Source of the DNA: Paracoccus liaowanqingii
GTDB taxonomy: Bacteria; Pseudomonadota; Alphaproteobacteria; Rhodobacterales; Rhodobacteraceae
Length of the DNA: 64,000 nucleotides
NCBI RefSeq assembly: GCF_004683865.2
Contig: NZ_CP038439.1
Span: forward strand, 2,234,001-2,298,000
Reading direction: 5' to 3'
The translations under genes and the position numbers were made by a program. Positions within the stretch are counted from its first letter, which is position 1, and each line of letters starts with the position of its first letter. Below, in pieces: positions 1-64,000 of the stretch. A model generated the notes under the pieces. That model saw nothing but the letters and a program-made list of their open reading frames with translations, did no database searches and was not told the origin of the DNA.

Positions 1-92
1 GCGCATGGAACGCCTTCGCAAACGACCCCGAGCGCGTCCGATCGATTGCCACGCGTGAATACGCAAAAGGGGTCAGTGCTTAGGGCCGTTGG
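1..92 (+). mobile_element. IS630-family element, right end only (copy 0)
   Basis: The end of an IS630-type element that starts before the window. It matches, in opposite orientation, the end of the copies at 6440-7595 and 17940-19095, and stops at the same terminal sequence ...GCCGTTGG followed by a TA dinucleotide (93-94), the usual IS630 target duplication. It sits next to a gene fragment at 242-1027 and may have truncated it. Confidence 0.85.
3..83 (+). CDS. IS630 transposase, C-terminal end (partial)
   Basis: Only the last 26 codons lie in the window. They read AWNAFANDPERVRSIATREY and then AKGVSA before the stop at 81-83. The copies at 6449 and 17949 end almost identically in AKAVNA. 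The DDE catalytic residues lie upstream of the window, so activity cannot be judged. It points rightward, whereas the other two copies point leftward. Confidence 0.85.
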   Translation, partial: AWNAFANDPERVRSIATREYAKGVSA

Positions 93-241
93 TATAAGTC
101 TGCAGACGGTTTGCCCGAACCGGAGATCCCCGGGCGAACCGGTCCCCGCGCCGCTATCCGACCGCAATCCCGATGTGAGCCTGACCCTTGACTGAACGAG
201 GGCAGCGCGGCGTTGATGAACGGGCGTTTGGCGAGCTGTAG

Positions 242-1027
242 CAGGCACCGGCGCGCGAGCAGCAAATGCGGGCCGGGTGTGTCGACAGTGCGACTCAAGT
301 GAACCAGGCCTCGACCGGCACCGTCGACGCTCAGCTCAACGAGCGTCTGGGTCCGGCCCCGCCCGTCTTCCTGCTCGACGTATCGACGAACCAGGACCTT
401 CTCGGCGTCGAACTCTGGGGCATGCCGGCGGGAGATCGGAATGTCGACTTCGCCGAGGCGGCTACGGCAGGCCCGGCCGGCAGCGGCTTCCCGGTCGAGG
501 CGCTTGACGTCACCTCGAGGGTCGAGGCGATGCGGCTCGTCGCCCTTCCGCAAACTCAGTGGGAGCCGGTGCGCACGCTCGACGAAGATCAAGACATCCT
601 GACGCTCGGCTGGTTCCCGACACCGATTGCGTCGGCCACCGACGGCGGTGCGACGGTGCTGGGCGCGCGGTCGCAGAAGCTCGCGCCGGTGATCCCCGAG
701 CCGCTCCTGACCAGGACGAAACAGGTCTTCGACGACGGCACAAACATTGTCTTCCGCACGACCCTGCCGTTCAGTATCGTTACCGTCGTTGACCTTCAGG
801 CCGTCGACAATGCCGGCGTGCTATTCCGCGGGTGCGTGGATCTCGCCCACCTGCGCAACCCGGAAGAGGCCAATGGAGCCGCGCGTGGCATCGAAGCGCG
901 CCATGAGGTCACCACCCAGGGCGGCGTGGCTCACGCGCGGATCCTCATCGAAGTGCTGCATCTCCCGGAGGTCGGCCGAGGACAAGTCGAAGAGGCTCCA
1001 TCCGGCCTCTCGAGGAAGAAGAGCTGA
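242..1027 (+). pseudogene. Probable 5'-truncated gene fragment of unknown function
   Basis: An open frame from the stop at 239-241 to a TGA at 1025-1027, with an ATG at 266. Between about 320 and 850 it has strong G/C bias at third codon positions and a normal-looking composition with regular hydrophobic strands (for example ILTLGWFPTPIAS, NIVFRTTLPFSIVTVVDLQ), so I think this part was a real coding sequence. The last 200 bases lie antisense to the 3' end of the gene at 821-3421, with codons exactly in register, and are probably a chance extension past a rearrangement joint. The IS630 end at 92 may have removed the 5' part. No family recognised. The antisense frame is also open here, so the assignment is uncertain. 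Confidence 0.35.
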
Positions 1028-3421
1028 AGAACCGAGACCACCCACGCGCGGCAGGGTAGCCGTGCGGACATCTTCTCCCACGCTCAGGCGCCGGATCTTG
1101 GCCTCGACTTCCGGCGAGATCTCCACGCCGAGGCGCCTGCCGTCTGAGATCAGCAGCTCGTCCTGGATCTCCGGCGCCGCCGCGCGCCTCAGGAGGACTG
1201 GGGCTCCTGGACTCGCGACATTCCAGGTGGTCTCCGCCCTCTCGTCCACCACGATGAGACGGCGATCGGCGCCGGCGCCCTCGAACGTCATGGATCGGAC
1301 CTCGCCCGCGACCTCGAGAGTGGACTGCGGCTCGAAGGTGGTCTGGGTCCCGGATACGACCGCCCTCGATCCGGTGTCGCCGGATAGCCGCAGAACCAGC
1401 GCCTCGGGGCTCGCCTCGTCGGTCATGAACAGCGTGGCATGGATCACGCCCCGTTCCGTCGGGTGTGCGGTGACAAGCCTGCGGCCGTCTGGGGAGGCGA
1501 TCTCAAGGGACCGGTCAGGCTCAAGGTCACGCACGACCACCTGCCAGAGGACCTCGGGTCGCCAGCCGGGCTCCTCGATCGGTCCGGATGGACCCTTAGG
1601 CAGCGCGTGGACACGTGTCGTGATCGAGTCCCGCCAGATCTGGCACATCCGGTCGAAGCTCTCACGCAGCTGCTCCTGCCGGGCCGCCTCCTCGGGAGTG
1701 ATGGCAACGAAGTTGCCCAAGGTGATGATCCGTACGCCTGCGGACGTCACGACCCGCAGGCGGGCCGGAAAGACAGCGCTTGGATGTACCCGGCCATGCT
1801 CGTCAAGGCGCGGCCGGATCCACCAGGTGTCGCCCCTCTGATGGATCTCGAAATGCTCAGGCGTGTCGATCACCGCCACACGGCAGACCTGAGCGCCAGT
1901 GCTCGCGACGACCCTGACGTTGGCGGTGTAGACGACGTTGAACCCCCCGCGACCGCCGGTGCTCGACCTGCATGAGCCGTATATCTGCCAGCCGAAGGGG
2001 GAGGACTCGACCTCGATCGCCGCGGGCCGCGGCGGCGCGGACTGCACTGGCCCCGACATCACGAGCCCTTCCGGAGCCCCCTCAACATGCGTGAGCTGGA
2101 GGCGAACCGTAGCGCCCCCTGGGAATGGAAGCCTGAGGTCCAGCGGGTCGCGGCACTGATAGTGTTCGTCGTTGAGCTTCTGACAGTTTGCGCCAAGCGA
2201 CCTTGAAATGTCCTCCTCCAGCGACTGCGAATAGATTATACCAAGCAGGGCACTGAACGTCCCGATTGGCCCGAGAGCCAACCCCACCGAATAGGCGGCG
2301 ATACCAGTACCCGCAGGCTGGTCACGCAGGATCACTGGTCCCATAAAGGGCCACAGCAGGGCGGCCGTGACCGCACAAGCAATTGTTTCCAGATGGTTGC
2401 TCGGGCCGCCGTGGAGCCGATAGTCGTTTTGGAGCACGTTCGGCTGTGCGGGATCGACCGAGAAGCTCGCCCGGATGGTGGCCTCCACATCCACGTCGAT
2501 GTCGTCGACGAAGAACGGACAGGCATCGACCATCTCGATGCCCACCCGCGCCTCCAGGGTTGCCGCATTCGCCCGCCAAGTCACGTTCGGGCCCCAGCGG
2601 CGTCGCACCTTGGGCTGCGAGCTCAATGCATCGCCGATGCGGCGCGTGCTCTCCTGAACGAGCAGCCGGGCATCGGCGATCAGCGCCCAGCCACGATCTC
2701 CCAGTCGGCGCGTGGGCCCGCCCATGAAGAAGGCCTGGTTGACGTCCGGCTGACCGCGAGGAACATCGAACTCGATGCGAAGTGCCACGAAGGTGCCGTT
2801 CGGGTCGCAAGCCAAGCCCGCATTGACCGCAGCCATCGGACGGCCGAGCACACGCGAGATCGCTCCGAGATCCACCTCGGTCGTGGGCGGAACCAGGCTC
2901 GCGATCCGGGCCTCGATCCCGGCACGATGTGCTGGGGACAAGAGGGCCAGCGCGGGACCGAACTCGACATGGCTGAGCGCATAGGAGAGACGAACAGGAC
3001 CGGCAGACCCGATCCCGTGCGGGTGAGTGGGTTCGAGAGCGCAGTTGACGACGATATGGAGCGGAATGGCCTCGAGGGGTGGGGTGGCAGCATCACCACT
3101 CGCCTCGAGATCCGCGACCCGAACCTGATGGAGCTCCACCAACTGGCGTACCTGCACGTAAGGCACGGTGATGTTGAAGAGGTTCGTAGGCGAGAAGATC
3201 CAGACGAGCTGCGTCGCTGCGTGGATAGCGTTCCCGGCGGCGTCGAGCCGTCTCTCCCTCTGCACCTCCGTCTCGCCAGCGACGACGATACGGTCGATGA
3301 CGACACGCTCCCCTTGACGGTTCAGGAGGTCGTTGTCATCGGGGCAGATCGGAATGGCTTGCAGGCGCGACCGTAGAATTCCCCCGAAGGCCTCGGAGGA
3401 CATCTGAATTTCCGTGAACAT
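821..3421 (-). CDS. Large protein of unknown function (866 aa)
   Basis: A single 866-codon frame starting at an ATG (MFTEIQMSSEAFGGILRSRL) and ending at a TAG at 821-823. Third-position G/C bias supports this strand over the several open antisense frames. There is no signal peptide. Two hydrophobic stretches lie near the middle (around residues 355-400: TAALLWPFMGPVIL and GLALGPIGTFSALLGIIYS), so it may be membrane-associated there. The C-terminal third is strand-rich with repeated short 'DGRRL...' type turns (SPDGRRLVTAHP, ISDGRRLGVEIS), reminiscent of beta-propeller or beta-sandwich blades, but I cannot name a family. No partner gene is adjacent: a decayed transporter lies upstream and the IS630 end beyond its 3' end. 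Real gene likely; function unknown. Confidence 0.7.
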   Translation of the reverse strand: MFTEIQMSSEAFGGILRSRLQAIPICPDDNDLLNRQGERVVIDRIVVAGETEVQRERRLDAAGNAIHAATQLVWIFSPTNLFNITVPYVQVRQLVELHQVRVADLEASGDAATPPLEAIPLHIVVNCALEPTHPHGIGSAGPVRLSYALSHVEFGPALALLSPAHRAGIEARIASLVPPTTEVDLGAISRVLGRPMAAVNAGLACDPNGTFVALRIEFDVPRGQPDVNQAFFMGGPTRRLGDRGWALIADARLLVQESTRRIGDALSSQPKVRRRWGPNVTWRANAATLEARVGIEMVDACPFFVDDIDVDVEATIRASFSVDPAQPNVLQNDYRLHGGPSNHLETIACAVTAALLWPFMGPVILRDQPAGTGIAAYSVGLALGPIGTFSALLGIIYSQSLEEDISRSLGANCQKLNDEHYQCRDPLDLRLPFPGGATVRLQLTHVEGAPEGLVMSGPVQSAPPRPAAIEVESSPFGWQIYGSCRSSTGGRGGFNVVYTANVRVVASTGAQVCRVAVIDTPEHFEIHQRGDTWWIRPRLDEHGRVHPSAVFPARLRVVTSAGVRIITLGNFVAITPEEAARQEQLRESFDRMCQIWRDSITTRVHALPKGPSGPIEEPGWRPEVLWQVVVRDLEPDRSLEIASPDGRRLVTAHPTERGVIHATLFMTDEASPEALVLRLSGDTGSRAVVSGTQTTFEPQSTLEVAGEVRSMTFEGAGADRRLIVVDERAETTWNVASPGAPVLLRRAAAPEIQDELLISDGRRLGVEISPEVEAKIRRLSVGEDVRTATLPRVGGLGSSALLPREAGWSLFDLSSADLREMQHFDEDPRVSHAALGGDLMARFDATRGSIGLFRVAQVGEIHAPAE

Positions 3422-3519
3422 GAGAGGGCCCTCAAACGCCGTCGGCCAGCATCCTTACCTTGCGTCAATTGAGCGAGCTGAGCAAGGGTTATTTCTGAGA
3501 TCGTCGTAGCGGTCCCCCC

Positions 3520-4372
3520 ATGGTCCTGGCTGCGGCCGTGATGGTGGTCGGTTTAAGCACGGGCCTTGCTTCGCCGCCCATGGCTACCGTCGTAGCCGCC
3601 GCAGTCGCCAAGGGCCGGCAGGACGTGACGAACACCACGATCAATGCCGGAACAAGTGCGGGCGTGGCTTTGTTGGGGGCGGTCGCCCTTGCCATGGTAG
3701 GACAGTGGCGGCTGGCCTTCGGCGCGTTCGCCGCCGTTGCGGTTGTGCTTGCCATCAGCGCGGCAGTTTCGCTGCCATCATCTCAGGGCGGCAAAAGCGC
3801 GGGCGGCCTGCCACCGATGACCGGGCCCGTCTTGCGCCTGATTGCCGCCTCGTTCCTCATGGGGGGCGGCGAGCACCGCACTTTGGTCCTTCGGCGGCCA
3901 GCTTGTGTCGGAACGTTTGGGCTGGGGGCCGACCTGGGCCGGCATACTATGGAGTTGCATCGGCATCGGTGGGATCGCCGGGGCTTGGGCAGGCACCCTC
4001 GTCAACCGGTTCGGTCTCGATTGCGTCCATTGGTCATGCCTTGGGCCGATGGCGGGCTGCATCCTTGCGGTTGGTTCAAGTATCGCAACTCCCGCACTTG
4101 CGCTGATCGGCGGCGCTTTGTTAGGTGCTGCCTACGTGACGGTCACGGGGGTCTACCTGATCTGGGGGGTGCGCGCTTTGTCCGACCGTCCGGCGACAGG
4201 CCTGATAATCGGCTTCTTGACGATGGCCGTGGGTCAGACTGCCGGCGCGCCAGTTTTCGGTATCCTGATGGCGGGTCCTGGCGCCGGGCTGGCAGTGACG
4301 TGCTTTGCCGCACTTGCCATAACGGCTGGGTGCTTCCGGGCTAGAAGCGCAGTTGCAGATATCCCGGCGTAG
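3520..4372 (+). pseudogene. MFS transporter, 5'-truncated and frameshifted
   Basis: Reads as the middle and C-terminal part of a major facilitator superfamily permease (alanine/glycine-rich membrane helices such as ALLGAVALAMVGQWRLAFGAF and GGALLGAAYVTVTGVYLIWG). The first frame (from 3520) matches until about 3860. There, in the run TGGGGGGCGG, the reading switches to the frame that continues from 3842 to the stop at 4370-4372. The N-terminal helices and the conserved loop after helix 2 are missing. Two defects (missing 5' end and one frameshift) make it a relic. Substrate cannot be assigned. Confidence 0.75.
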
Positions 4373-4854
4373 ACTGAACGCAAAATCGGTTGCTATGTAA
4401 CAGACCGTTAAAGGGGCACATAGCATTGACCTTCGTCCCCCGGCGAGGGCGACCAGCGGTCTTGAGCACGGTCTCGGCGCAGTCGGCCCACTGCCGCCGT
4501 CGCCCGGTACCAGGCGCCGTAATGCAGCTGCTGCAAGCTAGACGTTCGTGCAACGCGCAGCGAGATCAGCCGTGCAGTGTCCGCGGTGCGGGACTTTGCT
4601 GCCGTTGATACCTATCCCCCTATGAGCATTCGCCGGCGCGGCATCACCGACGTGGAGGACTGAAAGCAGTCTGTCGGTGATGCGGCAAAGCATGCGCAGC
4701 ACTGAGCGGAAGCCGACACTGCTGTGCTAAGTTAGCCTGCGGTCCGGGATCATTTTAATTAGGCGGAGTGCTGTTTGACGGTGGGTGCGGCATTTCCAGT
4801 GCAGCATCAAACGAAAGGTCGTTCGACCGGTTTATGGCAGGTCCGCATTCACTC
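4373..4854. other. Region without a recognisable gene
   Basis: About 480 bases between the MFS relic and the IS256-type element. Short open frames exist on both strands, but none has convincing codon bias or a recognisable product. It contains one strong inverted repeat (4641-4683). Confidence 0.5.
4641..4683. repeat. Perfect 11-bp inverted repeat (long hairpin)
   Basis: GCATCACCGAC at 4641-4651 is followed after 21 bases by its exact complement GTCGGTGATGC at 4673-4683. The loop itself contains a shorter GGACT/AGTCT pairing. There is no T-tract, so it is not an obvious intrinsic terminator; it could be a relic of a mobile-element end. Confidence 0.6.
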
Positions 4855-6290
4855 GTGCGAGGTAGTGTCCGAGGACGTGGTGGACTTTTTCACCGCGCTG
4901 GCGGTGTAACCGGGGTGGCCATCGAGGACGTCGGTTTATGGTGGAGTTGCGAGCTTCAACCACGGACCGAGGAGAACCCCGATGACCGAGACCAACATGC
5001 CCTTGATCGAGCTTTTGCAAAAGCATGATGAGGGCGATTTTCTGCGCGCTGTTACCGAGGCCGTGCTTCAGACGCTGATGGAGCACGATGTTGAGGGCAT
5101 GATCGGCGTTGGCCGCTATGAACGCGGTGAAGGCCGCCAGACCTACCGCAACGGCTATCGTGATCGCGAACTCAAGACCCGGATGGGGGCGTTGAACCTG
5201 TGCGTGCCGAAGCTGCGGACGGGGTCGTATTTCCCGGGCTTTCTGGAACCGCGCCGCACGTCTGAGAAGGCGCTGGTGGCGCTCGACCATTGTTCTTGAA
5301 CCAATGGCGAACAAGGTCTCGCTCCAGGAGGCCTGGATCGGCGGCGTCTCGACCCGCAAGGTGGATGACCTGGTGCAGGCCATGGGGCTGTCGGGCATTT
5401 CCAAGAGCACGGTGTCCAAGCTTTGCAAGGACATAGATGAGCGGGTGCATGAGTTCCTCGATCGCCCGCTGGCGGGGGAATGGCCCTATCTGTGGCTGGA
5501 CGCGACCTATCTGAAGGTTCGCCAGGGCGGGCGGATCATCTCAGTGGCGGCCATAATCGCTGTCGCGGTGAACACGGACGGGCGGCGCGAGATCATTGGG
5601 CTGACCGTCGGCCCGTCAGAAGCCGAAACCTTCTGGACCGAATTCCTGCGGAGCCTGAAGGCACGGGGACTGGGCGGGTTGAAACTGGTAATCTCGGACG
5701 CGCACACCGGCCTGAAGGCGGCGATCCGCAGGGTGTTCGATGCGACCTGGCAGCGATGCCGTGTTCACTGGATGCGCAATGCCCTCGCCCATGTGCCCAA
5801 GGGCCAGCACACCGTCGTTGCGGCCGCGATCCGGCAAGCGTTCAATCAGCCCGACCAGAAAGGTGCTGTCGAGGTCTGGCGTCATGTGGCCGACCAGCTC
5901 CGCCCCCGCTGGCCGAAACTGGCCGCCCTGATGGACGAGAGCGAAGCCGATGTGTTGACCTACATGGCCTTCCCGGCCCAGCACCGCACCAAGCTTCACA
6001 GCACCAATCCACTGGAACGCCTGAACAAGGAGGTGAAGCGCCGTGCCGACGTGGTCGGGATATTCCCAAACGAGGACAGCATCATGCGGCTGATCGGTGC
6101 CGTCCTCTTCGAGCGGAACGACGACTGGCAAAGCCAGCACCGCTACATGATGGTCGAAGCCCTTAGCCAGATCGACACCGCCCAGATCGACCCGCTTCTA
6201 AGCATAACCACACAAGCTGCCTGACCGATGAACCCGATCGGCCATCCCAAAATTTACACCAGCTTGACGGACGCTGCCCTCGTGCGAGGG
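4855..6290 (+). mobile_element. IS256-family element with disrupted transposase
   Basis: Delimited approximately by imperfect inverted ends: CGAGGTAGTGTCCGAGGACG near 4858 and, in complement, CGAGGGCAGCGTCCGTCAAG near 6270-6290. The ends are approximate to within about 10 bases. It carries one mutator-type transposase, broken by an internal insertion (see 4982-6224). Confidence 0.65.
4982..6224 (+). pseudogene. IS256-family (mutator type) transposase, interrupted
   Basis: The first part (4982-5299) begins MTETNMPLIELLQKHDEGDF and carries the N-terminal GRYERGEGRQTYRNGYRDR block. The second part (from about 5304 to 6224) carries the catalytic core with the DDE aspartates in LDATYLKV and VISDAHTGLK and the glutamate in NPLERLNKEVKRR. 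In intact relatives the two parts are joined as ...SEKALVAVIQEAWIGG. Here about 43 bases replace roughly 6, adding an in-frame stop (TGA at 5297-5299) and changing the frame. All catalytic residues survive, but the protein would be made in two pieces. Confidence 0.85.
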
Positions 6291-6448
6291 CAGAAGAGTG
6301 CAAGGTCCCCCGCGGAGGACGATGTGGGGGACCGACCCATATGCCAGAAGTTATCAAATTTTTTCTGGAGATTTGTCGCATATCCTATGGTTCGGCCAAG
6401 AGCGACTAACATTCATCCTGACGATAAAAGTAGATTATACCCACGGCC

Positions 6449-6970
6449 CTAAGCATTGACCGCTTTTGCGTATTCACGGGTGGCAATTGATCGAACGCGC
6501 TCGAGGTCGTTTGCGAAGGCGTTCCACGCGTTGCAGCATCGGTCGACGATGTCTGCGTAGGTGTCAAAGACGGTGATGGCGAGGCAGTTTGCGCGCAGAT
6601 AGGCCCAGATGTTCTCAACCGGATTCAGCTCTGGCGCATAGGGCGGAAGCGTCACGATGGTGATGTTGTCGGGGATGCGCAGAGCGCTGGAGTTATGCCA
6701 GCCGGCGCCGTCCATCACGAGCACGGCATGGGCGCCCGACGCGACGGTTTTCGCGATTTCAGCGAGATGAGCGTTCATGGCCGAGGTATCGGCACGTGGC
6801 ATGACAAGTGCCGCGGTCGTGGCGCGCGATGGACAGACGGCGCCGAAGATATAGGCCCATTTGTAGCGGGTGTCGCGCGGCGCACGAGGCCGGGTTCCGC
6901 ACTCGGCCCAGGTCCGGGTGAGCGTCCCCTGTTGACCTACGCGTGCTTCATCCTGAAACCACACCTCCAA
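6449..6970 (-). CDS. IS630 transposase, orfB (DDE catalytic part)
   Basis: 173 residues carrying the IS630 catalytic triad: Asp in VWFQDEARVG, Asp in LVMDGAGWH and Glu in LNPVENIWAYL. It would be translated mainly as a fusion with orfA. A -1 slip on the A7 run at 7023-7029 (minus strand A AAA AAA) joins ...EAFKK to NFAATVKAALPE and then MEVWFQDE. The motifs are intact, so the copy may be active. It differs from copy 2 at a few sites (for example DLERVRS against DPERVRS). Confidence 0.9.
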   Translation of the reverse strand: MEVWFQDEARVGQQGTLTRTWAECGTRPRAPRDTRYKWAYIFGAVCPSRATTAALVMPRADTSAMNAHLAEIAKTVASGAHAVLVMDGAGWHNSSALRIPDNITIVTLPPYAPELNPVENIWAYLRANCLAITVFDTYADIVDRCCNAWNAFANDLERVRSIATREYAKAVNA

Positions 6971-7005
6971 TGGCTTCCCGTGCGCCGTCTCCGGCAGGGC
7001 GGCCT

Positions 7006-7512
7006 TTACCGTAGCGGCAAAGTTTTTTTAAATGCCTCCTGTGCCAACGGGTCGGATTTGGGGTGCTGTGGGCGCACCGACAGGCGGCGAAAGCCAAGGG
7101 CCGCCAGCTGTTTGCCGACCGTCCGCTCGTGCATGGCCACGCCGAAGCGATCTTCGATCTTGCGCTTGAGATCGACGCAGCGCCAGCGGACCACCCCATC
7201 GGCCTCAAGGTCAGGCCCTTCACGGACCATCCGGGCAAGTTCCGCTTTCTGCTCAGAGTTCAGGAGTGGCGACGGGCCTGCCGAATACCGGTTCGACAGA
7301 CCGGCGATCCCCTCGGCGTTGTAGCGATGAACCCAATCGCGCAGGGTCTGCCGATCCATGCCGCAGGCCTCCGCCGCCGTCTTGCGATCCGCGCCCTCCA
7401 GAACAAAAGCGATCGCCAAAATCCGCCGCACCGCTTTTGCATCCTTTGTGCGCGCCGCCGCCGCCCGAAGCTCGCTTGTCGACATATCCGTTCGAGTGAT
7501 CTCAATCGCCAT
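7006..7512 (-). CDS. IS630 transposase, orfA (DNA-binding part)
   Basis: Begins MAIEITRTDMSTSELR at the ATG preceded by GGAGG; the frame remains open a further 20 codons upstream without a better ribosome site. It holds the paired helix-turn-helix/winged-helix region that binds the element ends (KTAAEACGMDRQTLRDWVHR). It terminates at KKTLPLR just after the A7 slippery run that leads into orfB. Confidence 0.85.
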   Translation of the reverse strand: MAIEITRTDMSTSELRAAAARTKDAKAVRRILAIAFVLEGADRKTAAEACGMDRQTLRDWVHRYNAEGIAGLSNRYSAGPSPLLNSEQKAELARMVREGPDLEADGVVRWRCVDLKRKIEDRFGVAMHERTVGKQLAALGFRRLSVRPQHPKSDPLAQEAFKKTLPLR

Positions 7513-7605
7513 CAGAACCTCCATCTCTTGATGGCAATGATTCAGATTTTCAGGGCGAAGGGAATCCCGCACGAGTCAGAGATCCGGGCTGTTGGTATTA
7601 GAGGA

Positions 7606-8523
7606 TCACTTGACATCATTTGAAAGCATTCGACGTAAATCAGCTTGGCTGAGATTAGATAGTGCTGGGTGAGAGGGACGGACGTCACCGAGATCGCCAA
7701 CTATAGCGCGTGTTAAAAGCGCCACCAATTCCTCCGGCGCATTAGCGCTTGCCACTACCTGAGCAACGGGGCCGAAGCTGCTCACCTCTACGGTCTGCCC
7801 CAGGTATGTGTCTGCAGGAATAACGATAGGTAACAGACCAGGCATTTGCTGCATCACTTTAGCTGCAATCGCTATGGGAATTGGCAGCAGGCGAACGTCA
7901 CAGCGTCGATAGGCCTCAGCTGTTGAAGAATTTCGTATGCCAGAGACCCATATCAATGCATCTACGTCTCCATCACAGAGCCGCCCTGCCTGCGAGCCTG
8001 CATCATAATCGAGAAGTTGGTAATCCTCTTTCTTTATCCCGGCTGCATCCAGAAGCGAAAGCGCGATATCTCGAGTGCCAGAAGATTGATCGCCGATGTT
8101 GATCAAGGCGCGGCCAAGGTCATCCAGGCTGGAAATGCTTGATCGCGCCTGCACTAGCAGATGGACCGGCTCAGAATGGAGAGATGCCACAGTTTTGAAC
8201 AAAGGCTGGTTTCCATCGATGCTGCTCGACGAAAGCGCAATGTTTGATTGTATGACGGCAAAGGTGAGGGTACCATCTTCAAGCTGTTGGAGATTCTCTT
8301 TGCTTCCACTGCTTGCAGCAATCCCACAGCGCCAGCCGTGGGCAAGACTGTGACGATTAATAGAGCGACAGATCTCCGACGCGATCGGAAAATATATTCC
8401 TTTAACTTCTCCAGCGCCTAGTAAGAAGAAACGGTCCATATTTTCAGCCGCGGCAAATGAAGCTGAGCTGATTGCGCAACCGGCTGCCACGCCGGCCAGA
8501 CAGAACCATCTGAACAGACTCAT
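7606..8523 (-). CDS. TAXI-family TRAP-type solute-binding protein
   Basis: About 305 residues from ATG at 8523, which has a GGGAGAA ribosome site 5 bases upstream (the frame extends further but without one). A signal peptide (MSLFRWFCLAGVAAGCAISSASFAAA) is followed by the TAXI fold: FLLGAGEVKGIYFPIASEI resembles the usual 'GT..G.YYP.G' start, then LTFAVIQSNIAL and DVDALIWVSG. TAXI proteins bind organic acids or glutamate-like ligands in the periplasm for TRAP permeases, but no membrane permease gene is nearby, so it may serve as a sensor or partner of the divergent secreted-protein genes. The start is divergent from the gene at 8569, only about 45 bp apart. IS630 lies just past the stop. Confidence 0.8.
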   Translation of the reverse strand: MSLFRWFCLAGVAAGCAISSASFAAAENMDRFFLLGAGEVKGIYFPIASEICRSINRHSLAHGWRCGIAASSGSKENLQQLEDGTLTFAVIQSNIALSSSSIDGNQPLFKTVASLHSEPVHLLVQARSSISSLDDLGRALINIGDQSSGTRDIALSLLDAAGIKKEDYQLLDYDAGSQAGRLCDGDVDALIWVSGIRNSSTAEAYRRCDVRLLPIPIAIAAKVMQQMPGLLPIVIPADTYLGQTVEVSSFGPVAQVVASANAPEELVALLTRAIVGDLGDVRPSHPALSNLSQADLRRMLSNDVK

Positions 8524-8568
8524 AAATTTCTCCCGATAATCGCACGAATCAGGTATGATGATCCCATT

Positions 8569-9837
8569 ATGTCCCAATTCGCCTCGAAAATCCTGCTGAT
8601 TGCGCTCGTTACGATCTTCGCAGCGTCGTCAGGCGCGGCCCAAGAACTAAAACTTACGGCTAAGGGTAGTGTCCAGCTCCAAGTCGCTAGTGCACGCAAT
8701 CGAGTCTTGGGGGTTAACGTGATCGATGATCTGCGCGATGGACTGAAGGTACGCTGGCTGCAGGACACCCAGGTAGTTCCCTTCGACGTATGGGACAGAA
8801 GTGGCTTTGACATACGTCCTGACCGGCCGAACGACTGGTCGCGCCTGTCTTTAACTATTACGTTATCAGCCAATAACCAGCTTGTTCAGGACTCGTATGG
8901 CATGGAACTGTCTGTGGTTCTGGCAGCTTCGCCCAACACGTACTTCTACGGCGAACAGCAGGTACCGGGCAGCCATAACCGAGTAGTCAATTCGCGGACG
9001 TTTTATAATCCGGACGAGTTTGTCCTTGTTCTGCAAGAGCTGCCACCGGTTCAGTCTATTTACGATAGCGTAGTGGCTCTCGATCTTGACGCACTTTCCG
9101 CGAACGAGAAGCTCGAAGTGATTAGAGATCTAATCCTGATTTATAAAATCGATGGCAAGAAGTATTATCTGAATGACCTTGCACGAGCTGTCGGGTTCTA
9201 CCTGAGGGACGGTCACGATCTTCCATACGCGGAAGTTGATTTTCTGCAACAGCTACACATGACTACACATTTCGAAAGTCATTCGCTGCAAGACCAAGCA
9301 GTAGCATTGCACGCGCTGGCGTTTAGTATCATTTCAGCTAATGCCTCCAGGGCCGCGCTCGCAGGCACGGACGCTGTAACCTATATAACTATTGCGAAGA
9401 CACTACTTAATCAAATAGCTATTCCAGATTCTCCGCCAGATGGAACGCCCTACAGCGAAGGCGTCCAAAAAGCTTTAGTGCTAAAAACTCAAATTGCGTG
9501 TCTAGAGGATTCATTTTTGTGCCTGGATGAAATCCGACGAATTCAGTCAATTGTTGTTAACAACCCGATAGACATAGCATACATGAGACCTATTCTTCAA
9601 AGCCAATCTACCGCTCTAATGGATCTTTCAACCCAGCTGGTTCGGAACAGGTCTAGTATTGAGACTTTCGCCACTGAGATAGCGTCTGACTCTATTCTTG
9701 CGAATGAGTGGATTCTTCTTTCATGCCTGCTTGACGAGCATGATGGCAGGCTGCGCAGACTTGGACTAAACCGCGAACTACGTAAGGTTTTCGATCTGGC
9801 TGACATGATCCGCATAAAGAGCGGGGCGAACTGCTAA
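8569..9837 (+). CDS. Secreted protein of unknown function (422 aa)
   Basis: An N-terminal signal peptide (MSQFASKILLIALVTIFAASSGAAQ) is followed by a roughly 130-residue strand-rich segment containing two 'DVWDRSGFDIRPDRP'-like blocks, and then a mostly helical C-terminal part with possible paired cysteines (IACLEDSFLCLDEI). I recognise no family. It is the first of five co-oriented genes of exported proteins (to 13215) with distinctly lower G/C than the flanks. The divergent TAXI-protein gene shares its upstream region. The cluster context suggests a periplasmic or extracellular structural or carrier role; this is inference. Confidence 0.75.
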   Translation: MSQFASKILLIALVTIFAASSGAAQELKLTAKGSVQLQVASARNRVLGVNVIDDLRDGLKVRWLQDTQVVPFDVWDRSGFDIRPDRPNDWSRLSLTITLSANNQLVQDSYGMELSVVLAASPNTYFYGEQQVPGSHNRVVNSRTFYNPDEFVLVLQELPPVQSIYDSVVALDLDALSANEKLEVIRDLILIYKIDGKKYYLNDLARAVGFYLRDGHDLPYAEVDFLQQLHMTTHFESHSLQDQAVALHALAFSIISANASRAALAGTDAVTYITIAKTLLNQIAIPDSPPDGTPYSEGVQKALVLKTQIACLEDSFLCLDEIRRIQSIVVNNPIDIAYMRPILQSQSTALMDLSTQLVRNRSSIETFATEIASDSILANEWILLSCLLDEHDGRLRRLGLNRELRKVFDLADMIRIKSGANC

Positions 9838-9860
9838 ATCTTAGTTTAGGGAGAAGTGTG

Positions 9861-9974
9861 ATGAAGTACCCGAATGCCTTTCCTATGATAGCTGTTCTAC
9901 TTCTAAGCGCTTGGGGAGCAACGGCCTCGCCGCCACCACCGCCGGTCTGTCCACCGGAGGTGCAGGTGTGCTGA
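9861..9974 (+). CDS. 37-residue exported proline-rich peptide
   Basis: ATG at 9861 follows GGGAGAAG at a good distance. The product is a signal-like helix (MIAVLLLSAWGATA) ending in SPPPPPVCPPEVQVC with two cysteines. The stop (TGA 9972-9974) overlaps the GTG start of the TPR gene at 9968, so the two are probably translationally coupled. It may be a leader for coupling or a short exported, cysteine-bridged peptide. Too short for family assignment. Confidence 0.5.
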   Translation: MKYPNAFPMIAVLLLSAWGATASPPPPPVCPPEVQVC

Positions 9975-11089
9975 CACGACCGCTGGCGGTGTTTTTAGCG
10001 CTGCTGCCGGTGCTCGCTGGCGCTCAGAACGACCGTGCTCCGTTCAACGATGTCGAGGTACATCAACTAGATGCAGCGCGAAGTTTGATGGCGGCAGGAG
10101 AATACGAGGCAGCTGAAGCGGCCTTAGCAGTGATGTCTCATACATCTCTATCGAGCGCAGTGGCGCGCAGCGAGCAGCAGAAATTGTTGGGCCAAGTCTC
10201 GCTCCAACTCAAAGATTATGACGGCGCGATAGCGGCATTTACGAACGTGATCGACTTTCCGCGTGCTGATCGTACTACCGCACTGACCCACCGCTGCTAC
10301 GCATATCTACAACTCAACCTTCTACTCGACGCCCAACGTGATTGTAGCGAAGCAAAGTACATTCTGAGGCACGCATATAAGGCAGGGGCCGCTGGAGCAC
10401 CTTCGGAAGCGATGCTGGATTACCGGCAACTGTCATTCGATATGGTCGAAGCACAGCTCCTTGCTCGCGCAGGTCGATCTAAGCAGGCGCTTGAACTCGT
10501 GGAAGCCGCGATTCAACGGGTACGGCTAAGGGACGCAGAGGGACGCCTCAGCATCCGAGACTACTGGGGATTGTTCCTGTACAGCGCGGAAATTCTTGGT
10601 GACCGCGGCAAATACCGTGATGCTCTTGCACGGCTGGATGAAATTTCAATGGTGTTGCCGGATGCGGAGCGCCACAGATTGTTGTCGGTTCGCGCATCAG
10701 TCTTAAGGAGAAGCGGCGATATAGACGGAGCCGTAGAAGCGTGGTCCGAAGCCTATAGCGCTGCATTAGCACACGGATTGAGTCCTGAGGCCGCACTTGA
10801 CTACATGTTCTTTAGCTGTACCAGCCTTCTACAAGAGCACAAAGACGAGCAAGCGCTTGCGCCGTGCGGCATCATTGCGAACAACGCACCTGGAAATGCG
10901 CTTTATGCTGAGGCGAATGCAGTGGCTATGGCACGTGCTCGTGGTCTCCTATCTGCCGCAGTGGAAATAGAGCGTGCAGCTAAGCTTCGCCAAAATTCTT
11001 CTATGGCAGTGGTCGTAGTGCAGGAGCTCGTCAAACAACTTCCGGACATAGGGGAAACTTTGCGGTATCTGAAACTTATTACCCCATGA
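9968..11089 (+). CDS. Periplasmic TPR-repeat protein
   Basis: Chosen start is GTG 9968, preceded by GGAGG and opening a clear signal peptide (LTRPLAVFLALLPVLAGAQ); the frame is open from 9911 but the earlier codons overlap the small upstream gene. The mature part is helical with tetratricopeptide-like units: DAARSLMAAGEYEAAEAALAVM, GQVSLQLKDYDGAIAAFTNVI, AEILGDRGKYRDALARLDEI and VLRRSGDIDGAVEAWSEAY. TPR proteins act as protein-binding scaffolds. It lies between an unknown secreted protein and two secreted proteases, so it may organise them at the envelope (inference). About 374 residues. Confidence 0.75.
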   Translation: MLTRPLAVFLALLPVLAGAQNDRAPFNDVEVHQLDAARSLMAAGEYEAAEAALAVMSHTSLSSAVARSEQQKLLGQVSLQLKDYDGAIAAFTNVIDFPRADRTTALTHRCYAYLQLNLLLDAQRDCSEAKYILRHAYKAGAAGAPSEAMLDYRQLSFDMVEAQLLARAGRSKQALELVEAAIQRVRLRDAEGRLSIRDYWGLFLYSAEILGDRGKYRDALARLDEISMVLPDAERHRLLSVRASVLRRSGDIDGAVEAWSEAYSAALAHGLSPEAALDYMFFSCTSLLQEHKDEQALAPCGIIANNAPGNALYAEANAVAMARARGLLSAAVEIERAAKLRQNSSMAVVVVQELVKQLPDIGETLRYLKLITP

Positions 11090-11152
11090 GAAACTAGACC
11101 TAGAATTGCTTCGGACGGTCTCAATCTTCCGGGAAACCTTAGGAGTAGTACC

Positions 11153-11854
11153 ATGATGCGGTTTGCCCTCTACACTCTATTTGTCTTGCTTCCAGCGTTT
11201 GCGGAGGCACAGTTCTACGATGCGAGGCTAGGCGATGAAGATGCTGAAGGTTTCTCTCGGATAGAAGTTGAAAATGAGGAATTTGGATTCGTTCCGCGAA
11301 ACGCGATTTGGAATCAGACGACGATCCCGGTCTGCTGGGAAAATCCTAGTACGGAAAATAACTCTCATAGAGCCATAGTCAAAGCCGCAGTAGAGGAGAC
11401 TTGGGTGCGTTACTCAAAGCTCAACTTTACCGGATGGGAGAAGTGCGCAGATCGAAACGTTCGTGGCATACGGATTTTGATTGCCAATCAGCGCCCTCGT
11501 GTCGAGCGGCTGGGAAGAGGCCTAAGCGGCATGAGAAATGGTATGGTGCTGAACTTCACCTACAATATTCCTGAACTGGAAGCGTGCAAAGCAAGTAGTT
11601 TCATGTACGACTTGTGCAATCGCTCCATAGCTGTACACGAATTTGGTCACGCAATCGGCTTGACGCATGAACAAAACCGCCTAGATCGCGATGCTAGTTG
11701 TACCGAGCGCCCTTCAGGCGCGCCAGGTGATCTGCATTTAACTCCATACGATCCAGACTCCGTTATGAACTATTGCAACCCGCTCTACAACAACTACGGA
11801 AAACTTAGCTACTTTGATATATTGTCCGTCCAGATTATGTATGGAGCCCCGTAA
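11153..11854 (+). CDS. Secreted zinc metalloprotease (metzincin type)
   Basis: A signal peptide (MMRFALYTLFVLLPAFAEAQ) is followed by a roughly 210-residue protease domain. The zinc site HEFGHAIGLTHE (around residue 161) fits HExxHxxGxxH, and the downstream SVMNY (around residue 202) is the Met-turn expected in metzincins. Several cysteines (CWEN, KCADR, ACKAS, LCNRS, SCTER, YCNPL) suggest disulphides and export. There is no obvious long propeptide; the 60 residues before the core may serve. It is followed after two bases by the serine protease gene, so the two are co-transcribed. Confidence 0.85.
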   Translation: MMRFALYTLFVLLPAFAEAQFYDARLGDEDAEGFSRIEVENEEFGFVPRNAIWNQTTIPVCWENPSTENNSHRAIVKAAVEETWVRYSKLNFTGWEKCADRNVRGIRILIANQRPRVERLGRGLSGMRNGMVLNFTYNIPELEACKASSFMYDLCNRSIAVHEFGHAIGLTHEQNRLDRDASCTERPSGAPGDLHLTPYDPDSVMNYCNPLYNNYGKLSYFDILSVQIMYGAP

Positions 11855-11856
11855 AA

Positions 11857-13215
11857 ATGCTGTCTACTATAAGGTCAGCCTTTCTAATCCTTATAGGGGG
11901 AGCGTGGGCCATTCCCGCACTTGCTCAGGACCAACAGGCTATCAAAACTGCGGTGCGTAACTCAACCGTCTACCTTGAAATCACCTTTCGCGACGCAGAT
12001 AATCTCAGCAACGTTTGCACTCCGGCGAGCCAGGGAACCGGATTCATCGTCTCTCGCGGTGGAGGTGTGATTACTGCAGCCCATCTTCTGAAGAGCGTAG
12101 ATTGTCCAGAATATACTATCGCTGATGTAAAAGGTCGCATCGGTTATCTTTCGAGCCCAGATGTTCCGTTGTCCATTGCCTCGATTGATGAGAGTAGTGA
12201 TGTCGCGGTACTAAGGCTCGGCGCGCGTGAGGGTGCGTATCCATTCATTGAGGCGTGTTACGTAGACACCCCTGCTGACGAAGAAAACTTACTTGCGTTC
12301 GGGTTTCCTCTAGGCGAAGACTTCAGCACTCTTGTAGCCGTTTATCAAGGCCTCAGCGGCAGCGATGGTCGCTGGCGTCTGTCTTCCAACTTCACTTATG
12401 GCATGAGCGGCGGCCCTTTGGTGGACGGTGCGGGGCGCGTTATTGGTATAGTGAAAGGCGGCGTCCGAGGAGCAACTGCAGTACAGTTTGTAACTCCGCT
12501 GAATTGGGCTGATGATGCGTTGCGTACGGCAGGTGCCCTGTCGGTCGAGGCTTGCGTCGAGATTGGTTCAAAGGGTGGCGGGACAGAATTAGTTATAGAG
12601 GATGTACTTCCGGATCTAGGGATAGAGTCTGTGTTTATAGTATCCGGACAGGAACAGAATCCGGTTAGCAGAATGTTTACACATGATTTTAGTAATGACG
12701 CGTCTTGCACTGAAGGATGGAGTACGCAAACTTACGCGGCGTGTCTTCCAGATAACTCTCAGATTACCAACGTTACAGGGCCTCTCATCATTTCAGCCGC
12801 AAACGATGGCCGCAGTTGGTACGATATCGACCCCAATCGCTCCAATTGTGTAAGCCTCACCCTCGGATACTCGGATCGAGGCTTAGACAGTTCAGGTAAC
12901 TGCCAAGGCAACGGATGGATTAGAGCAAGCTACAAGATCGATGGTATCGTTGTAGGAGGCGCAGTAAAACGTGAGGCCGCTTTAAGCATGAACATCCGAA
13001 CACCGGACACTGCGCCTGCGACTCGTGTTTTCGATGTTCCTAAAGACCTCGTAGATGGCTTGCTAGCCGACAGTCTTTCTTGGTCATACCGGGTAACTGT
13101 TAGAGATCACGAAGGCGATATTCTCACACAGTTGAGCAACACAGCTCCAGCCTCTGGGAATTTCACTTCGCACCAGGAATCGAATGGTGCTGTAGTTGTG
13201 ACAGTTGAACCTTAA
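11857..13215 (+). CDS. Secreted trypsin-like serine protease with C-terminal extension
   Basis: A signal peptide (MLSTIRSAFLILIGGAWAIPALAQ) is followed by a chymotrypsin-fold domain with the triad His in ITAAHLL (around residue 75), Asp in SSDVAVLRLG (around 115) and Ser in YGMSGGPLVD (around 183). Residues 240-452 form a separate strand-rich, cysteine-containing domain of unknown type, with no PDZ motif seen. It starts 2 bp after the metalloprotease stop. Its own stop lies about 10 bp before the end of an IS3 remnant, so the gene is probably complete, though the extreme C-terminus could have been altered by the insertion. Confidence 0.85.
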   Translation: MLSTIRSAFLILIGGAWAIPALAQDQQAIKTAVRNSTVYLEITFRDADNLSNVCTPASQGTGFIVSRGGGVITAAHLLKSVDCPEYTIADVKGRIGYLSSPDVPLSIASIDESSDVAVLRLGAREGAYPFIEACYVDTPADEENLLAFGFPLGEDFSTLVAVYQGLSGSDGRWRLSSNFTYGMSGGPLVDGAGRVIGIVKGGVRGATAVQFVTPLNWADDALRTAGALSVEACVEIGSKGGGTELVIEDVLPDLGIESVFIVSGQEQNPVSRMFTHDFSNDASCTEGWSTQTYAACLPDNSQITNVTGPLIISAANDGRSWYDIDPNRSNCVSLTLGYSDRGLDSSGNCQGNGWIRASYKIDGIVVGGAVKREAALSMNIRTPDTAPATRVFDVPKDLVDGLLADSLSWSYRVTVRDHEGDILTQLSNTAPASGNFTSHQESNGAVVVTVEP

Positions 13216-13225
13216 GCAGGCCTTG

Positions 13226-13508
13226 ATTGAACCGCGCCGAGTTTTCCGGAGGCTCCAACTCTTGAGTACGATGGAGCATCATGAGCAAGACAACGAACAA
13301 GTTTTCCCCGGAAGTGCGTGAACGCGCGGTGCGGTTGGTTCTGGACAATGAGGGTCAGCATGGATCTCGGTGGCAGGCGGTCATGTCGATTTCGGCGAAG
13401 ATCGGCTGTGCGCCGCAGACCGTGAACGATTGGGTCAAGAAGGCCGAGGTTGATAGCGGCAAACGTCCTGGCGTCTCCAGCGAGATGGCCGAGAAGATGA
13501 AGGCGCTG
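13226..13508 (+). mobile_element. IS3-family remnant (left end and truncated orfA)
   Basis: Starts with an IS3-like terminus, TGAACCGCGCCGAGTTTTCC, and carries the beginning of orfA. It is cut at 13508 where the next IS3 element (13509-17877) begins. The rest of this element is not found to the right, so it has been deleted. Confidence 0.75.
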
Positions 13509-13511
13509 TGA
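13281..13511 (+). pseudogene. IS3-family orfA, truncated
   Basis: 76 codons, [20 protein letters not shown] followed by a helix-turn-helix ([17 protein letters not shown]), ending artificially at KMKAL where the next element inserts. Intact relatives continue with a leucine-zipper region and a downstream orfB; both are absent here. Confidence 0.85.
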
Positions 13512-13534
13512 CCTGCCCCCCGTGGGTCCCTCGG

Positions 13535-13888
13535 TCATAACGAGAGTCTGCCGGTTTGAGATTGGTAGTCGGCGGATGGTTTCATGGCAAGCGCGCCGGG
13601 CGCGGAACCCTCGGTTAGCGCAAGCGTCCGGCGCGCTTCGAGTGGCGTCAGGTTGCCGAGTGAGGAGTGCGGCCTGACGGTGTTGTAGTCGTAGCGCCAG
13701 ATGGCGATCTTTCGGCGGGCATCGTCCAGTGTGTCGAAAATCTCCTCATTCAGCAGCTCGTCGCGCAGGCTGCCGTTGAAGCTTTCGATGAAGGCATTCT
13801 GCTGCGGCTTGCCGGGATCAATGTAATGCCAAGCAACGTCGTTCTGATCGGCCCACTTCAGGATGGCCCGGCTGGTGAACTCCGTCCC
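13535..13888 (-). pseudogene. IS3 orfB, C-terminal fragment
   Basis: Reads [20 protein letters not shown] and continues through the catalytic glutamate block [17 protein letters not shown] to [19 protein letters not shown]; the stop is at 13535-13537. It is the continuation of the orfB fragment at 15526-16038: the IS110 element is inserted immediately after the second catalytic aspartate block (SDN). Confidence 0.85.
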
Positions 13889-15525
13889 ATAGCATGTTGG
13901 GAATGACGCACCGTTGAAGGTTATGGCCGCCTGCGCAGCCTACAAAATTGCGCAGCAGGCGGCCATAACCGGGTCTCGGGTCTCTATGGTGGTTTTGCGA
14001 ACCACACCACAGAGGAGACCGGCCATGGCCAAGGTTGAGCATACTTCGGATGCCCGTGTTCTGGTAGGCATCGACATTTCCAAGCATCGGCACGAGGTGC
14101 TGATTTCCGTCCCGGGCAAGACGCGTCGCCGGCGCCTGACGATCACCAACAGCGCCGATGACTTTATGCGGCTTATCTCGATCTTGCGGGAATACGGCCT
14201 GCCCGTCCGGATCGGCTTTGAGGCCACAGGCAACTATCACCGTGTGCTGATGTATCACCTCGGCGTAGCCGGGTTTCGATCTGAAGCTGGTGTCTTCGGT
14301 CGCTTTGGCCCGGACGCGGGAGGCGCTGCACAACAGCTGGGACAAAAACGATCCGAAGGATGCCCAAGTCATCTTGCATATGCTGCAGATCGGCGCGGTG
14401 CAGATCTTCCAGGACCCGATGGTGGCCGGCACGAACGACATTCAGGAATTGTCCAAGACCCATGATGCGGTGTCGCGGTCCAAGACCGAGCTGTGGCATC
14501 GCATCCTGACCCATTACCTGCCGCTCTATTTTCCGGAAGCTGACCGTTTCCACCGCAGTTCGCGGACGGATTGGTTTCTGGCGTTCCTCGAGATGTTCCC
14601 CTCTCCGCACATGATCAGCGCCATGACCAAGGAGGAGTTCACCAAGGCTGCTTGGGAAGTGGTCGGACGCAAGGTCGAGAAGTCTCTCCTGTTGTCAGAT
14701 ATTTACGAGACGGCAAAGGTGTCTACCGGGCTGCCCGTATCGCCGGATTCAGACGCCATCCGAATGTTCCGCATTATGCTGGCCGAAGGGCGAAACCTGA
14801 TCCGCCAACGCAATGCCATCGAAGATCGGGCGGTCGAATTGCTGGCCGAGCGCCCTGACTATCAACTGCTGCGCACCATTCCCGGCATCGGGCCGATCAA
14901 CGCTCTGACGATCTTGGCCGAGACGGGTGACGTGCGCCGGTTCCACCATCACCGTCAGTTTCTGAAGTTCTGCGGCATGGATCTGGCCACCGTCCAGTCC
15001 GGCATGTTCCGCGGTCGGAGCAAGATATCGAAGTATGGCAATGCCCGTCTCCGACGCACGTTATGGCTGGCGGGTCAGACAGCGGTTCTGAAGAAGACCA
15101 ACAGCTTTCGGGGACAAGTTCGAACGTTACATCGCGCAGGATCGCCACAACCCAGATCTACGCCGCAAGGCCTACACCGCCATCGCCGCAAAGATGGCAC
15201 GCACCATTCACGCCGTGATCAAATCCGGCGAACCCTATCGCCCCCCTTCGAGGGGGCGAGCCCAAGCGGAAGGACCTCTCTCTCAAAGGGCCGTGGAGGC
15301 GCATGACGCGACCTCGTAGATAATGTTCGGGCCTTCCGCTTGGGATTTAGGATCTCGTCTTAAGGACGGTGAGAGCGGCAACTTGGCCGACCCTGTATTT
15401 GCTATGGGAGAGACCATTTCTTGACGGCGGAGCCCGCTTGGGCGAACATCTTCAGGGCATCCGGTCGCTCGGATGCCCCGTGATCTGATGCCCTAAACGG
15501 CGATTTGTTCCCGAGCTAGGACGTT
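13889..15525 (+). mobile_element. IS110-family element
   Basis: Bounded by the two halves of the IS3 orfB gene, which gives the insertion point to within a few bases. It carries one transposase (14025-15320) with two frameshifts. About 200 bases after the transposase (15321-15525) hold no gene and would contain the right end and the non-coding RNA region typical of the family. Confidence 0.75.
14025..15320 (+). pseudogene. IS110-family transposase, two frameshifts
   Basis: Starts MAKVEHTSDARVLVGIDISKHRHE, with the DEDD RuvC-like first aspartate in GIDISK. It continues normally to YHLGVAGF, where one extra T near 14275 shifts the frame. It resumes as DLKLVSSVALARTREALHNS through NDPKDAQVI to the C-terminal Tnp20 region (LRTIPGIGPINALTILAETG). 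An extra G near 15111 (NSFRG instead of NSFRDKFERY) shifts it again; the last segment runs IAQDRHNPDLRRKAYTAIA to the stop at 15318-15320. Two indels in homopolymers mean either decay or sequencing error. Confidence 0.8.
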
Positions 15526-16038
15526 GTCACTGACGATGCAAGCCGGCTTGCCATAGATCCGCACCAGTGCGTCCAACTCGCGGGCCACCCTCACGCCCGA
15601 GATGCTGGTGTCGGGGACCAGACACAGGTTCTCTCGGCAGCAATCGTCAATCACCGCCAAGATCCGGAACTTGCGCGACGCCCCGAACGTGTCCGCCACG
15701 AAGTCCAGCGACCAGCGCTGGTTCGGCATTAGGGCCAGGGGCATTGGCGTGCGTGTTCCACGGGCCCGCTTGCGACCCCGCTTGCGCCGGACCGAAAGCC
15801 CTTCCTCGCGGTAGAGCCGATACAGCTTCTTCGGGTTCATCAGCATGCCCCGGCGCTCCAGCAGCAGCCCGATGCGCCGATAGCCGAACCGCCGCCGCAC
15901 GGCGGCAATTTCCTGCATAGCCTTGCGAATCTCCAGATTGTCGGGCGGCCGCTCGCGCCGCACCGTCTTCGGAGCGACACCGACCAGAACGCAGGCCCGG
16001 CGTTGCGAGATGGCATGATCCCGCATCGCCTTGAGCAC
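15526..16038 (-). pseudogene. IS3 orfB, N-terminal fragment
   Basis: Reads MLKAMRDHAISQRRACVLVG, then the HTH_21-like region (MQEIAAVRRRFGYRRIGLLL) and the start of the integrase core with the first catalytic Asp (QRWSLDFVAD) and the second (ACIVSDN). The reading ends there because the IS110 element is inserted; the rest lies at 13535-13888. Confidence 0.85.
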
Positions 16039-16064
16039 CGCGCCCCGCCGCGCATTCGGTGTCG

Positions 16065-16200
16065 TCAGGGCTTTCCCAGCAGATCCTTCAGAACGACGTT
16101 GTCGAGCATCGCGTCAGTCAGAAGCCGTTTCAGCTTGCCGTTCTCGTCCTCCAGCGCCCTCAGCCTCTGGGCATCGGACACGTCCATGCCCCCATACTTG
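16065..16200 (-). pseudogene. IS3 orfA, C-terminal fragment
   Basis: Reads KYGGMDVSDAQRLRALEDEN and then GKLKRLLTDAMLDNVVLKDL before the stop at 16065-16067. This is the leucine-zipper half of an IS3 orfA, separated from its N-terminal half (17676-17809) by the IS5-type element. Confidence 0.85.
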
Positions 16201-17675
16201 GTCCGGCCTGAACAACATTTAACCATTTAGATTTGTTTGCTTATTCTCCCAAAGCGATAGCGGGGAATTGCAAGGTTTCGTATGCTGGTACTTGAAACCT
16301 TGCGAATTTCCGGAGCTGTGATGAAGCCTCGTCCGCGCGCTGAAGAGTAGGATGATCTCCTGCGTCCCCGCCTGACCGACATGATCGATCTGCGCCATGA
16401 ACTGGCGAAACTGGCCGCGCTGATTGACTGGGAGTTCTTCGAGACCGAATGGGCAGGCTTCTTTCCTTCCACCACAGGGCGGCCGGCCACATCGCCGCGG
16501 CTGGTGGCGGGCCTGCTGTATCTTCAGCACGCCTATCGGCTCTCTGACGAGGCCGTCGTCGCTCGTTGGGTTGAGAACCCCTACTACCAGCATTTTACCG
16601 GTGAGACGTTCTTCCAGCACAGCCCACCGATCGACCCGTCCTCCCTGACCCGGTGGCGCAAGCGGATCGGCGAGGAAGGTGCGGAGTGGCTGCTGACCAA
16701 GACGATCGAGGCCGGGCGCAGATCAGGCGCGGTGGAGGATCGCAGCCTGTCGCGTGTCGCCGTGGATACGACGGTGATGGAAAAGAACATCGCCCACCCG
16801 ACCGATGCGCGCCTGTATGAGACCGCACGTGGAAAGCTTGTCGCCCTCGCCAATGAAGGCGGGATCACGTTGCGGCAGAACTACAATCGTCTCGCGCCGC
16901 GCCTGGCGGTGCGGATCGGGCGCTACGCCCATGCCCGGCAGTTCAAACGCATGGGCAAGGCTCTGAAACAGCTGAGGGGATACACCGGTCGTGTCCTGCG
17001 GGATATTCGCCGGCAGTTGGACGGGATTGCGGAGGGGTCCTTCCGCGAACGGGTTCTGGACACTCTCGTGCTCGTCGGTCGTCTGCTCCATCAGACCCCC
17101 AAAAGCCGCGGCAAGATCTACGCCCTGCATGAGCCCGAGGTCGATTGCATCTCAAAGGGCAAAGCCCGCAAGCGCTACGAGTTCGGCACCAAGGTCAGTC
17201 TGGCCACCACCATCGACGAGGGCTTCGTCGTGGGCATGCGCGCCTTGCCGGGAAATCCTTACGATGGCCACACATTGCCCGAAGCCCTGGAGCAGGTGGC
17301 CATCCTGACTGGCAGGACCCCGGAGCTGGCGGTCGTGGACCGCGGGTATCGCGGCCATGGGGTGTCGGAAACGAAGGTCCTGATCAGCGGCACCCGCCGC
17401 GGCCTGACGCAAAAGCTGAAAGCGCTGCTGAGGCGACGCAGCGCCATCGAGCCCGAGATCGGACACATGAAGACAGACGGACGCCTGTCGCGCTGCCCGC
17501 TGAAAGGCACGTCCGGCGACGCCATCTTTGCCGTGCTCTGCGGCTGCGGCCACAACATCCGCAAGATCCTGGTCCACCTCAGGGCTTTGTTGGTCTTTAT
17601 TGTAGCCGCTATCTTGCAAGTGATCAGGACAGAAAACGGCTATCTCGCTCATGGGCAGCGTTGTTCAGCCTGAAC
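16201..17675 (+). mobile_element. IS5-family element (about 1.47 kb)
   Basis: The ends are GTCCGGCCTGAACAAC at 16201 and, in complement, GTTCAGGCTGAACAAC at 17675. TACTTG occurs on both flanks, consistent with a duplicated target inside the IS3 orfA. It contains a single transposase gene with an early amber codon. Confidence 0.8.
16321..17673 (+). CDS. IS5-family transposase with amber codon near the start
   Basis: The natural frame appears to begin at ATG 16321 (MKPRPRAEE), then has TAG at 16348-16350 where relatives usually have a sense codon, and continues DDLLRPRLTDMIDLRHELAK. Without suppression, translation would have to restart at ATG 16381, losing 20 residues. The rest is complete: the DUF772-type N-terminal domain (SPRLVAGLLYLQHAYRLSDE), the first aspartate in VAVDTTVMEK, the second in LAVVDRGYRGH and the glutamate in RRRSAIEPEIGHMK, all present. 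It may therefore still be functional through restart at 16381. Confidence 0.85.
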
Positions 17676-17809
17676 TACTTGGCCTTGAGCTTGTAGAACG
17701 TGGCAGGGCTGAGACCGTGACGGCGACAGACCTCCGCCGTCGCCATTCCGGCTTCCTGCTCCTTGATCATCCCAATGATCTGCGCCTCGGTGAAGCGGCT
17801 TTTCCTCAT
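17676..17809 (-). pseudogene. IS3 orfA, N-terminal fragment
   Basis: ATG at 17809 begins MRKSRFTEAQIIGMIKEQEA, with a helix-turn-helix (TAEVCRRHGLSPATFYKLKAK), and is cut by the IS5-type element. The remaining half lies at 16065-16200 on the same strand. Confidence 0.85.
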
Positions 17810-17948
17810 ATCGTCTGCTCCTTCGTGATGAAGCAAACTCTACATCAAACCGAGGGACGTTCCGGGGGGCAGGTGAACTGGCCCCCGTTTCGACCGGACA
17901 CTTGGGCATAACCATGGAAGCTTAGGCATATGCCTGATACCAACGGCC

Positions 17949-18470
17949 TTAAGCATTGACCGCTTTTGCGTATTCACGCGTAGCAATTGATCGGACGCGC
18001 TCGGGGTCGTTTGCGAAGGCGTTCCACGCGTTGCAGCATCGGTCGACGATGTCTGCGTAGGTGTCAAAGACGGTGATGGCGAGGCAGTTTGCGCGCAGAT
18101 AGGCCCAGATGTTCTCAACCGGGTTCAGCTCGGGCGCATAGGGCGGAAGCGTCACGATGGTGATGTTGTCGGGGATGCGTAGAGCACTGGAGTTATGCCA
18201 GCCGGCGCCGTCCATGACGAGCACGGCATGGGCGCCCGACGCGACGGTTTTTGCGATTTCAGCGAGATGAGCGTTCATGGCCGAGGTATCGGCACGTGGC
18301 ATGACAAGTGCCGCGGTCGTGGCGCGCGATGGACAGACGGCGCCGAAGATATAGGCCCATTTGTAGCGGGTGTCGCGCGGCGCACGAGGTCGGGTTCCGC
18401 ACTCGGCCCAGGTCCGGGTGAGCGTCCCCTGCTGGCCCACTCTGGCTTCATCCTGAAACCACACCTCCAA
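17949..18470 (-). CDS. IS630 transposase, orfB
   Basis: 173 residues, identical in motif layout to the copy at 6449: Asp in VWFQDEARVG, Asp in LVMDGAGWH, Glu in LNPVENIW. A fusion with orfA by -1 slippage on the A7 run (minus strand, near 18524-18530) is expected. Intact. Confidence 0.9.
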   Translation of the reverse strand: MEVWFQDEARVGQQGTLTRTWAECGTRPRAPRDTRYKWAYIFGAVCPSRATTAALVMPRADTSAMNAHLAEIAKTVASGAHAVLVMDGAGWHNSSALRIPDNITIVTLPPYAPELNPVENIWAYLRANCLAITVFDTYADIVDRCCNAWNAFANDPERVRSIATREYAKAVNA

Positions 18471-18505
18471 TGGCTTCCCGTGCGCCGTCTCCGGTAGGGC
18501 GGCCT

Positions 18506-19012
18506 TTACCGTCGCGGCAAAGTTTTTTTAAATGCCTCCTGTGCCAACGGGTCGGATTTGGGGTGCTGTGGGCGCACCGACAGGCGGCGAAAGCCAAGGG
18601 CCGCCAGCTGTTTGCCGACCGTCCGCTCGTGCATGGCCACGCCGAAGTGATCTTCGATCTTGCGCTTGAGATCGACGCAGCGCCAGCGGACCACCCCATC
18701 GGCCTCAAGGTCAGGCCCTTCACGGACCATCCGGGCAAGTTCCGCTTTCTGCTCAGAGTTCAGGAGTGGCGACGGGCCTGCCGAATACCGGTTCGACAGA
18801 CCGGCGATCCCCTCGGCGTTGTAGCGATGAACCCAATCGCGCAGGGTCTGCCGATCCATGCCGCAGGCCTCCGCCGCCGTCTTGCGATCCGCGCCCTCCA
18901 GAACAAAAGCGATCGCCAAAATCCGCCGCACCGCTTTTGCATCCTTTGTGCGCGCCGCCGCCGCCCGAAGCTCGCTTGTCGACATATCCGTTCGAGTGAT
19001 CTCAATCGCCAT
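18506..19012 (-). CDS. IS630 transposase, orfA
   Basis: Begins MAIEITRTDMSTSELR after a GGAGG ribosome site and ends KKTLPRR directly after the A7 run. It has the same helix-turn-helix as copy 1 (KTAAEACGMDRQTLRDWVHR), differing by one substitution in the C-terminal part (EDHFGV against EDRFGV). Intact. Confidence 0.85.
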   Translation of the reverse strand: MAIEITRTDMSTSELRAAAARTKDAKAVRRILAIAFVLEGADRKTAAEACGMDRQTLRDWVHRYNAEGIAGLSNRYSAGPSPLLNSEQKAELARMVREGPDLEADGVVRWRCVDLKRKIEDHFGVAMHERTVGKQLAALGFRRLSVRPQHPKSDPLAQEAFKKTLPRR

Positions 19013-19110
19013 CAGAACCTCCATCTCTTGATGCCAATAATTCAGATTTTCAGGGCGAAAGGAATCCCGCACGAGTCAGAGATCAGGGCTGTTGGTATGA
19101 GCACGTGCTT

Positions 19111-19488
19111 ATGTCTGATATAGAAATCATCACCGATGGCGGCCGTCGGCGCCGCTGGAGCGCGGCCGCGAAGCTGCGGATCGTTGAGGAGACGCTGGAC
19201 GACCGGGCCAGCATCTCGGTGGTCGCGCGCCGTAATGGCGTGGCGCCGAACCTGCTGTATCGTTGGCGGCGGCTCATGCTCGAAGGAGGGAGTGTCGCCG
19301 TGACCGAGGACGATGACGTCACCAGCAACAAGGTCGTCCGGCAGATGGAAGACCGCATCCGGGAACTCGAACGCCAGCTCGGCCGCAAGACGCTGGAAGC
19401 CGAGATCCTGCGTGAGGCACTGGACAAGTCACGCTCAAAAAAACTGACCTTGCTCGCGCGGTCGCCGTTGAGGGACGATTTCCAGTGA
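19111..19488 (+). CDS. IS3-family (IS2-like) orfA
   Basis: From ATG 19111: MSDIEIITDGGRRRRWSAAA, a helix-turn-helix (SVVARRNGVAPNLLYRWRRL) and a coiled-coil tail (RQMEDRIRELERQLGRKTLE). An A7 run at 19437-19443 (TCA AAA AAA C) would allow a -1 shift that reads [20 protein letters not shown] straight into orfB, the usual way such elements make the fused transposase. The IS630 copy lies 15 bases upstream and may have removed the native promoter. Confidence 0.9.
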   Translation: MSDIEIITDGGRRRRWSAAAKLRIVEETLDDRASISVVARRNGVAPNLLYRWRRLMLEGGSVAVTEDDDVTSNKVVRQMEDRIRELERQLGRKTLEAEILREALDKSRSKKLTLLARSPLRDDFQ

Positions 19489-20318
19489 AGGCCGTGGCGG
19501 AAACCCTGGGCGTGGCCCGGTCCAACCTGATCGACCGGCTGCACGGCAGGACAAAGCCGCGTCGGCGCTATCACAAAGCGCAAGACGCGGCGGTGGTGCC
19601 AAGGATCACCGCGCTGGTGACGGTGCGGCCGACCTATGGCTACCGGCGGATCACCGCGATCCTGAACCGCCAGCTGCGCTCGGAAGGTCTGGCGCCGGTC
19701 AATCACAAGCGGGTCTACCGGATCATGAAGGCCCATAGCCTGCTGCTGGCGCGGATATACACGGAGCGGCCTGAGCATGTCCACGACGGCAAGGTCATCG
19801 TCCTGCGCTCGAACTTGCGCTGGTGCAGCGACGGGTTCGAGTTCACCTGCTGGAACGGCGACATCGTCCGCGGCGCCTTCGTCATCGACGCGCACGACCG
19901 CGAAATCATCGCCTGGCGCGCGGTGGTCAATGCCGGGATCAGTGGTTCCGACATTCGCGACGTCCTGCTCGAGGCCGTCGAACGCCGCTTCGGCACATAC
20001 CGCGCGCCGTCGGTCATCGAGATGCTGTCCGATAATGGCTCGCCCTACATCGCGAAGGACACACAGATCTTCACCCGCCAGCTTGGCCTGAAGCCCTGCT
20101 TCACGCCGGTCCAGAGCCCGCAGAGCAACGGCATCTCGGAGGCCTTCGTGAAGACGCTGAAGCGCGACTACGTCCAGGTGACGCCGTTGCCGGACGCCCA
20201 GAACGTTCTCGGATTGATCGGAGGCTGGATCGAGGACTACAACGACAACCACCCGCACTCAGGGCTGAAAATGCGCTCGCCACGCGAGTTCATCGCAGCT
20301 CAAACCGCAACCGCCTGA
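19485..20318 (+). CDS. IS3-family (IS2-like) transposase orfB
   Basis: 277 residues with the IS2-type layout: an HTH_21-like region ([17 protein letters not shown]), then an rve integrase core with the first Asp in [11 protein letters not shown], the second in [11 protein letters not shown] and Glu in [12 protein letters not shown]. The annotated GTG start is nominal; translation as an orfA-orfB fusion is more likely (see orfA). Complete. Confidence 0.9.
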
Positions 20319-20339
20319 GTGTCCGGTGAAACGGGGGCA

Positions 20340-21937
20340 AGACCAGCAGGTCACCGGGATCGTGTGCGCACATGAGGCGGCGAAGGAGACCGGCGTGCGG
20401 CTGATCGTCGGCTGTCGGCTGGATCTGCGCTGCGGCATGTCGGTGCTGGTCTATCCCACCGACCGCCCGGCCTGGTCGCGCCTCTGCCGGCTTCTGTCCA
20501 TCGGCAAGGCGCGGGCGGGCAAGGGGGCATGCCATCTGGACTGGCCCGATCTGCAGGCCCATGCCGAGGGGCTGCTGGCCATCCTGATCCCCGACACGGC
20601 GGGCGATACCTGCGGGTTGCGCCTGCGCCGGTTGCGGGACACGTTCAGCGACCGGGCCTATCTGGCCCTGACCCTGCGCCGCCGCCCCAACGACCAGATG
20701 CGGCTGCACGAGCTGTCGAACCTCGCCGCCGGGCTGGGCGTGGCCACGGTGATCACCAACGATGTGTTGTTCCATGTCCCAGACCGCCGCATCCTGCAGG
20801 ACGTGGTCACCGCCATCCGCCACACCACCACCGTCGACGCCCTGGGCTTTCGCCGTGAACGCAACGCCGACCGGTATGTGAAAGCCCCGTCCGAGATGGT
20901 GCGCCTGTTCCCGCGCTACCCGGAGGCCCTGGCCCGGACCCAACAGATCGCCGACCGCTGCCGGTTCTCGCTGGACGAGCTGCGCTATCAATACCCAGAG
21001 GAACGCGATGACCCGGCGCTGACGCCCCAGCAGACGCTGGAGGCGCTGACATGGGAGGGCACGGAGGACCGTTATCCCGAGGGCCTGCCCGACAGCGTCC
21101 GGGCCACGCTGCACCACGAACTGCGTCTGATCGCCCGGCTGGACTATGCCCCCTACTTCCTGACCGTGAACAGTATCGTCCGCTTCGCCCGATCGCGGGG
21201 CATCCTCTGTCAGGGCCGCGGATCGGCGGCGAACTCGGCGGTCTGCTATGTGCTGGGCATCACCTCGATCGACCCGGGCCGCAACGACCTGCTGTTCGAG
21301 CGCTTCATCAGCGAGGAACGCCGCGAGCCGCCCGACATCGACGTGGATTTCGAGCACGAGCGCCGCGAGGAGGTGATCCAGTGGGTCTACAAGACCTATG
21401 GCCGCAGCCATGCGGCGTTGACTGCCGTGGTCATCCGCTATCGCTCCAAGGGCGCGCTGCGCGACGTGGGCAAGGCCCTGGGCCTGCCGCAGGATCTGAT
21501 ACGCGCCATCTCGGGCCAGATCTGGTCCTGGGGCGAGGAGGGCATCACCGACGATCAGATCCGCGAGCTGGGCCTGAACCCTGGCGACCGGCGCCTTCGT
21601 CTGCTGCTGGATCTGGCCGCGCAGCTGCGCGGCGCGCCCCGGCATCTGTCCCAGCATCCGGGCGGCTTCGTGCTGACCCATGACCGCCTCGACGATCTGG
21701 TCCCCATCGAGCCCGCCGCCATGGCCGATCGGCAGATCATCGAATGGGACAAGGACGACATCGACGCGCTGAAGTTCATGAAGGTGGACATCCTCGCGCT
21801 TGGCATGCTGACCTGCATGCGCCGGGGTCTGGACCTGATCGCCGCGCACAAGGGCATCCGCTACGATCTGGCCACGGTCCCGGCCGAGGATCCGCGCACA
21901 TATGCGATGATCCGCAAGGCCGACATGCGTGGCGGTC
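20340..21937 (+). pseudogene. dnaE2: Error-prone DNA polymerase DnaE2, truncated at both ends
   Basis: About 530 residues of a C-family polymerase. They begin inside the PHP domain ([20 protein letters not shown]), include the catalytic aspartates [20 protein letters not shown] (around 21339) and the following palm/finger segments ([20 protein letters not shown]), and stop matching after AMIRKAD near 21921-21937. Intact DnaE2 is about 1,050-1,100 residues, so roughly the first 60-70 and the last 450-500 are missing. The IS2-like element cut the 5' side; the 3' joint leads into unrelated DNA. The usual imuA-imuB partners of the mutasome are absent. Nonfunctional. Confidence 0.85.
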
Positions 21938-22369
21938 CTATGCAGGCCAGCGCTATGTCTTGCTGGATGAGGCGAACAAGTAGTCTATCTTGCCTAAGAG
22001 ACAGTCGGACCCACATTCGCTGAAACATGTCAGTGACATTGCCAAAGCCTTAATTCCATCAGCGCCGGTCGCAGCCGCATTGCTCCCAAAACGATCGCGT
22101 GGCAGACAACAACGGGTCCCTCTGCCGCCAAAAAATGCTATGAGGTGGGATCGTGCGCGCCGCTTTCCTAGTGACGCCAAAAAAATACCCGTTTCGTTTC
22201 GTTTCGAGGTTAGATCCAGCAATTGCAGGGCTTTTGAGCTCGAAATGGGCCTTAAAAACGAAATGGGGTGGTGGGGCCATTTCGTTTTGGCCGGTCTGAT
22301 AGCTAGTTTCGAGACGTGACGAAGGTCGTCACTGAGGATTCTTCGGCGCGGATCATTTTTTGGCTCGTG
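21938..22369. other. Region without a clear gene
   Basis: About 430 bases of lower G/C DNA after the DnaE2 joint. A TTG-initiated frame at 21990-22319 ([20 protein letters not shown]...) is open, but I do not recognise it and codon bias is weak. It may be a relic of another mobile gene. Confidence 0.4.
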
Positions 22370-22700
22370 CTACTCCCGCAGCCCACGCGGCTGAAAATAG
22401 CCATCGACCCACACATAGACAGTGCGCTGGGCGCCGAGATCACGAGGCTGCCCGCGTTCATACTCCACCCACCCTTCGGCTTTCAGCAGCCAAATCGTTG
22501 TCGAGGACAGCTCCGCTTTGCTAGGGCCCAGAAGAGCTTCAAGTGCACCCTCGAAATCGCCGTTGAAAATGCCCTTGAGATAGAGCCCGGGCATTAGCTT
22601 CTCGCCCTACCGAGCCTTGCAAATAGGGCGGCAGGATCGATGGGGCAAAGCAGACCTCTCGGCCCCATTTCCTAGGTTTCGCGCGCAGAGCACCCTCCCC
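22370..22700 (-). pseudogene. IS256-family transposase scrap
   Basis: The minus strand reads PGLYLKGIFNGDFEGALEAL...TVYVWVDGYFQPRGL, aligning by eye with LPVLYLRGVSTGDFQEALSA...RYVYVWADGVYLQARM in the intact transposase at 46957-48228. The sequence upstream (KPRKWGREVCFAPSILPPYL) matches the preceding block in another frame. The region is short, frameshifted and lacks catalytic residues; a decayed fragment. Confidence 0.7.
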
Positions 22701-23163
22701 GGCGCCGGCGCCGGACCAAGTCTCGTCAACACTTCGCGTTCCGGCAAATGACCGTGCCGAACAAGCCGCCCCAAGCCGTCTTCCGTCGCCCGGCGGGCAC
22801 GATGCGAAGCGTGGCCAGCTTCGCGACCATCGCCTGCTCAATCAGACGGTGTACTGTGGAGCGAAGGATCTCCGTCAGCAGAACGGGCGAAATCTTGAAG
22901 GATCGGGCAACGGCGTGCTGGTAGCTTTTGTCATGTGGCACCTCCTCTCACCGCAGAAAAGTGCGGTGCGTGAACAACGCCATGATATGCCGCCCCCATG
23001 GCCATCATCACCTTCAGCTGTATCTCAGCCCCGTCCTTTGGGGGGATCAAAGGAACTCGCCCCAGTTCAGTGGGCGCCGTACAGGTCCGGAGACGTAGCC
23101 CAGATTGATCATATAAAAATTCGAAAACGTTGCCCTACTTGCGGATGCTGCCGTACGAATTGA
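22701..23163. other. Region without a clear gene
   Basis: About 460 bases. A 71-codon minus-strand frame (22726-22941, MPHDKSYQHAVARSFKISPV...) is open but unrecognised and may be chance or a relic. No promoter, repeat or RNA gene stands out. Confidence 0.35.
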
Positions 23164-23901
23164 ATGCTAATGGATAACTGCGCATTAAACATTGGGATGC
23201 TGACCGTGATGGCGATGAACGCGAGCTGGAAAGAGGCTGTGTCTTGGGCGAGGGATCGAGTGGTGCTGCTCTTGGACTTTCTGGGGACGACCTCGATTGA
23301 TAGATATGAGTACAACTTGGCATTCGTCGAAGCATCGAAGCGCCTCAATGAGTTAGCTGAATCAGATACTTCTTGGTTACCGGCGGCCATAAAGCTAGGT
23401 GATCCCCGCAATGTTGAGATGACACGCCTCACATTCAAGGCGCTTGCACCTGAAGCTTACGAGCGCCGTTCGACCGGACCCTACGTCTCCGAGGTTTGTA
23501 GAATGCTATCCATGGCCGCACGGGACCCAGTGGCTTATGATGTTCTTCGTCACCATGCGGCTGGCCGGAGGGAAAGACGCGTCCCCTTGTGTTTCGAACT
23601 GGATAACTTCGCCAACCAAGTCCTAAGATATCGGTTTACCCGCCCTACCCCCGCCGGCAGGCCGAAGGTCAACAGGGTCCGAGACGAGCACCTTCACGCT
23701 ATACTATACGACCTAGTTCATCGTTTTGAAGTCACTCCCACGCGCAACCCAGCGACGCCTGATACAATGAGTGCTTGTGACATTCTTTCTGAAGCTATTC
23801 CTGTTGGCGCAGGCCTGCCTAGAAGCGTCTCTACTCTTCAGGGGATTTGGTCCGAAGGTGAGCGAGCTTGGAAGCGGGAATTTCCCAATTCTGGAACCTA
23901 A
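23164..23901 (+). CDS. Hypothetical protein (245 aa)
   Basis: An isolated open frame with lower G/C and non-random composition: WKEAVSWARDRVVLLLDFLG near the N-terminus, then a basic helical body (LFELDNFANQVLRYRF-like and HLHAILYDLVHRFEVTPTRN). There is no signal peptide or membrane segment. No family recognised. The start is uncertain: ATG 23164, 23170 and 23209 are all possible and no strong ribosome site separates them. It lies between two decayed transposon fragments, so it is probably cargo or a leftover of a lost element. Confidence 0.55.
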   Translation: MLMDNCALNIGMLTVMAMNASWKEAVSWARDRVVLLLDFLGTTSIDRYEYNLAFVEASKRLNELAESDTSWLPAAIKLGDPRNVEMTRLTFKALAPEAYERRSTGPYVSEVCRMLSMAARDPVAYDVLRHHAAGRRERRVPLCFELDNFANQVLRYRFTRPTPAGRPKVNRVRDEHLHAILYDLVHRFEVTPTRNPATPDTMSACDILSEAIPVGAGLPRSVSTLQGIWSEGERAWKREFPNSGT

Positions 23902-23979
23902 CTTATTCTAGACCAGCCGCTTGATCCGGCACCCCCGTACTGTACTGCGACCCGGTTTTGAGACAGCGCTCTGCGCCGG

Positions 23980-24870
23980 TCATGCCGCCAATTTGAACCT
24001 TGTGACGGCTTTGGTTTCAAGGGCACTCTGCTCGGCCCGGATCTGATCGGGCGTCCTGTGCCCGTGCCGTTCCCGCAGCCAGCTGGCGATGTAGAGTGCG
24101 GCGAAGCTGGCCAGCGCCTACCACAGTTCCTCAACCGTGGCAAAGTGCCGGACCCAGAGGAGTTGTTCCTTCTACGTCCGGATCGCCCGCTCGGCCATGC
24201 CGTTGCCCTCTGGCTGGCAGACGAAGGCGGGCGAGCTGATGACGCCGAGGAAGCGGATCTCGTGCTGGAAGTCGCCCGACATGTAGTTGGAGCCATGGTC
24301 GTGGCGCAGGGTGAGGCCCGTCGCCACTCCGGCCATGTCAAGCGCCCCGAAATGCTTCGCGATCCCCTGCTTGACCGGCTCCAGCGCTTCCCAACGGCTG
24401 GCGCCGGAGGCGGCGTGAATACCGACGAACTCACCCGAGCAGTGATCCACGGCGACGAAGACATAGGCTCGGCCCTCGGCGGCCGTGAAGGTCTCCGTCA
24501 TATCCGTGCCCCAGACCTGATCCACCCACTCGGTCACGATTGTTCCGTCATGCGGATGCGCCACCCGCGGTGCTGGCCGGTGAGGCGCAAGCAGGCCGTG
24601 CTCCTTCATGATCCGCCGCATCCGACGTGCAGCAGTCCGGAAGCCCCGCAAGCGCAGCCGCGCCCAGATCTTGCGATAGCCCTCGCCAGTAAAGGGGGAA
24701 GCCTCGATGATCTCTCAGATCGCCGCCACAAGGTCGGCGTCGCTGGCGGCGCCCTGTGGGCCCCGGCGACGACGGGGAGGGTGCGGCTCGTTCGCCGCCG
24801 GGCCCCAGAGCCGGCAGACGGTGGCCAGTGGGTAGCGGCGGCCGGCGGAGGGCGAGAGGATGCCGGTCAT
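23980..24870 (-). pseudogene. IS3-family orfB with three in-frame stops
   Basis: Starts MTGILSPSAGRRYPLATVCR and carries the HTH_21-like block (SPFTGEGYRKIWARLRLRGF) and the integrase core (WGTDMTETFTAAEGRAYVF; the second aspartate motif appears as LRHDHGSNYMSGDF). Stops interrupt it at VAAI*EIIEA (near 24716), RAIRT*KEQLL (near 24173) and VEELW*ALAS (near 24119). The C-terminus is otherwise typical (LRERHGHRTPDQIRAEQSAL). Inactive. Confidence 0.85.
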
Positions 24871-24970
24871 CTCCTCGACCTCCGCCCGGCCAAAGGGCGG
24901 CCCGCCTCCAGCTTTTCGATCTTCGCGTAAAGAGGTTCGTTCGCCATGGAGATGTCGCCCACCTTCGTCT

Positions 24971-25411
24971 TCAGCCGCGCGATCTCCTCATTGCGCGATC
25001 TTTGCGTGCCGGGTCCCGTTCCAGATCCTTGACCCGCTTCTTCTCTTCCCTGGTCGCCTGGCTAATCCGGGTCATGCTGGCGCGATCCCAGTCATTCGCC
25101 GGTTCGCATGCCGCCCGCCACGCGGTGATCTGCGCTGGATAGAGCCCGCGCGTCCGGCAGTATTCGCTCAGATCGGCCTCATTCAGCGCAGCTGTTTCTA
25201 ACACCCCTGCGAACTTGTGGCGCGAAGACCAGCCCTCGGGACTTGCATCTGCATCCGGCAAAAGCTGACCGTTGCCACGCGCCTCGGCTCGCCACTTGTG
25301 CAGCGTCGCCTCGGAGATCCCTTCCTCTTGCGACAGCTGCCGAATGGCCATGGTGTTCGGCGGCAACATCCGCTTCAGCACAGCGGCCTTGTGTTCCGGC
25401 GAATATCCCAC
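24971..25411 (-). pseudogene. IS3-family orfA, frameshifted at its 3' end
   Basis: MGYSPEHKAAVLKRMLPPNT followed by a helix-turn-helix (IRQLSQEEGISEATLHKWRA) and a basic linker. After ARKDRAM the frame is lost: the expected continuation appears in another frame as NEEIARLKTKVGDISMANEP. An indel in the coiled-coil region therefore breaks the gene. Confidence 0.75.
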
Positions 25412-25665
25412 GTCATCGTCCTATCCCGCCCACCTGAAAAATAGAGGAGAAATGGTGCAGCGGACAACTTTCCTGACACGGGGGCCACCATGTGGCAGGT
25501 CTCTGCCGGGTCCTACAGCATGTTGACCGCCAGTCCGAACGGCGAGGGTAGCGAACGCGTGGACATCGTACATTAAGAATAGGGGGGGTCATTTTTGATT
25601 GACGACTAATCCAGTCTCCTTCGGCACCTTCCATCTTGTCTTACTTAGATTTGAAGGAGCTGAAA

Positions 25666-25851
25666 ATGACTGAAGAAATCTGGCGCTTGCCCCGTGTAGC
25701 GGCAACGATCGGCATGAGGCGCTCATGGATCTACCTTGCAGTAAAGGAAGGTCGGTTCCCGGCACCGGTGCAGATTGGTACCCGGGCTATCGGCTGGAAA
25801 CGCAGCGCAGTTCTGGCCTGGCTGGAAAGCCGCCAGCGGAGGACGCTCTGA
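25666..25851 (+). CDS. AlpA-family DNA-binding regulator / excisionase-like protein
   Basis: 61 residues from ATG 25666 (ribosome site GAAGGAGC 7 bases upstream): TEEIWRLPRVAATIGMRRSW, IYLAVKEGRFPAPVQIG, WKRSAVLAWLESR. This is the AlpA/HTH_17 winged-helix pattern. Such proteins control integrase genes or act as excision factors in phage satellites and integrative elements. The stop overlaps the start of the next gene (ATGA-type, 25851), so the two are coupled. It marks the left part of the module that carries the serine recombinase. Confidence 0.85.
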   Translation: MTEEIWRLPRVAATIGMRRSWIYLAVKEGRFPAPVQIGTRAIGWKRSAVLAWLESRQRRTL

Positions 25852-26726
25852 TGCGCGCTCGCAAGGCTCTCTCTCGCTCTTCGTCTGGTGGATACCTCAA
25901 CCTGGAAGCCACAAAATGGGCCAGCAAGCTTGGAGGTTTGCCCGCCGGGCCCAAGTCCCTGCTCCGCGTTCTGGCCGGACGGAGCGACATATACGGCTGC
26001 TGTTGGCCAAGACAGGAGGCGCTTTCTGCAGAGATCGGTTGCTCTGTCAGGAGTATCCGCTCCTACATGCGGGCACTCGAGACATTTGGGCTCGTCCGCT
26101 CCATCGGTCGGTGTCGCCAGCTCAAGAGAAACAGCAACATTTATCACCTGCTAGGGTGGCGTGGCCGGCAGTCCCTTCCAGCCTGGGGGCATCCTGTGCA
26201 GGGTCAGTATGTCAAGGAGCCAACCACTCCACTCCTACTTGACGCAATGAGGCGGCAAAATTTGCTGACTGAGGCGGCAAGAATTGCCGAGCATAATAAC
26301 AATACTGAATTACTTACTACTTTGGCGGAAGAAGAAGCCTTGGAACGCTGCTTAGAAGCCTTGGGCGGCAGCGTGTTGGAGCAGGAACGCGAATTCCTGA
26401 GGCTAGATTGGCCGGCCCTCAGGGAGCTCCTTGATCAAGGCTATTCGCTTGATGCTCACATCCTCCCGGTGCTGAGAACCAAGGCGCAGTCGCGGCGTCC
26501 GGTAGGTGTCATCCGTAGCTGGAACTACTTCGCGAAAGCTATCGCCGAATACGCTATCGAAAAAAAGAAAGAGGCCAAGAGGGCGTCTCGGATGACGCCT
26601 TACCGTAACGGCAGACCGGCAAGTGCAAGCAATGAAGCGGAGCAGAGAGGGCTACAACAGGCGCTTACAGATATGATTCAAAACCGGTGCACGCGAGAAA
26701 AGCGTAAGCGGACCTCGTCGACATGA
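25851..26726 (+). CDS. Helix-turn-helix replication-type protein of a mobile element
   Basis: 291 residues. The N-terminal winged helix-turn-helix is of the type found in phage and plasmid replication proteins (PRQEALSAEIGCSVRSIRSY MRALETFGLVRS). The middle is helical and acidic, and the basic tail (EKKKEAKRASR...NRCTREKRKRTSS) could bind DNA. It overlaps AlpA by the ATG/TGA junction. A role in element replication or in controlling it is inferred from domain and position; it is not a recognisable Rep family with a known origin. Confidence 0.65.
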   Translation: MRARKALSRSSSGGYLNLEATKWASKLGGLPAGPKSLLRVLAGRSDIYGCCWPRQEALSAEIGCSVRSIRSYMRALETFGLVRSIGRCRQLKRNSNIYHLLGWRGRQSLPAWGHPVQGQYVKEPTTPLLLDAMRRQNLLTEAARIAEHNNNTELLTTLAEEEALERCLEALGGSVLEQEREFLRLDWPALRELLDQGYSLDAHILPVLRTKAQSRRPVGVIRSWNYFAKAIAEYAIEKKKEAKRASRMTPYRNGRPASASNEAEQRGLQQALTDMIQNRCTREKRKRTSST

Positions 26727-26905
26727 CCCGCGGTTCCAATCCCTTGCCCGCGAGCAGAATGACAGCGCCCGAGCGTCGGCGCGAGCTCTGTGCGCTCCTC
26801 GGGTTGGGCCTCGTTCGGCTCCGGATGCGCAACAGCGACTTTACGGAGACAGTTCGCAACGGTGCAGATCCTGGGACTACACATCCGCCTCGGACAGAGC
26901 GGTAG
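26723..26905 (+). CDS. Small protein upstream of DUF2924 gene
   Basis: 60 codons from ATG 26723, or 48 from ATG 26759 (MTAPERRRELCALLGLGLVR). Short proteins with this 'ERRRELC.LL..GLVRLR' pattern often precede DUF2924/recombinase pairs in alphaproteobacteria, as I recall. Function unknown. Confidence 0.5.
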   Translation: MTRGSNPLPASRMTAPERRRELCALLGLGLVRLRMRNSDFTETVRNGADPGTTHPPRTER

Positions 26906-26938
26906 TACAGGGCAACGAAAGTCGAAGAGAAGAAGCAA

Positions 26939-27387
<449 letters not shown>

Positions 27388-27391
<4 letters not shown>

Positions 27392-28698
27392 CAAAGGCGG
27401 TTGTTCGCAAGCTGCGCTGCGCGGTCTACACGCGCAAATCCTCCGAGGAAGGGCTGGAGCAGGAGTTCAATTCGCTTCATGCCCAGCGCGAAGCCTGCGA
27501 GGCCTATATCGCCTCCCAACGCTCCGAGGGTTGGGTGCTGGTGCGCGATCAGTATGACGACGGCGGCATCTCCGGCGGCACATTGGAGCGCCCTGCCCTG
27601 CAGCGCCTCTTGTCAGACATCGAGGACGGGCTGGTCGATGTGGTGGTGGTCTACAAGATCGACCGGCTGTCGCGCGCGCTGATGGACTTCTCGAAGCTGG
27701 TGGAGGTCTTCGATCGCAACGGGGTGACCTTCGTCAGCGTCACCCAGTCCTTCAACACCACCACCTCCATGGGCCGGCTGACGCTGAACATCCTGCTCAG
27801 CTTTGCGCAATTCGAGCGCGAGGTGACCGCCGAGCGGATCCGCGACAAGTTCCGCGCCAGCCGCATGAAGGGCATGTGGATGGGGGGCAACCCGCCGCTG
27901 GGCTACAAAGTCAAGGACCGCAAGCTGGTGGTCTGCAGCGAGGGCGCGGACCATGTTCGCTGGATCTATGCCCGCTTCCTCGAGATGGGCTCGGCCACCG
28001 AACTGGCCCGCGAGGTGGAAAAGCGCGGTATCCGCACCTCTCGCGGCAACCATATCGACAAGAAGGCCATCTACCGGATCCTGAACAACCGAGTGTACAT
28101 CGGCGAGGCGGTGCACAAGGGCGACAGCTACCTTGGCGAGCATGCGGCCATTATCGAACGGGACATCTGGGACAAGGTTCGCGCCACTCTCACCGACAGC
28201 CCGCGTACCCGCGCCGCCCGCACCCGAGCGCAGACACCTGCCCTTCTGAAGGGGCTGATCTATGGTCCCGACGGTGCGGCCTTCTCGCCCAGCCACACCC
28301 GCAAGGGCGGCAGGCTCTATCGCTACTATGTCAGCCAGACGGTGCTGAAGCATGGCGCCGGCGCCTGCCCGGTGGGGCGTGTGCCCGCGGGCGAGATCGA
28401 GGCGGCTGTCATCGACCAGCTGCGGGCGGTGTTCCGGCAGCCGGAGATCGTCGCGGGGACATGGAAGGCGGCGCACATGCAGGACAGCGGTGTCACCGAG
28501 GCCGACGTCCGTGATGCGCTGGGCCAGCTGGATCCGCTTTGGGACGAACTCTTCCCGGCCGAGCAGGCGCGCATCGCGGCGTTGCTGGTCGAGCGCGTCG
28601 ACATCGGCATCGAAGGTCTGCATGTGCGCCTGCGCATTGATGGTCTCAGCGGCCTTGCCGAGGAGATGCTTGCTGGCGCGATGGAGCATGCGGCATGA
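27388..28698 (+). CDS. Large serine recombinase (site-specific)
   Basis: 436 residues. The N-terminal resolvase domain has the catalytic serine motif YTRKSSEEGLEQEFNSLHAQ and the conserved VYKIDRLSRALMDFSKL arginine region. The recombinase domain follows (GGNPPLGYKVKDRKLVV ... GIRTSRGNHIDKKAIYRILN) and then the zinc-ribbon-like part (LLKGLIYGPDGAAFSPSHTR). It lacks a long coiled coil, being shorter than phage integrases such as phiC31. Probably moves or rearranges this element. It overlaps both neighbours by ATGA junctions. A 5'-truncated second copy lies at 29613-30509. Confidence 0.9.
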
Positions 28699-29108
28699 CC
28701 CGTGCAGCGCCGGTTTATGTCCCCGCGCCCATGCCCGAGGCGATGACCCTGCATGTGCCCTTCCGCGTGGTGAAGCGTGGCGGACGCAAGGAGATCCAGC
28801 TGCCGGAGGGTGCGCTGCAGCATCGCCGGAGCGACAGTGCGCTGGTCAAGGCGCTGGGCCGCGCCTACCGCTGGAAGCGTATGCTGGAGAACGGCGAGTT
28901 CGCCACCATCGGTGACCTGGCCGGGTCCGAGAGCATCGCCCATTCCTACATGACCCGGGTCCTGCGGCTGACGCTGCTCGCCCCGGACATCGTCGAGGTC
29001 GTCCTTGACGGCAGGCACGGCCCTGAACTGACGCTGCCTCGGATGCTGGAACCGTTCCCGGCGGACTGGGCGGCCCAGCGGTCGCACTGGAAAGCAGCGC
29101 CGCGATAG
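28695..29108 (+). CDS. Recombinase-associated small protein
   Basis: 137 residues starting in the recombinase stop (ATGA). The middle contains LVKALGRAYRWKRMLENGEF and TIGDLAGSESIAHSYMTRVL, which looks like a helix-turn-helix, and the C-terminus is LTLPRMLEPFPADWAAQ. Similar proteins follow serine recombinases of this type. The same gene, broken, follows the second recombinase copy (30506-30886), which supports a functional pair: probably a DNA-binding partner or directionality factor (inference). Confidence 0.75.
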   Translation: MTRAAPVYVPAPMPEAMTLHVPFRVVKRGGRKEIQLPEGALQHRRSDSALVKALGRAYRWKRMLENGEFATIGDLAGSESIAHSYMTRVLRLTLLAPDIVEVVLDGRHGPELTLPRMLEPFPADWAAQRSHWKAAPR

Positions 29109-29256
29109 CAACGGGCCAACCGCTTCCCCCCATAAGGCCTGACCGGGGATGACCTCCCGTACAGGCGTCCCACGATCTTCGAGGAGGGTCGGCAACGCCC
29201 TCTCAGGCGAGCGATGCCGGTCAGCCTTGTGGATACCCAGCACATCAAACAGGAGA

Positions 29257-29571
29257 ATGATGATGAGTACGTTTCCACACCTCCCCTGGATGGATACCAG
29301 GATTGCGGAGCACCTGATCCGACAGCAAGACATACTTCTCTTTGGGTGCCTGACCGTGCTGGCTGAGTTCGCCAGACCCGACGGCAAGATCTCGTACGAC
29401 GAGGCCGTCCAAATCTTTACTGAAGCACCAGGGATGAACCAGCAAAAAGCAGAGACATCAATCACTCGGCTAGTGGACGCCGGCTGGGTAGTCCAGATGG
29501 ACCAAACGCTGGCTATCGCTGGGTATGGAAGCAGCATCCCACCGCGCTACGCCCGCCTGAAACCCGACTGA
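29257..29571 (+). CDS. Small protein between the recombinase copies, possible winged helix
   Basis: About 104 residues from the first of three tandem ATG codons (29257, 29260, 29263), preceded by AGGAGA. Contains QDILLFGCLTVLAEFARPDG and QQKAETSITRLVDAGWVVQM, which fit a winged helix-turn-helix. I recognise no specific family. It separates the complete recombinase module from the truncated copy and may be cargo. Confidence 0.55.
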   Translation: MMMSTFPHLPWMDTRIAEHLIRQQDILLFGCLTVLAEFARPDGKISYDEAVQIFTEAPGMNQQKAETSITRLVDAGWVVQMDQTLAIAGYGSSIPPRYARLKPD

Positions 29572-29612
29572 ACGGGGCGGCGAAACGCAACAACTATTTA
29601 CGAAGAATCCGC

Positions 29613-30509
29613 ACCTTCGCGCAGTTCGAGCGCGAGGTCACGGCCGAGCGCATCCAGGATAAGGTCACGGCGAGCCGCAAGAAAGGCATGTGGATGGGCG
29701 GGGTGCCGCCCTACGGCTACCGCGTCGAGAACCGGAAGCTGGTGGTTGACGAGGACAGCGCCGCGCATGTCCACTGGATCTTCTCCCGCTTCCTCGAGAT
29801 CGGGTCCTGCACGGAACTGGCGCGAGAGATCGGCGCACGCGGCATCCGGACGCCGCGCGGGAACCGGATCGACAAGAAGTACGTCTATCGGATGCTCAGC
29901 AACCGCGCCTACATCGGCGAAGCGGTCCACAAGGGAGACAGCTATCCCGGCGAGCACGACGCGATCATCGACCGCGAGGTTTGGGACAAGGTTCATGCGA
30001 TCCTGCAGGAAAGCCCGCGCAAGCGCGCCGCACGCACACGCGCCGACACGCCCGCGCTGCTGAAGGGGCTACTATTCGGGCCCGATGGCGCCGCGTTCTC
30101 GCCCACCCACACCCGCAAGGGCGGGCGGCTTTACCGCTACTACGTCAGCCAGACTGTCCTGAAGCATGGCGCCGGGTCTTGCCCGGTGGGTCGTGTCCCG
30201 GCAAGTGAGATCGAGACCGCCGTAATTGATCAGTTGCGCGCGGTGTTTCGCCAGCCCGAGATCATTGCGGGAACGTGGAAGGCAGCCCGTGCTCCAGACG
30301 GCGACATCGCCGAGGCCGACGCCCGAGAGGCGCTGATGGGGCTTGATCCACTGTGGGACCAGTTGTTCCCGGCAGAACAGGCGCGCATCGTAACCCTGCT
30401 GGTCGAAAGGGTCGATATTGGCAACAACGGTTTGAATGTGCGATTACGGATGGACGGGCTGGCGGGGTTGGCTAAAGAAATGATCGCCGATGTTGAGGCG
30501 GCGGCATGA
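29613..30509 (+). pseudogene. Large serine recombinase, N-terminal catalytic domain missing
   Basis: Starts abruptly at TFAQFEREVTAERIQDKVTA, the end of the resolvase domain, and then runs collinear with residues about 130-436 of the recombinase at 27388 (GVPPYGYRVENRKLVV, GIRTPRGNRIDKKYVYRMLS, LLKGLLFGPDGAAFSPTHTR). The catalytic serine part is absent, so it cannot cut DNA. It is clearly divergent from the complete copy, so it is a separate element remnant, not a recent duplication. Confidence 0.85.
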
Positions 30510-30886
30510 CGCGCTCGCAGCCGATCCCTGACACCATCACAGTGCATGTTCCTTTCCGCATTGTGAAACGCGGCGGGCGGAAGGAGATGTATCTGCCTGG
30601 CGGCCCCGCGCCACCCCGAAGGAACGATAACACGATGCTCAAGGCGTTGGCGCGTGCATTCCGCTGGAAGCGGATGCTGGGAACCGGCGAGTTCACTACC
30701 ATCGCCGAGTTGGCCGCGCGCGAAGGCATTGCACCGACTTAAATGAGCCGTGTCCTGCGCCTGACATTGCTTGCGCCAGATATCGTTGAAGCGATCCTTG
30801 GCGGGACACAGGGGTCAGAAGTGACGCTGGCGCGGGTGCTGGAGCCGTTTCCGGCGGGATGGCTCGTTCAAAGCAAGTTCCGCTGA
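30506..30886 (+). pseudogene. Recombinase-associated small protein, nonsense mutation
   Basis: Homologous to the gene at 28695: HVPFRIVKRGGRKEMYLPGG, LKALARAFRWKRMLGTGEFT. The frame is interrupted by TAA at 30740-30742 exactly where the other copy reads SYMTRVLRL; the rest (MSRVLRLTLLAPDIVEAILG) continues in the same frame to the stop at 30884-30886. One substitution may have created the stop. Confidence 0.8.
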
Positions 30887-31089
30887 CGATGGCGATGCAC
30901 GCTCTCAGTTGCCGAACGGCTTAACGGGCACACCGACTGGACCCCTGAATGTTCGTTTGGGCGTCTGCAAACCGGACCAAATAGTCCTAGATCCTATGGA
31001 TTGTCAGGGAGAAATCCGATAGATCACCATCGGTTAGCGCTCGATCTCTTGTCGAGTCTTGAACAAAATCCTGCGGAGGAACTTCGACT

Positions 31090-33999
31090 ATGGGCGTTAA
31101 GGAGGGCAGCAAGCCGCGTGACGACGTTCTGCAAGGCGAACTAGACGACGCTATTTTCGCTGCCAGCTTCGGGAAGCTGATCCGCAACGATGGGCCGGCA
31201 ATATACCGCGATTCGAATTTATTCTTCAAGAATACCCACCCAACGGTCGCCCTAAGTAAACTGTGCAGGGACGTTTTTGGTCGTCTTTCCTCAACAACAG
31301 AGGCAGGCGCTATCCTCAGATTGTCGACGGGGTTTGGGGGCGGCAAGACACACGCGCTGATGACTCTTTGGCACCTCGCCAAGGTTATGGGTGACCCAAC
31401 AAAGGGCACCGATCTTCTACCATCTGCCGGCCGCCCTAGCTCAGTCAGGATTTGTGGCATCGATGCTGAAGGCGCAGGCTATCCAGTTTTTGCGCGTCAT
31501 GGCGAACTGGAGGCAAAGAGCCTGGCAGCAGAGTTGGCTTTTCAGCTAGGCGGCCCGAGTGCATTAAACGCGTTGGGACCGACCAATAGCGCTGCAGCCT
31601 CGCCAGACGAAGCTACTGTTGAATCATGGCTGCCGAATGAGCCTACCCTTATTCTTATCGACGAACTCGTCCTCCATATGGAAAAACTCACTGAGCAGGA
31701 GATTGGCAATCTGATCGGCTTCCTCCGAACATTGATGACAGCGATCGCTACCCGGAAGCAGGTGGTCCTCGTCATTAGTGATCCTAAGGACCAACCTGCC
31801 AATGCGCAGGGCGCCGCTCGCCTTGCGCATCTTGCACGAATGCTAGAGCAACAGACAGGTCGGCAGGCCACGGTTATTGAGCCGATTGGCAATGAAACAG
31901 CACAAGTCATCATCCGCCGCCTCTTTGATTATGTGGACCCGGCGTTCGCGCACAAGACATCAGCGGATCATCATGCTCTGTATCAACGAGTGGCAGTTGA
32001 TCATCCGACGCTGGTGCCAGAAGAAGCGAGGTCGTTAAAGTACTCAGAGCGACTTCGTGCCTGCTATCCGCTGCACCCGCGCCTCATAAAAACGGCTGAG
32101 GAGCGGCTTCGTGTTCTTCCGGATTACAACCTCTCCCGTGGGACACTTCGTCTATTTGCTCGTATGGTCCGCGGCGTCTGGGATGACCCGGCGCGCAACC
32201 CAGAGATCATCACTGCTGGTGAGATCGATTGGTCAAGCCCGCTTATTCAGGACGACCTTCTGGAACGACTGGGGCGCGAGAAGTTTAGAGCTGCCGTAGC
32301 GGCGGACGTCGAAGGCCATGCAGGCGAGCTTGACGGCGGCGTATGGGGGCAACATCGGCGCGTGGCTTCTGCTTTGCTGTTGGAAAGCCTGCCGATGGAA
32401 AGCAGCAGCGGCCTAGACCATGTGGATCTGACGCTTGCAGTTCTGAGACCGGAGGACGGCGGTGACGAGCCGGCCCACGCTCTTGACCGACTGGCGGGTG
32501 CATGCTGGCACCTCTACCCTATGAGCGGGAGCGCCAATGCTTGGCAGTTCCGCTATGAGCCCAACATCCTGAAGCAGATCGAGGAACGCATGGGACAGGT
32601 TCCCCGAGCCGACTCTCTCGACAGATTGAAGACCGAGATTCAGAAGTCGTTTCAGGGAGCCTTCGCCAAGCTTCTGGCGTGGCCCCCCAACGCAAAGGCG
32701 GTGCCAGAGCGCGCCGAAATTCAGCTGGCGCTCTGCGAAACCGAGGAGCTTGCAAGTTCCATTGTGAGCTACACCGATGACACGCCTGGCGCTGAGACCA
32801 TGCGCACCTACCGCAACGCAATCGTTGCGGTAGCGCCAGACGCAAACGGCCTCGAGAAAGCAATTCAGCGCATCCAACGTTTAATGGCGGCAGAGGCAAT
32901 CGAAGCGGAACAGACCAATAGTGAAGGCGGAAAGCTTGCACGTGAGCAGTTGAAGAAGCAAATCCCGGAACTTCGAAAGGCAACGCGCCTCGAAGCTGCA
33001 CGGGCATTCAACCGCCTTGTGCTTGCTGATGGTTCTGCACTTACAATCGATGAACGTTTTATTGCGCCGCCCGATACTCCGCCGATGCAGCTTCCCTCCG
33101 GTCAGGATGCCGTGAGGGCTTTTGTCGAGGATCGGAAGCTCATCTATGGTGACACGGATAGTCTTTATCCTGACCGGTTCTTGGAACTGGTATTCAATGG
33201 TGCCGTGCCTCTCGCGGACGAACCCGAGGCACGCACAGCAGCGTCCCTTCATCGGCGTTTTCTCTCCGCTCAAGGTCTACGCCTCGTACCAAATGCTACC
33301 ATCGTACGCAGCTCAATTCTGAGAGCTGTTACCGATGGCAGGCTGGTGGTGCGCCAGGAGGATGGGACGGCTTTCGATGCAAAGGGCGCGGTCTACACGT
33401 CCAACGGCAAACGCTTGCGTGATAAGGACCGCAAGCTGACCACCCTACCAATGGATGAAACAACACGTGTGGCCGAGGCTGGGTGCTCGACCGCTCAGGG
33501 TTGGCTGAAGGAAACAGATGGGCAAGAAACCGCGCCCCCTCCGGATAGCTTGCCGCTGCCTCCACCACCGCCGAAGGGCGCTGGTCCGACTTCGACGACA
33601 GACCCAGAGACAGCAGCAGGTTACGCCGATAAGCGCAGTCTCATCACATTGCGTATTGTTTGCGTGACCGCCGCAGACGCTCAGAGGGCGCTTGGGGCCG
33701 CCAGCCCTCTTGGAGCGACGGACATCACTGTGGAAGCGGATCTGACGGGCGAGATGAAGGACGGCGGCAAGCTGGCCTTCAGTGTGACGGAAACAAGGGT
33801 CGCGGCCGCCATCAAACCGCTGACTATGGCGCAGACCCTGGGGAATTCGCTTGCGCCCGGAAGCTCAATCCGAGTGACATTGGCGCTGGGTTTTGGCAAG
33901 GATGGCAAGGCTGACCTGGGCGCGCTTCTGCGAAGTGTGTTCATGCAACTGCCTGAAAACGCCACCATAGAGGCGCGCTTTGCGCCGCTTTCGGTCTGA
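31090..33999 (+). CDS. DUF499-type ATPase of a defence operon
   Basis: 969 residues. A P-loop lies near residue 82 (STGFGGGKTHALM) and a Walker B with acidic pair near 187 (TLILIDELVLHM). The large helical C-terminal part ends in a proline-rich linker (PPPDSLPLPPPPPKG) and a compact strand-rich domain. This matches DUF499 proteins, which sit with DUF1156 methyltransferases and helicases in anti-phage loci. The start at ATG 31090 has GGAGGA 10 bases before it. First gene of an operon: 3 bp to the small gene, then methyltransferase, MBL protein and helicase. A role as an ATP-driven regulator or motor of the system is inference. Confidence 0.85.
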   Translation: MGVKEGSKPRDDVLQGELDDAIFAASFGKLIRNDGPAIYRDSNLFFKNTHPTVALSKLCRDVFGRLSSTTEAGAILRLSTGFGGGKTHALMTLWHLAKVMGDPTKGTDLLPSAGRPSSVRICGIDAEGAGYPVFARHGELEAKSLAAELAFQLGGPSALNALGPTNSAAASPDEATVESWLPNEPTLILIDELVLHMEKLTEQEIGNLIGFLRTLMTAIATRKQVVLVISDPKDQPANAQGAARLAHLARMLEQQTGRQATVIEPIGNETAQVIIRRLFDYVDPAFAHKTSADHHALYQRVAVDHPTLVPEEARSLKYSERLRACYPLHPRLIKTAEERLRVLPDYNLSRGTLRLFARMVRGVWDDPARNPEIITAGEIDWSSPLIQDDLLERLGREKFRAAVAADVEGHAGELDGGVWGQHRRVASALLLESLPMESSSGLDHVDLTLAVLRPEDGGDEPAHALDRLAGACWHLYPMSGSANAWQFRYEPNILKQIEERMGQVPRADSLDRLKTEIQKSFQGAFAKLLAWPPNAKAVPERAEIQLALCETEELASSIVSYTDDTPGAETMRTYRNAIVAVAPDANGLEKAIQRIQRLMAAEAIEAEQTNSEGGKLAREQLKKQIPELRKATRLEAARAFNRLVLADGSALTIDERFIAPPDTPPMQLPSGQDAVRAFVEDRKLIYGDTDSLYPDRFLELVFNGAVPLADEPEARTAASLHRRFLSAQGLRLVPNATIVRSSILRAVTDGRLVVRQEDGTAFDAKGAVYTSNGKRLRDKDRKLTTLPMDETTRVAEAGCSTAQGWLKETDGQETAPPPDSLPLPPPPPKGAGPTSTTDPETAAGYADKRSLITLRIVCVTAADAQRALGAASPLGATDITVEADLTGEMKDGGKLAFSVTETRVAAAIKPLTMAQTLGNSLAPGSSIRVTLALGFGKDGKADLGALLRSVFMQLPENATIEARFAPLSV

Positions 34000-34002
34000 C
34001 CG

Positions 34003-34446
34003 ATGGCGTCTTTGCAGGTCCAGGCCACGAGGGAAGCGCCTTTCGCACTTCGCGTCGTTAAACGACGGGAGGGACTGGCAGCCATCGTTTACCGGCGTCG
34101 CGTGAATGATCGCATGGAAGAGCGTTTCGATCGGGTGGCCGCGATTTCGCCGCTTGCCCTTACGGCATCTTCAGGCCTTCTGCGCGCCGCACTCAAGGCG
34201 AATGGTGGCAAGGCGAAACTGGAGCCAGGTCCCTACCAGCCGCTCGACGCGGACTGGGGCGCACGAGTTGCTGGCTTCGCAATCGTGGCGAGGGGCCTTC
34301 GGGACGCGACGCGGCTGTCCAAGTCGGCCGAGCATTTCAGAGGGGCGGACGCAACCGAGGCCGCGTCCTGGTTCGGCCGCATGCAAGATGGCCGAGGACT
34401 GCGATGGGTGCGCGCGCTGCGCATCATTACGGAAGCTGTGAGTTAA
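34003..34446 (+). CDS. Small uncharacterised protein of the defence operon
   Basis: 147 residues, beginning 3 bp after the DUF499 stop. N-terminal LQVQATREAPFALRVVKRRE and IVYRRRVNDRMEERFDRVAA suggest a small strand-rich domain; the middle is alanine-rich helical, and it ends GRMQDGRGLRWVRALRIITE. No catalytic motif, signal peptide or membrane helix. I do not recognise the family. Its place between ATPase and methyltransferase suggests an adaptor or accessory subunit. Confidence 0.7.
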   Translation: MASLQVQATREAPFALRVVKRREGLAAIVYRRRVNDRMEERFDRVAAISPLALTASSGLLRAALKANGGKAKLEPGPYQPLDADWGARVAGFAIVARGLRDATRLSKSAEHFRGADATEAASWFGRMQDGRGLRWVRALRIITEAVS

Positions 34447-34463
34447 AGTTGGAGGGGCTGCAA

Positions 34464-37460
34464 ATGCCGGACGAAAACAAGGCAGGGCGGCCGAGACTGC
34501 TGATCGAAGATTGGCTGCCTGCAGCAGCCATTGGCGTAGAGTGCATTCGCGAGCGGAGTACCGGTCAGCAACCGCCCGACAAACGCTTTCATGTGTGGTG
34601 GGCACGCCGACCATTGGTCGCGAGCCGTGCCGCCGTTTTGGGCAGCGTGTTGCCGGCAAACTTTCCTCGGGAGACGTTCGAGCGCCTCCTCGGCTTTGGC
34701 CGCTCGGGCGAGGAGATCGTTGCGATCCGCGAGCTGATGAACACGGGGGTTGAGGTGCCGGGTGGATTCGGGGCTTTACGCGCGTTCAAGGCACCTATTC
34801 GTGAGAAGGATGTTGAGGCGGCCCATGCTGCTGCCACTCGCGTATGGGGGCACCTGCCGAAAGTCATGGACCCAATGTCCGGGGGCGGTTCCATCCCGTT
34901 GGAAAGTGCACGGCTCGGTTTCCCAACCTTCGCCAACGAGTACAACCCCGTGGCTTGCAGCGTGCTGGAAGCGACCTTGGACTACCCGTTTCGCTTCGGG
35001 CCGAAACTCGCAGATCGGGCGCGCCATTGGGGACGTGCATGGGAAAAGCGCGTTGCCGAACGCATAGGCCGCTTCTTTCCCAAGGAAATCGGCGTAAACG
35101 TTCAGGCCTATGTTTTCGCGCGCACAATTCCCTGCCCGACCACCGGACACATGACGCCCTTGGTACCGGACTGGCATGTGCTGAAGCCAAAAGGTGGAAT
35201 CCCTGTCGCGGCGCAGCCAGTGGTCGACAAGGACTCCGGCACTTGGACAACAGAGATCCGGCCAATCGGTATCGGCCCGAACGCGCTTTCTGCACCTCCG
35301 ACCCGTACCTATGCCAGAGGAAAGGGAATAAGCCTATTCACGAACGAAGTGATTCCGGCTGAGTGGATCAAGGCGCAAGCACAGGCAGGGCGAATGGGCA
35401 GTGCGTTGTATGCCGTTGCGCTAAAGACGCCGCAAGGTCTGAAATTCCGCTCGCCTCAGCAGTCTGACTTCGACGCGCTCAACGCGGCAGAAGCACAACT
35501 CAAGCAGTGGCGAGGGGATTGGGAGGCGCGGAACCTGATCCCGACGGAAGCTTATCCAGAGATTACCACGGACGCGCGGCCGCGAACCTACGGCATGCCG
35601 CGTTGGGTGGACATGTTCAGCCCTCGGCAGTTACTCGGGTTTGGTGTGCTCATGGAGGAGCTGCAAATGCTTCGCTCCACCATGATCGAGGTAGACGGAG
35701 AGGAACTGGGTGAGGCCGTGGTGCATTTGCTTGCATTCGCGATAGATAAATTTACCAACTACAATTGTATGTTGGCGTCTTGGCATATTTCGCACCAAGT
35801 CATTCGAGGAATTTTTGATCGCCATGATTTCTCATTCAAGCTGACATTTACAGAAATGGCGCCAGTAGCTGCCAGCGGTGGTCTGGCATGGGCAATTGAC
35901 AGTTCAGTTTCAGCCTACGAAGAGCTTTCTAGGCTTCCGCGAGCTGAAAAGTCCGCCTCCGCCGAAATGACGCAGGGATCAGCCACGTCATTGATTAATC
36001 TAGCTGACCACTCGCTTGATGCCGTCGTTGTAGACCCGCCATACTCTGACAACGTGCAGTACAGCGAACTGGCGGATTTTTTCTATGTCTGGCTCAAGCG
36101 CAGCCAAGGCCATCGACGGCCCGAGTGGTTTTCTTCTTTGCTCTGCGAAAACGCAGAAGAGGCAGTCAAGAACGACGCTCGGTTTAGGGCGGGAGCCAAG
36201 AAGGCCAAGGATGCATCCGCTGCGGCGCAGGCGCATTATCAGTCGCTTATGACAAAGGTCTTTTCCGAAGCCCATCGCGTGCTTCGAAAAGACGGCGTGC
36301 TGACAGTCATGTTTACGCACAAGAAGCAAGAAGCCTGGGAAGCGCTGTTCGCTTCGCTGATTGAAGCGGGCTTCACGATCACAGCGACATGGCCGGTCAA
36401 GACCGAGAGCGAGCACAGCTTGCATCAGGCAAAGAAGAATGCGGCTCAGTCCACGGTCATCCTTGTTGCGCGGGTTCGCACGGCACATGCAGGCACCGGG
36501 TACTTCGACACGGCGATGCAGGCCCGCATCCGCGCCGTCGCCCAAGGGGCCGCAGAGCGCTTGGCGGCCGAAGGGCTGAACCCCGTTGACCAGCTCGTCG
36601 GCAGCTTTGGCCCCGCCATGGAGGTGTTCTCTGCCTACGACCAGGTTCGAACCGATACGGGAGAACCAGTTGGTGTCGCCGCTGCCATCGACATCGCCGC
36701 CGATGCGGTCGCGGACTGGCGCATTCGTCAACTCGCGAAAGGCGGTTTGCAGGGCGTCGAGGCCGAGGCGCAGTTCGCCTTGCTTTGCTGGGCCACCCTT
36801 GGGGCCGCCGAATTCCGATTCAACGAGGCGAAGATCCTCGGTCATGCGGTCGGCATGGACGTCGCGGTTCTTGAACAGGCAGGCCTCATCGCTCGCAAGG
36901 CGGACAATGTGAACATCCTGTCAGCGACCGAACGCCGCCGGGACGCGCCACTTAACGACACTGAGGCCCAGCAGCTGCTGTTCGGCTGGGAGCCGGGAAG
37001 AAGCAAACGTGTCAAGAAGGCGGAGTCACTCAAGATCCATCCGCGTGACCCGGTCTTCCGCACACACATCGACAGGGCCCAGGCTCTTGCATTGAGCTAT
37101 CTCGATGCAGGCGGGGGCGCGGGAGGTATCGGTGCCGCACGGTCCTTTGCTACGCGACATGGCATCAAACCCGGCGATCCAACCGTGCGTTTGATCGAAG
37201 CTCTGCTTAACGCAGCGCCTCCCGCGGTGCGGCGCGAAAAGAACGCAGTAGCGCAGAAGTTCGCCGAGTTCCGCGCCTGGCACGCCATGCTGCACGCCCT
37301 GTTCGGGATTACACCTCCGGATTGGTCAGAGAAGCTGCCCGACCAAGCGTTCCTTGACCTTTTCTCCAGATCGGCCGCTGCTTCGGAGGAAGAGCCCGAG
37401 GATGTGGAAATCGAGGACGAAGAGGACAATGAGGCGGAGGAAGATCAGGACGAACAATGA
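34464..37460 (+). CDS. DUF1156 DNA methyltransferase (adenine-type DPPY motif)
   Basis: About 998 residues from ATG 34464 (TTGGAGGGG ribosome site; the open frame begins 60 bases earlier). The N-terminal DUF1156 is seen in GVECIRERSTGQQPPDKRFH and VWWARRPLVASRAA. The SAM-binding motif is DPMSGGGSIPLESARLG near residue 135, and the catalytic motif VVVDPPYSDNVQYSELAD near 523. The order (X/I before IV) and DPPY suggest N6-adenine methylation; N4-cytosine is less likely. A long spacer (about 380 residues) between motifs and a highly acidic tail (PEDVEIEDEEDNEAEEDQDE) are notable. It probably marks self DNA in the defence operon. It overlaps the next gene by 4 bp. Confidence 0.85.
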   Translation: MPDENKAGRPRLLIEDWLPAAAIGVECIRERSTGQQPPDKRFHVWWARRPLVASRAAVLGSVLPANFPRETFERLLGFGRSGEEIVAIRELMNTGVEVPGGFGALRAFKAPIREKDVEAAHAAATRVWGHLPKVMDPMSGGGSIPLESARLGFPTFANEYNPVACSVLEATLDYPFRFGPKLADRARHWGRAWEKRVAERIGRFFPKEIGVNVQAYVFARTIPCPTTGHMTPLVPDWHVLKPKGGIPVAAQPVVDKDSGTWTTEIRPIGIGPNALSAPPTRTYARGKGISLFTNEVIPAEWIKAQAQAGRMGSALYAVALKTPQGLKFRSPQQSDFDALNAAEAQLKQWRGDWEARNLIPTEAYPEITTDARPRTYGMPRWVDMFSPRQLLGFGVLMEELQMLRSTMIEVDGEELGEAVVHLLAFAIDKFTNYNCMLASWHISHQVIRGIFDRHDFSFKLTFTEMAPVAASGGLAWAIDSSVSAYEELSRLPRAEKSASAEMTQGSATSLINLADHSLDAVVVDPPYSDNVQYSELADFFYVWLKRSQGHRRPEWFSSLLCENAEEAVKNDARFRAGAKKAKDASAAAQAHYQSLMTKVFSEAHRVLRKDGVLTVMFTHKKQEAWEALFASLIEAGFTITATWPVKTESEHSLHQAKKNAAQSTVILVARVRTAHAGTGYFDTAMQARIRAVAQGAAERLAAEGLNPVDQLVGSFGPAMEVFSAYDQVRTDTGEPVGVAAAIDIAADAVADWRIRQLAKGGLQGVEAEAQFALLCWATLGAAEFRFNEAKILGHAVGMDVAVLEQAGLIARKADNVNILSATERRRDAPLNDTEAQQLLFGWEPGRSKRVKKAESLKIHPRDPVFRTHIDRAQALALSYLDAGGGAGGIGAARSFATRHGIKPGDPTVRLIEALLNAAPPAVRREKNAVAQKFAEFRAWHAMLHALFGITPPDWSEKLPDQAFLDLFSRSAAASEEEPEDVEIEDEEDNEAEEDQDEQ

Positions 37461-38770
37461 CAGGCACGCGCATCGCTAGCTGGGACCAATTGCTCGCCCT
37501 TCCTGTCCGCGGAGAGTCATTTCTTCTGCGGCGAAGCCATTATGCCGTGCTCGTGGATGGTGGCTGGAAGAAGGACAAGGTCCGCAGCGTTCTGGCCACA
37601 CATTTTCCAGCGATAGGGAAGTTAGACATCGTGGTCTGCACACACGGCGACGGCGATCATGCTGGCGGATTGCCTGATTTGCTCAAGAATTGGCCCGGAC
37701 AGATCGGGCAAGTGTGGTTGCCCGGTCGTTGGGCAGATGTCGTGCCTGACCTAATGAAAGACCCCAAGGGCTTCGTAAAGCGACTGCTTCGAGAGCTGGA
37801 CGGGATCATCGGCGCGAACAAACCTGATCCAGTAGTCAGCTCACCATTTGATCGTTTCGTGGGGGCCGACGATCAAACAGCGGCTGAAACTTTCAGGACG
37901 GACGAGGATTTGTCTATCCGCCGCGATGGTGACGACGAAGCCCCATTCCGGGAGGAAGAAGACAGGTATGGTGCCGAGATCGATCTTGGAGCAACAGAGC
38001 CGATTGACGAACCTACATGGTTCGATGAGCTGCGAAAGGCTGTCAACTTGCCCGGGGACGAAGTCGCTTCAAGGGCATTCGAGTCTGCGAGGTCAAGTAT
38101 CAAGTACCGGGAACGAAAGCTTCGTTTGTCAGCAGGAGCTGCAACTGGGTGGCTCGGCGTGATCGATACAGTGGAAGCGATACGGGGCATTGCCAATGCC
38201 GCTATCGCGCGAAAGCTGCGGGTCCGGTGGTTTGACTATCGTGCCTTTGAAACAACGCGGCGACCGTCGGGTGGGGTGCCCGGATTTCTCGAGCCAATCA
38301 ACGCGCGTGAGCAGGCGCCAGCGCCGCTGTACGCCAACCTTTTACTTCGATTGACGGAGATCAACCGGCATAGCTTGGTCTTTTTCGCGCCGCCAACAAT
38401 AACAAGGCTTGGAGTCCTCCTCTGTGGCGACTCTCCACTTGGCGATGGCAGTAAGTTCGCAACGTCTTTTCTTAGTTCTACGGCTCGCCCTCGCTACCCG
38501 ATCGTGTCAACAGCTCCACACCACGGCGCAGAGACAAACAGCGCGGCATACCAACACATGCGAGGCTGGGCGGATATCATAGTCCTAGTCCGAGCAGGTG
38601 GCAGCAGCAGTCAGCCCGGGCAAACGTTCAAGTCACTCAAATGGCCGTTAAAGGTCTGCGCAACCTGTCCCGCCACTCGACGCGCAGCACATATCGCTGG
38701 GGTCGCCAGTGCAGGACCAGATTGGTGGTATCCATTGGTCATCGTAGGGAAACCCTGTGCATGCGCATAG
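37457..38770 (+). CDS. Metallo-beta-lactamase-fold protein of the defence operon
   Basis: 437 residues. The zinc motif THGDGDHAGGL (near 61) and the later ligands LLCGDSP (near 322) and TAPHHGAETN (near 353) match MBL-fold hydrolases of the ComEC/ribonuclease type. About 180 residues separate the first and second halves, including an acidic insertion (TDEDLSIRRDGDDEAPFREE). No signal peptide is evident, so it is cytoplasmic, unlike ComEC. Likely a nuclease or phosphodiesterase, and a candidate effector of the system; the substrate is unknown. The ATG overlaps the methyltransferase stop by 4 bp. Confidence 0.85.
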   Translation: MTGTRIASWDQLLALPVRGESFLLRRSHYAVLVDGGWKKDKVRSVLATHFPAIGKLDIVVCTHGDGDHAGGLPDLLKNWPGQIGQVWLPGRWADVVPDLMKDPKGFVKRLLRELDGIIGANKPDPVVSSPFDRFVGADDQTAAETFRTDEDLSIRRDGDDEAPFREEEDRYGAEIDLGATEPIDEPTWFDELRKAVNLPGDEVASRAFESARSSIKYRERKLRLSAGAATGWLGVIDTVEAIRGIANAAIARKLRVRWFDYRAFETTRRPSGGVPGFLEPINAREQAPAPLYANLLLRLTEINRHSLVFFAPPTITRLGVLLCGDSPLGDGSKFATSFLSSTARPRYPIVSTAPHHGAETNSAAYQHMRGWADIIVLVRAGGSSSQPGQTFKSLKWPLKVCATCPATRRAAHIAGVASAGPDWWYPLVIVGKPCACA

Positions 38771-38810
38771 GTTCGGTGTTTTCATCCAGCTTCATTAAGG
38801 AGGCTGACGT

Positions 38811-41800
38811 ATGAGTTATGCCGCACCACTTTCGCTGAGAAGTGTTTCATGGCCGCGCTTCCTGCGTGCGCCCGATGGACAGTTGGTCGCGCGACTCTAC
38901 GAGCCTGCGCTGCGCCGGGCCGTACGTTATGATCGCTGCTGCGCCTACTTTTCATCTTCCGTCTTAGCTGCTGCCGCTTCAGGTTTTGGCGCGGTCATCC
39001 AACGTATCGTGGACGGCGCAATCACTGAGAAGCCTGCACTTCGCCTGCTCGTAAACGAAGAGCTTGCCGCGGCTGATGTGCGTGCCCTGCTGGAAGCAAA
39101 TGACAACGCGCCCCTGATCAGTGCCTTGCTCGCGCGGCTCGGCACGCCCGAGACGGCTTTGCAGAAGGGCCGACTTGAGATGTTGGCATGGCTCTCGCGC
39201 GATGGCTGGCTGGAGATGAAGGTAGGCGTCATGCGCCAAGGTGACGGAATTTTGCATGCGAAATTCGGCCTGTTCATCGATGAGGCCGACGAAGCGCTGA
39301 TTTTCGCTGGTAGCGGTAATGAAAGCGCAAATGGTATCCGCGGCAATTATGAGAAGCTGGAGATCAGCGAAAGCTGGGATGACCCCGAACGTCACGCGCA
39401 TTTCCGCGAGGAGTTCGACTTGCTTTGGTCGGGCGACGATCCTGCCGTCTTTGCCGTCTCGCTACCTGATGCAGTGCGGGACGCGCTGATCAAGATGGCG
39501 CCCGAAGTCCCGCCGGTAGCGGAACCAGAAGATAACTTCCTCCGTCAACGAGCAGCAATGATGTGGGGCTACGCTCTCGAGGCACCATACATGCCAGATG
39601 GAGGCGCAGCGACTTGTGACTCCATGGCTCCGGTCACGCTCTGGCCGCATCAGCGGAATGTCGTTGCCGAGACGGCAGCGGCTTGGCCCGAGGGACGCCT
39701 GCTGTGTGACGAGGTGGGCATGGGGAAAACAGTTGAGGCGATCCTCTCACTGCGTCGTCTACTCGCAGGCCGCGGCGTGAAGCGCGCGCTCATCCTTCCA
39801 CCTGCGAACCTATTGCCGCAATGGCAGGGAGAACTCCGAGAGAAGGGTGGCCTGCTTGTTCCGAGAATGGAAGGGCCAAAGACCCTAATCTGGCCCGACG
39901 GGACGAAACAGTCGATCTCTGGCATAGCTGAAGCGCTGGATGAGCCCTTGTTGTTGTTAAGCCGCGAGACGGCGCGTTCAGAAGGGAACTTGCCAGCACT
40001 ATTGTCCGCTGCTCCTTGGGACGTTGTATTGCTAGACGAAGGCCATGCTGCTCGCCGCGCAAGCCAGATCGAGGGTGAATTCAACACACCAACCTTGCTG
40101 CTTGGTCTGTTACGGCAAATGCAGACCAAGGGCCAAGCGCGCAGTTTCATGATTTTGTCGGCAACGCCAATGCAGACCCACCCGTGGGAACCCTGGGACC
40201 TATTGCAGGTGCTAGGCGAGGGCGGGCTATGGCTCTCTGGCTTCCACATCGTTCGTCGCTTCTACATGGCGTTGGCGAGCCTTGACCGCGGTGCGCTGCC
40301 ACGGAGTGAGGGCATGGCATTGGCACGTATCTTGGCCGCAACGCCGCAGTGTCCCCCCGCGCCCGCCAGCTTAAACTTGCCTCCGTTGGATGACGCTGAC
40401 GCCTTTGCGAAGGCGCTTCGTTTCTTACCCGCGCCATCAAGGCAGGAAGCGGTGCGATGGCTGAGAGATTGCTCGCCGCTTGCAAAACGAATGCACCGCA
40501 ACACTCGGCGCACATTGCGCACGTACTTTGAAATGGGGCTGCTGGATCGGCCGCCGCCCACCAGAGAGGTAAAGGACGACCCATTCGACTTCGACACTTC
40601 GGAGGAGCGCGCAGTGTATGAGGCAGTTTCAAAGTACATTGACCGCCGCTTCGACGAGCTAGAAAATCAGAAGCCGGGCAAGGGCTTTGTGATGACAATT
40701 TACAGCCGGCGCGCCGCCAGTTCGCCGGTCGCATTGCGGAAGAGTCTTGAACGCCGCGCGACCGGTCTAAGGGCTGTGATCGCCCAACATGCTCCAGATC
40801 CAAGTGTTGTGGATTTTGAAGATTCTCAGGAGCTTGAGGATCTGCTTAATGTGAAGCTCACATCTGCCTTGCCTGAGACGCCGGAGGAAGCGCGTGCTGA
40901 GCTCTCCGAGATCGACGATCTCTTGGAACGCATTGCGGCATTAGGCGCCCTCGATTCAAAGCGTGATCGGCTCGTGGAACGAACCAAGCAGCTTACCAGT
41001 GACGGGAGAGCCGTGCTGATCTTCACGGGCTATTCTGATACAATGTCGTACTTGCGCGACGCCTTGGTCGGTGCGTTTGGTGCATCAGTTGCCTCCTATT
41101 CGGGAGAAGGAGGAGCGTTTCGGTCAGAGAACCGCTGGATATCTGCGTCGAAGGAGTTGGTCACAAAGGCGTTTCGAGAAGGGACCATCAAAGTTCTGGT
41201 TTGCACGGACGCTGCGAGCGAGGGGCTTAACCTCCAAGCTGCGGGGGCCCTCGTCAATTTCGACTTGCCTTGGAACCCATCGAAAGTCGAACAACGGATC
41301 GGCAGAATCGACCGTATTGGGCAAGAATTGCCTGTGCTTCCTGTCGTCAATCTTTATCTCAAGCATAGCGTGGATGAGCGTGTGTATCGGGCTCTGGCCT
41401 CACGCTGTGGGCTTTTTGAGACCTTTGTTGGGCCGATGCAGCCAGTACTGTCACACGCACTGCGAATGCTGATAGGGCACGAGGAAGTTGATGAGGAAGC
41501 CTTGGTCCGGGCGGCAGACGAGATCCGAGCCAATCCAACCATAATGCAAGCTTTTCCCGAGGATGAGCCTATTCCTTTGTCTCCTGAGCCAGCCCTTATT
41601 TCAGTAAGCGACACCGAGGCATTACTAGCAGCGCTTGATCGCACGGGCGTGCAAGTCACTGCCGAGAGCAATGCGTTACATAGGATCGGGGACGGACCCC
41701 TCCGCTTTGTGACAAATCCGGCAGCGATGCACGTCAGCACAGAAGGTGTTTTTGTCGACGGCCTCGATCAGCGTCAACACGCTATTCGGCAGCAACTTCA

Positions 41801-42365
41801 GCAACCTGAGGAACGGTTGCCGCTTCTGTTGGTGTCAGCTGAACTTGAGGCGTTTCGCGCTACACGTTGCGTGTGGCTGAACGATGAAGGAATGCACGAT
41901 GTCAATTCCTTTGCTCACCTCCAAGCTCTGTTAAACACTTGGGATGGTAAAGAGGTTCCAAAAGGGGAATGGCAGGCGGCGCGAGCGACGATGAGTGCTG
42001 ATGTTCGAAGCATTGTCGCGACTAGAGCGGAACGGTTTGCAGCCGCGATGGGATCGAAAGCCACTGCGCAGAATGAAGCGGCAAGGCACCGTTTGATCGA
42101 CGAACTTGGTAGACTTCTAATTTGTATTGAACCAGATACCGACGATCTGAATGGGAAATTTCATAGGCTCGCGTCTGAACAGACCCCAACTGCTCATCGA
42201 TTGCAGAATGTGTTTCAGCGACTGGGAGGCTATCCGAACTGGGAAGTGCAGCACGTGGCCGAACTTCGTGAATTCCGGGACGATCTTGTTCCCAGCCAAA
42301 TCAAAACCCGCCTTACCGGAAGAGAACTGGATGCCGCGCTGGCAGACCCTAGATGGTCACAGTGA
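38811..42365 (+). CDS. PLD-like nuclease / SNF2-family helicase fusion
   Basis: 1184 residues. The N-terminal phospholipase-D-like module has HAKFGLFIDEADEALIFAGS with GNES (near 148; one HKD-type half, so it may dimerise). The SNF2/SF2 helicase has motif I DEVGMGKT (near 303), motif II VLLDEGHAAR (DEGH, near 409), STTP-like ILSATPMQ, and C-terminal motifs VLIFTGYSDTMSYL and EQRIGRIDRIGQ (near 828). The remaining 350 residues are uncharacterised. The arrangement resembles the DrmD/HepA-like helicases of defence islands. RBS AAGGAGG lies 6 bases upstream. Last gene of the operon. Confidence 0.9.
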   Translation: MSYAAPLSLRSVSWPRFLRAPDGQLVARLYEPALRRAVRYDRCCAYFSSSVLAAAASGFGAVIQRIVDGAITEKPALRLLVNEELAAADVRALLEANDNAPLISALLARLGTPETALQKGRLEMLAWLSRDGWLEMKVGVMRQGDGILHAKFGLFIDEADEALIFAGSGNESANGIRGNYEKLEISESWDDPERHAHFREEFDLLWSGDDPAVFAVSLPDAVRDALIKMAPEVPPVAEPEDNFLRQRAAMMWGYALEAPYMPDGGAATCDSMAPVTLWPHQRNVVAETAAAWPEGRLLCDEVGMGKTVEAILSLRRLLAGRGVKRALILPPANLLPQWQGELREKGGLLVPRMEGPKTLIWPDGTKQSISGIAEALDEPLLLLSRETARSEGNLPALLSAAPWDVVLLDEGHAARRASQIEGEFNTPTLLLGLLRQMQTKGQARSFMILSATPMQTHPWEPWDLLQVLGEGGLWLSGFHIVRRFYMALASLDRGALPRSEGMALARILAATPQCPPAPASLNLPPLDDADAFAKALRFLPAPSRQEAVRWLRDCSPLAKRMHRNTRRTLRTYFEMGLLDRPPPTREVKDDPFDFDTSEERAVYEAVSKYIDRRFDELENQKPGKGFVMTIYSRRAASSPVALRKSLERRATGLRAVIAQHAPDPSVVDFEDSQELEDLLNVKLTSALPETPEEARAELSEIDDLLERIAALGALDSKRDRLVERTKQLTSDGRAVLIFTGYSDTMSYLRDALVGAFGASVASYSGEGGAFRSENRWISASKELVTKAFREGTIKVLVCTDAASEGLNLQAAGALVNFDLPWNPSKVEQRIGRIDRIGQELPVLPVVNLYLKHSVDERVYRALASRCGLFETFVGPMQPVLSHALRMLIGHEEVDEEALVRAADEIRANPTIMQAFPEDEPIPLSPEPALISVSDTEALLAALDRTGVQVTAESNALHRIGDGPLRFVTNPAAMHVSTEGVFVDGLDQRQHAIRQQLQQPEERLPLLLVSAELEAFRATRCVWLNDEGMHDVNSFAHLQALLNTWDGKEVPKGEWQAARATMSADVRSIVATRAERFAAAMGSKATAQNEAARHRLIDELGRLLICIEPDTDDLNGKFHRLASEQTPTAHRLQNVFQRLGGYPNWEVQHVAELREFRDDLVPSQIKTRLTGRELDAALADPRWSQ

Positions 42366-42866
42366 GCCGTCAGGTTCGACCTTTGCAGCAAGAAGGAAAA
42401 TGGTGGTTGGCGCCGTATAGGATGGCCGTCGGCTACACGCATCGTTTTCGTTCTCAGTTCCTTTTGGCAAACGCCACTGACATCGAAGTGCATGTCGGGA
42501 TCTTTGAAAAATATACGTATGTTCAATGCCTTAAGGATAACTTACCAATTCGACGCAGTCATGAGGTCCAGAGAATACCAGCCCTAAGAGACCGCTTCCG
42601 GGCATCTCCGGACTGCAGCCAGTGCTCGGCCCCTCCCGCATAACCCTCGAAAACAACGGAAAATTCCGGCCGCAGCCGGATCGGGAGAACGCTTTCGCGG
42701 GGGCAAGTGGCGGAGCGAGAGCCCGCCAACAAGAAGTCGTCTGCTTTAGTGATCCATCACATTGCCCTTCATCTGCTGATCCTCACAACAAGCCGGTTGC
42801 CACATGCGGTTGCAATCCCCCGCAACCAGGTGCAAAATGGTTGGCGGGTACAATGGGGAGTGACAG
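42366..42866. other. Intergenic region between defence operon and integrase
   Basis: About 500 bases. A 96-codon frame at 42353-42643 overlaps the helicase stop but has weak bias and no recognisable motif. The region before the integrase is the natural place for attP/attL, but no tRNA end or exact core repeat could be identified. Confidence 0.4.
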
Positions 42867-44162
42867 TTGCCGCGTGTTGCAAAGGAAATGTCGGCTCTGG
42901 AGGTTAAGCGCCTAGAGCACCCTGGCAAGGGACGCAACGCAACCTTTGCCGTCGGTGGCGTCTCTGGCCTGTTGCTGCAGATCACGCCGAGCGGTGGACG
43001 CACTTGGCTGTTGCGGGTGCAGGTTGGTACCAAGCGTCGAGAGATTGGTCTCGGCGGCTTCCCGGATGTCACACTGGGAATGGCGCGTGACCGTGCGCGG
43101 GAAGCAAAAGACAAGATCCGGCGTGGGATCGATCCCATCGAAGAGCGCAAGGCGATGCGATCCGCACTCGAAGTAGCACAACGCCGGGGACTTTTTTTCG
43201 AAGAGGCTGTCGAGAGATATCTCGCGGCAAAGCTTGACGCTTTCAGAAACCCGAAACACCGCCAGCAGTGGCGCAACACCCTCGGGACCTATGCGCTGCC
43301 AGAACTCGGCCGCATGCTCGTTCAGGAGATTGCGGTCCAGGACGTTCTACGGGTGCTGGAGCCGATCTGGCAAAGCAAAACCGAGACTGCCTCCCGCCTT
43401 CGTGGACGCATCGAGGCGGTGTTCTCCTGGGCAACCGTTGCCGGACACCGAACCGGCGAAAATCCTGCCCGCTGGGCGGGAAACCTCAAGGAGTTGCTGC
43501 CCGCTCCTTCCAAAGTTGCGAAAGAGGGCAATCACCCTGCCCTGCAAATCGATGACGCGCCTCGCTGGTTCGCAGCCTTGTGCAAACGCGACGGCATGGG
43601 CACCCGAGCATTGCAATTTGCCGCGCTGACGGCAGCGCGGTCGCAAGAGGTTCGGGGAGCTCGCTGGGAGGAGATCGATTTTGCAACAGCTCTTTGGATC
43701 GTGCCTGCCGTGCGCATGAAGATGGATCGCGAGCATCGAGTACCGCTGCCTCCAGGGGCCGTTGCGCTCTTGAGAAGCCTCCCCCGCTTCGAAGATGAAG
43801 AGTTGATCTTTCCTGCGCCTCGCGGGGGCGAGATGTCGGACATGACGCTGAGCGCGACCATGAAACGCCTGCATCAGGCGGACCTAGATGCCGGTGGGCG
43901 AGGGTTTCTGGATCGGGTCAACAAGCGTCCGGCAGTGCCACACGGGCTACGCAGCACCTTTCGCGACTGGGTGGCGGAACGTACCGATTTTGCCGGAGAC
44001 ATGGCTGAGATCGCGCTGGCTCACAAGATCAACAATGCAACGGAAGCCTCTTATCGACGTGGCAAGATGATCGAGAAGCGCCGAACGATGATGGCGGCAT
44101 GGCACGACTTTCTTACCAGCAGTGTCCTTCACCTCCACAGACTTTCACAGGCAGCCGAATGA
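42867..44162 (+). CDS. int: Tyrosine integrase (DUF4102/Arm-DNA-binding type)
   Basis: 431 residues. The start is TTG 42867 (GGGAG upstream), since relatives begin MPRVAKE.SAL; an ATG at 42888 is the alternative. The N-terminal DUF4102 arm-binding domain includes GRNATFAVGGVSGLLLQITP and REIGLGGFPDVTLGMARDRA. The catalytic domain shows Arg in AARSQEVRGARW (near 259), HGLRSTFRDW (near 358) and Tyr in NATEASYRRG (near 395). Phage/ICE-type P4 integrase that would insert the element at 42867-48997. The stop overlaps the ATG of the next gene (44159). Confidence 0.9.
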   Translation: MPRVAKEMSALEVKRLEHPGKGRNATFAVGGVSGLLLQITPSGGRTWLLRVQVGTKRREIGLGGFPDVTLGMARDRAREAKDKIRRGIDPIEERKAMRSALEVAQRRGLFFEEAVERYLAAKLDAFRNPKHRQQWRNTLGTYALPELGRMLVQEIAVQDVLRVLEPIWQSKTETASRLRGRIEAVFSWATVAGHRTGENPARWAGNLKELLPAPSKVAKEGNHPALQIDDAPRWFAALCKRDGMGTRALQFAALTAARSQEVRGARWEEIDFATALWIVPAVRMKMDREHRVPLPPGAVALLRSLPRFEDEELIFPAPRGGEMSDMTLSATMKRLHQADLDAGGRGFLDRVNKRPAVPHGLRSTFRDWVAERTDFAGDMAEIALAHKINNATEASYRRGKMIEKRRTMMAAWHDFLTSSVLHLHRLSQAAE

Positions 44163-45034
44163 GGGGAGAACTAGCTGACGCTCTGGCACTCGTTATCGAA
44201 AAACATCTTCCCAGTTCAGCGCGCGAGTTGGGGTGGTCAGACATGGGAACAGAGAGGGACCCTTTAAGCTCAGACCGGGCCCGCACCGACGCCGAAAACA
44301 CTCCCCCTCCCGAAGCAGAGGACAACGGCGGCAACGCTGCCTTTTTCAGGACGCAGGTCCATGTAGCTACCGGAGGCGAGACTGGAACCACGATCACCAG
44401 ACATAGCCAGACCCACGCAAGGCTGCTGCTTCTCGCAAGTTATCAAGGCGAAGGGTGGTTCGACGCGTCCTTTGATGCGGAACCCTTGGAGCGGTTGGCC
44501 CGCGCCCTGAACGAGGCTCAGAAGGCCCTGAACGATTTGTCGCCCTCGGCCGAGATGAGAGTGTCGTGGCCCCTGTTAGTCACCGCAATCCTCAAATCAG
44601 GTGGTGCAGCAGCGAGCAGCGGTAGGGCAACCGATAATATCCAGCTTTTGCACGGCTCGACGAAGCGCACTTTTGATGATGTTCGCAGGCGGCCGCGTCC
44701 AGGGAAAGGAAGAAACTGGCGTGCTGCTGCGGTAGCCGACGCCTGCAGAACCGTCTGGGCAATCGAGAAATGGGCGGAGAGCGAAGGCAAATCTCCCGCT
44801 GCGATCACCATGGGGTCGGAGGAGACGGCCGGTGATAGCGGCGCAACATGGAACCGATACCTGGAGACCGCAGCGCCGTTGTTCGAAAAAAACCACGTCC
44901 CCGGGCCATTTGGCCGATTTCTTGAGGACATTGTTAAGTCACTGGGAATATTTGGAAAAAACGGCAGGCCTGTATCGGCGGCTCACGCGCTTCGAGCATG
45001 TTCTCAGGCGCGTACCCAGCTTTCACGAAAATAG
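44159..45034 (+). CDS. Hypothetical protein downstream of integrase
   Basis: 291 residues, start overlapping the integrase stop (ATGA). The N-terminal 85 residues are hydrophilic and acidic (RDPLSSDRARTDAENTPPPE). The middle has LERLARALNEAQKALNDLSP, and the C-terminal half (RAAAVADACRTVWAIEKWAE...FLEDIVKSLGIFGKNGRPVS) is mostly helical. No family recognised. It occurs as part of the integrase unit and may be an element-specific accessory factor. Confidence 0.6.
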   Translation: MRGELADALALVIEKHLPSSARELGWSDMGTERDPLSSDRARTDAENTPPPEAEDNGGNAAFFRTQVHVATGGETGTTITRHSQTHARLLLLASYQGEGWFDASFDAEPLERLARALNEAQKALNDLSPSAEMRVSWPLLVTAILKSGGAAASSGRATDNIQLLHGSTKRTFDDVRRRPRPGKGRNWRAAAVADACRTVWAIEKWAESEGKSPAAITMGSEETAGDSGATWNRYLETAAPLFEKNHVPGPFGRFLEDIVKSLGIFGKNGRPVSAAHALRACSQARTQLSRK

Positions 45035-45078
45035 CCGATCCTTGGAGACGCAATTGTGCGTCTTCACAGGCATGTTTG

Positions 45079-45138
45079 CTCCAACAGCAATCTGTCGGAG
45101 CGCACTCGCTTCAACAGCAAATCCTTGGAGTGCACCGC
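45079..45138. repeat. Two adjacent 30-bp direct repeats before the AlpA-type gene
   Basis: CTCCAACAGCAATCTGTCGG... (45079-45108) and CTTCAACAGCAAATCCTTGG... (45109-45138) share about two thirds of positions including CAACAGCAA and GGAG.GCAC. A further ATCCTTGGAG occurs at 45038 and again inside the second repeat. Spacing and position immediately before the start codon suggest binding sites (operator or excision site) for the AlpA-type protein. Confidence 0.5.
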
Positions 45139-45333
45139 ATGGCCGATATCTACCTTTCCGACACGCAGCTCGCGTCGCGCTACGGGGTCCATCGCTCGAC
45201 CCCCTGGCGCTGGGTCAAGACCGACCCGCAATTCCCCAAGCCGGTCTCCCTGACGAAGGGCTGCACCCGCTGGAAGCTGTCCGAACTCGAGGCCTGGGAG
45301 CTGCAGAAGGCTGTCAAAGGCGCGGCCGCGTAA
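45139..45333 (+). CDS. AlpA-family regulator
   Basis: 64 residues from ATG 45139 (ribosome site TTGGAG 8 bases upstream): MADIYLSDTQLASRYGVHRS, TPWRWVKTDPQFPKPVSLTK, CTRWKLSELEAWE. This matches AlpA-type winged helix proteins that regulate integrase and excision. It is different in sequence from the AlpA at 25666, so two separate elements are present. Preceded by direct repeats at 45079-45138. Confidence 0.85.
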   Translation: MADIYLSDTQLASRYGVHRSTPWRWVKTDPQFPKPVSLTKGCTRWKLSELEAWELQKAVKGAAA

Positions 45334-45529
45334 CCGATACTGCTCGCGGCAGGGTGGAGTAACACCCTCAGCCTGCAGCGTGGCGGTCCATGTTGCCTCA
45401 CGCTCTTTGCCCTGGCGCCAGCACATGGGCGATCAGCGGACGAGCCTCGGGGCGTCCAAGCACGCATCCCCTTAGAACAATGCATACCGTACCGCCCGTT
45501 CCAGGCGGTGATGGCGCACGAGGCGAGAA

Positions 45530-46282
45530 ATGAGCATCCGTCTGATGAACAAAGTCTTTGACAGTGAGACGCTGGGACCGACCGAGCGGCTGATAATGCT
45601 CGCTTTAGCGGATCACGCTGATGATAGCGGACGCTGCTATCCGTCGATCCATCGCCTCTGCAAGCGCACTGGTCTCGGTGAGAGGAGCGTCCAAAGCAAC
45701 ATCAAGAAGCTCAGCGACCGAGGCTATCTCAAGAAGATCCTCGGCGCCGGAAGGAGGAATGCCAACGTCTACGTGGTCTATCCGAACCCCGCAGCAGATG
45801 CACCCCCGCAGCACATGCACCCCGCAGCAGATGCACCCCGAACCCCGCAGCAGATGCGCGCAAACCCCGCAGCAGATGCACCCAAACCATCAGGAACCAC
45901 CATTGAACCGTCAGATGTGATCGCAGTCACAACGCCGGCTGGCATTCTGGCGGAGGTGGCATCGCCTGAGGCAGCCCGCAGCTTCATCGCTTACAGGGCT
46001 CATATGAAGAAGCCTCTGACTGCGACAGCTGCACGTCGCCTCGCTTCAAGCCTCACCCGCATATCCAATCAGGGTGGTGACCCCGACGATGCCCTCGGCA
46101 TGGCCGAAGAGCGTGGATGGCAGTCCATCAAACCCCATTGGTATTTCAAGGAGCAGAAGAATGCCTGCAACTCCGGCTATCCGCCCCGCCGCCAACAAGC
46201 TCGCGAACGTGAGCAACCCTCTGGCTTCGCTGGCGCAGCACTGCGGCGTCACGCTGCGGGTGAACAGGGACATGAGGGCTAA
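45530..46282 (+). CDS. Helix-turn-helix phage replication-type protein with repeat linker
   Basis: 250 residues from ATG 45530. The N-terminal HTH_36-type winged helix (LIMLALADHADDSGRCYPSI HRLCKRTGLGERSVQSNIKK) is typical of lambda-O-like and element replication proteins. Residues 85-120 are a low-complexity repeat (NPAADAP, HPAADAP) encoded by five copies of CCCCGCAGCAGATGCACC. The C-terminal part is a helical domain (AARRLASSLTRISNQGGDPD DALGMAEERG) as in phage O-type proteins. The 3' end overlaps the start of the next gene (46161). A replication role is inferred from domain and repeats. Confidence 0.75.
   Translation: MSIRLMNKVFDSETLGPTERLIMLALADHADDSGRCYPSIHRLCKRTGLGERSVQSNIKKLSDRGYLKKILGAGRRNANVYVVYPNPAADAPPQHMHPAADAPRTPQQMRANPAADAPKPSGTTIEPSDVIAVTTPAGILAEVASPEAARSFIAYRAHMKKPLTATAARRLASSLTRISNQGGDPDDALGMAEERGWQSIKPHWYFKEQKNACNSGYPPRRQQAREREQPSGFAGAALRRHAAGEQGHEG
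45787..45882 (+). repeat. Five iteron-like repeats inside the replication-type gene
   Basis: Copies of CCCCGCAGCAGATGCACC begin at 45787, 45804, 45820, 45843 and 45865 (spacing 17, 16, 23, 22 bp). Copy 2 has CACATG and copy 4 ends CAGATGCGCG. They encode the NPAADAP/QHMHPAADAP linker, in the same way that the lambda ori iterons lie in gene O. Candidate replication origin. Confidence 0.6.
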
Positions 46283-46886
46283 ACACGAGAACGGTGTCTT
46301 CATCGGTTACGAGCCGACCGGTGATATCGTCGCCGCTGTCAGCGGAACGCCGGAAGCCATCGCGGCAATGCGCAAGCGCTTGGAGGACGCAGCTACTCCT
46401 GCAACCAATGATCGGATGGAGGTCTGGCTTGTGGAGCTTGATCTCATTGCACCGCGCAAGGTGTCTTCCTCCATCGAAGACGATCTGCGGATGCAGGCTT
46501 ATCTGACGCGGCTTTCGGCTTATCCCGCTGATGTAGTGCGTGAAGCGCTCTTGAGGCGCACGTGGCGCTTCTTCCCCAGCTGGGCGGAACTGAAGGACGT
46601 ATGCGACGAGCTGATGAAACCGCGCCTCGCGGTGCTGGCTGCACTGGAGCGGGCGGAGCAGGAAGCGCATGAACGGGAATTGGGCGCAAGGTCACTCCCC
46701 ACGGAGCAGACGGCTGTGCCGACGGACGGAGAGGCGGCGGCTCGAAAGGCGGAAGCAGCTCATTTGGTAAACGAAGTTCTGAAAGGCATGAAGGCCAAGC
46801 TGGCGGCCGATGAGGCTGCGCAGGAAGCGGATGCGAAAGCTGCACAAGATAGCTATGCTCCGTTTCGCACGAGGGGCGACGAATAG
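46161..46886 (+). CDS. Phage-type helical protein (241 aa)
   Basis: ATG 46161 with AAGGAGCAG upstream, overlapping the preceding gene by about 120 bp; the open frame starts earlier but without a ribosome site. The protein has a basic N-terminus (PATPAIRPAANKLANVSNPL), a middle that resembles element replication accessory proteins (IEDDLRMQAYLTRLSAYPAD, WRFFPSWAELKDVCDELMKP) and a long charged coiled-coil tail. Likely a partner of the preceding replication-type protein; no firm family. It is followed directly by the IS256 element. Confidence 0.6.
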   Translation: MPATPAIRPAANKLANVSNPLASLAQHCGVTLRVNRDMRAKHENGVFIGYEPTGDIVAAVSGTPEAIAAMRKRLEDAATPATNDRMEVWLVELDLIAPRKVSSSIEDDLRMQAYLTRLSAYPADVVREALLRRTWRFFPSWAELKDVCDELMKPRLAVLAALERAEQEAHERELGARSLPTEQTAVPTDGEAAARKAEAAHLVNEVLKGMKAKLAADEAAQEADAKAAQDSYAPFRTRGDE

Positions 46887-46914
46887 TGGCCGAAAGTTCT
46901 GTGGGGGCGGACCA

Positions 46915-48332
46915 GCCGCCCTCGAGCTATGCGGGATTTTGGGTGACGCGGCCTGATCAAGCGGCGCGGCTTTCGTTGGCGTCCTGCTCGGCGACACCGT
47001 CAGTGAACTTGACGCCTTCGACGACGAGAGGCAACTGGTTTGCGCCCTTCAGTCGTCGCCATTTCTTCGCTGCGGCCTGAACCAGCTTGAACACCATCAG
47101 CTTCGCTGTCTTCTGAGACAACGCGCCTTTGGTTCGGACGGTGCGATGGCGGACGGTCGCGAAGACGCTCTCGATCGGGTTGGACGTGCGCAGGTGGTCC
47201 CAGTGAGCGGCCGGGAAGTCGTAGAAGGCCAGCAGTGCCTCTCGATCCTTGGTCAGGCAGGCGACGGCTTTCTCGTATTTCACGCCATACTTCTCGACGA
47301 AGGTATTGACGGCGGTCTCTGCCGCCGCGCGGGTCGCGGCTTGCCAGATCTCCCGCAGGTCAGTCTTCACCGCCGGGTGCATCGACTTCGGAAGCTTGTT
47401 CAGGACGTTGGACACCTTGTGGGTCCAACAGCGTTGGTGGCGCGTGTCGGGGAAGATCTCATCCAGCGCCTTCCAGAAGCCAAGGGCACCATCTCCGACC
47501 GCGAGGTCCGGTGGCGCCGAGAGGCCGCGGGCCCTGAGGTCGACCAGCAGTTCATGCCAGCTCTGCGCGCTCTCGCGGACCCCAACCTGGAACCCCAGCA
47601 GCTCCTTCTTCCCTTCCGGCGTCGCCCCGATGATCACCAGCATGCACTCGGCCTGCGGCTCCATCCGGGCCTGCAGATACACGCCGTCGGCCCAGACATA
47701 GACGTAGCGCCGGGCCGAGAGGTTTCGGCGTTGCCAGCGGTCATGTTCTGCTTGCCACTCGCCCGTGAGCCGCGAGATCGCTCCTGGCGACAGGTTGGGC
47801 GCATCCGGACCGACCAGCGCGCTCAGAGCCTCCTGGAAGTCTCCAGTCGAGACGCCGCGCAAGTAGAGGACCGGAAGCAGAGCATCAAGGCTAGGCGAAC
47901 GGCGCGCCCACTTCGGAAGAATGCGCGAATTGAACCGGATCTTGTCCTCCGGCGGCGCATCAGCTGCCCGGTCGCGCACCTTCTGTCTCTGCACCGGGAT
48001 AGGGCCGATCCCGGTCTGGATGTTCCGCTCAGGGCCGGTGCCGTGGTGGACAACGCGCTGCCTGCCATCGGGCAGGCGCTCCTCAGCAAACTGCGCGACA
48101 AAACTCGCGGCCTCAGCCCTGAGTGCCGCTGCCAGCATCTGCCGGGCGCCGTCGCGTGCAATCTCGGTGAGTGGATCAACGACAGATCCGGGCTGGTGAA
48201 GCGGGGTGATCGTGATATCATCTTCCAAGGCGTATCGCTCCTTCGGGAGGTTCTGGCAGGCTTTGACACCCACCACGATACGCCGCCTTCTCAGACCCCA
48301 TCACCCAAAATCGGCCATAGCTCGCCGCCCTC
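46915..48332 (-). mobile_element. IS256-family element (intact)
   Basis: Imperfect inverted ends: GCCGCCCTCGAGCTATGCGG near 46916 and, in complement, GGCGGCGAGCTATGGCCGAT near 48330, both running into ATTTTGGGTGA. It is inserted in the phage-like element after the gene ending at 46886. Confidence 0.8.
46957..48228 (-). CDS. IS256-family (mutator type) transposase
   Basis: The proposed start is TTG 48228, preceded by AAGGAG and giving MEDDITITPLHQPGSVVDPL, as in relatives; the frame stays open upstream. About 423 residues. The core is complete: first Asp in YVWADGVYLQARM, second in LAVGDGALGFWKAL, and Glu in TSNPIESVFATVRHRT. It looks intact and may be active. A decayed scrap of a related element lies at 22370-22700. 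Confidence 0.9.
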   Translation of the reverse strand: MEDDITITPLHQPGSVVDPLTEIARDGARQMLAAALRAEAASFVAQFAEERLPDGRQRVVHHGTGPERNIQTGIGPIPVQRQKVRDRAADAPPEDKIRFNSRILPKWARRSPSLDALLPVLYLRGVSTGDFQEALSALVGPDAPNLSPGAISRLTGEWQAEHDRWQRRNLSARRYVYVWADGVYLQARMEPQAECMLVIIGATPEGKKELLGFQVGVRESAQSWHELLVDLRARGLSAPPDLAVGDGALGFWKALDEIFPDTRHQRCWTHKVSNVLNKLPKSMHPAVKTDLREIWQAATRAAAETAVNTFVEKYGVKYEKAVACLTKDREALLAFYDFPAAHWDHLRTSNPIESVFATVRHRTVRTKGALSQKTAKLMVFKLVQAAAKKWRRLKGANQLPLVVEGVKFTDGVAEQDANESRAA

Positions 48333-48505
48333 TTCAGAAGTCGGCGGTAGTTCATGGCCCGAGGGGCCCAAGCAGCACAACGAACCACCCTCGGGTACAG
48401 AACCCTAAGCGCCGGAAATCTGCGGTATCATGTAGGGCAAAGGCCCGCGGCGTTTGCGAAGTGAATGATACCAGCGATGTTGGCGCCTACCTCGGGAGAT
48501 GCAGT

Positions 48506-48997
48506 ATGACTGGAGCCGAATTGGCAGCGATGCGTAAAGCTGCTGGGCTGTCGCAAATCAAACTGGCTCAGCGCGTTGGGATCGGCCGCCACGCCGTCAG
48601 CTATTGGGAGTGCAAGGCACAAGTGGAGCGCCATGCTTGGGCGGTGGAACGCATGGCTGAGGTTCTTCCCTTGCCCGATGCGCAAGTGGCGACTCCACTC
48701 AGAACGGCCTTGGCAGACCGGCGGGCACAAGAGATGGCACGTCAAGATGCACTGAGGCTGGCCCTGATGCAGGCGGTTGAAGCGCAGATTGAGACTGTCA
48801 GAGCCCATCGCCGGGTCCGCTGTGGGGCTAAGACCCGCAAGGGCACAGCCTGCCGGATGAAATCAGAACCCGGTAAGCGTCGCTGCAAGTTTCACGGCGG
48901 GAAGTCGACCGGAGCCAGAACCGCCGAAGGCAAAGCCCGAATTGCGGAGGCTCAACGCAGGCGCTGGGCCAAATGGAGATTGAAACGGGGCGAATAA
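48506..48997 (+). CDS. XRE-type regulator fused to an 'HGG' tail
   Basis: 163 residues from ATG 48506 (GGGAGAT upstream). The N-terminal Cro/XRE helix-turn-helix (LAAMRKAAGLSQIKLAQRVG IGRHAVSYWE) is joined by a helical linker to a C-terminal HGGKSTGARTAEGKARIAEA QRRRW motif with CGAKTRKGTACRMKSEPGKR RCKFHGG cysteines. The tail resembles the small 'HGGxSTGxRTxEG' proteins seen in phage and element genomes. An element regulator or single-gene toxin regulator; the combination in one protein is unusual. Confidence 0.75.
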   Translation: MTGAELAAMRKAAGLSQIKLAQRVGIGRHAVSYWECKAQVERHAWAVERMAEVLPLPDAQVATPLRTALADRRAQEMARQDALRLALMQAVEAQIETVRAHRRVRCGAKTRKGTACRMKSEPGKRRCKFHGGKSTGARTAEGKARIAEAQRRRWAKWRLKRGE

Positions 48998-49348
48998 GGC
49001 TGCCGGGCAAAACCGTAATCAGTCCGTTACTATTCCTTGTGAACACCGCCCCCTTCACGGGGTGTTAGCTGCCGGCCAAATTACCTTCCAACCTAGCGCT
49101 ACATTGACAGATAGGGCTATACGACTTCGCCCAGTCTCCGAGAGCGAGAACATTAAAACATGATACAGCGCAGGACCCGCGGCCACGCTACAAAATTTGC
49201 GTGACGCCGGAGGTGCCGCCTCTTCTGCATAACGGCACCCGCCCCAGGTTAGCATAAACCACATTAGACTGAGGGTTGCGCAGCGAAGGTGGCGCCGGTT
49301 CCGAATGGATCGGCACTGGATTGCGGCGAAAGTCCGTGTATCGACTAA
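48998..49348. other. Intergenic region before the IS5 element
   Basis: About 350 bases. Apart from the hairpin at 49042-49066 I see no gene; open frames on the minus strand are shadows of the adjoining IS5 element. The right end of the 42867-48997 element may lie here. Confidence 0.4.
49042..49066 (+). terminator. Hairpin terminator candidate after the XRE gene
   Basis: AACACCGCCCC and CGGGGTGTT pair around a short TTCA loop, about 45 bases after the stop of the gene ending at 48997. It lacks a long U-tract, so the termination strength is uncertain. Confidence 0.45.
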
Positions 49349-49377
49349 GAGTCTGATTCCAAACTCGCTGAGCGATG

Positions 49378-50046
49378 TCATGGCCTTGCCAACAGTCGGG
49401 TGACGCGCCTGATGTGGGCGATGAGAAGCCAAGCTTCGGCGCTGGCGATGGTTTTCTCCCAGTCCTTTGCCATCCGGCCGCACCGTCCGAGCCATGCGAG
49501 CGTGCGCTCGATCACCCATCGGCGCGGGATGACCTCAAAGCCTTGGGCCGTGTCGGAGCGTTTGACGATCTGCAAGGTCCAGCGCCCGATCTTTTCCAGA
49601 GCCCCGTTCAGCTTTGGCTCGGCGTAGCCGCCATCGGCGAACACATGACGCAGCAACGGATAGGCAGTGGAAATCGATTTCAGCAGATCTGGCGCGCCGT
49701 CTCGGTCCTGAATGTTGGCACCATGAACGGCAAGCCCGACCAGAAGGCCGATGGTATCGGTGACGATGTGGCGCTTGCGCCCGTTGATGCGCTTGGCGGC
49801 GTCATACCCTCTAACCCCTCCACTCTCTGTGGTTTTCACGCTTTGACTGTCGATCACGCCCGCCGACGGGTGGGCCGCCCGGCCTTCGGCCCGACGTGCT
49901 GCCGCAACGAGATGGCGGTTCATTTCATGGAGCAGTCCGTTGTTGCGCCAGTCGTAGAAATAACGCCGCACTGTTGAGACCCGGGGGGAAGTCGTTGGGC
50001 AACATCCGCCACTGGCACCCGGTGGTCGCAATAGACAGGATCGCAT
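49378..50046 (-). CDS. IS5-family (IS427) transposase, catalytic part
   Basis: Reads from the frame after the C6 run (GACTTCCCCCCGGG) as [20 protein letters not shown], then the DDE residues Asp in [13 protein letters not shown], Asp in [12 protein letters not shown] and Glu in [17 protein letters not shown]. It is made as a fusion with the upstream frame (49925-50203) by slippage on the C6 run at 49983-49988. Intact motifs. Confidence 0.85.
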
Positions 50047-50203
50047 CGAAAACGTCGCGCAGAGCGGTTGTCCGGGGACGGCCGACCCGCCTTGGAGCAG
50101 GCAGCAGAGGCGCGATCAGCGCCCACTCAGCATCGCTCGCATCGCTTGCGTATCTGCCACCGCTGCGCTCATATCGCTTCCGGGTGAGTGCGGTCCAGGC
50201 CAT
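49925..50203 (-). CDS. IS5-family (IS427) transposase, DNA-binding part
   Basis: [20 protein letters not shown], then the DUF4096-type region ([26 protein letters not shown]) and [28 protein letters not shown], after which the frame diverges. In IS427 elements the two frames are joined by programmed frameshifting. Confidence 0.85.
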
Positions 50204-50280
50204 CGGGATCTCCGTTCAGCTTCACAACCGAACAGAATCATAACCGGGCGAATTCACCCAACCAGTTTCGGATCAGCCTC

Positions 50281-50598
50281 TAAGGCCAAGGACCCCTTAT
50301 TCACCTGAAGAACCGCTCACAGGTCGCCCAGACCACCTTCCTTTTGCGGTCACGTCTTCGACATTCGAGATCGCCGGATGCTCCGGCCGTTATCCGGATG
50401 ATGGGCACAAAGCAGTTCGCGCATGGCGTCGATCTTGTCACTTTCATTTTCCGCGGATCTTCAAGGCGAAAGGAACAAGTCTCGACGTGCGTTTCCCGTG
50501 CGCCATCCGGCCCGATGAAACACAGGGCGCGCAGTTGGACGAGTGAAGACCCAAAGGTGTATCCTCGGGCGACTACAGTGCAGGTAGGAGAGCAACTT
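50281..50598. other. Upstream region of the sigma-54-type gene
   Basis: About 320 bases from the IS5 end to the start of the sigma-54-type gene. No gene or clear promoter recognised. The IS may have displaced the native promoter. Confidence 0.4.
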
Positions 50599-51849
50599 AT
50601 GGCAATCTGTCCGCGATTCGAAATCACGCCAAGAGCAACGCTCCGAATTGGGCCTGAGCTGGTGCAGGCCATTGGCCTTCTGAGCCTTAGGAACGCGGAC
50701 TTGGCGGCGGATCTGGCCAAGGCTGCGCGCGGCAACCCGTTTCTGCGTCTCGCAGGCGCGGGGGCCGACCCTGAGACCTTGGCGGCCATGCCGTCCGGGC
50801 TTCACGCGCATGTGTTGACCGAAATTGGCTTTCTCGCCCTCACCCCTGACGAGTGGCGGATCGCGCAGGCTTTTCTCGAGGCGCTCGCCCCTTCCGGCTG
50901 GCTCGATGCGACGATAGAGGAGGTGGCGACGCGCGCAGGCGTCCCGACGGCTCGGACCGAAGCCGTGCTCAGACGCCTTCAGCAGATCGCACCTTCGGGA
51001 CTGTTCGCCCGGTCTCTGGCGGAGTGCCTTGAGCTTCAGGCCCGCGATCGCGGTCTGCTGACGGATGAAGTGGCGGCTGTACTTCGATCGCTCGGAGCGA
51101 TAGCCGACGGCGGGATCTCTGCACTGGCCGAGGCGAGCGGCCTGTCAATTAAAGCGGTCGACGCCGCACTCGCGGCGCTTCGGACGCTGGACCCAAAGCC
51201 CGGGGCCAGTTTCGCGGCGGCGGACCAATCACTCCTGCGTGCACCTGATTTCGTGGCCACGAGGATCGGGCATGGGACAAAGCAGGGCTGGCTGGTGGAA
51301 CTCAACGCGGCGACCCTGCCCGACATCGAGGCTCTTGGCTGCGATGACGACGCGCCTCTCACCCTGCGCCGGGCCGCGCAGGAGGCGCGGTCGCTCGCAC
51401 GCGCGGTGGCTCGTCGGAACAGCACGCTTCTGGCGGTTGGACGCGCGCTAGTGCGCAGGCAGTCCGCCTATCTGAAGATGGAGGTTCCCGATCCCGCGCC
51501 GCTGGTCCGGGCCGAGATCGCCGGGATGGCGGGCGTGCATGAAAGCACAGTATCGCGGGTGGCGCAGGCGATGACCATGCAGACGCCAAGGGGCGTCATC
51601 GGCCTCGCCAGCCTGTTTTCGCGGCCGGTTTCGGGAGGCGGCTGTTCGGTTAGCGCGCTCAGGGCGCGCATCGGGTCGATCATCGCAGCCGAGCCATGCG
51701 CGCGACCGCTGAGCGATGCCGCCATTGCCGACCGCCTTGCCGCCGACGGCATCGCCGTCGCCCAGCGCAGCGTGGCGCGGCACCGGGAACATCTTGGCAT
51801 CCCGGCGCGGGCGGTGCGGCGCAGGACCGGCCCGCGACGGCCTGCCTGA
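50599..51849 (+). CDS. rpoN: Sigma-54 family RNA polymerase factor
   Basis: 416 residues from ATG 50599, with TAGGAGAG upstream. Region I at the N-terminus (ITPRATLRIGPELVQAIGLL SLRN) resembles the activator-responsive segment, followed by the core-binding domain (LTPDEWRIAQAFLEALAPSG WLDATIEEVATRAG) and the DNA-binding domain: helix-turn-helix GVHESTVSRVAQAM (near 311) and an RpoN box AQRSVARHREHL (near 388; consensus ARRTVAKYRE). It is shorter than many RpoN proteins (about 420-500). Probably a paralogue with a restricted regulon: the first eCIS gene, 240 bp downstream, has a sigma-54-type site. It would need an activator ATPase, not found in the window. Confidence 0.9.
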   Translation: MAICPRFEITPRATLRIGPELVQAIGLLSLRNADLAADLAKAARGNPFLRLAGAGADPETLAAMPSGLHAHVLTEIGFLALTPDEWRIAQAFLEALAPSGWLDATIEEVATRAGVPTARTEAVLRRLQQIAPSGLFARSLAECLELQARDRGLLTDEVAAVLRSLGAIADGGISALAEASGLSIKAVDAALAALRTLDPKPGASFAAADQSLLRAPDFVATRIGHGTKQGWLVELNAATLPDIEALGCDDDAPLTLRRAAQEARSLARAVARRNSTLLAVGRALVRRQSAYLKMEVPDPAPLVRAEIAGMAGVHESTVSRVAQAMTMQTPRGVIGLASLFSRPVSGGGCSVSALRARIGSIIAAEPCARPLSDAAIADRLAADGIAVAQRSVARHREHLGIPARAVRRRTGPRRPA

Positions 51850-51851
51850 AA

Positions 51852-51871
51852 CGCGCGGGGCCCGCGCGCGG
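51852..51871 (+). terminator. GC-rich palindrome after the sigma-54-type gene
   Basis: CGCGCGGGGCCCGCGCGCG lies directly after the stop. It can form a stem but has little loop and no T-tract; a weak terminator candidate separating the sigma gene from the eCIS operon. Confidence 0.3.
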
Positions 51872-52037
51872 TCTCGGGGGGATGTTTTCCTCCCGCATCC
51901 ATGCCTTTGATCCGGTGGACAAAAGCGGCGCGGGCGCCCGCCCAGGCGTGACGAAATTGTCTCGTGCTTTACGTGCTTTTTCGAAAATGGGACCGGACTA
52001 CAGGCTAAGCGATTGATTTTCCAAGTCCCGCCGAAAC

Positions 52038-52053
52038 TGGACAGATTCTTGCA
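52038..52053 (+). promoter_or_regulatory. Sigma-54-type -24/-12 promoter of the eCIS operon
   Basis: TGGACAGATTCTTGCA matches the sigma-54 consensus TGGCAC-N5-TTGCA in layout: GG at 52039-52040 and GC at 52051-52052 with exactly 10 bases between. The expected start is about 12 bases downstream, around 52063, some 29 bases before the first eCIS codon. The adjacent upstream gene is itself a sigma-54 family factor. No activator-binding site could be assigned. Confidence 0.75.
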
Positions 52054-52066
52054 TTTATAGGGTCAG

Positions 52067-52082
52067 GCGCCATTTCTGGCGC
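52067..52082 (+). repeat. Hairpin in the 5' leader of the eCIS operon
   Basis: GCGCCA (52067-52072) and TGGCGC (52077-52082) pair around TTTC, just after the predicted transcription start and about 10 bases before the start codon region. It may stabilise the message or limit ribosome access. Confidence 0.45.
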
Positions 52083-52091
52083 GAGTATAGG

Positions 52092-52697
52092 ATGGTCATG
52101 GCCGGTTCCGGTGTCATCAGCGACGTCTCGCTTACATTGATCAACGTGCTCGACACGGCGCTCGGATCCTTGTTTCCGGCGCCTGCCCCGCAGGTAATCC
52201 TGCACGACCTGCAAGGCGTGATCTCGACAAATCCGGCGACGCTGGCGGTGCTGCTTTATGAGGTGACAGAAGACGCCTCCACCCGGAATCGGCCGATGCA
52301 GCGCGCCGTTACCGCTGGGGGGCGCGTGCTGCGCAAGCCGTTGATGACGCTGATCCTGCGCTACATGATCGTGCCCTATGCCGGGGACCGTCTGACCGAG
52401 CAACAGATGCTGGGCCGGGCGATGCAGACGATCTATGACAATTCGATCTTTTCGGGTCCCGACCTGCGCGGCGCGGCGGCGCCGGCCGGTCTGGTCGGGT
52501 CCTCGGACACGCTTGCCGCGACGCTCGACCCGCTCAGCCTGGAAGAACGAACGCGGGTCTGGCACGCCATCCAGAAGCCCTACCGGTTGTCGATCTGCTA
52601 TCAGATCCGGGTTGCCAATGTCGAACCGACCATCGACGTGCCGACCGATCTGGTGCGCAGCCGGAACTTCGATCAGGCCGTTCCGGTGGGCGAATGA
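52092..52697 (+). CDS. eCIS DUF4255-family protein (Pvc16/Afp16-like)
   Basis: 201 residues, first gene of the injection-system operon. VISDVSLTLINVLDTALGSL, ISTNPATLAVLLYEVTEDAS, RKPLMTLILRYMIVPYAGDR and DPLSLEERTRVWHAIQKPYR LSICYQIRV fit DUF4255, the domain of Afp16/Pvc16, which in the related Afp/PVC particles caps or ends the tube-sheath assembly. ATG 52092 and ATG 52098 are both possible starts. The 3' end overlaps the next gene by 4 bp. Confidence 0.9.
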   Translation: MVMAGSGVISDVSLTLINVLDTALGSLFPAPAPQVILHDLQGVISTNPATLAVLLYEVTEDASTRNRPMQRAVTAGGRVLRKPLMTLILRYMIVPYAGDRLTEQQMLGRAMQTIYDNSIFSGPDLRGAAAPAGLVGSSDTLAATLDPLSLEERTRVWHAIQKPYRLSICYQIRVANVEPTIDVPTDLVRSRNFDQAVPVGE

Positions 52698-53347
52698 CCC
52701 AGTGGCGCATCATATCCGCCGCACGGCGCGTCACCTTCTGCCCGGTGGCGCTTGATCTGCGAGACGAATTCACCGGGCGCGGCGCGTTCGGCCCGATCGG
52801 CCTCAGGCTCGACCGGCAGATCGGGTCAGACTGGGCCCCGACCAACCTTCAGCCAGCGCGCAATTCGGCCGGCGTGTTCCTTTATACCGGGCTTGGCCGG
52901 ATGTTTGATCCGGCGGCATTGCCGGGCTTTCGCATCCGCGTGCGGATCGAGGCGGAATATTACCGGCCTGCCTTCGGCACCACCGATGACGGTATCGAGT
53001 TCGACGTGCCGACCTATAACGACACGGTCCCGCCGCTGGTGTCGCCGCTGGTGCCCGAGGTGGTCTTGATGCTGCCGACGACGGGCTATCCCTTTGGTGG
53101 CCATGTGCGGCGGATCCATGGCCGGGTACTGGACCCCGGCGGCGCGCCCCTGGCCGATGCCACGGTCGAGGCTGATGGCGTCGAGCGGGTGATCACCGAT
53201 GAACGCGGCGCCTTCACCCTGCCGCTGCGCTGGCAGACCGCCACCGCGAACGTCAACGTGGCGCATCTGCGCAGTGGCCAGGTTGCTGCGCAGATCTTTA
53301 ACCTTCCCGCCGATCTTACCGGCAACCACGACATCACTGTGACCTGA
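52694..53347 (+). CDS. eCIS protein with carboxypeptidase-regulatory-like domain
   Basis: 217 residues. The N-terminal 125 residues are unlike anything I recognise (FLYTGLGRMFDPAALPGFRI). A transthyretin-like regulatory fold follows: GHVRRIHGRVLDPGGAPLAD ATVEADG, DERGAFTLPLRW. Such extensions often occur in eCIS gene clusters next to DUF4255 proteins. A structural, probably surface-exposed role in the particle is inferred. It overlaps the DUF4255 gene by 4 bp. Confidence 0.7.
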   Translation: MTQWRIISAARRVTFCPVALDLRDEFTGRGAFGPIGLRLDRQIGSDWAPTNLQPARNSAGVFLYTGLGRMFDPAALPGFRIRVRIEAEYYRPAFGTTDDGIEFDVPTYNDTVPPLVSPLVPEVVLMLPTTGYPFGGHVRRIHGRVLDPGGAPLADATVEADGVERVITDERGAFTLPLRWQTATANVNVAHLRSGQVAAQIFNLPADLTGNHDITVT

Positions 53348-53385
53348 AAGGGACGCCAAACGCGTCGATAGCCAAGGAGGCCGAC

Positions 53386-55014
53386 ATGCCAGAATATCTC
53401 GCCCCAGGCGTCTACATGGAGGAAATCCCGAGCGGCCCGGTGCCGATCGAAGGGGTTTCGACCAGCACCGCGGGGTTTGCCGGGCTGACCGAGCGCGGCC
53501 CGACACAGCCCCGGCTTGTGACTGGATGGGGCGACTACGTGGCCTGGTTCGGCGGCCTGATCGACCCGGCCGAAAGCTTCCTGCCCTGGGCGGTGAAGGG
53601 ATTTTTCGACAATGCCGGCCTGCGGATGTTCGTGGCCCGGGTGATCCGCAACGACGCCACGATCGCGGCGCTGGATCATCCGACCGCGGGCGCGGGCCAG
53701 ACCGTACTGATCAGCGCGCAGGCCGAGGGCGCATGGGGTGACCGCATCTTCCTGCGAATCGCCGCCGGCACCAATTTCGATCCAGCCAATCCGCCGCCGC
53801 GCCCGCCGATCACGGTGACGGTGCTTTACTACGCGACGATGCCGCCGCTGCCGTTCGTTGATCCGCTGGACAATGCCAATATCGCCGATCCGAACCGGCG
53901 CGAGCCCACCGTGGTCGAACAGTTCGAGAATGTGGGCTGGCACCCTGACGAGCAGGATTTTTTCATCGACTACATCAACGCACGCTCCAAGTTGATTGAT
54001 CTCGGCTGGACCGACCTGACCCAGCCGTCAGCGCGCCCGAACGACACCGGTTTCGTGCAACTCACCAGCCTGCGGGGCATTGATGGTGTCGCACCGCTTG
54101 GCGCGGGCGCTTTCGCGGGCAATGTTGCGGCGCCCGCGGGCACCCGTACGGGACTGGCCGGACTGGCCGATATCGACGAGATCTCGATCCTTGCTGCGCC
54201 CGACCACGTCAACGCCACGGCGCTGCCGAACATCGCCGACCGCGACGCGCTGCGCAACAACGTGATCAACCAGTGCGAGATCCTGAAGGACCGTTTCGCC
54301 GTCGTCAGCGTGGCCGCCGGGCAGGGCAACATCGCGGGCCTGCGCCCGCCGCGGGACAGTTCATACGCCGCGTTCTACGCGCCCTGGATCCGGGTCTTCG
54401 ATCCGCGCACCTCCGGAACCCACCTGGTGCCACCCGTCGGCCATGTGGCGGGGATCTATGCCCGCGTCGATGTGGAGCGCGGGGTGCACAAGGCGCCCGC
54501 CAACGAGGTGGTGCGCGGCATGGTGACGTCGAACATCAACGCCACGCGGCGGCCGCTGGAATTCACCTTCGGCAAGGGCGAGCAGGACATCCTGAACCCG
54601 CGAAGCGTCAACGTGATCCGCGACTTCCGCGCCGACCGGCGGGGCATCCGGGTCTATGGCGGGCGCACGATGTCGTCCGATCCGACCTGGCGCTATGTCA
54701 ACGTCCGCCGCTTGCTTCTTTATATCGAAGAATCAATCGAGGAAGGCACGCAATGGGTCGTGTTCGAGCCGAATGACGAGCCGCTCTGGGCGCGGGTGCG
54801 CCAGAGCGTGCGCAACTTCCTTCTGCTGACCTGGCGCAGCGGCGCCCTGCAGGGCCAGAAGGAGAACGAGGCCTTCTTCGTCAAGTGCGACCGCACCACC
54901 ATGACCCAAGCGGATATCGATGCGGGACGGCTGATCTGCCACATCGGGGTCGCCCCGGTGAAACCGGCCGAATTCGTGATCTTCCGCATCCAGCTCAACA
55001 CCTCGACCGAGTAA
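53386..55014 (+). CDS. Contractile sheath protein 1
   Basis: 542 residues. The N-terminus EYLAPGVYMEEIPSGPVPIE GVSTSTAGFAG is the hallmark of phage/eCIS sheath proteins (APGVY.EE). The C-terminal sheath core has RRPLEFTFGKGEQDILNPRS VNVIRDF, RRLLLYIEESIEEGTQWVVF and the final GVAPVKPAEFVIFRIQLNTS. It forms the outer contractile sheath around the tube. RBS AAGGAGG is 6 bases before ATG. Followed by tube 1 after 12 bases. Confidence 0.95.
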   Translation: MPEYLAPGVYMEEIPSGPVPIEGVSTSTAGFAGLTERGPTQPRLVTGWGDYVAWFGGLIDPAESFLPWAVKGFFDNAGLRMFVARVIRNDATIAALDHPTAGAGQTVLISAQAEGAWGDRIFLRIAAGTNFDPANPPPRPPITVTVLYYATMPPLPFVDPLDNANIADPNRREPTVVEQFENVGWHPDEQDFFIDYINARSKLIDLGWTDLTQPSARPNDTGFVQLTSLRGIDGVAPLGAGAFAGNVAAPAGTRTGLAGLADIDEISILAAPDHVNATALPNIADRDALRNNVINQCEILKDRFAVVSVAAGQGNIAGLRPPRDSSYAAFYAPWIRVFDPRTSGTHLVPPVGHVAGIYARVDVERGVHKAPANEVVRGMVTSNINATRRPLEFTFGKGEQDILNPRSVNVIRDFRADRRGIRVYGGRTMSSDPTWRYVNVRRLLLYIEESIEEGTQWVVFEPNDEPLWARVRQSVRNFLLLTWRSGALQGQKENEAFFVKCDRTTMTQADIDAGRLICHIGVAPVKPAEFVIFRIQLNTSTE

Positions 55015-55026
55015 GGAGACGCTCCC

Positions 55027-55482
55027 ATGCCGACCATCCAGCGAAACGACCCCTACTCGTCGTACAACTTCCTGCTCACGGTGAACGGGATCTCGAACGA
55101 CGGCGAGGCCGTCGGCGGATCGTTCACCGAGATCGGAGGGCTTGAGTTCGAGCTGAGCCCGATCGAATACCGCAACGGCAGCGAGGCGATCACGCCGCGC
55201 AAGATGCCGGGGCTGGCCAAGTACACCAACATCACCTGCAAGCGCGGCGCGACCGGCGACCTGATCTTCTGGAACTGGGTCCTGGCCGGCGTTCAGGGGT
55301 CGATCATCCGAGCGGACGGATCGGTGATCCTGCTCGACGAGAACCGGGGCGAGGTCATGCGCTGGAACTTCCGCCGGGCCTGGCCCTGCAAGTATACCGG
55401 TCCAGGCTTCAACGCCGCCAACAACGAGATCGCCATGGAAACCCTCGAGCTTTGCCACGAGGGCCTGGAGATCGATCAGTAA
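55027..55482 (+). CDS. Inner tube protein 1 (gp19-like)
   Basis: 151 residues: PYSSYNFLLTVNGISNDGEA VGGSFTEIGGLEFELSPIEY RNGSEAITPRKMPGLAKYTN ITCKRG and a C-terminus IAMETLELCHEGLEI. This is the phage T4 gp19-like/Hcp-fold tube protein (Afp1/Afp5, Pvc1/Pvc5), hexamers of which stack to make the inner tube. RBS AAGGAG precedes the ATG. Confidence 0.95.
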   Translation: MPTIQRNDPYSSYNFLLTVNGISNDGEAVGGSFTEIGGLEFELSPIEYRNGSEAITPRKMPGLAKYTNITCKRGATGDLIFWNWVLAGVQGSIIRADGSVILLDENRGEVMRWNFRRAWPCKYTGPGFNAANNEIAMETLELCHEGLEIDQ

Positions 55483-55483
55483 G

Positions 55484-57034
55484 ATGGTCCTGCGTCCACT
55501 TCCCCCGGGCGGCCTGCCCCGCGTCACTTTCGAAGCGCGGCGGCCGTCGGAACTGGCCCCCCTGCGCACCGATATCGCGCTGGCCCTTGGCACGGCACCG
55601 CGCGGGCCGGTGGACATGCCTGTGCGGATCGAGGGCTGGCGGACCTATGAGAGCGTGTTCGGCGGCATGACGGCGGACTCGTTCACGGGGCACGCGCTGA
55701 AGGGATATTTCGAGAATGGCGGACAGATCGCCTGGGTGCTGCGGTTGGCGCCGGGGGCGCGGCCGGCGAGTGGACTGTGGGCGGTCTTAGGTGACGGTGG
55801 CTTTGCGCCCGAACGGCTGGGGCAGGAAGCGTTTCGGGTCAGTGCTGCGACGCCGGGCGCATGGGGCGGGGCGGTGAGCGTGCGCCCCCGCTTCCGCGTG
55901 CTGTCGAATGGCGCGGGCGTCATCGACATCGACGTGCATGACGGCGGCCGGATTGTCGAACAACTGGTCGGGATCGACCCTGCGGCGCTGTCGGTGACGG
56001 TGGCGGAGCGGTCGGCGCTGATCCGGATCGATCCTGAGGTGGGGGCGGCACCGCTGCCACCGGCGGCGGGCGCTGGACCGCGCGTCCGGATCTGGGGGCC
56101 GGTGGCGTTGTCCGGTGGGATCGACGGCGCAGCGCCGGCGCGCGCGGACTATGCCACAGCTCTCGAACACGCGCTGGAAGAACCCGAACCGGCGCTAATC
56201 GTGCTTCCCGATCTGCACCGGCATGTTGGACCGGATGATGCGGCGGCGGTGCTTCTTGCCGCCGCGCGGATGGTCGATCCGCTGCTAGACCGGATGGTGG
56301 TGGCGGATGCGCCCGAGGCGATCGGAACCGCGGCGGACGCCACGGCCTGGATTGAGCGATTCGGCGGTGATCCGGCGGTACACCGGACGGTTGCCACCTA
56401 TCACCCCTGGATCGACATGCGCGACCCGGTCGGCTCGCTGGCCGCGCCGCTGCGCAGGCTGCCGCCGTCGGGGCATGTGGCGGGTGCGATCAGCCGCCTC
56501 GACCGGACGCAGGGCGCCTATGTGACGCCTGCCAACACCTCGCTGAGTGAGGCCGTCGATCTGGCACGCCGGTTCGAGCCGGCAGATCAGGACGCGCTGT
56601 CGAGCATAGGACTGAACGCGCTGCGCTGCCAGTCGGCGCGCGGCATCGTGGTCTGGGGCGGGCGCATGACGCGCAGCGACGACGCCCGCACCCGCTTCGT
56701 CGCACATCGCCGTCTTGTCCACCGGATCGTGCGGGCGCTGCGCCGCACCTGGGCGCCGATGGTGTTCGAGCCGAATGACGACGCGCAGCGCTTTGCCATC
56801 GCGCGTTCGGCGACGACGCTGCTGTTGGAGGCATTCCATGCCAACGTGCTGAAGGGCAACCGCCCCGACGAGGCCTTTCGCGTCATCGTCGACGATACGG
56901 TCAATACGCCCCAGACGCGCGAGGCGGGACAGTTGTTCTGCGAGATCGCCATCGCGCCAGCGACACCGATGGAATTCATCCATTTCCGGGTTGGGCTGAG
57001 CGCCGACGGAACCGTGGAGTTCATCGAGCCATGA
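55484..57034 (+). CDS. Contractile sheath protein 2
   Basis: 516 residues, less conserved at the N-terminus (PLPPGGLPRVTFEARRPSEL APLRTDIALALG) but with the sheath core: YESVFGGMTADSFTGHALKG YFENGGQIAWVLR, TYHPWIDMRDPVGSLAAPLR RLPPSGHVAG, ARGIVVWGGRMTR, and RTWAPMVFEPNDDAQRFAIA R. Afp/PVC operons carry several sheath paralogues (Afp2-4); this one is probably the base-proximal or divergent copy. Starts 2 bp after tube 1 and overlaps tube 2 by 4 bp. Confidence 0.9.
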   Translation: MVLRPLPPGGLPRVTFEARRPSELAPLRTDIALALGTAPRGPVDMPVRIEGWRTYESVFGGMTADSFTGHALKGYFENGGQIAWVLRLAPGARPASGLWAVLGDGGFAPERLGQEAFRVSAATPGAWGGAVSVRPRFRVLSNGAGVIDIDVHDGGRIVEQLVGIDPAALSVTVAERSALIRIDPEVGAAPLPPAAGAGPRVRIWGPVALSGGIDGAAPARADYATALEHALEEPEPALIVLPDLHRHVGPDDAAAVLLAAARMVDPLLDRMVVADAPEAIGTAADATAWIERFGGDPAVHRTVATYHPWIDMRDPVGSLAAPLRRLPPSGHVAGAISRLDRTQGAYVTPANTSLSEAVDLARRFEPADQDALSSIGLNALRCQSARGIVVWGGRMTRSDDARTRFVAHRRLVHRIVRALRRTWAPMVFEPNDDAQRFAIARSATTLLLEAFHANVLKGNRPDEAFRVIVDDTVNTPQTREAGQLFCEIAIAPATPMEFIHFRVGLSADGTVEFIEP

Positions 57035-57528
57035 GCGACGATGTCCAGAATGCCTTTCGGTTTCTCGTGACACTCGATCCGTTCGATGCGTTCGTTCCGC
57101 GCGAGCTGATCGCGACCGCGCTGGAACTGGCGCCAGGTGCCTTCCAGTCCTGCACCGGACTTGGCGGCGAACTGGAAGTGACCGGCTATCCCGAAGGCGG
57201 GCGGAACGATTATGTGCACCAGCTTCCGGTCCGCCACAGCTGGGGGCGGATCACGCTATCGAAGGGCATCGCCCGCGACCCGATCCTCTTCGCCTGGTAC
57301 GAGGCGGGTCTGTTCGGGTCGCTTGGCGCGCGGCGTGACGGCGCGATCATCATGCAGACCCCGCAGGGTATACCCACGATGATCTGGACCTTCACCGGCG
57401 GTCTCGCCGCGCGCTGGAGCGGCCCCGACTTCAACGCCGGCCAGGACGGCCTTGCCATCGAAAGTATCGAAATCGCGCATCAGGGCATCAAGGCGGTGCC
57501 CGGACCCGCGCTGCTGGGGTTTGCATGA
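57031..57528 (+). CDS. Inner tube protein 2 (gp19-like)
   Basis: 165 residues: DDVQNAFRFLVTLDPFDAFV, a central FQSCTGLGGELEVTGYPEGG RNDYVHQLPVRHSWGRITLS KG and a C-terminal NAGQDGLAIESIEIAHQGIK. It is of the tube fold and clearly divergent from tube 1; such second tube copies join the tube to the baseplate hub. Starts within the sheath 2 stop codon region. Confidence 0.9.
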   Translation: MSDDVQNAFRFLVTLDPFDAFVPRELIATALELAPGAFQSCTGLGGELEVTGYPEGGRNDYVHQLPVRHSWGRITLSKGIARDPILFAWYEAGLFGSLGARRDGAIIMQTPQGIPTMIWTFTGGLAARWSGPDFNAGQDGLAIESIEIAHQGIKAVPGPALLGFA

Positions 57529-57719
57529 CCATGATCCAGATCGACAAGCTGACCATCACCGTGACAGTCGAGGGCGACGCTGATGCCGGCGAACGCGCCT
57601 TCGCCCTCCTGTTCGACAAGTTCAACCGCCTGCGCGACGAACGTCTGGCGCAGCGAACCGAACAGAGTGCCACACTGGCGCGCGACCGGTCGCTGAACCC
57701 GCGCGGTGGGAGGCACTGA
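57525..57719 (+). CDS. Small eCIS protein (DUF5908-like)
   Basis: 64 residues: MIQIDKLTITVTVEGDADAG ERAFALLFDKFNRLRDERLA QRTEQ. Small proteins with this 'I.KL.I...V' start lie between tube and LysM genes in eCIS clusters and are grouped as DUF5908. A chaperone or linker role is presumed. It overlaps both neighbours by 1-4 bp. Confidence 0.75.
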   Translation: MTMIQIDKLTITVTVEGDADAGERAFALLFDKFNRLRDERLAQRTEQSATLARDRSLNPRGGRH

Positions 57720-58411
57720 TGGACCTGAACCCGCCGCAGATACCCTTCCTGTCGGTTGGTGGCGACTTCGAGAAGGCGATTCTGAAGATCGTCGTGCCCG
57801 AGGTCGACGAACCGGAAATCCCGTTGAAGTTCAATCCGACGAGCTACCAGCTTCAGAAGGCCAACACCTTTTCCGAGATCGAGATCCCGGGGCTCGAGAC
57901 GCCGCCGATCCAGTACATCCGCGGCGGCAACGAGACGCTTCGCTTCGACGCCCTGTTCGACACCTCCGACAGTCAGAAGAACGTCCGTGAGGAATATGTC
58001 GATAAGGTCGCGAACCTGATGCGGATCAATTCCGAACTGCACGCCCCGCCGATCGTCCAATTCGTCTGGGAGACCGAAATCTTCCAGGGCGTGGTGTCGG
58101 ACATGTCGGTCTCTTACGTCCTGTTCACGCCGAAGGGCATCCCGATGCGCGCCGAGGTCAGCCTGACACTGACCGCCTATCGTCCGGTCGAGGTCCAGAT
58201 CGCCGAGCGGCCGCGCAATTCGCCCGATGTCGAGAAGAGCGTGACGCTCAGGCGCGGCGACCGGCTCGACCAGATCGCCTCGGGCGTCTACCAGGATCCG
58301 GCGCGCTGGCGCGACATCGCCCGCTCCAACGGCATCCGCGACCCGCGCCGGCTGGTTCCAGGCGCCCTGCTTCTGGTCCCGCGCATCAGCCGGGGACGGG
58401 GGCAGGCATGA
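57719..58411 (+). CDS. eCIS LysM-containing tube/hub connector (Afp7/Pvc7-like)
   Basis: 230 residues. The N-terminal CIS tube-connector domain has EIPLKFNPTSYQLQKANTFS EIEIPGLETPPIQYIRGGNE TLRFDALFDTSD. The C-terminal LysM unit (RRGDRLDQIASGVYQDPARW RDIARSNGIRDPRRLVPGAL LLVPR) spans about 180-225. In the Afp/PVC particles Afp7-type proteins link the tube to the spike complex. It overlaps the next gene by 4 bp. Confidence 0.9.
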   Translation: MDLNPPQIPFLSVGGDFEKAILKIVVPEVDEPEIPLKFNPTSYQLQKANTFSEIEIPGLETPPIQYIRGGNETLRFDALFDTSDSQKNVREEYVDKVANLMRINSELHAPPIVQFVWETEIFQGVVSDMSVSYVLFTPKGIPMRAEVSLTLTAYRPVEVQIAERPRNSPDVEKSVTLRRGDRLDQIASGVYQDPARWRDIARSNGIRDPRRLVPGALLLVPRISRGRGQA

Positions 58412-59550
58412 GCTTTTTCGCCACCACCATCAACGGCCTGCCGCCCACCGGCCACTATGCCCCCGACTTCCAGGTCGAGATCGAGGGCGAACCGCTGGAT
58501 CCTGAATCGAAGGGCGACGTGCTGTCGCTCAAGGTCGTGATGGATCTGGAAAACATGACCAGCGCCGAGATCGAGCTGAACAACTGGGACGACCGCCGCG
58601 TGTGGTTCAAGTATTCCGACCAGTCCGGAATCTATGTCGGCAACCGGGTCCATGTGAAGATGGGCTATGCGGACCGGATCCTGTCGATGCTCGAAGGCAG
58701 GATCAACAGCCTGACGCCGCAGTTCCCTTCGACCGGGTCCTCCACACTGTCGGTCGGTGTTCTGGACAACATGCAGCTTCTGAAGGACCGCCGCCCCGCC
58801 GAGGGCGAGCAGCGCCAGTTTCGGGGAATGACTGACCCCGAGATCGCGCGCGCCATCGCCACGCGCAACGGGCTGGAGGCGGATGTCGATGATGGCGGGG
58901 CCGAGCACGACGAGGTGATCCAGGGCGACCTTGATGATGCCCAATTCCTGACCCAGCGCGCGCGCCGGACCGACAGCGACTGCTTCATCTATACAGATCC
59001 CGACAGCGGTGCCGCGAAGCTGCGTTTCGGCGCCCCGCGCGACGAGCGGGCGGGAGGGCGGGCGCGCAACCATGCCTTCGTCTGGGGCGAGTCGCTCAAG
59101 TCGTTCAGCCCGACGCTGACCATGTCGAGCCAAGTCGCGCAGGTCACCGTGCGCGGCTGGAACGAGGAAGAGATGGAACCCATCGTCGCCACCGCGACCC
59201 AAGCCGACATCGCGGACGCGGCGGGCGGCAACACCGGTGCCGGCAATGCTGAGACTGCGGTGGGCGGGCGCGAGGATGTGGTGATCGGCGCCGCAGTGAC
59301 CACCCAGGCCGAGGCGGACGCGCTGGCCCGCGCACTTTTGCGCGAGCGCGCCTATGAGTTCATCACCGGCAAGGGCGAGATCATCGGCCTGCCAGATCTG
59401 CGACCGGGCGACACCATGACCATCGCGGGCCTCGGCGACCGGTTCAGCGGCACCTATTACGTCAAGAAGGTCGAGCACGAGATCGGCTCGGGCGGGTACG
59501 GCACGCGGTTCGAGGTGCGAAAATCTTACGACGAGGGGGCCAACTCATGA
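58408..59550 (+). CDS. Baseplate hub protein (gpD/VgrG N-terminal-like, Pvc8 first part)
   Basis: 380 residues of the phage late control gene D type: APDFQVEIEGEPLDPESKGD VLSLKVVMDLENMTSAEIEL NNWDD, YADRILSMLEGRINSLTPQF, GLEADVDDGGAEHDEVIQGD LDDAQFLTQRARRTDSDCFI Y and DLRPGDTMTIAGLGDRFSGT YYVKKVEHEI. Together with the gpV-like protein encoded next it would form the spike that VgrG makes as one chain. Overlaps both neighbours by ATGA. Confidence 0.9.
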   Translation: MSFFATTINGLPPTGHYAPDFQVEIEGEPLDPESKGDVLSLKVVMDLENMTSAEIELNNWDDRRVWFKYSDQSGIYVGNRVHVKMGYADRILSMLEGRINSLTPQFPSTGSSTLSVGVLDNMQLLKDRRPAEGEQRQFRGMTDPEIARAIATRNGLEADVDDGGAEHDEVIQGDLDDAQFLTQRARRTDSDCFIYTDPDSGAAKLRFGAPRDERAGGRARNHAFVWGESLKSFSPTLTMSSQVAQVTVRGWNEEEMEPIVATATQADIADAAGGNTGAGNAETAVGGREDVVIGAAVTTQAEADALARALLRERAYEFITGKGEIIGLPDLRPGDTMTIAGLGDRFSGTYYVKKVEHEIGSGGYGTRFEVRKSYDEGANS

Positions 59551-60131
59551 CCGCACAATCCTATTCCAGCGAATTCGGCGAATGCACCGAAACCTTCTAT
59601 GGCCTCTATCCCGGCGTCGCCGAGAACGTGGTGGACCCCGAGAACCGTGGCCGGATCACGGTGCTGCTGCCCTGGATCTCGGACACCTACGAGACCCGCT
59701 TCGCCCTCGTGGCGCAGGTCTATGCGGGGGACGGCTACGGAACGGTCTGGCTTCCCGAGCAGGGCGATCAGGTCGTTGTGGCCTTCATGAAGGGCCAGCT
59801 TTCTCGGCCTGTCGTGCTTGGGTCGATCTACGCCAAGAAGCGCAAGCCGAAGGCGGGGCGCACCGACAGCGAAGACCCGAAGATCTTTCGCACCAAGGGC
59901 GGACATTACCTTCTGATGGAGGACAAGAAAGGCCAGCGGATCGAGCTTGTCGATCTGACCGGCAGGAATTCGGTGGTAATCGACAGTGAGTCCAACAGCG
60001 TGACGGTAAAGGCCAGTAGCAATCTCACGCTAGAGGCGGGTTCCGACATCACCATAAACGCGGGCGGGTCGCTGACGATCAAGGCCGCAGGCGCAGTCAG
60101 CCTATCGGGAAGCACGATCAACCTGAACTGA
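59547..60131 (+). CDS. Baseplate spike protein (gpV/gp5-like, Pvc8 second part)
   Basis: 194 residues: FYGLYPGVAENVVDPENRGR ITVLLPWIS, an OB-fold domain (GYGTVWLPEQGDQVVVAFMK GQLSRPVVLGSIY), then repeated strands ending in ASSNLTLEAGSDITINAGGS LTIKAAGAVSLSG, the beta-helix needle that pairs with the PAAR tip. It begins in the gpD stop. The split of VgrG into two chains is normal for eCIS and phages. Confidence 0.95.
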   Translation: MTAQSYSSEFGECTETFYGLYPGVAENVVDPENRGRITVLLPWISDTYETRFALVAQVYAGDGYGTVWLPEQGDQVVVAFMKGQLSRPVVLGSIYAKKRKPKAGRTDSEDPKIFRTKGGHYLLMEDKKGQRIELVDLTGRNSVVIDSESNSVTVKASSNLTLEAGSDITINAGGSLTIKAAGAVSLSGSTINLN

Positions 60132-60144
60132 GGGAGGCGACACC

Positions 60145-60531
60145 ATGGGTCAACCCGCAGCGAAAGAAGGCGACACAGTGGTCGGGGTCGACATTCATGT
60201 CGTGCTGGTCCCCGCACCGCCGGCATCGCCGGTTCCAACGCCTCTGCCCCACCGGTTTTCCGGGCCACTTGTTAGCGATCTGTCGTCGGATGTGAAGATC
60301 GAGGGGCTTGCGGCCGCCACGGAAGGCAGCGTGGCCGAGAACCGTCCGCCGCATATCCCCACACCGCCCGGCGTATCGTTCCAGTCGCCGCCCGACAACA
60401 GCGGCACGGTCCAAAGCGGCAGTACCACTGTGAAGATCAACGGCAAGGCCGCGGCACGTGTTGGAGATCCGGTGCAGACCTGCGATGGCAGCGGGGCGAT
60501 CACCGGCGTTTCCACAGTGATGATCGGATAG
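60145..60531 (+). CDS. PAAR-domain spike tip (Pvc10-like)
   Basis: 128 residues. An N-terminal PAAR-like half (MGQPAAKEGDTVVGVDIHVV LVPAPPASPVPTPLPHRFSG) and a C-terminal half GSTTVKINGKAAARVGDPVQ TCDGSGAITGVSTVMIG show the paired turns of a PAAR cone that sharpens the spike; the central acidic/proline stretch is longer than in the shortest PAAR proteins. RBS GGGAGGCG precedes the ATG. Confidence 0.9.
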   Translation: MGQPAAKEGDTVVGVDIHVVLVPAPPASPVPTPLPHRFSGPLVSDLSSDVKIEGLAAATEGSVAENRPPHIPTPPGVSFQSPPDNSGTVQSGSTTVKINGKAAARVGDPVQTCDGSGAITGVSTVMIG

Positions 60532-60535
60532 GGCG

Positions 60536-60955
60536 ATGAGCGTGCGAGACGATATCATCGGCTTCGGGTGGCGGTTCCCGCTCCTGCCCGACGCGCGCGG
60601 CCGCCTGGGTTACGTGGGCGGCGAGGACAATATCGAGCAGTCGCTGCGCATCCTGCTTCTGACAAGCCTGCGCGAGCGCGTCATGCGCAGCGATTTCGGC
60701 ACTTCGGCCCGCGAGCAGATCTTCGCGCCGGGATCCGAGAAGGGACTGCGCCTGCTGGAGCGTCGCGTCGCGGCGGCGCTGCGCGATCACGAGCCGCGGA
60801 TCGAGGTCAAGAACCTGCGCGCCGAGGCCGATCCGCGCGACGAGACCCATGTGAACCTCGAGATCAGCTATCAGATCCGCGCCACCTATGTGCGCGGCAA
60901 CCTGGTGTTTCCGTTCTATATCGACGGCTTCGGACCTGAGGAGGCCGCGTCATGA
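60536..60955 (+). CDS. GPW/gp25-family baseplate wedge protein
   Basis: 139 residues: DIIGFGWRFPLLPDARGRLG Y, EDNIEQSLRILLLTSLRERV MRSDFGT, EKGLRLLERRVAAALRDHEP RIEVKN. This is the gp25/lysozyme-like wedge fold, which connects the sheath to the baseplate. It overlaps the next gene by 4 bp. Confidence 0.95.
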   Translation: MSVRDDIIGFGWRFPLLPDARGRLGYVGGEDNIEQSLRILLLTSLRERVMRSDFGTSAREQIFAPGSEKGLRLLERRVAAALRDHEPRIEVKNLRAEADPRDETHVNLEISYQIRATYVRGNLVFPFYIDGFGPEEAAS

Positions 60956-62931
60956 CCGCGCTTGCCCCCCTGTCGCTCGACGATCTGACCTACGAGGATC
61001 TGCGCCTGATGGCCCTGCGGCGGATCCCTGGGGCCTCGGGGGGCCGCTGGACCCATCACGCTCCCGTCGATCCCGGAGTCACGCTGCTGGAACTGTTCGC
61101 GTTCCTGCTGGAGCAGCAGTTGTTCGTGTTGGATCAGGCGCCCGATGCCCTGACCCATGCGCTGCTGGCGCTGCTGGGCGAGGTGCCGCGTGGCACTGGG
61201 GTCGCGACCACGGTCGTGGCGCTCCGGCCGCGGACGCTGGCGGCATCGCGGATCCTGCCCGCAGGAACGCAGATCCGGCCGGAGGGGGCCGCGCCGTCGG
61301 CGATGATCTTCTCGACAAGGCAGGGCGTTTTGCTGCCGCCGGTGGTGAGCCATGAGGTCTTCGCGGACGGCGTATCCGTGACTGACCGGCTGGAGCGTGG
61401 CGACAGCGTGGCGGTGATGGCGCGTCATGGTGCGGCGGGATCGCTTGGCGTTGAGGTGCGGCTCCGCGCGCCGGTCGCGCCTGGGGATGTGGGCGCGCGG
61501 GTAGCCATCGCGGTCGTACTGGACGGATCGGGCGTCGCGCCGGAATGGCATGCCGAGGCCGCCGAAGCGCCACCGCCGGGGCCGCTGGTGCTGTCTTGGT
61601 CGGTGCCGGGTACGGGGGGCACAGGGGGTGCGGTAGAGGACTGGCAAGACGGGACCGGGGGATTGCGGCGGTCGGGCCTGATCACCTTTGCTCTGCCTGC
61701 GGGTGCCGCGGGCGCCGACCGCCTGCGCCTGACCCTGTCCACCGAGGCCGCGCGCCATGCCGAGCCGCCGAGACTGACGGCGCTGGCCATGGGTGCGGTG
61801 GTGGCCGAGCACAGCCGCGGCGTAGAGATTGCCGATCACGATACCGGCAACGCGGCGCGGGACCGGCTGCGCGCCGAGATTCTAGCGTCCCTGTCTAGGT
61901 TGCTGCCGATCTCGGGGCAGATGCTCGATCTGCCCATGGAGTTCTCACCCGTGATCGAAGACACGCTTGCGCTGCGGCTAGCCGATGCGGTGGGAACCTT
62001 TCACGACTGGGTGCGGCTCCCTGACCTCGGTCCCGCCGCCCCTGAAAACCGCGTCTTCAGCTTCGATCGCAGCCTCGGGCGGCTGGTCTTCGGCGACGGC
62101 TATGCCGGGCGCGTCCCCGCACCCGCGACCAATATCGCGTTGTCCGCGCGAATTGGCGGCGGGCCGGACGGAAACCATGCGGCAGGAATGATCTGGCGCG
62201 CCGCAGAGCCAGGCCTGACCTTCGAGCTTCAATCGCTGGCGCCCGCCGAGGGCGGTGCGGAGCCCGAGCCCCTGGCCGAGGCCCGCGCGCGGGTGGCAGG
62301 GGCGCTTGCGGCGCGTCACCGTGCGGTGACCTCCGAAGATTTCGTGGATCTGGCCGAAACCGCGCCGGGTATCGGCCCGCACCGGGCCTTTGTGATCGCG
62401 GGCCACGATCCGAATTTCCCCTGCCTGTACATCGCCGACAGCGTGACGGTTTTCATCGTTCCGCGAACTGAAATCCACACACCCGCCCCGCGCGCCGACG
62501 ACGGCGCGCTTTCCGTGATCGGCGCACGGCTCGACGCCGCGCGGATGCTGACCACGCGTGTCTTCGTGCGACGCCCGGCCTTCCGACCTGTCGATCTGAG
62601 CATCGAGGTCTCGACGGCCACGGGCGCGCCCGGTCCGCTGGCGGAGATCCTGCGCCCGGTCCTGTCGGAGTATTTGCATCCCGGATTGGGCGGACCCTCC
62701 GGCACCGGTTGGGACTTCGGTCGCCCGCTGCACCCTTCCGAACTGCTCCGGGTGGCCGAACCGGCATTGCCGGCCGGGGCGCGGGTCGAGCGCGTCGCGA
62801 TTCGTCTTGGTGACACCGATGCGCCTGCTGAGGACTGCACCGAGGTCGCCACCGGCCCATCGGATCTGGTGCGGCTCAACCGTCTGGTCGTGCGCGTCCG
62901 GCGCGAAGCAGCCGGGGAGGCCACGCTATGA
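60952..62931 (+). CDS. Baseplate protein J-like (Pvc11/Afp11-like)
   Basis: 659 residues. N-terminal PLSLDDLTYEDLRLMALRRI PGASGGRWTHHAPVDPGVTL LELFAFLLEQQLF is the 'putative baseplate assembly protein' start; the C-terminal half contains the gpJ-like block RHRAVTSEDFVDLAETAPGI and RPAFRPVDLSIEVSTATGAP. It forms part of the wedge of the eCIS baseplate. It overlaps both neighbours by 4 bp. Confidence 0.9.
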   Translation: MTALAPLSLDDLTYEDLRLMALRRIPGASGGRWTHHAPVDPGVTLLELFAFLLEQQLFVLDQAPDALTHALLALLGEVPRGTGVATTVVALRPRTLAASRILPAGTQIRPEGAAPSAMIFSTRQGVLLPPVVSHEVFADGVSVTDRLERGDSVAVMARHGAAGSLGVEVRLRAPVAPGDVGARVAIAVVLDGSGVAPEWHAEAAEAPPPGPLVLSWSVPGTGGTGGAVEDWQDGTGGLRRSGLITFALPAGAAGADRLRLTLSTEAARHAEPPRLTALAMGAVVAEHSRGVEIADHDTGNAARDRLRAEILASLSRLLPISGQMLDLPMEFSPVIEDTLALRLADAVGTFHDWVRLPDLGPAAPENRVFSFDRSLGRLVFGDGYAGRVPAPATNIALSARIGGGPDGNHAAGMIWRAAEPGLTFELQSLAPAEGGAEPEPLAEARARVAGALAARHRAVTSEDFVDLAETAPGIGPHRAFVIAGHDPNFPCLYIADSVTVFIVPRTEIHTPAPRADDGALSVIGARLDAARMLTTRVFVRRPAFRPVDLSIEVSTATGAPGPLAEILRPVLSEYLHPGLGGPSGTGWDFGRPLHPSELLRVAEPALPAGARVERVAIRLGDTDAPAEDCTEVATGPSDLVRLNRLVVRVRREAAGEATL

Positions 62932-64000
62932 CCCGTCCGTGGTGGGAGAGCCCGTGCGTACCGGCAACCATCGTGGATGGTGTGCCCGTGCTGATGCCGG
63001 GCGGTCGGGCTGCGGCGATTGCGGCGCTTCAGGCGCGCATCGCGGGCTATGTGCCCGAATGGCGCGACCTTGGCGAAGAGGATGCGGGCGTCGCGCTGGT
63101 ACGTCTGTTCGGGCTGCTACTCGACCCGATCCTCGCGCGCGCTGAACGGCTGCCCGAGAAGGCGATGGTGGAGTTCCTGTGTGCAGCCGGGCTGAGCCTG
63201 TCCTCCGCGCGCGCGGCCACCGCCATCGCCGTCTTCACGCCCGACGAGCGAAATACCGCGCCGGTGGAGATCCCGCCCGGCACGCGGTTGCTGAGCGCGC
63301 GGGCCGATGGCGAGAAGGGCGACGTCACTTGGGAAACCTCCATCGGGCTGAGCGTGCCCAACCTCACGCTGGTCGAACGCCAGGCCTTCGACGGCGAGGT
63401 CGTGTTGAAGGTATCCGAGGGCGAGACTTTCGCGGCCTTCGGCGACTGGCCCGAGGTCGGTGCCGCGCTCTATCTGGGGTTCGAGGGCGTCGGCCGGGTT
63501 GCCGGACAGCTTTCACTCGCGTTCGAACCTGCCGACAACGGCGCGCCATTGCCGGTGGCGGAGGGCGGCGCGGCGCTTCCGGTGCGCCCGGCACCACAGC
63601 TTCGTTGGGAAGCCCTGACCAATCGCGGCTTCCAGCCCGTCGATGTCGAGGCCGACACGACCGACGCGCTCGGCCGCACCGGGATCGTCACGCTTTCGCT
63701 TCCCAGCACGGTGGTTGCCGGGCGTCCCGCCGCTGTCGGTACCGGCGATCCGCTTTTCTGGCTGCGACTCCGGCTTGCCGGTGGAAGGCTCGACCCGTCG
63801 CCCCGGCTTCGCTCCGTTCACGCCCACGCGGTCGCCATCACGGCAGGTGAAACCGTGCGCAACGAATTCCCGGTACAGCAGGCTGCCGGGCAGTCGTCGC
63901 GCGTGAAGCTTGCACGCGCGCCAGTCCTTTCGGGGTCGGTCGTGCTGGAGGTCGACGAAGGTGCTTCGGGTGCCGACCTGTTCGCCTTGGATGAAGGGGA
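62928..64000 (+). CDS. Baseplate protein J-like (Pvc12/Afp12-like), runs off the window
   Basis: Starts at ATG 62928 in the stop of the previous gene: MTRPWWESPCVPATIVDGVP VLMPGGRAAAIAALQARIAG YVPEWRDLGEEDAGVALVRL FGLLLDPILARAERLPEKAM. The VPEWRDLGEEDAGVALVRLF signature is that of the second, long baseplate assembly protein. At least 357 residues are present and no stop occurs before the window end. Tail fibre, tape measure, AAA+ ATPase and toxin genes would be expected downstream. Confidence 0.9.
   Translation, partial: MTRPWWESPCVPATIVDGVPVLMPGGRAAAIAALQARIAGYVPEWRDLGEEDAGVALVRLFGLLLDPILARAERLPEKAMVEFLCAAGLSLSSARAATAIAVFTPDERNTAPVEIPPGTRLLSARADGEKGDVTWETSIGLSVPNLTLVERQAFDGEVVLKVSEGETFAAFGDWPEVGAALYLGFEGVGRVAGQLSLAFEPADNGAPLPVAEGGAALPVRPAPQLRWEALTNRGFQPVDVEADTTDALGRTGIVTLSLPSTVVAGRPAAVGTGDPLFWLRLRLAGGRLDPSPRLRSVHAHAVAITAGETVRNEFPVQQAAGQSSRVKLARAPVLSGSVVLEVDEGASGADLFALDEG

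Follow-up and report, generated by a model that had tools for sequence, protein, structure and literature searches.

The window, a stretch of 64,000 nucleotides from Paracoccus liaowanqingii, holds a sigma-54 (rpoN) gene, a candidate -24/-12 promoter and the first part of a contractile injection (eCIS) operon, in this order and on one strand; the operon extends past the window and is followed at its opposite end by a gene for a sigma-54 activator (bEBP). The features, with the evidence for each, are as follows (G528 is the relative Sphingomonas sp. S1-29).

50599 to 51849, + strand: sigma-54 (rpoN) gene (Pfam CBD and DBD, PDB sigma-54 matches, AlphaFold/Foldseek, single copy, clade with the homologues P0002-P0006)
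52038 to 52053, + strand: candidate -24/-12 sigma-54 promoter TGGACAGATTCTTGCA (matrix score, controls, counterpart in G528)
52098 to 52697, + strand: Pvc16_N protein, first eCIS gene (PF14065, 110 bits), in a reading frame that opens at 52092
52694 to 53347, + strand: 217-aa protein with a CarboxypepD_reg domain (Pfam; collinear in G528, 59%)
53386 to 55014, + strand: contractile sheath 1 (PF17482, PF04984; 77% to G528; PDB sheath chains including Pvc2 and Afp3)
55027 to 55482, + strand: inner tube protein (PF06841, TIGR02241)
55484 to 57034, + strand: second sheath-like protein, by homology (60% to its G528 counterpart, 33-35% to G528 sheath 1)
57031 to 57528, + strand: second tube protein (PF06841, TIGR02241)
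57719 to 58411, + strand: CIS tube / LysM-type adaptor (PF19266; PDB matches including Pvc7 and Afp7)
58408 to 63998, + strand: VgrG-related spike, then proteins collinear with G528 (collinearity, domain matches)
G000:C1:2315039-2316019 (= L028:17039-18019), - strand, beyond the window: bEBP of 326 aa

The Pvc16 gene probably starts at the ATG at 52098 and not at 52092, because many relatives are 199 aa long; this ATG lies 45 bases past the end of TGGACAGATTCTTGCA and has AGGAT 4 bases upstream. Sheath, tube, baseplate and spike genes were all found by Pfam, NCBIfam and PDB matches, and the cluster has both a Pvc16-type gene and a Pvc15-type AAA ATPase, as befits an eCIS; TssJ, TssL and TssM are absent from the Pfam and NCBIfam matches of the scanned proteins, in scans of a general kind. 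Towards the window's end, the spike (58408-59547) matches NF033848 under its cut-off, CIS12 and CIS13 matches in the 58408-63998 region are also under cut-off, the last gene of the window matches Baseplate_J in its C-terminal part, and the gene after it Tail_P2_I. Proteins of this region are presumably gpV-, PAAR-, gp25- and gpJ-like, labels that we assigned before any scan. The operon continues 17 kb beyond the window, to the window-equivalent of about 81009, and its 3' end encodes an AAA ATPase (97.3 bits), in our reading Pvc15-type by its place in the cluster, followed by a repeat-rich protein of 1282 aa and another protein of 181 aa. All 24 translated proteins of sigma-54, eCIS and bEBP are free of internal stops.

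The sigma-54 frame is uninterrupted from the ATG at 50599 to the stop at 51849 and encodes 416 aa. The product is well above the Pfam cut-offs for Sigma54_CBD (114.3 bits, cut-off 22.9) and Sigma54_DBD (125.3 bits, cut-off 22.8) and contains both the HTH GVHESTVSRVAQAM and the RpoN box AQRSVARHREHL, confirming the sigma-54 family gene with these two motifs that had been predicted from the window originally. Sigma54_AID falls slightly under its cut-off (21.0 bits, cut-off 23.8), and residues 12-51 align weakly, at 8.3 bits, with region I of a solved sigma-54. We regard the protein as a divergent family member because it scores 245.6 bits against the NCBIfam equivalog TIGR02395, under a cut-off (277.35) that is a naming threshold and not a trait. 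Its RpoN box has Q at a position that is R in the five closest homologues (ARR in four, PRR in P0006) and likewise in G528 (ARRTVAKYR). The AlphaFold model, built from 35 aligned sequences, has a mean pLDDT of 86.7 and a pTM of 0.61, with low values at residues 1-14 and 55-65; compared with the PDB by Foldseek, 31 of 31 matches at E <= 0.001 are sigma-54 chains. The top match (E 2.8e-24) has a whole-chain TM of about 0.5 and an rmsd of about 15, which we take to mean that in the model the domains fit the PDB sigma-54 structures and their arrangement does not, the flexible domains being differently placed.

This is the one Sigma54_DBD gene of the genome (G000; 4,925,228 bases, 100% complete), and both its identity as a sigma-54 and its single copy are directly readable from the sequence. 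The description of the gene as a paralogue, part of the original prediction, was dropped for this reason, no second sigma-54 having been found in the 4.9 Mb. Elsewhere in the genus, an even draw of 60 other genomes has sigma-54 above the cut-off in 8 and none above threshold in 52; G012 adds a ninth, weak match that stays under cut-off. As P. aminophilus has its only rpoN on a plasmid (PMC3925955) and a single EBP is mentioned for P. denitrificans (PMC3162934), sigma-54 is patchy, not absent, in Paracoccus. A plasmid of Paracoccus sp. TOH carries a sigma-54 match, found in the plasmid search, and in G497, of the same genus, the gene is on a contig of 225,540 bases. There, and in the congeneric G052, the sigma-54 gene has a GAFTGA bEBP as a near neighbour and the 20 kb fetched show no eCIS gene, and on this evidence sigma-54/bEBP pairs occur in the genus as small accessory units; further sigma-54 genes of the genus likewise stand without eCIS genes across the 20 kb fetched around them.

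An activator gene downstream of the window had been proposed as something to look for, and one was found where the eCIS operon ends, 17 kb beyond the window, convergent with the last operon gene and 29 bp past it. The protein matches PF00158 Sigma54_activat (196.9 bits), an AAA lid (70.3 bits) and the Fis-type HTH_8 (29.5 bits), all above cut-off, and its sigma-54 contact loop reads GHARGAFTGAV; loop and position are as plain at this level as the identity of the sigma-54. Its AAA+ domain starts at residue 6, with no other N-terminal, sensor or receiver domain, so the protein is of type Ic and not Ia or Ib, and the expectation that the particle is switched on by a specific signal finds no support in it. 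A PF00158 search of the genome returned 11 rows, and GAFTGA occurs in the eCIS-end protein only. L008 has GAFPGA, and a Pro at the Thr position falls under 'other replacements inactive' (PMC3162934); the loop is degenerate or missing in L010, L011, L012, L013 and L014 (L015 is part of the gene of L014), L016 and L017 are Clp-like ATPases, and L018, a further ATPase, lacks the loop. The window sigma-54 thus has a single evident partner, encoded at the opposite end of its cluster, and with one sigma-54 and one GAFTGA PF00158 match found in the genome the idea of a dedicated sigma-54 is strengthened: dedication to the eCIS is likely. A GKHRRAFF stretch in the HTH of the bEBP is invariant among 20 aligned homologues; of the 25 NCBIfam models shown, none is matched at or above its cut-off, and the 63 bEBP matches on viral contigs, at 31-46% identity, were taken as generic.

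The candidate promoter TGGACAGATTCTTGCA has GG at 52039-52040 and GC at 52051-52052, 10 bases apart, just as had been described ahead of the first eCIS gene, and it is the best -24/-12 match between rpoN and that gene. Its -24 element is off consensus (GGACA vs GGCAC). Matches to a loose -24/-12 consensus number 35 in the window against 33.3 expected at random, and TGGACAGATTCTTGCA, with 3 mismatches to that pattern, is outside the 35. With a weighted matrix, its weights being approximate, TGGACAGATTCTTGCA comes third among the 16-mers of the 64-kb window, both strands counted, and its score is attained by 33 of 5000 simulated intergenic sequences. By itself the site is weak-to-moderate evidence and would not convince, given the rank and the chance-level consensus count. 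Upstream regions of other Pvc16_N genes served as controls, namely those of the 50 of 63 Pvc16_N places (own included) in the family and genus draws for which a locus had been fetched: none of the 49 others reaches 11.5 and the best has 10.4, against 12.6 for TGGACAGATTCTTGCA on the same single background, these controls belonging to different kinds of eCIS, in which the main promoter may lie elsewhere than before Pvc16, and one of them (L054) having a shorter upstream stretch.

What makes TGGACAGATTCTTGCA a convincing candidate is its counterpart in G528. A sheath search of 289 genomes of the class at E <= 1e-60 gave three besides our own (G528, G758 and G663), and the G528 cluster, although from another family, is collinear with that of the window from Pvc16 through the AAA ATPase, with identities of 77% for the sheath, 73 and 75% for the tubes, 79% for the adaptor and 56% for the AAA ATPase. 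Its bEBP (62% by tblastn, 66% in the genome protein search) has GAFTGA and occupies the identical convergent place, and CGGCACGCGGCTTGCG, which scores 12.0 with the one-background matrix and is again reached by 33 of 5000 simulated sequences, begins 46 bp ahead of the Pvc16 start. This conservation of activator and putative promoter, itself visible in the alignments, supports sigma-54 control of this eCIS lineage, a conclusion that we consider well supported at sequence level. The best word shared by the two upstream regions as a possible activator site, TTGTC/GACAA, was not significant, since 150 of 1000 simulations gave an equally good one by chance. The 59 kb fetched around the G528 cluster have no sigma-54 match; the only sigma-54 of that genome is at 3.30 Mb on the contig, the cluster being at 0.95-0.99 Mb. 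The G758 and G663 sheaths are 46 and 41% identical over part of their length, and the 20 kb fetched contain neither a bEBP nor an rpoN match.

Linkage in relatives, the absence of which was to count against the original prediction, gives a divided answer. In a draw of the family at about one genome per genus, Pvc16_N occurs in 38 of 394 genomes (own included); 13 of the 37 others also have a sigma-54, and in 0 of 37 is it within 100 kb on one contig. Within the genus, 6 of 20 other Pvc16_N genomes have a sigma-54 above cut-off, again with 0 of 20 within 100 kb on the same contig and the nearest at 110 kb (G055), several of the assemblies behind these counts being fragmented. For the sigma gene, then, linkage is absent from relatives and seen in this genome only; the activator and the promoter are conserved in one close relative, G528, and the activator/eCIS linkage is thereby conserved. 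The combination of eCIS and bEBP is itself of a rare type, as the evidence says: besides our own and that of G528, neither 237 genomes from a draw of the phylum, at E <= 1e-95, nor 227 from one of the class, at E <= 1e-78, yielded such a bEBP (the two draws overlap). Among 248 further Sphingomonas-family genomes, a sheath search at E <= 1e-80 gave three, with 42-50% identity along part of the length; a bEBP match is present in 0 of 3 of their 40-kb surroundings and in 0 of 20 eCIS regions from Paracoccus, 10.6-19.9 kb long, stretches that need not span whole clusters. In metagenomes, close homologues listed for the bEBP and for Pvc16 fall on contigs of equal size, 58,420, 32,554 and 3,254. Comparison of 119 and 90 sizes, own rows left out, gives 0.67 coincidences expected overall, which puts the 3,254 one within chance; two or more equal sizes over 20 kb arose in 1 of 20,000 simulations, and we infer that the 58,420 and 32,554 contigs each carry both homologues. 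For Candidatus Thiodiazotropha sp. both are listed, on contigs of different size.

In a midpoint-rooted tree of 93 sequences the window sigma-54 forms a clade with P0002-P0006 (support 1.0), nested in a 14-member clade (0.96) that includes L036 of another Paracoccus, G052. Wider groups, with weak support of 0.41-0.57, take in L029 and L155, which are from the same genus, and L004 from Pseudorhodobacter, and the chromosomal sigma-54 of G528 (L148) is outside them. The P0002-P0006 proteins are 95 to 56% identical to ours, one of them at 95% having the same length, and are encoded on contigs of 2.0-9.9 kb; as these contig sizes match none of those of the listed Pvc16 homologues, linkage of the five to an eCIS is without support, and the sizes perhaps speak against a sigma-54/eCIS linkage that recurs. 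On viral contigs, neither the sigma-54 clade nor the sheath has a confirmed relative. On plasmids the best listed identities are 42% for sigma-54, 43% for the bEBP and 43% for Pvc16 (Streptomyces); a sheath with 44% over its full length occurs in Rhizobium WYJ-E13, with no rpoN or bEBP match in the 41 kb of its region. A tRNA-Ser (L028:18354-18443) was considered as insertion point and rejected: an att site there is not supported because its 3' end has no copy in the window at <=2 mismatches.

Taken as a whole, the locus is quite probably a sigma-54-controlled eCIS operon that carries its own transcription apparatus of sigma-54, bEBP and promoter. In the assembly that we propose, sigma-54 made from 50599-51849 would bind the -24/-12 element at 52038-52053 as holoenzyme and wait there in the closed state. 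The orphan bEBP would contact DNA through its Fis HTH and sigma-54 through the GAFTGA loop, and would use ATP to form the open complex, with transcription then running from about 52064 through Pvc16 and the particle genes. PspF and HrpR/HrpS are controlled via the level of the activator or a separate inhibitor. With a bEBP devoid of a sensor domain, the switch here is probably one of the same two things. That the promoter is used, that this sigma-54 serves it, and that it serves little else is what the scheme infers from these observations.

The last of these points is where the main alternative departs, in which the eCIS is indeed under sigma-54 and the orphan bEBP, with the sigma-54 next door being a general accessory factor, there by happenstance, that serves other promoters as well. 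Transposases directly upstream of rpoN (46957-48276 and 49378-50046) may have moved it in, so its adjacency to the eCIS could be recent or accidental; the sigma-54 genes found elsewhere in the genus without an eCIS nearby, two of them beside a GAFTGA bEBP, and the closest homologues with no demonstrated eCIS linkage, point the same way. Against this, it is the sole sigma-54 found in the genome, and other sigma-54 promoters would lack an evident activator because no other PF00158 match has GAFTGA, which leaves a general role unlikely. A more radical alternative, that the eCIS promoter is of sigma-70 or another type and that sigma-54, bEBP and -24/-12 match are coincidental neighbours, could appeal to the two 16-mers of the window that outscore TGGACAGATTCTTGCA and to the regulators named for eCIS, which are LuxR-type (GerE), BTAD and RfaH (PMC8213781). 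It is very improbable, since G528 has the same bEBP in the same place together with the independent site CGGCACGCGGCTTGCG, 0 of 49 controls has a site this good, and a scan of 50050-52150 for the sigma-70 consensus, the region upstream of rpoN included, found no such promoter; the lack of one for rpoN itself is at the same time a point against the main reading. That the module is inactive, a sigma-54 decayed from an older system with a promoter or RpoN box that has ceased to work, is barely credible: the R to Q change in the RpoN box, the AID slightly under cut-off and the off-consensus -24 element speak for it, against which stand the open 416-aa frame with its equal-length homologue at 95%, the mean pLDDT of the model and the absence of internal stops throughout.

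With sigma-54 at one end, its activator at the other and the promoter between them, the self-equipped operon would probably bring a private on-switch for its particle. How it arose is a question on which we lean, by a modest degree, to a mobile eCIS with private sigma-54, activator and promoter that could be expressed in hosts from which sigma-54 has been lost. An older module of eCIS, bEBP and -24/-12 promoter would have spread in Proteobacteria on host sigma-54 and then captured, in a Paracoccus-like lineage, a sigma-54 from the sporadic and partly plasmid-borne Rhodobacteraceae pool; the sigma gene would in this way have joined the cluster in a sigma-54-poor lineage. The idea of a mobile cluster that 'brings its own sigma-54' makes a good hypothesis, founded on one genome.

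VasH and Sfa2 act with chromosomal RpoN encoded elsewhere. These are the cluster-encoded activators of sigma-54 transcription in the type VI secretion systems (T6SS) of Vibrio cholerae (VasH) and Pseudomonas aeruginosa (Sfa2, H2-T6SS; PMC10482370), and the system described here shares with them a contractile injection machine, sigma-54 and an activator in the machine's own cluster; it differs in that the machine is an eCIS and that the sigma factor, of which no second was found in the genome, is itself encoded next to the cluster. Similarly, the eCIS-end bEBP resembles the type Ic activators PspF, HrpR/HrpS and LafK (PMC3162934) in having an AAA+ domain and a DNA-binding HTH with no signal domain, but is distinct in its GKHRRAFF stretch, in scoring under 25 NCBIfam cut-offs and in its eCIS linkage in two genomes. 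Alphaproteobacterial sigma-54 factors tied to one system are known from Rhodobacter/Cereibacter sphaeroides, which has three or four RpoN variants (PMC3162934), a cognate activator of RpoN3 being named in the title of PMC11999139; those are paralogues, whereas ours is single copy and eCIS-linked. Regulator genes of GerE/LuxR type, BTAD and RfaH adjoin eCIS operons in the survey PMC8213781, as the regulators do here, but none of those it names is a sigma-54 or bEBP, and in its main text 'sigma' and 'NtrC' occur 0 times each as word starts. Among the papers listed from an open-licence library, none was found to describe an eCIS under sigma-54, and in PMC10599522 the eCIS phrase is in a reference only.

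How eCIS operons are switched on is largely unknown, and sigma-54 with a named orphan activator family would be a defined, testable route for one eCIS lineage. The orphan bEBP clade may mark this eCIS type in metagenomes, and the activator may serve to switch on a particle that is otherwise silent, so that it can be studied. A weapon cluster that moves horizontally could in this way avoid dependence on the sigma factors of its hosts.

The eCIS type encoded here seems, at the sequence level, to lie far from the other eCIS of its genus, since Pvc16, the product of the first eCIS gene, is closer to its top match among plasmids, a Streptomyces protein at 43% identity (H26 and H61, plasmid records of Streptomyces clavuligerus), than to Pvc16 of other Paracoccus eCIS, at 23-32% for those that aligned. 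A 6-bp dyad (GCGCCA-TTTC-TGGCGC, 52067-52082) lies where the eCIS transcript is predicted to begin, and could form a leader hairpin ahead of the ribosome site.

The operon ends past the window, in the adjoining locus L028 of the same genome, with two genes (together window-equivalent 76637-81009) followed by that of the GAFTGA enhancer-binding protein (bEBP) and a tRNA gene:

L028:12637-16485, penultimate operon gene, 1282-aa repeat-rich protein
L028:16464-17009, last operon gene, 181-aa protein without Pfam match
L028:18354-18443, tRNA-Ser(GGA) gene, a little past the bEBP gene

The two terminal proteins look like a cargo/partner pair. In G528, a Sphingomonas genome with a collinear eCIS cluster, the protein at the position of the 1282-aa protein carries a C-terminal Endonuclea_NS_2 domain (PF13930) and its gene precedes a 206-aa gene without Pfam match, an arrangement like that of polymorphic toxin/immunity pairs.

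The tRNA-Ser(GGA) gene could mark a site of integration; a search of the window at up to two mismatches did not find its 3' end again. Two transposase genes lie closely upstream of rpoN:

46957-48276, minus strand, Mutator type
49378-50046, minus strand, DDE_Tnp_1 type

Mobile elements may have brought the sigma-54 gene to this place, or it may have come in close to them.

Elsewhere in the genus, two sigma-54-bearing genomes, G053 and G058, encode a bEBP with NAFTGA in place of GAFTGA (L033:6502 and L035:11396), in agreement with the G-to-N change in this motif described for P. denitrificans (PMC3162934). G053 and G058 represent a second sigma-54 lineage of the genus, separate from the rpoN described here.
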